Positions 1 to 33,471 of a stretch of DNA of 33,471 nucleotides are shown here, piece by piece. This DNA is from Sphingomonadaceae bacterium. GTDB taxonomy: Bacteria; Pseudomonadota; Alphaproteobacteria; Sphingomonadales; Sphingomonadaceae. Position 1 is the first letter of the stretch. Each line of letters opens with the position of its first letter. Made by a program: the position numbers and the translations under genes. The stretch is taken from positions 1 to 33,471 of the forward strand of contig JAHRVR010000169.1 in NCBI GenBank assembly GCA_019090585.1. Direction: 5' to 3'. The notes beneath the pieces are model-generated. The model worked only from the letters and a program-made list of their open reading frames with translations. It ran no database searches and had not been told where the DNA came from.

Positions 1-2
1 CC

Positions 3-773
3 GAACCCGGATCGGGATCGGACCTTGCCAGCCTGAAGACCAAAGCCGTCATCGATGGCGATCATCTGGTGGTGAATGGCTCAAAGACCTGGACCACTTA
101 TGGCAATCTGGCCCGCTGGCAGGAATTACTGGTGCGCACAAATCCTGATGAGCCGCGCCACAGGGGGCTGACCTGGGTGATCTGCGACATGCAGGCGCCG
201 GGCCTTGATGTGCGGCCGATCAGGACAATGGCCGGTCTGGAACATTTCGCGCAGTGTTTTTACGATGATGTTCGTATTCCGCTCAAGAACGTGGTGGGTG
301 AGATCAACGGCGGCTGGAAAACCGCGATGACGACGCTGGGATTTGAACGCGGAACCGGCACAGTGGCCCATCAGATAGAGCTTGCCACTCGCGTAGACCG
401 GCTGATCGAGATCTTGCGGTCTCGACCCGGCGGTGCTGACGAGGCCCAGTTCGAGATGATTGCCCAGCTGAAATCGGAGGTCATGGCCCTGCGCTCTTTG
501 ACCGCAGCATCGATCTCACGCGGAATGCACGAAACAGTGCCCGGCGCGGAAGGCAATATCGTGGCGCTCTATTTTGGAGAGCTTACCCGCAGGGTGAACG
601 CGGCCGCTTTTGACCTGCTAGGCCCCGATTCGCTTGAGCGTGCCGGATATGATTATCCCGGCCATTTTCTGGAATGTTTCAAATGGGCCATCGGTGGCGG
701 AACGTCTGAAATCAGGCGCAACACCATTGGTGAACGTGTACTCGGATTGCCGAAAGGACCCAAAGCGCAATGA
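3..773 (+). CDS. acyl-CoA dehydrogenase, 5'-truncated by window edge
   Basis: Open frame runs to the window edge (EPGSGSDLASLKTKAV...). ACAD motifs EPGSGSDLAS and C-terminal IGGGTSEIRRNTIGERVLGLP. Confidence 0.93.
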   Translation, partial: EPGSGSDLASLKTKAVIDGDHLVVNGSKTWTTYGNLARWQELLVRTNPDEPRHRGLTWVICDMQAPGLDVRPIRTMAGLEHFAQCFYDDVRIPLKNVVGEINGGWKTAMTTLGFERGTGTVAHQIELATRVDRLIEILRSRPGGADEAQFEMIAQLKSEVMALRSLTAASISRGMHETVPGAEGNIVALYFGELTRRVNAAAFDLLGPDSLERAGYDYPGHFLECFKWAIGGGTSEIRRNTIGERVLGLPKGPKAQ

Positions 774-1714
774 TTGTCGATCTGATACCCGATGAAGATC
801 AAAGTGCGATCGAAGATGGGATCGTTTCTTTCCTCGCAGATGTCCTGCCGGTTGAACGCTTGCGCAATGACAGCGCCCACGCTGGCGCTGCTGAAGCGGC
901 GGTCTGGAGCCAGTTGTGTGAGCTTGGCCTGTTCGGCCTGGGGCTGACTGAAGAGCAGGGCGGGCTTGGCCTGGGCCTTGGCGAGGAAGCGCTGGTTGCG
1001 CGCGCCTTTGGCCGGCACCTGATCTCACCTTGCGTTCTTGCACAGCTTTGCGCGCCGCATCTTGCGCTGGACGAAGCCACGCGCGATGCGCTTGTTTCCG
1101 GAGAACAGCGGGCGGCTTTTGCGATTGCCGATGGCTATGTTGTCGATGGCGCAGGAGCTCAATGGATCGTCGTCATGGGGCCCGATGGTGCTTCGCTTGA
1201 ATCGCGCAGCAGCCTCACGCTGTCAGAAACCAACGGTGGTCTCGACCACACGTTGTTGTTTGAAAAGCTTGAAGGCGGTGGGGGCAAGCGGGATTCTGCC
1301 TTGCGGATTGAGATTCTTATCGCAGCCTATCTGGTCGGCGTTTCACAGGCCGCGACCGACATGGCGGTCGAATATGCCAAGATTCGCGAACAGTTCGGTC
1401 AGGCGATTGGCGCGTTTCAGGCGATCAAGCACATCTGCGCGGATATGGCGACGCGCGCCGCCGCCGCGGATGCGCAAATGCTCTATGCCGCCACGGTGTT
1501 TGGCCATGGAGAGGATGATGCCGGTGAAGCGGCTGCGGCCCGGTTGCTGGCACGCGATGCGGGGCTCCAGAACAGCAAGGCCAATATCCAGACGCACGGC
1601 GGCATGGGTTTTACAGATGAGTGCGATGCCCACTTGTTCCTGAAGCGCGCCATGGTCATGGACATGCTCGGCACCAATGCCAAAACCCGGCGAGACGCGC
1701 TGACGGCTGGCTGA
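770..1714 (+). CDS. short acyl-CoA dehydrogenase-like subunit (314 aa), probable partner of the upstream ACAD
   Basis: ATGA overlap with preceding CDS; ACAD C-terminal elements (YAKIREQFGQAIGAFQAIKHICADMA, IQTHGGMGFTDECDAHLFLKRA). Confidence 0.88.
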   Translation: MIVDLIPDEDQSAIEDGIVSFLADVLPVERLRNDSAHAGAAEAAVWSQLCELGLFGLGLTEEQGGLGLGLGEEALVARAFGRHLISPCVLAQLCAPHLALDEATRDALVSGEQRAAFAIADGYVVDGAGAQWIVVMGPDGASLESRSSLTLSETNGGLDHTLLFEKLEGGGGKRDSALRIEILIAAYLVGVSQAATDMAVEYAKIREQFGQAIGAFQAIKHICADMATRAAAADAQMLYAATVFGHGEDDAGEAAAARLLARDAGLQNSKANIQTHGGMGFTDECDAHLFLKRAMVMDMLGTNAKTRRDALTAG

Positions 1715-1731
1715 GGCCAGTCTGCTCGAAT

Positions 1732-3375
1732 TCAGTTGCGAGCCGAGACCAGTCCGCGTCCAATCACATGGGCCTGAATTTCGGCTGCCCCTTCGAAAAT
1801 GTTCAGGATGCGCGCATCGCAAAGCACGCGGCTGGCCTGATATTCCAGCGCATAGCCATTGCCGCCGTGAATCTGCACGTTGTTGTCGGCATTTGACCAT
1901 GCAACGCGCGCGCCGATCAGTTTGGCCATGCCTGCCTCGATGTCGCAGCGCTTGCCGCTGTCCTTGTGCCGCGCTGCTGAGTACGTCAGCTCGCGGGCCA
2001 TGACCAGTTCGGTCACCATCAGTGCCAGTTTGTCGGCAACGCGCGGGAAGTTGATCAGCGGCTTGCCGAACTGTTTGCGATCTAGCGCATAGCGCAGCGC
2101 AAGATCGTAGGCGTTCCAGCCCACGCCGATCGCGCGCGCGGCGGTCTGGATCCGTGCCCCTTCAAAAGTCTGCATAAGCTGCACGAAGCCTTTGCCTTGT
2201 ACGCCGCCCAGCAACCCATCCTCGGCCACTGCAAAGCCATCAAAAGACAGCGCGTATTCCTTCATGCCGCGATAGCCGAGCACTTCGATCTCGCTGCCGT
2301 CGATGCCCTGGTCGGGGAAGGGGACCTCCTCGGTGCCGCGCGTCTTGGAGGCCAGCAACATTGATAGCCCGCGATGGCCCGGCGTGTCGGGATCGGTGCG
2401 GCACAGCACTGTCATCAGGTCTGTGCGGCCGGCATGGGTGATCCAGTTCTTGGCGCCCATGATCGTCCATGCCCCGTCTTCGCCCTTGATGGCCCGGGTG
2501 CGGACCGAGGCGAGGTCTGAGCCAACGTCAGGCTCTGTAAAGACCGCGGTTGGCAATACCGAGCCATTGGCAAGGGCAGGAAGCCAGTTGCGCTTCTGCT
2601 CTTCGGTTCCATTCTCGCCGATCAGCTCACCTGCAATCTCAGAACGCGTGCCGAGCGAACCGGCGCAAATCCATCCACGTGAAAGCTCTTCGGAAACGAG
2701 CACCATGGCCAGTTTCCCCATGCCCAGGCCGCCATACTCTTCCTTGATGCATACGCCAAAGACGCCCAGATCGGCCATTTCATCGACCACCGAATTGGGG
2801 ATCAGTTCGTCAGCGAGGTGCCATTCATGGGCCTTGGGCGCGATGCGGTTTGCCGCGAAGCTGCGGAACTGGTCCCGGATCATGTCCAGCGTTTCGTCAT
2901 CAAGCGATTCGTCGGGAAGCGCGCCGTCAGCCAGCATTTTCGCCAGACTGGCCCGCGTTTCGGCAATATTGCCCTCGCGCAGGAATGTGGCGACCGCATC
3001 GTTTGCGCCAAGGGTGGTTGCGGCATCTTCGAGTCCAAGCTCCATGGGCCGGACAAGTTCGCTCTGGCTCATTGGAACGCCGCCCAGCAATTGGGCCAGG
3101 TATTCGCCAAAGCCGATGCGCAGGACCAGTTCCTCCACGTCACCAAAGCGGCCATTCTCGCCGGCTCGCACAGCCCACTGCGCCGTGGCTGACAAAGCTT
3201 CTGCTGTCGTCGCGATCCAGGCGAAGCCGTGGACAAGGCGCTGTTCCTTGTCGGCCAGCTCGGCCTTGACCTTGCCTTCTGGCGCAATCGCACCGGCAAC
3301 GCGCTGGCGTGCGCTTTCGGCAAAGGCGCGGGCAGCTTGTGCGGCTTGGGCGGAAAGGGCGGTCCAGTCGGTCAT
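1732..3375 (-). CDS. acyl-CoA dehydrogenase with long N-terminal extension, methylsuccinyl-CoA dehydrogenase (Mcd)-like
   Basis: About 547 aa from [11 protein letters not shown]-terminal block [27 protein letters not shown] resembles the Mcd extension; ACAD core [44 protein letters not shown]. Confidence 0.85.
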
Positions 3376-3415
3376 TCTCAATTCACTTTCGTAGGGGCCA
3401 CAGCGGTGCGGTGGT

Positions 3416-4618
3416 TCAGGCGACAAGCCCATCGTCATGGAGCCGAGCGATTTCGCCGCTGTCCATGTTCAGTAGGTCTGAAAGCACTTCGTCTGTATGC
3501 TGGCCAATAGAGGGGCTGGGCGCGGCTGGTGCGCGCTCGTCCCCGGGGATGCGCGCGGCTGCACCCGGCGTGGGATAGGATGCGCCGCCTGCGTGGGTCA
3601 CGTCGCTGAAGATCGGGTTTTCGGCAAACATGCGCGGTTCTGTTTCCAGCGCTTCATGCAGGCTGCGGTAGACCGACCAAGTGCAGCCCGCCCCGTCAAA
3701 CATGGGGCCGAGCTTGTCCAAGGCGAAGCTTGCGATGGCTTTTTCGAAAATCGGGTCGACTCTGTCACGGTGGGTAAATCGCGCGCCTTCGTCTTTGGCG
3801 AGCGAAGTCCCGATCTGGCTTTCCAACGCGGCCAATTCATCCCCGATGCCAAGTGCGCTGACAAGGCCGTTCCATTGCTTGGGCGTAATCGCGACGAGCA
3901 TGACCCGCGCACCGTCCGCGCTCACGAAATCGCGCCCGAAAGCGCCGAACAGATTATTGCCGCTGCGCGGGCGGTCAGCCCCGGATTGGAGCACTTCGGC
4001 CAGGTTGCCCAGATTGCCCATCGTTGCAGAGGCAAGGTCTGACAATGAACACTGGACTTCGCGTCCCTTGCCAGAGGCATTTCGCTCCCGCTCCGCCGCG
4101 AGCAAGGCGAAAGCGCCATAGCCACCGGCCAGCAGGTCCCATGCGGGAAGCACGTGGTTTACCGGGCGCGGATCATCGGGATGGCCGGTCATCATCGGCA
4201 CGCCGACACTGGCATTGATCGTGTAATCAACCGCTGGGCTGCCGTCTGCCCAGCCCATGACGCGCAGGCAAATCAGGTCTTCTCGCAATGCACAGAGCGC
4301 ATCGTAGGAGAGGAAGCTGCGCACCGGGAAATTGGTAACGAACAGTCCGTCGCCTGATGTCGCAAGCCGCTGTGCCAGCTCGCGGCCTTCGGGACGGCGC
4401 AGATCAAGCGCGATGGAGCGTTTTCCCTTGTTCAGCCCTTCCCAATAGAGGCTCTGGCCTTGCTTGCCGATCGGCCAGCGCCTGGCGTCCGGCCCGCCGC
4501 CGATGGCATCGAAGCGGATGACGTTCGCGCCCATTTGCGAAAGGTATAGGCCGCAGGACGGGCCAGCGATAAACGCCGCCCCTTCGACCACGGTCATGCC
4601 GTTCAGCAGGTTGTACAT
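3416..4618 (-). CDS. CaiB/BaiF (family III) CoA-transferase
   Basis: 400 aa; [34 protein letters not shown] start, [18 protein letters not shown] with conserved Asp, [10 protein letters not shown]. Confidence 0.9.
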
Positions 4619-6091
4619 TCAGTCAGCCTCGTAAACCGACAGGCCAAGCATGGCACGCCGCCGCAGCCAAAGAGCGGGGCGATAACGGTCCGATCCGGTG
4701 ATCGCGTGCAGCTGGCGCATGATGGTATGGACTTTGTCCAGCCCCAGCCAATCGGCGATTTCCATCGGGCCTTTCGGGTAATTCTGGGCCAGTTTCATGG
4801 CCAGATCGATGTCTTCCGGGCTGCCGACGCCGATTTGCGCCAGTTCGCAGCCAAGGTTGGAGACCATACCCAGAACGCGTTGCAGGACGAAGCCGGGCGA
4901 ATCCTTGATGACTTCGACTTTGAAGCCCTTGGAGCGCAGCCAGTCTGCCACTTGCGGGGCCAGTGCGCCGCCGCCCAGTGCGGACATGACGGTAAGGTGC
5001 ATGTTGCCGCGCGCGGTGCAGTCCACGCCGACAGTCTTTTTCGGGTCGAGGCCAAGGCGGGCGCAAGCAGTGGCGCAATCTTCGCCAATGGGCGCGATCA
5101 GCGTGACGTCATCGCCCTCGGTCCAGCCCACGTCCTTTGCCAGAGCATCGAGATCAGCCGAGGCCTCGCCAATCTTTGGGCTGAAGCTGGGCGGATTGGC
5201 GGATGCTTCGGGCGATGGCGCAAAATTCACGCCGTCCGAATAATCGAAAAAGCCGCTGCCGGTCTTGCGGCCATGACTGCCAGAATTGAACATCAGCGCG
5301 TGCAGTGTGGTTGTTTTCAGGCGCGCGTCGTGTTGATAGCCTTCGTAGATATACGTCGAGGCGGGATAATTCACGTCGATCCCGGTCAGGTCCATCAATT
5401 CGAACGGACCCATGCGGAAATTCATGGCATCGCGCATCACACGGTCCACCACGGCTGGTTCAGTCACGCCTTCCTGAACGATCTGGAGGCCTTCCTGCGA
5501 CAGTGCGCGGCCTTGCAGATTGACGAGGAATCCGGGGCCGTCCTTCACCCGAACCGGGACTTTGCCGATCACTTTTGACAGGGCGATGGCGCGCTCGGCG
5601 ATGGCGTTGCTGGTGTTGGGCGCAGCCACAACCTCAACGAGTTTCATCAAGGGCACCGGGTTGAAGAAGTGGAGCCCGCAGATGCGGTCTTTTGACTGGC
5701 AGCCAGCCGCGATCTCGGCGACGGAAAGCGAAGAAGTGTTGCTGGCAAGGATCGCGTCAGAAGCGACGATTCCTTCAAGCTCTGCAAACAGCTTCTGCTT
5801 GGGCTCCAGCCGTTCGATAATTGCTTCGATGACCGCTTCGCAGGGTGCAAAATCGGACACTGCATCGGCGAGCTTGAGGCGCTGTTTTGCACCTTCGGTG
5901 GCGCCTGCTTCCAGCTTGCCCTTGCCTTCCAGCTTTTCGATGAAGCCGAAAATCGTTGCGGCTGATTTTTCCAGCGCCTCACGGTTGAGGTCATAGAGCA
6001 CGACATTGAGCCCGGCCTGAAGGCCGATCTGCGCAATACCTTGTCCCATCGGTCCGGCGCCGACAACGCCCATTGTCTTGACATCACTCAT
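4619..6091 (-). CDS. 3-hydroxyacyl-CoA dehydrogenase (NAD-binding plus duplicated C-terminal domains)
   Basis: MSDVKTMGVVGAGPMGQGIAQIGLQAGLNVVLYD Rossmann motif; LHFFNPVPLMKLVEVV; RVKDGPGFLVN. Stop abuts the CaiB start codon. Confidence 0.93.
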   Translation of the reverse strand: MSDVKTMGVVGAGPMGQGIAQIGLQAGLNVVLYDLNREALEKSAATIFGFIEKLEGKGKLEAGATEGAKQRLKLADAVSDFAPCEAVIEAIIERLEPKQKLFAELEGIVASDAILASNTSSLSVAEIAAGCQSKDRICGLHFFNPVPLMKLVEVVAAPNTSNAIAERAIALSKVIGKVPVRVKDGPGFLVNLQGRALSQEGLQIVQEGVTEPAVVDRVMRDAMNFRMGPFELMDLTGIDVNYPASTYIYEGYQHDARLKTTTLHALMFNSGSHGRKTGSGFFDYSDGVNFAPSPEASANPPSFSPKIGEASADLDALAKDVGWTEGDDVTLIAPIGEDCATACARLGLDPKKTVGVDCTARGNMHLTVMSALGGGALAPQVADWLRSKGFKVEVIKDSPGFVLQRVLGMVSNLGCELAQIGVGSPEDIDLAMKLAQNYPKGPMEIADWLGLDKVHTIMRQLHAITGSDRYRPALWLRRRAMLGLSVYEAD

Positions 6092-6121
6092 ATTCAACAA
6101 GCCTCGTTCTTTTTGTCTCGA

Positions 6122-7273
6122 TCAGACTTTCAAGCCGGCTTCACGCAGCAATGCCTTGGCAATGATGGTTTGCTGAATCTGGCTGGTGCCTTCGTAGATG
6201 CGCATCAGGCGCACGTCGCGGTAGAAGCGTTCAACCTTGTATTCGGCCATATACCCGGCGCCGCCATGGATCTGCACTGCACGGTCGGCAACCCGGCCAA
6301 GTGCTTCGCTGGCAAAATACTTGGTGCAGGCGACATCGGCAGAGACCTTCTCGCCCGCATCGAAGCGCCGGGCGACATCCTGCGTCATCAGCCATGCGGC
6401 GTAAGCATCCGTGCGGCTGTCGGCGATCATGCCCTGCACAAGCTGGAACGCGCCGATGGCCTGGCCGAACTGTTTGCGCTCTACAGCGTAATTGACGCTT
6501 TCCTGCACCAGCCGCTCACACATGCCGCTGGACAATGCGGACAAGTGAATGCGTCCGCGATCAAGCACTTTCATGGCTGTCTTGAAGCCGCGCTCAGGCA
6601 CGCCGCCGATGATGTTTGCGGCTGGGACCATCACGTCGTCGAAGATGACGTCGCAAGTCACTGTGCCCTTCTGGCCCATCTTCTTGTCGAGCTTGCCAAA
6701 GCTGATACCCGGCGTGTCGGCAGGAACGATGAACGCCGTGACGCCGGCTCCGCCCTTCACATCTGGCTGGGTGCGCGCCATGAGCGTGAACATCCCTGCG
6801 CGCGGCGCATTGGTGATGTAACGCTTGGTCCCATTCACGCGGTAGACGTCCCCTTCGAGGATCGCTGCGGTTTTGACTGAGCCTGCATCCGATCCTGCGT
6901 CTGGCTCGGTCAGCGCAAAACTGGCGAACATGCCTTCGGCGAGCTTGGGCAGCCATTCCTGTTTCTGCTCTTCAGTGCCGTCCATGACGATGCCCTGACT
7001 GCCGATCCCGACTGTGGTGCCGATGACCGAGCGATAAGCAAAGCTGGTGCGGCCAAGCTCGAAGATAACCTGAATTTCCTCCTCGGAAGTCAGGCCCAGT
7101 CCGTCATATTCCTCAGGCACGGTCAGGCCGAACAGACCCAGATCGCGCATCTCGTCGATGATTTCCTGCGGAACAGCGTCATCTTCCTCAACGCGGTCTT
7201 CATTGGGGATGAGGCGCTCGTCGACGAAGCGACGAACGGTCTCGCGCAGCATTGCGAAAGTTTCCTGGTCCAA
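6122..7273 (-). CDS. acyl-CoA dehydrogenase
   Basis: 383 aa; FALTEPDAGSDAGS, VERKQFGQAIGAFQLVQGMIAD, IHGGAGYMAEYKVERFYRDVRLMRIYEGTSQIQ (catalytic Glu present). Confidence 0.95.
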   Translation of the reverse strand: MDQETFAMLRETVRRFVDERLIPNEDRVEEDDAVPQEIIDEMRDLGLFGLTVPEEYDGLGLTSEEEIQVIFELGRTSFAYRSVIGTTVGIGSQGIVMDGTEEQKQEWLPKLAEGMFASFALTEPDAGSDAGSVKTAAILEGDVYRVNGTKRYITNAPRAGMFTLMARTQPDVKGGAGVTAFIVPADTPGISFGKLDKKMGQKGTVTCDVIFDDVMVPAANIIGGVPERGFKTAMKVLDRGRIHLSALSSGMCERLVQESVNYAVERKQFGQAIGAFQLVQGMIADSRTDAYAAWLMTQDVARRFDAGEKVSADVACTKYFASEALGRVADRAVQIHGGAGYMAEYKVERFYRDVRLMRIYEGTSQIQQTIIAKALLREAGLKV

Positions 7274-7400
7274 GATGCTCTCCGAATTGGACTCGCTTCA
7301 AGATGCGGTTGAGGCGAGATTTGACGCCGCTCTATTGCGATAATTGCCACTATATGCAAGGGCCAGCGTCGTTCTACGGGCTACGGTGCGGGTGATATGA

Positions 7401-8582
7401 ATGGGTGCGCTTGACGGTATCCGGGTGCTTGATTTTGGACGATATGTAGCGGGGCCATACTGTGCAACGCTGCTTGGCGATTTCGGAGCCGATGTTATTC
7501 GTATCGAGAGGCGCGGCGGGGGTGAAGACCGCTTCCTTGGCCCTGTTGCGGAATCAGGTGATGGGGCAATGTTCCTGCAGCTTGGCCGCAACAAGCGCTC
7601 CATCACTTTTAACCCGCGCGCGGACGGAGCGGCCCAGCTGCGAAGCCGCCTGATCGAAACCGCAGATGTGGTGGTGGTCAACGTCCCGCCCCAGACGCTC
7701 GGGAAAATGGGTCTGGACTATGAAACGCTCACCGCGATCAAGCCGGATATCATCCTTGCCAGCGTCTCATCCTTCGGACCGAAGGGGCCTTGGTCCGATC
7801 GTCCCGGTTTCGACAGTGTGGGTCAGGCCATGTCCGGGGCCCAGTATCTGACGGGCAACGGCGATGTCCCAATTCGCACTCCCATTACCTGGGTCGATCA
7901 CGCGACCGCGGTCTATTCCGCGTTTGGAGTGATGATGGCCCTGTTCGAACGACAACGCACGGGCAAGGGGCAGCAAGTCGATTCCAGCCTGCTCGGCTCT
8001 GCACTGGCCTATAGTTCGACGAGTATAATCGAGGAGGCGATGACTGCAATTGGCCGCAAGGCAATCGGCAATCGCAGCTTCCTGAATGGCCCGACAGACA
8101 CCTTTGCGACCACCGATGGCTGGATTGTGACGCAAGTTGTCGGCAATTCGTTGTTCAAACGCTGGGCCGGATTGATGGAGGAGCCGCACTGGCTGGATGA
8201 CCCACGCTTTGCCAGTGACACATTGCGCGGCGAAAATGGCGAATTGCTGTCGGAGCGCACAGCGCGATGGTGCGAGACCCGCACATCGCAGCAGGCGCTG
8301 GATGAGCTGGCTGCGGCCAATATCCCGGCGGGACCCGTTCTGTCGCCCAAGCAAGCGATGGAGCATGAACAAGTTGCCGGGATGGACTTTGTCGCGCCGA
8401 CTTACGTGCCGCATCTCGGCCGCGATGCACCGCTGACGCGCCCGCCTGTGGACTTGCAGGCGAACCCCGCGACGATCAGAACCCCTCCACCGGCGATCGG
8501 TGAGCACAATGAGCAAGTGCTGGCCGAGCTTGGCTATAGCGCGGAGGAAATCGCAAAAATGGTGTCAGACGGCGTCGTCTAA
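7401..8582 (+). CDS. CaiB/BaiF (family III) CoA-transferase
   Basis: 393 aa; LDGIRVLDFGRYVAGPYCATLLGDFGADVIRIE, TWVDHATAVYSAFGVMMALFERQRTGKGQQVDSSL. Confidence 0.94.
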   Translation: MGALDGIRVLDFGRYVAGPYCATLLGDFGADVIRIERRGGGEDRFLGPVAESGDGAMFLQLGRNKRSITFNPRADGAAQLRSRLIETADVVVVNVPPQTLGKMGLDYETLTAIKPDIILASVSSFGPKGPWSDRPGFDSVGQAMSGAQYLTGNGDVPIRTPITWVDHATAVYSAFGVMMALFERQRTGKGQQVDSSLLGSALAYSSTSIIEEAMTAIGRKAIGNRSFLNGPTDTFATTDGWIVTQVVGNSLFKRWAGLMEEPHWLDDPRFASDTLRGENGELLSERTARWCETRTSQQALDELAAANIPAGPVLSPKQAMEHEQVAGMDFVAPTYVPHLGRDAPLTRPPVDLQANPATIRTPPPAIGEHNEQVLAELGYSAEEIAKMVSDGVV

Positions 8583-8604
8583 GAGTTCGATTCTAAACGG
8601 ACAC

Positions 8605-9456
8605 TCAATCCGCGCCCGGAGGCGGCAAGTCATCGTCTGGCAGGAACATGCCGGCGCGCGGCGGCCGCGAGGGATCGATCCGGTAATGCGCGAAGTCGGT
8701 CACACCCGCCGATGCCAGCAGTGTGTCATCGATGAAGAAATTTCCGGTACATTCGCGGGACGGACGTGTCAGGATTTCATAGGCTGCATCGGCCATGATC
8801 TGCGGCGTGCGGCAATGTTTGAGCTGGTCGGCATCGGCAGCGGCGAACTCAATGGCCGCCGTAGCGATGCCATAGCGGGGCCACAGCGCGTTGAAAGCGA
8901 TCCCGTCCTTGCGGAATTCCTCTGCCATTCCCAGCACTGTCATCGACATCGCATATTTCGACATGGTGTAGGCAACGTGCGGGCCGAACCATTTTGGATC
9001 GAGGTTTAGCGGCGGTGACATGGTCAACACATGCGGGTTGGCGGACTTTTTCAAATGTGGAATCGCAGCCTTGGAAACAAAGAACGTCCCACGGGCATTG
9101 ATGTCGTGCATCAGGTCGTACCGCTTGACTTCGGTTTCTTCGACCGGGGTCTTGCTGATCGCCGACGCGTTGTTGATGAGGATATCCAGCCCGCCGAAAT
9201 GCTCGGCAGCTTGGGCCATGGCGGCCTCGACCGCATCGGTATCGCGGATATCGAGGACAAGCGGCAGCGCTTTGCCGCCGGCCTGTTCAATCTCTTCCGC
9301 GGCCGTGTAAATCGTGCCTGGCAGATGGGCATGGGGCTCGGCCGTCTTGGCAGCAACGATGATATTGGCACCGTCTCGCGCCGCATGTTTGGCAATGGCA
9401 AGGCCAATGCCCCTGCTTGCTCCGCTGATGAATATTGTCCTGCCAGCCAGGCTCAT
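8605..9456 (-). CDS. SDR-family oxidoreductase, HSDL2-like
   Basis: 283 aa; FISGASRGIGLAIAKHAARDGANI, INNASAI, AYTMSKYAMS (YxxxK). Confidence 0.92.
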   Translation of the reverse strand: MSLAGRTIFISGASRGIGLAIAKHAARDGANIIVAAKTAEPHAHLPGTIYTAAEEIEQAGGKALPLVLDIRDTDAVEAAMAQAAEHFGGLDILINNASAISKTPVEETEVKRYDLMHDINARGTFFVSKAAIPHLKKSANPHVLTMSPPLNLDPKWFGPHVAYTMSKYAMSMTVLGMAEEFRKDGIAFNALWPRYGIATAAIEFAAADADQLKHCRTPQIMADAAYEILTRPSRECTGNFFIDDTLLASAGVTDFAHYRIDPSRPPRAGMFLPDDDLPPPGAD

Positions 9457-9607
9457 TTCTTGCTCCCTATGATTGCGCCGCCATCGCAGGGTGACATGAG
9501 GTTTGCAATATAAAGGATACTCAATAAGGTGCGGCGGTGTATTGGGATGATCCGGGAGGAGAGGAGCGCGGGATAGGCTCTGACCATAGAGGCTTTAGTA
9601 TTTTTGG

Positions 9608-9625
9608 ATTGTGCACCTGCACAAT
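9608..9625. promoter_or_regulatory. candidate operator: perfect 8-bp dyad ATTGTGCA-CC-TGCACAAT
   Basis: Both arms are exact reverse complements; lies in the divergent gap between the SDR and the GntR-type regulator. Confidence 0.6.
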
Positions 9626-9792
9626 GGACGGGGCTTTCAGAACTTGTCCATAGCTGGTTTCGTGACTTCAAGGTCCTCCTGCGATGCAAATTGAACGATA
9701 CAGTTAGAGGGCGCGTTGATTTCTGGCAGTGCCATCGAACAGGAATGGCGGCTATCGGTGATGGGGAAGCGTAGCATGATAGAGGACGATCA

Positions 9793-10557
9793 ATGAACGA
9801 TGTCGGCCCTTCCGCCCGGAGCATCTCTGTCGTCGATCGCGCGGCCGATGCTCTGAGAAATCTTTCACTGGCCAGCCAGGATGGCGAATTTCTGGGGTCT
9901 GAAGACGAGATGATCGAGCGGCTCAATGTCAGCCGTGCAACCTTGCGTCAGGCTGCATCGCGTGTTGCGCAGGAGAATCTTGTCACGGTTCGCAGAGGCG
10001 TTGGTGGAGGCTATTTCGCCGGACGCCCCAGCAGTATGAGCGTATCGCGGATGGCCGCGCTATACTTGCGGTCCTACAACGCCGATTTCACCGAGATTGT
10101 CCACGCGATCGGGCCTTTGCGCGCCGAACTGGCGGCGCTCGCATCGCGCAATCGTGATGCGGATATGTTGCAACGACTCGAGGAACTGGCAGTCCGTGAC
10201 GAGACAGCCCCGCTTGAAATGAAGCATGGGTATCGCGCGTTCCTGAAGGGCGATCGGGAGCTGGTGCAACTGATCGGCGAAATGGCCGGAAATTCCGTGC
10301 TTAACTTGCTGATGGCGATCCTGCAGGACTTTGCCGCACAGGCGTCGCGCAGCGAAGACGTCTGGATTGACAGGCCGGAACGCGTGCAGGCCTATCGCAA
10401 GATGCGCGCGAGACTGGCGCGCGCTATTGCCGATGGGGACGAGGAACTGAGCGAGCTTGCCAGCCGGCGCTGTACCGACCTTGTGGCCGATTGGTTTGCA
10501 GAGGATTTCAAGGGACGAACGTTCGATGATCATTCGGTGGGCGAAGGACGGATATAG
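9793..10557 (+). CDS. GntR-family transcriptional regulator (FadR/FCD type)
   Basis: wHTH-like LGSEDEMIERLNVSRATLRQAASRVAQENLVTVRRGVGGGYFAGRP followed by a helical C-terminal domain. Confidence 0.85.
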   Translation: MNDVGPSARSISVVDRAADALRNLSLASQDGEFLGSEDEMIERLNVSRATLRQAASRVAQENLVTVRRGVGGGYFAGRPSSMSVSRMAALYLRSYNADFTEIVHAIGPLRAELAALASRNRDADMLQRLEELAVRDETAPLEMKHGYRAFLKGDRELVQLIGEMAGNSVLNLLMAILQDFAAQASRSEDVWIDRPERVQAYRKMRARLARAIADGDEELSELASRRCTDLVADWFAEDFKGRTFDDHSVGEGRI

Positions 10558-10590
10558 TTCGAGAGACCTGCCACCGGGTGCAAATTGCCA

Positions 10591-10629
10591 TACTGGCCGG
10601 GCTCTCCAGTATCTGGCGGGGCTCTCCAA
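10591..10629. repeat. two-copy imperfect tandem repeat of about 20 bp (TA[T]CTGGC[C/G]GGGCTCTCCA)
   Basis: TACTGGCCGGGCTCTCCAG then TATCTGGCGGGGCTCTCCA; GGGCTCTCCA at 10599-10608 and 10619-10628. Confidence 0.75.
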
Positions 10630-10724
10630 AATGTCGCCGCGCGCGATGGACATCGCTTAACCCGGCAATTAAGGGCATTGAATAGATTTGTCCTGCAAAC
10701 TTAACCTAGAAACGATTGGGATTG

Positions 10725-12245
10725 ATGGCCGAAGCAGCCGAAACATCGTGGCTCGTTCAACAGATTGAGCAGATTTCCGGGATTGAACCGGATTCACCGG
10801 AACTGGAATTTGGTGACCGCTGGTACAGTTGGTCCGAATTGATCGGGGCCAGCGATGCTCTGATTGAGCTTCTGGACGATTCCGGCATCGGGCCAGACAT
10901 GCGCATCGGTATTCTGCTGCGCAATAACGCGCCGATGGTGCCTGCCTTGCTCACCATGTTCCGCAGCGACCGCTGTGTTGCCAGCGTCAATGCATCTGCA
11001 CCTGATGACAAGCTGGCCGTGGATCTGGTCAAGTCAAAGGTGCCGGTGGTTGTCGCGCTGGAAGAGGAATGGGACCGGCCAGGTCTGAAGGATGCGGCCA
11101 GGGAAATTGGTGCGCTTGGCATCGCACTGTCCGCGGATCTCACACAAAAACCCTATCAGATCGAAGGGCTGGAGGCGCAGCGTAGCAAGTGGAATTCGCC
11201 CGAAGCGCCCGGAATCGCGATTGAGATGCTTTCGAGTGGCACTACAGGAACGCCCAAGCGCATTCCGCTGCCGCGCATTCGGTTTGAAAAGGCCATGCAA
11301 GGCGCGGCTTCGTTTGAGAAGGGCCGCGATCCCGATGCCAGGCCCAAGCTGCGCAGCGGTGTGCAGATCGTTACCGCCCCGATTGCCCATATATCGGGCA
11401 TAACCGGGCTCATGAACAACATTCTGGCTGGGAGGAAGATTGCGCTGATCGAGCGTTTCACGGTCAAGGGTTTCGCTGATGCGCTGGTTCGGCACCGGCC
11501 CAAAGTGGCGGGCGCGCCGCCCTCTGCGCTGCGGATGCTGCTTGATGCGGACCTTCCGGCCGATGTCTATAGCAGCCTGAGAGCTTATCGAACCGGGACC
11601 GCACCGCTCGACCCCGATCTCGCCGATGCGTTTTTTGAACGCTATGGCATCCCGGTGCTCCAGAATTACGGCGCGACCGAATTTGCTGGCGGCGTAGCGG
11701 GCTGGACGCTGCAGGACTTCAATGATTTCTGGAAAACCAAGCGCGGCAGTGTCGGGCGCGTCAACAAAGGGGTGGATGCACGCATCGTCGATCCCGAAAG
11801 CGGTGAAGCACTGGCCTTGGGTGAGCAGGGTTTGCTTGAACTGCGCGGCGGGAACAGCGGTTCGCAGGACTGGACGCGCACCACCGATCTGGCTGAGCTA
11901 GACGGCGATAATTTCCTTTATATCCGAGGCCGTTATGATGGCGCGATCATCCGCGGCGGCTTCAAGATTCAGCCCGGCGATGTGATCGCAGCGATTGAAT
12001 CGTATCCCGCGATTCGCGAGGCGGCAGTAGTGGGTCTTCCCGACAGGCGGCTGGGCGAAGTTCCGGTGGCTGGTTACCTGCTCAAGTCCGGGGCGGACAA
12101 TCCCGACGAAGACGTGCTGCGCGCTTTCCTCAAGGAGAAGCTGATGCCCTATCAGGTGCCGGTGCAGATCAAACGATTCGATGAATTTCCGCGCACGCCG
12201 TCGCTGAAGGTGTCCCAGCCTGAGCTCAGGAAGCTGTTCGAGTAA
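10725..12245 (+). CDS. class I adenylate-forming acyl-CoA synthetase
   Basis: MAEAAETSW start; MLSSGTTGTPKRIPL P-loop, QNYGATEFAGG, GRYDGAIIRGGFKIQPGD, C-terminal RTPSLKVSQPELRKLF (Lys retained). Confidence 0.9.
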   Translation: MAEAAETSWLVQQIEQISGIEPDSPELEFGDRWYSWSELIGASDALIELLDDSGIGPDMRIGILLRNNAPMVPALLTMFRSDRCVASVNASAPDDKLAVDLVKSKVPVVVALEEEWDRPGLKDAAREIGALGIALSADLTQKPYQIEGLEAQRSKWNSPEAPGIAIEMLSSGTTGTPKRIPLPRIRFEKAMQGAASFEKGRDPDARPKLRSGVQIVTAPIAHISGITGLMNNILAGRKIALIERFTVKGFADALVRHRPKVAGAPPSALRMLLDADLPADVYSSLRAYRTGTAPLDPDLADAFFERYGIPVLQNYGATEFAGGVAGWTLQDFNDFWKTKRGSVGRVNKGVDARIVDPESGEALALGEQGLLELRGGNSGSQDWTRTTDLAELDGDNFLYIRGRYDGAIIRGGFKIQPGDVIAAIESYPAIREAAVVGLPDRRLGEVPVAGYLLKSGADNPDEDVLRAFLKEKLMPYQVPVQIKRFDEFPRTPSLKVSQPELRKLFE

Positions 12246-12324
12246 AGCCGATTTCAGGGGCCGCCCATGACTGGCTTGGTCCGCCCGACCATGTAAAATC
12301 CAGCCAGCGTTTCAAGGATCAACA

Positions 12325-13536
12325 ATGCGCAGAGTTGCAATCGTCTCTCCCGTCCGCACCGGTGTCGGCAAGTTCCTTGGCAAGCTTTCGGGCATTCCCG
12401 CTGGTGAGCTTGGCGCGATTATCATCCGGGCGTTGATGGAGCGATCCAAAGTGGATCCGGAGCGGATTGACGATGTTGTCTTCTCGCAGGGTTACGGCAA
12501 TGGCGAAGCGCCAGCCATCGGTCGCTGGGCCGCGCTGGCCGCCGGCCTTCCGGTGAGCGTTCCGGGCTATCAGCTCGATCGCCGCTGTGGCTCGGGTGTT
12601 CAGGCGGTGGTCGATGCGGCCATGATGATCCAGACCGGGGCTGCGGATGTCGTGCTTGCTGGCGGCTGCGAGAGTATGAGCCAGGTTGAGCATTATACGA
12701 TCAACGGGCGTTCAGGCGTGAAGGCGGGCTCGATCGAGCTGATGGACCGGCTGGCGCGCGGTCGCCTTATGTCCCAGCCGATTGAGCGCTTTGGCGTCAT
12801 CACCGGCATGATCGAGACAGCGAATAATGTCGCGCGCGATCACGGCATCACGCGTGAGGAGTGCGACGCCTATGCAGCCCGCAGCCAACGCCGTGCGGCC
12901 AAGGCATGGGCCGACGGCAAATTTGAAAAGGAACTCGTTCCCATTGAAGTGCCCCAGCGGCGCGGTGATCCGGTGATTTTTGCAGAAGATGAAGGCGTCC
13001 GCGCGGATACAACGCCTGAATCGCTGGCCAAGCTGCGCGTCATGGAAGAGGGCGGCGTAACCACCGCCGGCAATGCGAGCCAGCAAAGCGATGCCGCCGC
13101 GGCCTGTCTTGTCGTTGCCGAGGACAAGCTTGAGGAACTGGGGCTTGAGCCAATGGCATGGTTCCATAGCTGGGCCGCCGCCGGTTGTGAGCCTTCGCGG
13201 ATGGGTATCGGGCCGGTTCCCGCGTTGGAGCGCCTGTTCGCGCGCACGGGCATGGGCTGGGACGATATTGACCTGGTCGAACTCAATGAGGCGTTTGCAC
13301 CGCAAGTGCTGGGCGTATTGAAGGGCTGGGGATGGAGCGAAGACGATTCGCGAATGGACATGCTCAACGTGAACGGTTCAGGCATTTCGCTTGGCCATCC
13401 AATAGGCGCGACCGGTGGGCGGATTCTGGCTTCGATGCTCTATGAGCTGGAACGCAGGCAGGGCCGCTATGCGCTTGAGACGATGTGTATCGGCGGCGGG
13501 CAGGGTATCGCGGCTATTTTTGAACGCGCGGCCTGA
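12325..13536 (+). CDS. acetyl-CoA acetyltransferase / thiolase
   Basis: 403 aa; LDRRCGSGVQAV nucleophilic Cys, VELNEAFAPQ, NVNGSGISLGHPIGATGGRI, ETMCIGGGQG. Confidence 0.96.
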   Translation: MRRVAIVSPVRTGVGKFLGKLSGIPAGELGAIIIRALMERSKVDPERIDDVVFSQGYGNGEAPAIGRWAALAAGLPVSVPGYQLDRRCGSGVQAVVDAAMMIQTGAADVVLAGGCESMSQVEHYTINGRSGVKAGSIELMDRLARGRLMSQPIERFGVITGMIETANNVARDHGITREECDAYAARSQRRAAKAWADGKFEKELVPIEVPQRRGDPVIFAEDEGVRADTTPESLAKLRVMEEGGVTTAGNASQQSDAAAACLVVAEDKLEELGLEPMAWFHSWAAAGCEPSRMGIGPVPALERLFARTGMGWDDIDLVELNEAFAPQVLGVLKGWGWSEDDSRMDMLNVNGSGISLGHPIGATGGRILASMLYELERRQGRYALETMCIGGGQGIAAIFERAA

Positions 13537-13673
13537 TCTGGAAAAGGCATTCGATAGACGCCGCGGTCTGCCGATAGACCCGGCGCTCTGCACCGCCGGT
13601 TCCCCGATGGTTGATCGCGATCTGCCGGGATGTTGTCCGGCGGACCTTGCGCGTTCTTCGATTGAAACCGTCG

Positions 13674-15440
13674 TCAGGCCGGGCGGCTGCGGAACAGGCG
13701 GCCTGGACGGGCACCTGTATCGGCATCGTTCCGGCGTGTCGTAACGCCGTTGACCAGGGTTGCGAGATAGCCGGTCGAAGGCTGGTGAAGACGCTGAGCA
13801 CCGCTCGGCAGATCATAGCGCATTTCGGGAATGCCAAGCGATAGACGGTCGTAATCAATGATGTTGAGGTCCGCGCGCTTGCCAACCGCGATCGTTCCGC
13901 GATCCGACATGCCATAGAGATTTGCGGGATCGCCCGTGAGCTTGCGGACCATATATTCAAGCGGAAGCTTTGGCCCGCGGGTGCGGTCACGCGTCCAGAA
14001 GGACAGCTGGAAGGTCGTCAACGAGGCATCGCAGATCAGCTTCACATGAGCGCCGCCATCGCCAAGCCCGCTGATGAGATTGGGGTTGGCGAGCATTTCA
14101 TATGTCTCGTCAAGATTGCCCTCGTTGTAGTTCAGGACAAGGTTGATCGCGGCGTTTGTGCCATCGCCGTCCGTCAGGTGATCGTAAAGGAACTCGATCG
14201 GTGATTTGTTGGTGGCCTTGGCCAGTGCCTCGACCTTCTGGTCGTTCGTGGGTTCGTAATCGACGTGATCGGTGATTAGGTATTTTTCCCCGGCGAATTC
14301 CTGCTGGCGCGCGACCAACCGGACGATGAGCCGATCGGTTCCGGGTGGCGGGGCGTCTTCCTGCGAGAGAATGGCCTCGCGGCGGCCCGTTTCGCGCATG
14401 GCTTCGGCGCGCTTGGCAACCGGCAGGTCGGCGATTTCCATATATGCGGGCTTGAATTTGAAGGGGTGGTGAGACTCCAGCATAATGATCGCGCCAACAC
14501 TGCGCGCGGCGCATTGCGGCTGCATGCGCAGGCCGGGGTCATTTGCCAGGGCCTTGTCGGTCTGTTCGACCATATAGCGGCGGTTCTCTGGCTCGGCCGA
14601 AAATTCAAGAACCGAGAAGGTTGAGGGCCGGCCAGCGGCGCGCGTCAGCCTGACAAGCCGCTCATGCTCGGCAACGCGATTGTTCGTCATGTCGTCCTGA
14701 TCGATGATGTTGCCGATCGCTCCCTTCGGGATCATCTGGAATACGCCGTGGCCTGAACTGCCCATTGCGCTGGCGATGGCGAGCAGTTCGTCATCATTTG
14801 CAAAAGTTCCGGGGACGTGATCGCCTTTGCTTGAAAGGTGCTCAAGCAAGCGACCGCAGGAGAAGCCGACGGCGCCATCGTCCATCGCTTCGCGCGTAAT
14901 GCGGGCCATGGCCTCTATATCTTCTGGCGTGGCTTTCTCGTGGTTGAGCGCGCGTTCACCCATCACAAAGACGCGCAGCGGTGCGTGCGTGATGTGGGAC
15001 GCGACATCCATGGTGAAATTGTTCTGATCAATACGATCAAGGTAATCGCCAAAGCTCTTCCACTTCCAGTCGAGCCCTTCATCGAGTACGATGCCGGGGA
15101 TTTCCTCGACACCCTCCATCATCTCGACCAGCGGACGGCGAAATTCCTCTTCGACAGGGGCAAATCCGACACCGCAGTTACCGGCGATTGCCGTTGTTAC
15201 GCCGTGGGAAAAGCTGGGATCCAGCGTATCGTCCCAGATGAACTGGCCATCATAATGGGTGTGCAAATCGATAAAACCCGGCGTGACGATTGCTCCATCC
15301 GCCTCGATTTCATTGCTTGCGGAACCGGAAACAGCGCCGATCTGTGCGATGACACCATCTTTGATGGCGATATCAGCTGAGTAGCTGTTCTCACCGGTTC
15401 CATCGACAACTTTGCCGCCTCTGATGATGGTATCGAACAT
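13674..15440 (-). CDS. amidohydrolase, N-acyl-D-amino-acid deacylase-like
   Basis: 588 aa; [67 protein letters not shown]. Confidence 0.88.
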
Positions 15441-15540
15441 CTTCGTCTCTCCCGAGCAATCTGATCCGCGCTTATCTTATTGATCAATTTGAGGACCGTG
15501 CCTCGTAAGCGCTGGAATCGGCAAAAAAGTGTATTCTCAA

Positions 15541-15558
15541 TTCACTACAAGAAGTGAA
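15541..15558. promoter_or_regulatory. candidate TetR operator: TTCACT-ACAAGA-AGTGAA
   Basis: Perfect 6-bp inverted repeat in the divergent gap between the amidohydrolase and the TetR gene. Confidence 0.5.
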
Positions 15559-15661
15559 GTAACACGCAAAAACAATCCAGACCGTACTAATTATAGATAA
15601 AGTGGACGCACTGTCCAGCGCTCTGTGCCGGGTGGCGTGTGGCGGAAAGCTCGGTTATGCA

Positions 15662-16312
15662 ATGGGTATGAGTGAATCAGCTGCAATCGTTGAAAGAACC
15701 GCCGAGAATGGGGGGCAGTCGCCAGTGCCTCGCCGCGAACGGACGCGTTTGCGAATTTGTGTGGCTGCCCGCGAGTTGTTCCTGCGTCAGGGCTTTATTA
15801 ATACCACGGTTGAACAGATCGCCAACACGGCTGAACTGCGCCGATCCACCGTTTACAATCATTTTCATGACAAGGAAGAAATCCTTGGCGCGATCGGACA
15901 GGATTACGTGGTCCAGATCGCTCAGGTCATGGCGCGATTGCCGTCCGCTGAACCGACACGCGAGGAAATCGATTCCTGGATCGCGGAGTTTGCGGACTTT
16001 GCGGCCAGCGAGCCGGTTCCAACACTGCTCGTCATCCATTTCAGCCTGAAGCTGGACAGTTTAAGCGTGATGGAAGACTTTTCGGAGCAGGTCATGCAGC
16101 TTTATGCAGACCGGTTGCTGGCTTTCAAAGAAGCCGTCAAACCCGGGAACTACATGGCATGGGCCCGTGCCACCTCTGCGCTTCGCGAACTAAGCTGGGC
16201 ACTGTGTCACCATGTTGAAGATGGCGGCGGCCCGCAATCACAGGCCATGCTTCGGGTTGCTGGTGACATGTTCGAAAATCTGGTGAACGGTAACGGCCCG
16301 CGTCAGTCCTGA
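15662..16312 (+). CDS. TetR-family transcriptional regulator
   Basis: RRERTRLRICVAARELFLRQGFINTTVEQIANTAELRRSTVYNHFHDKEEIL is a typical TetR N-terminal HTH. Confidence 0.93.
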   Translation: MGMSESAAIVERTAENGGQSPVPRRERTRLRICVAARELFLRQGFINTTVEQIANTAELRRSTVYNHFHDKEEILGAIGQDYVVQIAQVMARLPSAEPTREEIDSWIAEFADFAASEPVPTLLVIHFSLKLDSLSVMEDFSEQVMQLYADRLLAFKEAVKPGNYMAWARATSALRELSWALCHHVEDGGGPQSQAMLRVAGDMFENLVNGNGPRQS

Positions 16313-16318
16313 TTGTAA

Positions 16319-17458
16319 TCAACGCAAGCTGGTAAATGCTTTTCGTAGCTCTGAGACGAACAGTTCCGGCTGTTCGAATGCTGCGAAGTGCCCACCATTT
16401 TCCAACTCGCCCCAATGAATGATGTTTTCAAAGCTGCTTGCCGCCCAGCGCCGTGAGCCACGCACAATCTCTTTGGGAAAATCGCTGTAAGCCAGAGGCA
16501 CATCGGTTTTGCCGCGCGGCCACTTTTGCAGGCTTTCCCAATAGAGTCGGGCCGATGACGCGCCTGTCCCGGTGAGCCAGTAGACCATGATATTATCGAG
16601 CACATGGTCGAGCGAGAAACAATCGGCAGGGCTGCCATTGCAATCGGTCCAGCCTTTGAATTTCTCGTAGATCCACATGGCCTGTCCGACAGGCGAATCC
16701 ACCAGCGAATAGCCAAGCGTTTGTGGCTTGGTGCTCTGCTCCTCTGAATAGCCGCGCTCCTGCGCTGACCAGAGCTTCATTTGCTCGAGGATGGCCTTTT
16801 CCTCGTCTGTGGGGTTTTCCAGCTGCTCCGGCGCAGGGCCGGCGACGAGCATGTTGAGATGAATCGCGGCAAGGCCGCCGGGTTTTTGCAGGGCCATCGC
16901 GGAGGTGACCGCCGAACCCCAGTCTCCGCCTTGTGCGACATAGCGATCATAGCCCAGCCCGCGCATGAGGGTGTCCCATGCCTGCGCTGTGCGCTGCACT
17001 GTCCACCCGGTTTGCGCGGGCCTTGAGGAAAATCCATATCCGGGCAGCGATGGGATGACGAGGTGGAATGCCTGTGATGCAGTGCCGCCGTGCGCGCTCG
17101 GGTTGGTCAATGGCTCGATCACATTGAGGAATTCGATCACCGAGCCGGGCCAACCGTGCGTCATGATCATCGGAAGCGCATCATCGTGCGGTGAGCGGAT
17201 ATGCAGGAAATGGATGTCTAGCCCGTCAATTTCGGCATGGAACTGATCGTAGCTGTTCAGATGTGCCTCGCAACGCCGCCAGTCATAGCTATTGCGCCAA
17301 TAGTCGACCACGCGTTTGGCTTCGGCCAGCGGCACGCCCTGCTGCCAGCCATCGACGGTTTCCTTTTCCGGCCAACGCACAAGATCAAGGCGGGCATTGA
17401 GATCGTCGAGCGCATCTTGCGAAATCTCGACGGCAAAAGGCCGGGGTTCGAATGCCAT
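16319..17458 (-). CDS. epoxide hydrolase (EHN domain, alpha/beta hydrolase fold)
   Basis: MAFEPRPFAVEISQ start; THGWPGSVIEFL, AQGGDWGSAVT (Asp nucleophile), ENGGHFAAFEQPELF. Confidence 0.93.
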   Translation of the reverse strand: MAFEPRPFAVEISQDALDDLNARLDLVRWPEKETVDGWQQGVPLAEAKRVVDYWRNSYDWRRCEAHLNSYDQFHAEIDGLDIHFLHIRSPHDDALPMIMTHGWPGSVIEFLNVIEPLTNPSAHGGTASQAFHLVIPSLPGYGFSSRPAQTGWTVQRTAQAWDTLMRGLGYDRYVAQGGDWGSAVTSAMALQKPGGLAAIHLNMLVAGPAPEQLENPTDEEKAILEQMKLWSAQERGYSEEQSTKPQTLGYSLVDSPVGQAMWIYEKFKGWTDCNGSPADCFSLDHVLDNIMVYWLTGTGASSARLYWESLQKWPRGKTDVPLAYSDFPKEIVRGSRRWAASSFENIIHWGELENGGHFAAFEQPELFVSELRKAFTSLR

Positions 17459-17567
17459 GGAGGACTCCGTTGAGCTGTTGCAATTATTCAGCGCAGGTCT
17501 GGTTTCTGGCGCATGTCTGGGAACGCCCAGATCCGTCGCGGGGTTTCCTGCGCGTCCTGCGCGTCTC

Positions 17568-17598
17568 AAACACTGCCATGGAAGACATCGCAGTGTTT
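17568..17598. promoter_or_regulatory. inverted repeat AAACACTG-N15-CAGTGTTT upstream of the epoxide hydrolase
   Basis: Perfect 8-bp arms with 15-bp spacer in the 191-bp gap between P450 stop and epoxide hydrolase start. Confidence 0.5.
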
Positions 17599-17649
17599 AA
17601 AACGAAGCAGCGTCAACGTGATATTGTGCGCGGGTTCTCCCTAATATCG

Positions 17650-18873
17650 TTAGGCGGGATCCCATACCAGCGGGAGGTGTTCGATGTTGAGAACGCTTCC
17701 GCCGCGCATGGGAACGTCCTTACCTGGCTCAATGCGGAAAGCTGGTATGCGCTTCATCACTTCTTCCAGCATGACAACGATCTCGATGCGGGCAAGGTGC
17801 CGTCCGACGCAGCGATGGTCGCCCGCGCCGAAAGCGATGTGGTTGATCCGCTCGCGGTCGATATCGACTTTGTCGGCATGGTCGAACATCCGCTCATCAA
17901 GGTTTGCCGCCGGGTAATTGAGCAGCACCATGTCTCCCGCACGAACATTGTAGCCGTGCCAGTTTTCGTCCTTCATGGTCTTGCGGATGACGGGCGCCAC
18001 GGCATGGCGGCGCATCAGCTCTTCCATCGCATGCGGTATCTTGTCCGGCTCCTCACGCAAACGCTGCTGCAAGGTTTGGTCCATCGCCAGATAGCGCATG
18101 CAAAATGCCATGGCGTTGGCCACGGTATCGAGCCCGGCGAAGAACAGCAGTTTGCAATAGCCCAACACGAGGTCCTCGCTGACCGGCTCGCCATTAATTT
18201 CCAGTTCGAGAAGGTAGGAAATCAGGTCATCTTCCGGCTTCGCAGTCCGCGCTATGATCACTTCGCGCAGTAAACGGAGCGCCTCATCAATTGAACTGTA
18301 GCGGACATCAAGGTCTCGTTCGCCAACGGCTGCTTTGGCCAGGTCGCGATATGTTCTAAAGTCTGCCTTGTTCAATCCCATGATGTCGATGAAGATCAGT
18401 ACCGGGAGCTTCTCGGTGACAGCTGTGAAAAAGTCCGCCTTGCCCAGTGGCGCGATTTCATCGATCAGTTCCACTGCCAGTTCGCGGATCTGACCGACAC
18501 GCTTATACATCTGGGTGGCGGTGAAGACCTTGGTAAGCGGCGCCCTGAACGCAGCATGATCCGGTGGATCGATCTGCAAGGGAATACTGGGGTGCGGTTC
18601 CGGAAGTTCGTGGCGGGGCGGGATTCGCATATAGCTGCTGCTGAACAGATCGGTCCGCTTGGCGGCATCGATGATCACATCATATCCCTGGATAACCCAA
18701 TAGCCGCCCAGGGCCGTGCTCCAGAAGACATCCGGCGCTTCGACGCGTAGTTCGGCCATGGCTTCGGGTATACCGCCCGCCGAAGTGTAGCGCGGGTCGG
18801 AATAGTAATCGAAATCGAGCACCAGCGCGGGATCAATGCCCGATGGTGGCGCTGTGGTCGTAATGGTTTCCAT
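17650..18873 (-). CDS. cytochrome P450, CYP101 (P450cam)-like
   Basis: FGAGDHRCVGRHLARIEIVV heme-Cys loop, FFAGLDTVANAM I-helix, EELMRR (ExxR), C-terminal HLPLVWDPA as in P450cam. Confidence 0.94.
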   Translation of the reverse strand: METITTTAPPSGIDPALVLDFDYYSDPRYTSAGGIPEAMAELRVEAPDVFWSTALGGYWVIQGYDVIIDAAKRTDLFSSSYMRIPPRHELPEPHPSIPLQIDPPDHAAFRAPLTKVFTATQMYKRVGQIRELAVELIDEIAPLGKADFFTAVTEKLPVLIFIDIMGLNKADFRTYRDLAKAAVGERDLDVRYSSIDEALRLLREVIIARTAKPEDDLISYLLELEINGEPVSEDLVLGYCKLLFFAGLDTVANAMAFCMRYLAMDQTLQQRLREEPDKIPHAMEELMRRHAVAPVIRKTMKDENWHGYNVRAGDMVLLNYPAANLDERMFDHADKVDIDRERINHIAFGAGDHRCVGRHLARIEIVVMLEEVMKRIPAFRIEPGKDVPMRGGSVLNIEHLPLVWDPA

Positions 18874-18904
18874 CTCGTCCTCTCCCGGAATTGTGGTTTG
18901 CCAG

Positions 18905-19990
18905 TCAGTTGTCGAAGACGATCACACTTCTGGCAACGTCACCGGCTATCATGTTGTCATAGCCATCATTGATATCTTCAAGCTTGATTCGCTGTGAGAC
19001 CAGCTCGTCCAGCTTAAGTTTGCCGTTCAGATAGAGCTGCGCATAATTGGGGATCGCCTGCTGGAAGGGCGCGGACCCCATCAGTGATCCGCGAACTTCC
19101 AATTCCATTGCCATGACCATGACGCCAGGGACCGAGAAGCTCGATCCGGAAGGGGCCATGCCGACAACCGTAAAGACGCCGCGGCGGCGCAGCATCATCA
19201 GCGCCTGTTCCTGCGTGGAGGGAAGGCCGATCACTTCGAAAGAATAGTCCGCACCGCCGCCCGTCATTTCCCTGACTTCGGCGACGGCGTCCGGCCCGCC
19301 CTTGACGCAATCCGTCGCGCCGAAAGTGCGGGCAAGATCGAACTTGCGCTCATTAAGGTCCACAGCGATGATACGCGCGGCACCGGCCAGCCGGGCGCCC
19401 TGGATGACGTTGAGGCCGACGCCGCCACAGCCGATCACCACGACGGTGCTACCCGGGGAAACAGCCCCGCGGTTGAGCGCTGCGCCAACGCCGGTCAGCA
19501 CGGCGCAACCCAGCAGGGCCGCACGGTCAAGCGGCATACCTTCGGGGATCTTGGTAAGGCCGGTGCGGTGGATCAGCATTTCCTCGGCAAATCCGCCCAA
19601 CCCGGCAAATTGGCTGATGGCCTCCTTGCCCCGCGTGATACGGGAAGGCAGGTCTTCCGCCCGCGATTTTGGGTTGTTGCCACAGACGTTGTTGTGTCCG
19701 GTCTGACAATCGCGGCAATGGCCGCAATACATGGATGTGCAGCTGACGACTTCATCGCCGGGCTTGAATTCGCTGACATCGGAACCAACCGCTTCGACGA
19801 CGCCTGCTGCCTCATGGCCCAGCACCGCGGGCATGGGAGTGAGGAGATCGCCCGAAATCGAGTGATAGTCTGAATGACATAGCCCGCTGCCGACGACGCG
19901 AATGCGCACTTCGTCGGGGCGCGGGGCGTCGAGTTCGACGTCCTCGATTGTAAGCGGCTGCTGGATCTCGCGAAGTACGGCGGCTTTCAT
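18905..19990 (-). CDS. zinc-dependent alcohol dehydrogenase (MDR)
   Basis: GLCHSDYHSISG, LGHEAAGVVEAVG, structural zinc Cys cluster CGHCRDCQTGHNNVC, GCGGVGLNVIQGARLAGA. Confidence 0.96.
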   Translation of the reverse strand: MKAAVLREIQQPLTIEDVELDAPRPDEVRIRVVGSGLCHSDYHSISGDLLTPMPAVLGHEAAGVVEAVGSDVSEFKPGDEVVSCTSMYCGHCRDCQTGHNNVCGNNPKSRAEDLPSRITRGKEAISQFAGLGGFAEEMLIHRTGLTKIPEGMPLDRAALLGCAVLTGVGAALNRGAVSPGSTVVVIGCGGVGLNVIQGARLAGAARIIAVDLNERKFDLARTFGATDCVKGGPDAVAEVREMTGGGADYSFEVIGLPSTQEQALMMLRRRGVFTVVGMAPSGSSFSVPGVMVMAMELEVRGSLMGSAPFQQAIPNYAQLYLNGKLKLDELVSQRIKLEDINDGYDNMIAGDVARSVIVFDN

Positions 19991-20061
19991 GTTCTCTCCC
20001 GATTATAGTTGTTTTGTTCTATTGATTAATGCGCGTTGGAGCTGTCGTCTATAATTTGTTC

Positions 20062-20997
20062 TTATGCCTGAACCAGTTGCCTTCCGATCCACGCGACGGT
20101 TGCATTCACGGCACCAAGCGCGGGCTCGGCAAATTCGGTCATCGAGTAATAACCGTGAAACATGCCTTCATCGATGCGCAGTTCAACCGGAACGCCATCT
20201 CGTTCCAGCAGCTTGGCATAAGCGATATTGTCATCGCACAGGACATCACAATCGCCCGTGGTGATGAAGGCCGGGGCAAGGCCTGATGCGTCTTTGAGCT
20301 TTAACGGCTTGGCAAGCGGCGATGAATTCTCGCCATCGCCAGAAAGATAATGGCCCCAGAAATACTCCATGTCCGCGCCAGTCAGCATCCATCCCTTATC
20401 GCCGACTTCGCGATAGGATGCGGTGGTGAAATCTGTGTCGAACGCGCCATAGACAATGATCTGACCCGCCAGATCAGGCCCGCCTTCGTCGCGCGCGCGA
20501 ATGGCAATTGCAGCGCACAGGTTCCCGCCAGCACTGTCTCCGGCGATGAAATACGGCCCTTTGAGATTAGCCGCAGCCCATCGCAGCCCTGTGAAGCAAT
20601 CGTCGAGCGGTTGGGGAAAGGGGTGTTCGGGCGAAAGCCGGTAATCAACGCTGATGACGTCAAGGCCAGCCCAGCCCGCCCAGCGGCGGCACATGCTGTC
20701 GCCCGTATCGAGGTCGCCCAGGACCCAACCGCCGCCGTGGAAATAGACAATCGTGCCCTTGGTTGCGCCGAGCGGCTTGAAATGGCGAATGGGGATCGGG
20801 CCGTGCGGTCCACTTATGGTTGAGTCGATAACTTCAGCAAGCTCGGGCAGGTCTGTTGGCTCCGGGGCTGCCGCAAGGATATTCGTCATGAGCGCTCGTG
20901 CACCTTCGGGCGGAAGCGAGGCAAATTCTGGAATTCCAGCTTCCTTGCGCTTCTCGAAAAGAATTGCGCCGTAAGGGTGGGGTTCTCTCATTGTCAT
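20062..20997 (-). CDS. alpha/beta hydrolase, hormone-sensitive-lipase family
   Basis: VYFHGGGWVLGD, VDYRLSPEHPFP, AGDSAGGNLCAA. Confidence 0.95.
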   Translation of the reverse strand: MTMREPHPYGAILFEKRKEAGIPEFASLPPEGARALMTNILAAAPEPTDLPELAEVIDSTISGPHGPIPIRHFKPLGATKGTIVYFHGGGWVLGDLDTGDSMCRRWAGWAGLDVISVDYRLSPEHPFPQPLDDCFTGLRWAAANLKGPYFIAGDSAGGNLCAAIAIRARDEGGPDLAGQIIVYGAFDTDFTTASYREVGDKGWMLTGADMEYFWGHYLSGDGENSSPLAKPLKLKDASGLAPAFITTGDCDVLCDDNIAYAKLLERDGVPVELRIDEGMFHGYYSMTEFAEPALGAVNATVAWIGRQLVQA

Positions 20998-21977
20998 TGC
21001 TGCGCCTGCTCCATCTGTTCGGTTGCCTTGGCAGCCGACCCTGCACCTTTATCCAGCTGTCCGGGAGGAGCACCAATGGGGGCGTCTTCCTTTGCTCCGG
21101 ACAGGCGCGATTGTCCCATGATCGCCGGATAGGGATTGACGCCGGTGGCGCGGCCCGTCCCGATTGCCTGGCAACGCGCCTTCATGGCATCGCTGTCATG
21201 ATTGGGCAGGATATAGAGCTCGCCTGCTTCTGCGGCGTCGAAAACTATCCTGGCCAGTTCTTCGGGCGGCATGGCCTTCTCGAGATTGCCGGTCATCAAC
21301 TGCTCGACCCGCTTTACGGTTGCATTCTCGTGCCGGGCTTCGCGGTCAAGATCCAGTGCAGAGGGGCTGGCCTTTTCCGGCTCCATGATCTCGGTGCGGA
21401 TCATGCCTGGCATGGCAATGGTCACGCCTATGTTGCCAACCTTTTCGGCCACCAGATCAATGTAAAGCGCCTCGGTCAGGGCCAGCGCCGCATGTTTTGT
21501 TGGCGAATAAGTCGCATAGCCTGGATAGACCGCGATGCCGGCGCCCGATGCAATGGTCACGACGTGGCACGGATCGCCTTGCGCGATCATTCGAGGCACG
21601 AAGGCACGGATTCCGTGGGCGACGCTCTTGAAGTTCAGCTCGACAATCCAGTCCATCTGTGCGGCGCTGGTTTCCCAGGCAAGTCCGCCGACGAAGGCAC
21701 CGGCATTGTTGAACAGCATGTTGACTTGTCCGAAGCGATCCACCGCTGCTTTGGCAAGATTCTCGACATCGGCCTCGCTCGTGACGTCCGCGCGCATGGC
21801 CAGAACTTCGCCGCCCATGGCGGTCAGACTTTCCTGCGCTTGCCTGAGCTTGTCCTCGCGGATGTCGGAGATGACGACGCGCATTCCCCTGCGCACGGCT
21901 TCTGTTGCCAAGCCAAGGCCGATGCCGCCCGCCGCGCCCGTGACGATCGCGACGGCGCCCTTCTGAATTGCACTCAT
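20994..21977 (-). CDS. SDR-family oxidoreductase
   Basis: MSAIQKGAVAIVTGAAGGIGLGLATEAVRRG, FNNAGAFVGG, YSPTKHAALAL; 4-bp overlaps with both neighbouring CDSs. Confidence 0.95.
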   Translation of the reverse strand: MSAIQKGAVAIVTGAAGGIGLGLATEAVRRGMRVVISDIREDKLRQAQESLTAMGGEVLAMRADVTSEADVENLAKAAVDRFGQVNMLFNNAGAFVGGLAWETSAAQMDWIVELNFKSVAHGIRAFVPRMIAQGDPCHVVTIASGAGIAVYPGYATYSPTKHAALALTEALYIDLVAEKVGNIGVTIAMPGMIRTEIMEPEKASPSALDLDREARHENATVKRVEQLMTGNLEKAMPPEELARIVFDAAEAGELYILPNHDSDAMKARCQAIGTGRATGVNPYPAIMGQSRLSGAKEDAPIGAPPGQLDKGAGSAAKATEQMEQAQQ

Positions 21978-23644
21978 GCTTCTGCTCCGACTTTGCTTTT
22001 GCTCAGGGAAAAGCCCGCATAGCCATTGGCTGCAATGTGATCGCAGCGCGCGATATAATTGTCGAACCCACCAATATAGGCCAGGAACATGCTGGGTTTG
22101 CCCGGAACGTTCGCGCCCATGTACCAACTGTTTGCTTTGGGAAATAACGTCTGGTTGGCAACCGTTCGCGTGTGTTCCGCCCAGTCTGCCGCTGCGGACT
22201 CGTCTGTCTCGATGATGTTGATACCCTGCTGGTTCATGGCGTTGATACAGTCGGCGATCCAATCGACATGCTGTTCCAGCGTAAGGATCATGTTGGCCAG
22301 AACAGACGGGCTGGACGGGCCGTTGACCGTGAACAGGTTGGGGAAGCCCGGTATAGCCAGACCAAGATAGCTTATCGGGCCGTCTGCCCATGCCTCACTG
22401 AGGGAAACGCCGCCTCGCCCTTCAATGCCAAGATTGACGATTGGGCCTGTCACCGCATCGAAGCCGATGGCAAAGACGATCAGATCGACCGGATATTCCC
22501 CGGCGCTTGTCTGAATACCAGTTGCGGTGATCCGCTCAATCGGTTCGGTCTTGATGTCGACGAGTTCAACCGTGTCGCGATTGAATGTCGCAAAATAATC
22601 GGTGTCCAGGCACAGGCGCTTGGTTCCAAACGGATAGCCTTTGGGGATCAGTTTCTCGGCTACATTTGGATCGTTCACCGTTTCGCGAATTTTTGCGTGC
22701 ACGAAGTTTGCCGCAATATCATTGGCATTCTGATTTAGCGTGGTATCGCGAAAGCAGCTCTGAAGGTTCCATCGGCCCAGCTTCCAGGCATGTTCCATCC
22801 GATCGTTGCGTTCAGCCTCGGTGAAGTCAGCTGCCGTCCGGTCGGTGCTCAGTTCAAATATCTGGCCCGAGCGCGACCGTTTCAATTTATCGAGGTAAGC
22901 GGGGTAGTCTTCGAAGACCTCTTTGCGGCGCTCCTCCGGCAAGGGGCCGTTATATGCCGGCACGCTGTAGTTGGCAGTGCGCTGAAAAACCGTAAGCTGC
23001 TTTGCGGTCTTGGCAATTTCGGGGATCGACTGGATCGCCGAGGAGCCGGTGCCGATGACAGCAACGTTCTTGCCGTCCCAGTTGACATTTTCCTTGGGCC
23101 ATGCGCCGGTCTGAATCCACTGTCCCTTGAAGTCTTCCAAACCCTTGAAATCCGGATCCTTGGGCACGGAGAGGCAGCCCACCGTGGTGACAAGGTATTT
23201 GCAGGAAATACTCTCGCCCTTGTCGGTTTCCACAGTCCAGCGATTGCGGCCTTCGTCATATCTCGCCGCGGTGATCTTCGACTGGAATTTGATGTCGCGC
23301 TTCAGGTCGAACTTTTCTGCGACAAAGTTGGCATAGCGCAGGATTTCGTCCTGCCTGGCGAAACGCTCGGTCCATTGCCACTCATCCAGCAGTTCCCGAG
23401 AGAATGTATAGCAGTAATCGACACTCTCAACATCGCAGCGCGCGCCGGGGTATCGGTTCCAATACCATGTGCCGCCGACATCGGTGCCCTGTTCGAAGCC
23501 GAAAACACTCATGCCAAGTTGGCGAAAGCGGTGATGCGCGTACATTCCGCCGAAGCCCGCACCGATTACGACGATGTCCGCTTCAGCCGGCACAGCTGTC
23601 GTTCCAACGACCGTTGCCAAATCCTGCACTTCAGACAAGATCAT
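21974..23644 (-). CDS. flavoprotein monooxygenase, Baeyer-Villiger type
   Basis: VIGAGFGGMYAHHRFRQLG, GGTWYWNRYPGARCDVES, VIGTGSSAIQSIPEIA, fingerprint-like FKGQWIQTGAWP. Alternative start at 23662. Confidence 0.93.
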   Translation of the reverse strand: MILSEVQDLATVVGTTAVPAEADIVVIGAGFGGMYAHHRFRQLGMSVFGFEQGTDVGGTWYWNRYPGARCDVESVDYCYTFSRELLDEWQWTERFARQDEILRYANFVAEKFDLKRDIKFQSKITAARYDEGRNRWTVETDKGESISCKYLVTTVGCLSVPKDPDFKGLEDFKGQWIQTGAWPKENVNWDGKNVAVIGTGSSAIQSIPEIAKTAKQLTVFQRTANYSVPAYNGPLPEERRKEVFEDYPAYLDKLKRSRSGQIFELSTDRTAADFTEAERNDRMEHAWKLGRWNLQSCFRDTTLNQNANDIAANFVHAKIRETVNDPNVAEKLIPKGYPFGTKRLCLDTDYFATFNRDTVELVDIKTEPIERITATGIQTSAGEYPVDLIVFAIGFDAVTGPIVNLGIEGRGGVSLSEAWADGPISYLGLAIPGFPNLFTVNGPSSPSVLANMILTLEQHVDWIADCINAMNQQGINIIETDESAAADWAEHTRTVANQTLFPKANSWYMGANVPGKPSMFLAYIGGFDNYIARCDHIAANGYAGFSLSKSKVGAEA

Positions 23645-23864
23645 TATCTCCTCAAATTGCATTCATTGGAATTTGTGCTGGAAATAGCGCACATCACAAT
23701 GGATACATCTGGACGTGATGTCCATATATATGCGACGGCTGACGTCTCGAGGCTATCGGACTAAGTTATAGTATTTTGAAAAATAACAATAAATTCGACA
23801 ATCTCGCATTTGGATATCGTCTTGCATCTGTCGTGGCTGAACCGGATATACGAGGATCGGTGGT

Positions 23865-23877
23865 TGCACAGTGTGCA
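23865..23877. promoter_or_regulatory. candidate operator: palindrome TGCACA-G-TGTGCA
   Basis: Perfect 6-bp arms with 1-bp centre in the 336-bp divergent gap between BVMO and VOC operons. Confidence 0.45.
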
Positions 23878-23980
23878 GACTCGTTCACTAATAGGGTCAC
23901 GATTCGCGCTTTCTCCGCGGAGGCTTCCTGCGCGGTGCTAGTGAGTGGATAGAAAAAGATAATATGGAGAGGTCGGTACT

Positions 23981-24385
23981 GTGGCCCTGCTGAAATTCAT
24001 CGATCATGTCGCGATTACAGTTGCCGATGTGGAGCGATCGACAAAATTCTACACTGCGCTGTTTGGCGCAGAGCTTCTGTTCGATCATGCGCCAAATGGA
24101 CGTTGTCTGGTCCGGTCTGTGCAGATCGGGGGCGGGGTGCAGCTTAACATCCACCAGGAAGGCAACGGGATGGACCTCGTGGCGGCCCGGCCGACACCCG
24201 GCTCGGCCGATATATGCTTCCGGTTTGGCGGGTCGATTGATGAGGCTGAGGACTTGCTGCGCAGCCATGACATCGAAATTATCGAAGGGCCGTCTGCGCG
24301 GACGGACAATCAGGGCGGCGCCGCCCAATCGGTCTATTTCCTCGATCCGGACGGCAATCTGCTGGAACTGATGGCGTCGGATTGA
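23981..24385 (+). CDS. VOC-family (glyoxalase/bleomycin resistance) protein
   Basis: GTG start; LKFIDHVAITVADVERSTKFYTALFGAEL ... SVYFLDPDGNLLELM. Confidence 0.9.
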   Translation: MALLKFIDHVAITVADVERSTKFYTALFGAELLFDHAPNGRCLVRSVQIGGGVQLNIHQEGNGMDLVAARPTPGSADICFRFGGSIDEAEDLLRSHDIEIIEGPSARTDNQGGAAQSVYFLDPDGNLLELMASD

Positions 24386-24412
24386 TCAGCCAGGCACAAG
24401 GAAGATATCATT

Positions 24413-25555
24413 ATGCAGGACGACACGACCAAGAGCGGCGCCATAGCGCGCGCGGCAATCGCGAAATCGACGCGTTCGCGATTTTTTGGGGATTTCACAG
24501 CGGCGAGGAAAGTACTGCGAAGCAGCAGCGTCGTTCAGGGCGGTGTTGGTATCCAGACCTTGAGGGATGTCGATGAGGACGATGTCACCATGTTCTATCT
24601 GGATGGCAAAGCGCACCAGAAGCGCCGCGCGGCAATTGCGCCTTTCTTTACGCTCAAGACGATCACGGAAAAATATGAGCCGGTGATGCATCGCTGTGCG
24701 GACACGTTGATATCCCGGCTGGCGCAGACCGGAGCCGCGGACTTGGGCGAACTGGCCTTTTACTATGCGGTTGTCGTGGCAGCTGATGTGATCGGACTGG
24801 ATTATTCCGACATTGACTGGCTGGCGCGGCAGATCGGCTCGATCATCGACGAAGACGGCGGTAAACGCCCGACCAAGGATTTCGATGACCCGGACCTGCT
24901 GGCATTTTTTGATGATGTTGTGCAGCCGGCGATTGATCGGCGCCGCAAGGAGCCGACCGAAGATATAATCTCGACCATGATCGCCAATGGCCACAAAGAC
25001 CGCTTTATCCGCACAGAAGTGCGCGGCTATGCGATTGCGGGCATGGCTACAACGCGTGAATTTATCAGCATGGCGGCGTGGTATTTGTTTGAACAGCCCA
25101 ACTTGATGGAGCGTTTCAGGACTGGCAGCGATAAAGACCAGTTTGCCATTCTGGACGAGGTTATTCGGCTTGAGCCGGTTTCCGGGGTAATCAAGCGCGA
25201 GGCCTCCGAGCCCATGGAAGTTGCGGAACTTGGCCCGGTTGCACAAGGCGATATTCTTGGCATCGACATTCGAAAGGCCAATCTGAGCGAGGATGTCGTC
25301 GGCGAATGTCCTTATGCCTTTAACCCGGACAGGGAAAATCGCATACCTGCCAAGAGCGGTTACATGAGCTTTGGTGATGGTCCGCATCGTTGCCCCGGTG
25401 CCATGCTCTCCATACACGAAACGCGCATTTTTCTGGACAAGCTGGCGAGGCTGCCTGAATTGAAGTTGGTATCCGAACCGCAGCTGAGCTGGTTCCGGCC
25501 GATTACCAGCTATGAGATAAAGAACATGTTGGTGACTTGCGAAAAGGTTGGCTGA
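24413..25555 (+). CDS. cytochrome P450 with non-canonical I-helix
   Basis: MSFGDGPHRCPGAMLSIHETRIFL heme loop; DEVIRLEPV (ExxR); I-helix AGMATTREFI. Confidence 0.93.
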   Translation: MQDDTTKSGAIARAAIAKSTRSRFFGDFTAARKVLRSSSVVQGGVGIQTLRDVDEDDVTMFYLDGKAHQKRRAAIAPFFTLKTITEKYEPVMHRCADTLISRLAQTGAADLGELAFYYAVVVAADVIGLDYSDIDWLARQIGSIIDEDGGKRPTKDFDDPDLLAFFDDVVQPAIDRRRKEPTEDIISTMIANGHKDRFIRTEVRGYAIAGMATTREFISMAAWYLFEQPNLMERFRTGSDKDQFAILDEVIRLEPVSGVIKREASEPMEVAELGPVAQGDILGIDIRKANLSEDVVGECPYAFNPDRENRIPAKSGYMSFGDGPHRCPGAMLSIHETRIFLDKLARLPELKLVSEPQLSWFRPITSYEIKNMLVTCEKVG

Positions 25556-25600
25556 TTGTTGCAGCGCGCGCCGATGGAAACGATGAGGGAGAGTTAGAAT

Positions 25601-27082
25601 ATGTCGCAAGATCCAGCCCGCATTCCGGTCATTATTGGCGTTGGGGAGATCAACGACAGGCCGGATGATCCGATGGACGGCCTCGATTCGGTTGAGCTGA
25701 TGGCGGCCTCTGCAAAGAAGGCGGACGTGGATGCTGGCGGCGGCTGGATCGAACAGTGCGACTGGTTGACCAATGTCGCGCAGATGTCGTTTCGTACATT
25801 TGACGTGGAAGCGATGCTTCCAAAGGCGCTGGGGATCAAGCCGGCAACAGTGGTCGAGGCGAAAGGCTCTTATGGCGATCACCCGGTCATGCTGGTCAAC
25901 GATGCTGCCAATGCAATTGCATCGGGCAAAGCCTCGGTCTGCATCGTTACTGGCGGCGAAGGGCTGCGCACGGCGGCAAAGCGGCCAAAGAAAGACGGCG
26001 GCGGTGAAGACCTGTTCAGAAAGTCACGCACGAGCGCTTCAGACGTGCGGCAGCGTTATGGCATGATCGAGCCGGCACAAATCTACCCGCTTTATGAAAA
26101 CGCGACCCGCGCGGCATGGGGACTGAGTCTGGCACAGGCGCAGGCGGAAACGGGCAAGATCTGGTCGACGATGTCGCAGGTCGCCAATGACGCCGAAGGC
26201 GCCTGGATCAAACAGCCGCGCACGCCGGAGGAAATTACAACATTCGATGCGAACAACCGGCCCTTGGCATTCCCATATTCAAAGTTCCAGGTTGCCAATT
26301 CGTCTGTGAATCAGGGCGCATCACTGATCATCACCAGTCTGGCCAAAGCGCGGGCGGCTGGGATTGACGAGGGCCGGATTATTTACATCGGCGCAGGCGC
26401 GAATGCCCATGAGGATGAAGAACCGCTCAATCGCGTGAACTGGACCGGAACTGTGGCGATGGAAGTGGCCTTGGAAAAGACCATGGAGTTGAACGGGCTC
26501 GCTGCGAATGACCTCGATCACGTTGAGCTCTACTCGTGCTTTCCGTGCGTTCCCAAGATGGCGCGGCGCATTCTTGGCCTGTCCGCTGACCGGCCACTGA
26601 GCGTTCAGGGCGGGCTGACGTTTGGGGGCGGCCCGATGGGCAATTACATGATGCATGCGAGCGCGGGGATGGTCCGCAAGCTGCGTGAAAGCGGTGAATA
26701 CGGCCTGCTTTACGGCAATGGCGGCCATTGCACACATAACCACGCCATCGTCCTGTCAACGCATCCGGTCAAGGGTGTGAGCTTTCCGCAGGACTATGAT
26801 TTCCATGAAGAGGCCGATGCGCGGCGCGGAGCCATCCCTGAAAGCGACCAGACTTATGAGGGCCCGGCCACTATCGAGACATATACGGTCTTTCATTCAC
26901 GCGCGGGTGACCCCACCAGCGGCGTGATCTTTGCACTGACACCGCAAGGGACGCGGGTTGTCTCGAAAGTAGAAGGTGAGGATTTGGATATGATGGCGTT
27001 CCTCACCGATGGCACGGTCGAGCCGGTCGGCACTTCCGGGCGCACCGAGCGCGTTGGCGAAACCCTGTTCTGGAGGCGATAG
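25601..27082 (+). CDS. thiolase-like protein (TLP1-like) with extra C-terminal domain
   Basis: 493 aa; thiolase-fold features (PVIIGVGEIN, VNDAANAIASGKASVCIVTGGEG, DLDHVELYSCFPC, GGLTFGGGPMGNYMMHA) plus about 80-aa C-terminal extension; no Cys at the nucleophile position. Confidence 0.85.
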   Translation: MSQDPARIPVIIGVGEINDRPDDPMDGLDSVELMAASAKKADVDAGGGWIEQCDWLTNVAQMSFRTFDVEAMLPKALGIKPATVVEAKGSYGDHPVMLVNDAANAIASGKASVCIVTGGEGLRTAAKRPKKDGGGEDLFRKSRTSASDVRQRYGMIEPAQIYPLYENATRAAWGLSLAQAQAETGKIWSTMSQVANDAEGAWIKQPRTPEEITTFDANNRPLAFPYSKFQVANSSVNQGASLIITSLAKARAAGIDEGRIIYIGAGANAHEDEEPLNRVNWTGTVAMEVALEKTMELNGLAANDLDHVELYSCFPCVPKMARRILGLSADRPLSVQGGLTFGGGPMGNYMMHASAGMVRKLRESGEYGLLYGNGGHCTHNHAIVLSTHPVKGVSFPQDYDFHEEADARRGAIPESDQTYEGPATIETYTVFHSRAGDPTSGVIFALTPQGTRVVSKVEGEDLDMMAFLTDGTVEPVGTSGRTERVGETLFWRR

Positions 27083-27206
27083 GCCGGCGGAGTGCCGGTG
27101 CGCGGCAGGGATATTGAATGCCATCATAGCGGACTTGCAGGGGTTTTTCAGGCGGTTCAGACAGCACTTATGAAAAACACAAGACTTGCAGCCGGGCGCA
27201 TATCAT

Positions 27207-28808
27207 ATGTTTGATGGAACACCCGATAGCGCGACGGGGCTGGCGCATATATCCGCTGACACGTCATTTCCGCTCCTCGATATGACGATCGGAGATTGCC
27301 TGCGCGACAAGGCGGAGCGGTTTGGAGACCGTTCCGCCCTGATATGGCGCATGGATGGGGAGCTTCAGCGCTTTAGCTACAGCGAATTGCTGGCCCAGGC
27401 AGAGCTCGTGGCAAGCTGGCTGCTTGAGCGGGCCAGCCCGGGTGAGCGCGTTGCGATCTGGTCGCGCAATTCTGCCGAATGGGTCGTCACTGAATTTGCC
27501 TGTGCGCTTGCCGGGCTGGTTGTGGCGGGCTGGAACCCGGCTTGGTCGGAACGCGAATGTGAACATGCACGCGATCTTATCGATCCGGCGGTGCTCTTGA
27601 GCGGATACGATACGCGCGGTGTCTCTTTGATGGACCGTGCCGCGCATCTCATGCCGTCTGGGAAGGTCTTTGCCCTTGAGGAACTGTTCGATCTTGTAAG
27701 AGGCAGCAAGCCGGTGGAACTGCCGCAGGTTGATCCATCAGACTTGTTCATGATCCAGTTCACTTCCGGCACGACGGGGCGTTCCAAGGGCGCGTCTCTC
27801 TCTCATTTCGCGGCGCTCAATGCCAGTTATCTGCGAGCGGTGTCGGCTGGATTTGACGAGACCGATATCTGGGTCAATGCCGGGCCGCTCAACCATGTGG
27901 GCGGTGCGCTCAGCGTTGTGCTTGGCTGTGTATCGGTTGGCTCTTGTTATGTGTTGATGCAAAGGTTTGAAACGGGCGAATATCTGCGCATGATGCGCGA
28001 AACCGGCGCCACCCGGATCGGCGGCGTGCCGACCATGTTGATCGCGCTGTGTGAACATCCCGAATGGGACCCCTCGCAATTCAATATCAGGTCGATCGGA
28101 TCGGGCGGCGCGTCGGTGCCCAAGCCGTTGATTGAGCGGCTGAACCGGGAATTTGGCGCGCCGGTTGTGGTTGTGTTCGGTCAGTCCGAAAGCGTGATGA
28201 TCACGACCTCTGTCCCGCAAGATGCGCCAGAGATCGCTGCGAAAACTTCTGGCCGCGCTGCGCCGCATGTTGACCTGAAGATATGTCATCCCGAAACCGG
28301 CAAAACGCTCAAGGTTGGTGATGTGGGGGAAGTCTGCGCTCGCAGCCCGATGAATATGGACGGCTATTTCCGGATGCCCGAAGCCACGGCCACGACCATC
28401 GACAAAGACGGGTATATCCATACCGGCGACCTCGGTTCGCTCGATGCCCAAGGATACCTCAGTATTCAGGGGCGTACGCGCGAAGTCATCATCCGGGGCG
28501 GCGAGAACATCTATCCAGCTGAGATCGAGGGGTTTCTGCTTGAGCACCCGGACATTGTGTCACTCGCGGTTGTCCCCATTGCCGACGAAAAATGGGGGCA
28601 GACCGTGGCGGCAGCGATCAAGCTGCGCGATGGTTGCGCGCTGGATGCGCAGGAGCTGGAAGCTTTCGCTGCCAAAGGCCTCGCCCATTTCAAGATTCCG
28701 CGCACCTGGCTTGCGGTTGAAGCGTTCCCGATGACGGCTTCAGGAAAGATCAGGAAAGTGGACGTTGAAAAGCTGTTCGAGAGAAATTCAGCGGCCCCGC
28801 CAGTCTGA
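27207..28808 (+). CDS. acyl-CoA synthetase (AMP-forming)
   Basis: IQFTSGTTGRSKGASLSH, GRTREVIIRGGENIYPAEIEGFL, PMTASGKIRKVDVEKLF. Confidence 0.95.
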   Translation: MFDGTPDSATGLAHISADTSFPLLDMTIGDCLRDKAERFGDRSALIWRMDGELQRFSYSELLAQAELVASWLLERASPGERVAIWSRNSAEWVVTEFACALAGLVVAGWNPAWSERECEHARDLIDPAVLLSGYDTRGVSLMDRAAHLMPSGKVFALEELFDLVRGSKPVELPQVDPSDLFMIQFTSGTTGRSKGASLSHFAALNASYLRAVSAGFDETDIWVNAGPLNHVGGALSVVLGCVSVGSCYVLMQRFETGEYLRMMRETGATRIGGVPTMLIALCEHPEWDPSQFNIRSIGSGGASVPKPLIERLNREFGAPVVVVFGQSESVMITTSVPQDAPEIAAKTSGRAAPHVDLKICHPETGKTLKVGDVGEVCARSPMNMDGYFRMPEATATTIDKDGYIHTGDLGSLDAQGYLSIQGRTREVIIRGGENIYPAEIEGFLLEHPDIVSLAVVPIADEKWGQTVAAAIKLRDGCALDAQELEAFAAKGLAHFKIPRTWLAVEAFPMTASGKIRKVDVEKLFERNSAAPPV

Positions 28809-28850
28809 CCGGGGTGATACCTTCCTGACTGGAGCGAGAGCGCGGGCGGT

Positions 28851-30671
28851 TCAGGCCGTTTCCGGGAGTCCCAGGCTTTCCGCGATCTCCTTTGAGACCG
28901 GCACTGGATATTCCAGCAGCATCTGGCCCATGGATTTGGCCACCGGATCAAGCCGCAGGGATTGCGCGCCGCCGCCCTGAAGTGAATTCTTGACCACGAA
29001 GTTCAGGCCATGGGTGCCGGGCATGACAAAGCGGTCGATCTGCGGTTCCGCGTCACTAAGCAGATGCGCATACCACTGGCCGACGGTGTGCTGGTCCAGC
29101 GCCGCCGCGATGTAAGGGGCAAAACGCGGCTCTCGCGCAAAGACACCGACGTTGAACAGGTTTCCCTTGTCGCCGCTGCGCGCCCAGGCAAGGCTGATGA
29201 GCGGGACCGTCAGTTCCGGTTCGGCATTGGTGGGATGAGCGGGCTCGGGCGGGCGGGCCAGCATCGATTCCTCGAACCATCTTGAAGGTGCAGCCGTTAA
29301 TGCGACCGCTTGACCATCGACACTGACTTGCGGGGTGAAGTCCGATTTATTCACGAGGAACAGGAATACACGCATCAAAGGACGTGTGCTGCCCAGATTG
29401 CCGCCCAGACCGATAGTGGTGCCCGGCGACATCGAGGAAATGGAGCTGACTTGTTCCTTGAGGAAGATCTGCGGGCCGATCGGCTCGTCGTGAGTCACCG
29501 AAATCATCGCTACGACTTCACGTGCATTTTCACCGCGTGAACGGGGGCCATAGCTCGTCTCGGCTCCTATCACTTCGACATGGGTTTCGTTTAGCGGCTT
29601 GGCGTTGCGGTTGCGAAGCAAGGTGTTGGTGCGTTCGAACAGTGCCTCTGCCTGACGGCGCGCCTTGGCAGGCGCATTGATGCCGACGATGGGCTGGAAT
29701 GCGGTGCCGCGCCAGCCTTGCGAATACGTCGCGCAGACTTTGTAAGTGCTGGTCGGCGCATAGCCTTTTGCGCCCCTTACACGGACCCGGTTCGGCCCAT
29801 CCGGCGCCATGACGACCTCGCTCCAGTCACATACTGCATCGGGGACGATATAGGCTTGCGGGTCGCTGACTTCGTAAATCATTTGTTCGGCCACCGTGCC
29901 GGTTGATACAAGGCCGCCCGTTCCCTCCGGCTTGCTCACCACAAAAGTGCCGTCCGAATGACAATCGACGAATGGGTTGCCGATATTGGCGGGGTCCGGG
30001 ATGCTTTCCCAATCGGTGAAAGTGCCGCCGGTGACTTGTGTGGAACATTCGGTCAGGTGGCCGACCAGCGTTCCTGCCGAGAGCAGGTCCCAATCATCGG
30101 GCGTCCAGCCAAATTCATGGATCAGCGGGCCGAGTGCCAGTGCGCTGTCCACTGCGCGCCCTGTCAGCACAATATCCGCGCCTGCATCAAGCGCAGCGGC
30201 AATCGGGAATCCGCCGAAATAGGCGTTCATGCTTGAGAAGTTTACATCATCTGGAAGTGGCTCTCCGCTGAACATTTCGCGAAGACCCTGGGCGTGAAAT
30301 TCGTCCACCCGGCCGCGCATATCATCGCCGGTTACGATGCCGATCTTTGCGGTAAGTCCAAGCTCGGCGAGCAGCTTGCGCAGTGCATCGGCTGCGCCCT
30401 GAGGATTAAGTCCGCCCCAATTGGTAATGATCCTGGTGCCCGAGCCGATCATGTCCTTCAGAAAGGGCGCCATGTCGCGCAGGAGGTTTGGGCTGAAACC
30501 TTCGGGATTGGTTTTCGTATCGCTGGAGAGCGATGCCATCGTCAGTTCGGCAAGGTAATCATAGACAATGTAATCGCACTTCGCCGCGATCAGTGCCGGA
30601 TGGCCAATGAAGCTATCGTCGAAAAAGGCGGTGCCGCCACCTATGCGGACGACTTTACCTGTCTTTGCCAT
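28851..30671 (-). CDS. acyclic terpene utilisation AtuA family protein (DUF1446 plus AtuA C-terminal domain fusion)
   Basis: KVVRIGGGTAFFDDSFIGHPALIAAKCDYIVYDYLAELTMASL; C-terminal LAWARSGDKGNLFNVGVFAREP. Confidence 0.9.
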   Translation of the reverse strand: MAKTGKVVRIGGGTAFFDDSFIGHPALIAAKCDYIVYDYLAELTMASLSSDTKTNPEGFSPNLLRDMAPFLKDMIGSGTRIITNWGGLNPQGAADALRKLLAELGLTAKIGIVTGDDMRGRVDEFHAQGLREMFSGEPLPDDVNFSSMNAYFGGFPIAAALDAGADIVLTGRAVDSALALGPLIHEFGWTPDDWDLLSAGTLVGHLTECSTQVTGGTFTDWESIPDPANIGNPFVDCHSDGTFVVSKPEGTGGLVSTGTVAEQMIYEVSDPQAYIVPDAVCDWSEVVMAPDGPNRVRVRGAKGYAPTSTYKVCATYSQGWRGTAFQPIVGINAPAKARRQAEALFERTNTLLRNRNAKPLNETHVEVIGAETSYGPRSRGENAREVVAMISVTHDEPIGPQIFLKEQVSSISSMSPGTTIGLGGNLGSTRPLMRVFLFLVNKSDFTPQVSVDGQAVALTAAPSRWFEESMLARPPEPAHPTNAEPELTVPLISLAWARSGDKGNLFNVGVFAREPRFAPYIAAALDQHTVGQWYAHLLSDAEPQIDRFVMPGTHGLNFVVKNSLQGGGAQSLRLDPVAKSMGQMLLEYPVPVSKEIAESLGLPETA

Positions 30672-30776
30672 TGTTCATCTCTCTCCGGGCCGGGAACCGT
30701 TTTTTTGCACGGTTTCAACGCATGAATGGCTGGGCATGAACGGCTGGCCTGAAAAAGTCCAATTCAACTACCTGTA

Positions 30777-30812
30777 TGGGCAGGCCTTACTAATTGGGCA
30801 GGCCTTGCTAGC
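30777..30812. repeat. 18-bp tandem duplication at the 3' end of the redoxin gene
   Basis: TGGGCAGGCCTTACTAAT / TGGGCAGGCCTTGCTAGC, directly adjacent, 3 mismatches; second copy carries the redoxin stop codon. Confidence 0.85.
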
Positions 30813-31401
30813 TGCTGATAGCATCCAGCATTGCGATCACGTCCTGATTGGAAGGGCGAGAGCGAAAGTCTGCAGCGACGTATTTCTTGAGGACGGTTCC
30901 GTCTGGCGCAAGGAACAGGATCGAGGCAAGCGGCACACCAAAGGCAAAGCTGTCCTTCCCATATTGAGGGTCGCGCAAGTCCAGCGCGCTGATCATCTTT
31001 GCGCCCTTGTCGCTCAGCAGGGTGTAAGCGATCCCGTTCTCTCCGGCAAAAGTCGCAAGCGTGGCGGGATCGTCATAGGATAGCGCAGCCAGTGAGAACC
31101 CTTTTTCGGAGACGGCGGCGTGAATGTCCTGGGTGCGCGCCAGCTGCGCCTTGCAAAAAACGCACCAGTCAGCGGACCGAACGAGGAAAAGGACCATCCC
31201 GTTTTCGCCCATTTGCGCGCCAAGTGTCGTCGGCGCGGCTTTGCTGTCCTGCAAGGCCATTTCGATGGGTGCCTTCTTGCCAACCGCGATCCCGGTATCG
31301 ACCGGTTTCGGAGGCAGCAGCGCGGGACCGAGCATCCAGATTGCGGCCGCTACAATCGCCACAACGATAATGCCTGTTGCATAGAGTGCGATCTTCTTCA
31401 T
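30808..31401 (-). CDS. membrane-anchored redoxin / AhpC-TSA-like protein
   Basis: N-terminal TM segment MKKIALYATGIIVVAIVAAAIWMLG; RSADWCVFCKAQLART; preceded by GAGAGGACCC RBS-like sequence. Confidence 0.85.
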   Translation of the reverse strand: MKKIALYATGIIVVAIVAAAIWMLGPALLPPKPVDTGIAVGKKAPIEMALQDSKAAPTTLGAQMGENGMVLFLVRSADWCVFCKAQLARTQDIHAAVSEKGFSLAALSYDDPATLATFAGENGIAYTLLSDKGAKMISALDLRDPQYGKDSFAFGVPLASILFLAPDGTVLKKYVAADFRSRPSNQDVIAMLDAISS

Positions 31402-31455
31402 GGGTCCTCTCCCGCAATTCCCGGAAAACTCGCTGCATTCACCTGCTGGCGGCAA

Positions 31456-31494
31456 TGCAATCTGTCTGTGCAATCTGTCTGTGCAATCTGACAG
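31456..31494. repeat. 13-bp tandem repeat, three copies (TGCAATCTGTCTG) plus start of a fourth
   Basis: TGCAATCTGTCTG x2, TGCAATCTGACAG, then TGCAAG. Confidence 0.9.
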
Positions 31495-31507
31495 TGCAAG
31501 GGCACTG

Positions 31508-31536
31508 CCGTAAAGCCAATTCGGCTTGCGGTTTTT
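31508..31536 (+). terminator. possible rho-independent terminator-like hairpin
   Basis: CCGTAAAGCC-AATTC-GGCTTGCGG stem followed by TTTTT; flanking genes are both on the minus strand, so function is uncertain. Confidence 0.4.
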
Positions 31537-31568
31537 CCCAAAAAACGAAGTGACCGCTGGGAAAGGCG

Positions 31569-32198
31569 CTATTTCGGGTGGATGGGAATGACCTGATCGG
31601 CCAGCCTGTCCACTTCATCGCGGTCATGGCTGACATAGAGGATTGGCAGTTTCAGTTCATCGCGGATTCGCTCGATGACTTGCATGATCTCCTCGCGCCT
31701 TGCCTGGTCGAGAGAGGCCAGTGGCTCGTCCATGAGCAGGCAGCGCGGACCGCTCAGCAAGGCCCGCCCAATCGCCACGCGCTGTGCCTCTCCGCCAGAC
31801 AGGGTGGGCGCCATGCGGTCCATCAGCTGCTCGATGCCGAGGAAGGAAATCGCCTCGTCCGGGGAAAGCCAGCGGCGGTCTTGCGGCGCAAGGTTCCATC
31901 CGAACAACAGGTTCTGCCGGACGGTACGGTGGGGGAACAGACGTCCGTCCTGAAAGACATATCCGCACGCGCGTTGTTCCGGCGGAAGGTCTATGGCGCT
32001 ATCACTGTCGAACAACACCTCGCCATTGACGGCAATGCGGCCGCGTTCGGGCCTGAGCAGCCCGGCAACGGCGTCAAGCACGCTCGTCTTGCCTGCGCCG
32101 GATGGACCGAACAGGGCGGTAAGCCCGGACAATGCCTTGAAGTCGCCCGATATGCGGCGCCCGCCGCGGCGAATGACGATGTCGATCTCAAAGAACAT
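31569..32198 (-). CDS. modC: molybdate ABC transporter ATP-binding protein, short form
   Basis: Walker A FGPSGAGKTSVLDAVAGLL, LSGGEAQRVAIGRALLSGPRCLLMDEPLASLD; overlaps the modB 3' end. Confidence 0.88.
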   Translation of the reverse strand: MFFEIDIVIRRGGRRISGDFKALSGLTALFGPSGAGKTSVLDAVAGLLRPERGRIAVNGEVLFDSDSAIDLPPEQRACGYVFQDGRLFPHRTVRQNLLFGWNLAPQDRRWLSPDEAISFLGIEQLMDRMAPTLSGGEAQRVAIGRALLSGPRCLLMDEPLASLDQARREEIMQVIERIRDELKLPILYVSHDRDEVDRLADQVIPIHPK

Positions 32199-32889
32199 GG
32201 CCGCCCCTGCCATGTCCGCTGCGCCGCGCGAGCCATTCGGAAAGGACAAGCGCGCCAAGCGACAGGGCGACTGAAATCAGCGCCAGCCGCGTAACCGCCA
32301 CTTCGTTTCCCGGCAGTTGCAGCCCGGTGTAAATGGCCAGCGGCAAAGTGCGCGTTTGGCCGGGAATGTTCGAGACAAATGTTACCGTCGCGCCGAATTC
32401 GCCAAGCGAACGGGCGAGGCCCAGAACCATGCCCGCCACAACGCCCGGCGATGCGAGCGGCAAAGTGACTTCGAAGAACGTACGCCACTTTCCGGCTCCG
32501 AGCGTGCGCGCGGCGCTTTCATACCGCCGGTCCACGCTTTCCAGCGAAAGCCGCATGGCGCGCACCATCAGCGGAAGCGCCATGACGGCAGCGGCAAGCG
32601 CGGCCCCGGTCCAGCGAAACATCAGTGTTACCCCGAACCAGTCAGCCAGCAGTCGTCCGACAGGCCCATTCGCACCGAACGCGATGAGCAGCAGCCAGCC
32701 TGTCACCACCGGGGGAAGCACAAGCGGTAAATGCACCAGAGCATCAAGCAGGACTTTGCCGGGGAAGCTACGACGTGCGAGCACCCAGGCAAGGGCAAAG
32801 GCAAAGGGCAGCGTGACAAGGATCGCAAGGCAGCTTACGCGCAGCGACAGGGCCACAACCTGCCATTCGGAAGGGGAAAGGATCGTCAA
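32188..32889 (-). CDS. modB: molybdate ABC transporter permease
   Basis: VHLPLVLPPVVTGWLLL, ESAARTLGAGKWRTFFEVTLPLASPGVVAGMVLGLARSLGEFGATV. Confidence 0.92.
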   Translation of the reverse strand: MTILSPSEWQVVALSLRVSCLAILVTLPFAFALAWVLARRSFPGKVLLDALVHLPLVLPPVVTGWLLLIAFGANGPVGRLLADWFGVTLMFRWTGAALAAAVMALPLMVRAMRLSLESVDRRYESAARTLGAGKWRTFFEVTLPLASPGVVAGMVLGLARSLGEFGATVTFVSNIPGQTRTLPLAIYTGLQLPGNEVAVTRLALISVALSLGALVLSEWLARRSGHGRGGHVL

Positions 32890-32938
32890 ACCCTTTCATC
32901 CCCGTTTGCACGCACCACTGTTTCTCCCCGACCTCGAT

Positions 32939-32958
32939 CTATATTCGTCCGTGTATAG
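32939..32958. promoter_or_regulatory. possible ModE-like dyad CTATATT-N6-TGTATAG upstream of modB
   Basis: Imperfect inverted repeat with 5-bp perfect outer arms (CTATA/TATAG), about 50 bp upstream of the modB start. Confidence 0.35.
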
Positions 32959-33061
32959 TTGCGGCGGTGCGGATGGGAAGAGCCGCAATGAGCCTGTCGC
33001 TGAGATTGCGCTGGCTGGCCGGGGCAGATACTCCGGCCCAAGCGATGGAGAATGCCCCAAA

Positions 33062-33471
33062 ATGACCGACCGCCGACGTTTTGCCCCGGCCACCCAGCGC
33101 AACGCCGATCCGATTCTGGACGTGCTGCGCGATGAATTGCCGGAGAGCGGGCTGGTTCTTGAAATTGCCAGCGGCACAGGCGAGCACGCTGTTCATTTCG
33201 CAAGTGCCTTGCCGCAGATAACCTGGCAGCCGACCGACCCTTTGGCCAATGCGCGCGAATCCATTGGCGATTGGGTGGCGGGGGAGGGCCTGGACAATGT
33301 CCGTGCGCCGCTGGAGCTCGATGCGTCATCCGCCACGTGGCCTCTCGAACATGCCGATGCGATCGTTTGCATCAATATGGTGCATATCAGCCCGTGGGAA
33401 GCGACCGAGGGGCTGATGCGCGGCGCGCGGCGGCTGTTGCCAGCGGGCGGCCTGCTTTATCTCTACGGGCC
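33062..33471 (+). CDS. DUF938 SAM-dependent methyltransferase-like protein, truncated at window end
   Basis: Open frame to window end: MTDRRRFAPATQRNADPILDVLRDELPESGLVLEIASGTGEHAVHFA...INMVHISPWEATEGLMRGARRLLPAGGLLYLYG. Confidence 0.9.
   Translation, partial: MTDRRRFAPATQRNADPILDVLRDELPESGLVLEIASGTGEHAVHFASALPQITWQPTDPLANARESIGDWVAGEGLDNVRAPLELDASSATWPLEHADAIVCINMVHISPWEATEGLMRGARRLLPAGGLLYLYG

Follow-up and report, generated by a model that had tools for sequence, protein, structure and literature searches.

Six neighbouring genes for oxidoreductases and hydrolases lie on the minus strand between positions 16319 and 23662 of a 33,471-nucleotide stretch of DNA from a Sphingomonadaceae bacterium (the window), and the locus raises the question of whether they work together in one catabolic pathway, and of which kind. 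The original prediction had described them as a Cam-like operon.

The six-gene block

The ORF listing and Pfam/NCBIfam scans confirmed that the six genes are of the predicted classes, and that they follow each other from 23662 to 16319 in the order Baeyer-Villiger monooxygenase (BVMO), short-chain dehydrogenase (SDR), hydrolase, zinc alcohol dehydrogenase (Zn-ADH), P450 and epoxide hydrolase (EH) (Table 1). Three of the genes are chained, again as predicted, by two 4-bp overlaps (gap of -4 each, BVMO/SDR and SDR/hydrolase), whereas 71 bp separate hydrolase and ADH, 31 bp ADH and P450, and 191 bp P450 and EH. For the EH, the ATG at 17458 is the most likely start and a better one than the TTG at 17569.

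Catalytic signatures read from the translations are intact in the block proteins: TGAAGGIG and YSPTK in the SDR, HGGGW and GDSAGG in the HSL-type hydrolase, the Cys/His/Cys zinc set in the ADH, and AGLDT, EELMRR and FGAGDHRCVG in the P450. Both an EHN domain and an alpha/beta hydrolase core were found in the EH by domain scan and from its PDB relatives. Scanned for promoters and terminators, the block gave results within the range of shuffled sequences, and we therefore infer co-transcription from gene spacing and conservation only. An Rfam search gave no match.

Table 1. Genes of the window, with positions and strands.
Feature	Position	Strand	Remarks
Acyl-CoA dehydrogenases, two family III CoA-transferases, 3-hydroxyacyl-CoA dehydrogenase, SDR	69..9456	.	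69-93% identical, collinear in G725 and G648
GntR/FCD regulator, acyl-CoA ligase FadD1, thiolase	9793..13536	+	collinear in G725 and G648
Amidohydro_3 amidohydrolase	13674..15440	-	adjoins EH in G648 and G725
TetR regulator	15602..16312	+	G648/G725 have none between Amidohydrolase and EH
Epoxide hydrolase (EH)	16319..17458	-	EHN and alpha/beta hydrolase domains
CYP101-like P450	17650..18873	-	36.8% to P450cam, His94 for Tyr96
Zn-ADH	18905..19990	-	zinc MDR alcohol dehydrogenase, ~80% identity in cluster-bearing relatives
HSL-type alpha/beta hydrolase (Abhydrolase_3)	20062..20997	-	probable esterase/lactonase, overlaps SDR by 4 bp
SDR	20994..21977	-	short-chain dehydrogenase, overlaps BVMO by 4 bp
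BVMO	21974..23662	-	type I, PAMO/STMO-like, fingerprint FKGQWIQTGAWP with His to Gln
VOC (glyoxalase-fold) protein	23981..24385	+	start of divergent arm
Second P450, highly divergent	24413..25555	+	relatives without it at same place
Thiolase-like protein, TLP1 C-terminal domain	25601..27082	+	
Acyl-CoA ligase FadD2	27186..28808	+	
AtuA-family protein, candidate C-C lyase	28851..30671	-	

Conservation of the island

The SDR is rare, with matches at E<=1e-55 in 7 of the 399 genomes of the family, the window's own included, and a genus-wide search with the ADH found 78-81% identical proteins in four of 196 genomes (G712, G648, G690 and G725). A search for conservation of the gene neighbourhood had been proposed in the original prediction, and it found the block kept in G712, G648 and G725, of the same genus, and a core of three genes (P450, ADH and hydrolase) on a 3-kb contig in G690. 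Nearly the full window (69-30671), 20 or so genes, is collinear with the island in G648 and G725, which shows the predicted linkage of the block to the flanking genes for CoA activation and beta-oxidation. Gene order is conserved over 15.6 kb in G712, and the G712 and G690 neighbourhoods end at contig ends. Identities to the window are 66-93%, the beta-oxidation genes being generally more conserved than the oxygenase genes, and dN/dS values of 0.04-0.26, computed for G712, G648 and G725 with dS near saturation, indicate strong purifying selection. Because gene order is kept in these same-genus genomes at such dN/dS values, the clustering of the six genes is, on this comparative evidence, more than chance.

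It is quite improbable that the block is a loose neighbourhood of broad-specificity oxidoreductases acting on unrelated substrates or in xenobiotic detoxification, clustered by virtue of a P450- and BVMO-rich genome. The metagenome-assembled genome (MAG) does hold 19 PF00067 (P450) matches, some of them pieces of one gene, and three BVMO matches beyond that of the block, and the gene set differs among relatives; the collinearity and low dN/dS argue against this explanation, as does the repeated linkage of ADH and BVMO. The same ADH type is near the BVMO type in G157 (L046; ADH-Amidohydrolase-SDR-BVMO-TetR-EH), in G643 (L102; BVMO-ALDH-ADH plus TLP and AtuA) and in a paralogous ADH-BVMO-P450 group of G712 (L105), and this recurrence supports a shared step. 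The stretch read in G157 has BVMO, SDR, ADH and EH genes and no P450 or HSL gene, which suggests that the set can do without the P450 step.

The relatives also bear on the limits of the block. Their BVMO arm reads BVMO-SDR-Amidohydrolase2-hydrolase-ADH-P450(x2 to x3)-PF10118-EH-Amidohydrolase-thiolase-FadD1-GntR, their divergent arm AtuA-FadD2-EH2-PF10118-TLP-VOC, and in G648 and G725 the island runs on with SDR2, CaiB, ACAD, HAD, CaiB and ACAD genes. In G712 no separate hydrolase match was listed between Amidohydrolase2 and ADH. PF10118 membership was checked with Pfam for two G648 genes and comes from sequence resemblance in G725 and G712. We abandoned the predicted six-gene boundary because in the relatives a second amidohydrolase stands between SDR and hydrolase, the tandem P450s number two or three, and a PF10118 gene separates P450 from EH; the relatives also carry a second epoxide hydrolase. 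Judged by these gene orders, the true unit is larger than six genes, and the divergent P450 at 24413, which had been taken as a clue to the substrate, is outside it.

The window locus itself is without the Amidohydrolase2, EH2, extra P450 and PF10118 genes. Paralogues are found on other contigs of the MAG for the amidohydrolase (up to 48%) and EH (52%), and the whole MAG lacks PF10118; since this is a draft of 249 contigs and 92% completeness, genes missing elsewhere in the genome can be called absent only provisionally.

The next closest SDRs (51-56%), in other genomes, are located beside thiolase-like, ACAD and FadD genes with no BVMO, so a role of the SDR in the CoA-dependent steps is possible; apart from that of G157, the SDR relatives were rejected as markers of the block, being from a different cluster type. 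The BVMO has many relatives across the family, mostly without block neighbours. Plasmid searches with the BVMO, SDR, EH and P450 found no plasmid-borne close relative (best matches all <60% identity), and two plasmid neighbourhoods (H17 and H32) were set aside as different clusters. A conserved operator was considered for the BVMO-VOC intergenic region; here the relatives are alike, the window differs and there is no clear shared site. No described cluster of comparable composition was found in the literature searched. The locus is a real, conserved and uncharacterised catabolic island of several related sphingomonads.

The Baeyer-Villiger monooxygenase

Compared with solved BVMOs, the window protein reaches 612 bits against PAMO, 569 against STMO, 453 against OTEMO and at most 460 against CHMO types, and it is 49.4% identical to PAMO over 536 positions. 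The first fingerprint, [A/G]GxWxxxx[F/Y]P[G/M]xxxD, is present as GGTWYWNRYPGARCD, flanked by the two Rossmann motifs (GxGxxG/GxGxxA), and the catalytic Arg is kept (KR at PAMO R337). The second fingerprint, FxGxxxHxxxW[P/D], reads FKGQWIQTGAWP, with Gln for the central His. All six BVMOs of the cluster orthologues (window, L099, L100, L101, L046 and L102) keep this Gln, and the His is also missing in 21 of the 36 other relatives retrieved, where Arg, Gln, Leu, Met, Lys, Tyr or Ala is found. The His motif is treated as a hallmark in published curation (PMC4498894). Mutation of this His impairs or abolishes activity in CHMO and HAPMO, yet BVMOAf1 of Aspergillus fumigatus, in which Gln naturally takes the place of the fingerprint His, is active (PMC3762062). 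Because an enzyme with the same Gln works, loss of the His alone is no evidence of lost activity, and we regard the window protein as BVMO-like, with a predicted ketone-to-ester activity.

Enzymes of the PAMO/STMO type also take acyclic methyl ketones. For this reason only part of the predicted lactone formation can be kept: an oxygen insertion is plausible, and a lactone product is not established. Perhaps an acetyl side chain is cleaved and no ring is opened, the BVMO turning R-CO-CH3 into an acetate ester, the HSL esterase releasing acetate and an alcohol, the ADH or SDR oxidising this alcohol, and the P450 and EH modifying the ring of the substrate, a norisoprenoid or a compound resembling a C21 steroid. 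We consider such methyl-ketone cleavage possible, if unlikely. It would fit the closest solved BVMOs, which are phenylacetone and steroid monooxygenases, the HSL-type gene adjoining a BVMO of the PAMO-like group in Thermocatellispora (L039), and the oxidation of ionones by P450 relatives without a Tyr96 equivalent. However, PAMO-like BVMOs are promiscuous and the clade does not fix the substrate, the Amidohydro_3 enzyme inserted in the relatives' operon suggests a second hydrolysis, and the extensive CoA set suits ring opening equally well.

The P450 and the camphor pathway

The best PDB matches of the block P450 are all P450cam, followed by CYP101D. Its identity to P450cam is 36.8%. By the nomenclature rule, membership of the CYP101 family takes at least 40% identity to members, of which P450cam is the one compared here. 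The site of Tyr96, which contacts the camphor carbonyl in P450cam (PMC9655578), is His94 in the window protein, and the tandem P450 copies of the relatives likewise have residues other than Tyr there. CYP101B1 and CYP101C1 have no Tyr96 equivalent and oxidise ionones (PMC9655578).

In camphor degradation the first ketone-cleaving BVMOs are the FMN two-component diketocamphane monooxygenases (DKCMOs), followed by OTEMO (PMC6027186). Domain scans of the window genes gave no luciferase-type (PF00296) match, and a genome-wide scan had none on C150, the contig of the window, and 15 elsewhere in the genome; by its bit scores the BVMO is not an OTEMO orthologue. No clustered ferredoxin or reductase is present in the window, PF00111 matches being on other contigs only. 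A true camphor/OTEMO-type pathway, degrading a bicyclic monoterpene as in Pseudomonas putida, would account for the P450cam and CYP101D matches and the P450-ADH-BVMO logic, but the low identity, the His for Tyr96, a BVMO unlike OTEMO, and a window with no bacterial-luciferase-type gene, putidaredoxin or reductase make it highly improbable. The term Cam-like holds as pathway logic only, and this is not the known camphor pathway.

A proposed pathway

The reading that we favour, and think rather probable, makes the block the upper half, that of the oxygenases, of a conserved ~30-kb catabolic island whose hydrophobic substrate is cyclic or branched and most likely terpenoid- or norisoprenoid-like. 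The original prediction was right to caution that the substrate is inferred; its steps of hydroxylation, ketone formation, insertion of oxygen and hydrolysis of an ester or lactone are plausible from the P450, ADH, BVMO and hydrolase classes. Our best reading is of an aerobic, uncharacterised pathway that starts from a ketone or hydrocarbon and ends in beta-oxidation and AtuA cleavage.

We propose the following order of reactions. The CYP101-like P450, with ferredoxin and reductase supplied from elsewhere in the genome, would hydroxylate an unactivated position, and the Zn-ADH and/or SDR would turn the alcohol into a ketone. Oxygen would be inserted adjacent to the carbonyl by the PAMO-type BVMO, and the resulting ester or lactone would be opened by the HSL-type esterase, possibly with help from the amidohydrolase. 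The EH may remove an epoxide, either made by a P450 or borne by the substrate. The FadD/CaiB enzymes would then activate the acid for shortening by the ACAD/HAD/thiolase set, and where a branch stops beta-oxidation, AtuA would break a C-C bond at a tertiary alcohol.

The AtuA-family assignment is from matches to PF07287 (409 bits) and to the AtuA ferredoxin-like domain (91 bits); the predicted structure, at pLDDT 46, was too poor for a structure search. The AtuA-like ThnQ/S are given in a review, as unpublished results, as cleaving a tertiary-hydroxy acyl-CoA (PMC12016498). We suggest tentatively that in an undescribed aerobic terpenoid or norisoprenoid route, a tandem array of diversified CYP101-like P450s supplies a single BVMO with the Gln fingerprint, and that an AtuA-type lyase, not a carboxylase route, breaks the branch-point C-C bond.

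If the favoured reading is true, it adds a pathway with defined genes to what little is known of how sphingomonads break down branched alicyclic compounds. It would also give PAMO-like BVMOs a physiological setting, which matters because the physiological substrates of BVMOs are described as widely unknown (PMC4498894). The island is a source of natural BVMOs that lack the fingerprint His, a residue supposed to be essential, is a place to ask whether AtuA-family proteins act as C-C lyases in aerobic pathways, and looks suited to oxidising and opening a ringed or branched plant-type compound.

Comparison with known systems

The cam pathway of P. putida (CYP101A1, 5-exo-hydroxycamphor dehydrogenase, DKCMOs and OTEMO) shares with the window the P450 to ADH to BVMO logic and the handing of a branched alicyclic product to CoA-dependent steps. 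Besides its distant P450 without Tyr96, the window differs in having a single type I PAMO-like BVMO in place of FMN-dependent DKCMOs and OTEMO, in adding the HSL esterase, epoxide hydrolase and amidohydrolase, and in having no redox partners in the cluster. The sphingomonad ionone oxidisers CYP101B1, C1 and D5 are CYP101-type like the window P450, and B1 and C1 share the missing Tyr96 equivalent, although no such gene cluster is described for them in the literature found.

Among BVMOs, the PAMO/STMO types (Thermobifida fusca PAMO and Rhodococcus steroid monooxygenase) have the Rossmann and first fingerprint motifs and the catalytic Arg in common with the window protein, which differs in its Gln and in its place in a P450/ADH catabolic island. 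BVMOAf1 shares the natural fingerprint Gln; it is a fungal enzyme, 42% identical to PAMO, with a fused extra domain and another gene context.

For the lower half, the acyclic terpene (atu) pathway has an AtuA-family protein in common with the island, but unlike in that pathway no geranyl-CoA carboxylase domains were found in the window genes scanned. The thn operon of anaerobic naphthalene degraders, which contains ThnQ/S, is anaerobic and begins with naphthoyl-CoA reduction, with no P450 or BVMO, whereas its grouping of an AtuA-like lyase with a CoA-transferase, amidohydrolase, ACADs and thiolases is like that of the island (PMC12016498).

P450 copies and accessory genes

The CYP101-like P450 is single-copy in the window and is found in tandem, as two or three copies, in the loci of relatives, where the residue at a substrate-facing B/C-loop site varies among the copies. 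The other P450 of the window (24413-25555), lying between the VOC and TLP genes, is highly divergent, with a top PDB match of 71 bits, and is absent from this place in relatives. Genes of PF10118, a predicted metal-dependent hydrolase family, adjoin the epoxide hydrolases of L100 and are absent from the window's own genome (G000). In the relative G648, the AtuA gene (L119, 5268-7442) is spread across two reading frames, through either sequencing error or a real frameshift.

Features in the loci of same-genus relatives
Feature	Locus	Position
Tandem CYP101-like P450s	L100	11405-15491
Tandem CYP101-like P450s	L099	12771-15288
Tandem CYP101-like P450s	L101	7687-10229
PF10118 gene	L100	1991-2920
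PF10118 gene	L100	15495-16391

Related clusters and the BVMO fingerprint

Several Amidohydro_3 paralogues occur across G000 contigs C46, C159 and C188 (L127-L129). C46 carries two neighbouring copies and a third at the contig end, and on C159 an epoxide hydrolase is paired with an amidohydrolase, with a P450 farther along. The paralogues and this pair suggest related clusters elsewhere in G000. In the relative G712, contig C172 (L105) holds a paralogous ADH-BVMO-P450 group, whose ADH shares 58% identity with that of the window and whose BVMO shares 44%.

Gln replaces the fingerprint His in every cluster orthologue of the window BVMO (21974-23662). This His is also missing in 21 of the 36 further PAMO-like BVMOs retrieved, mostly sphingomonad. 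The BVMO curation motif would overlook these proteins.
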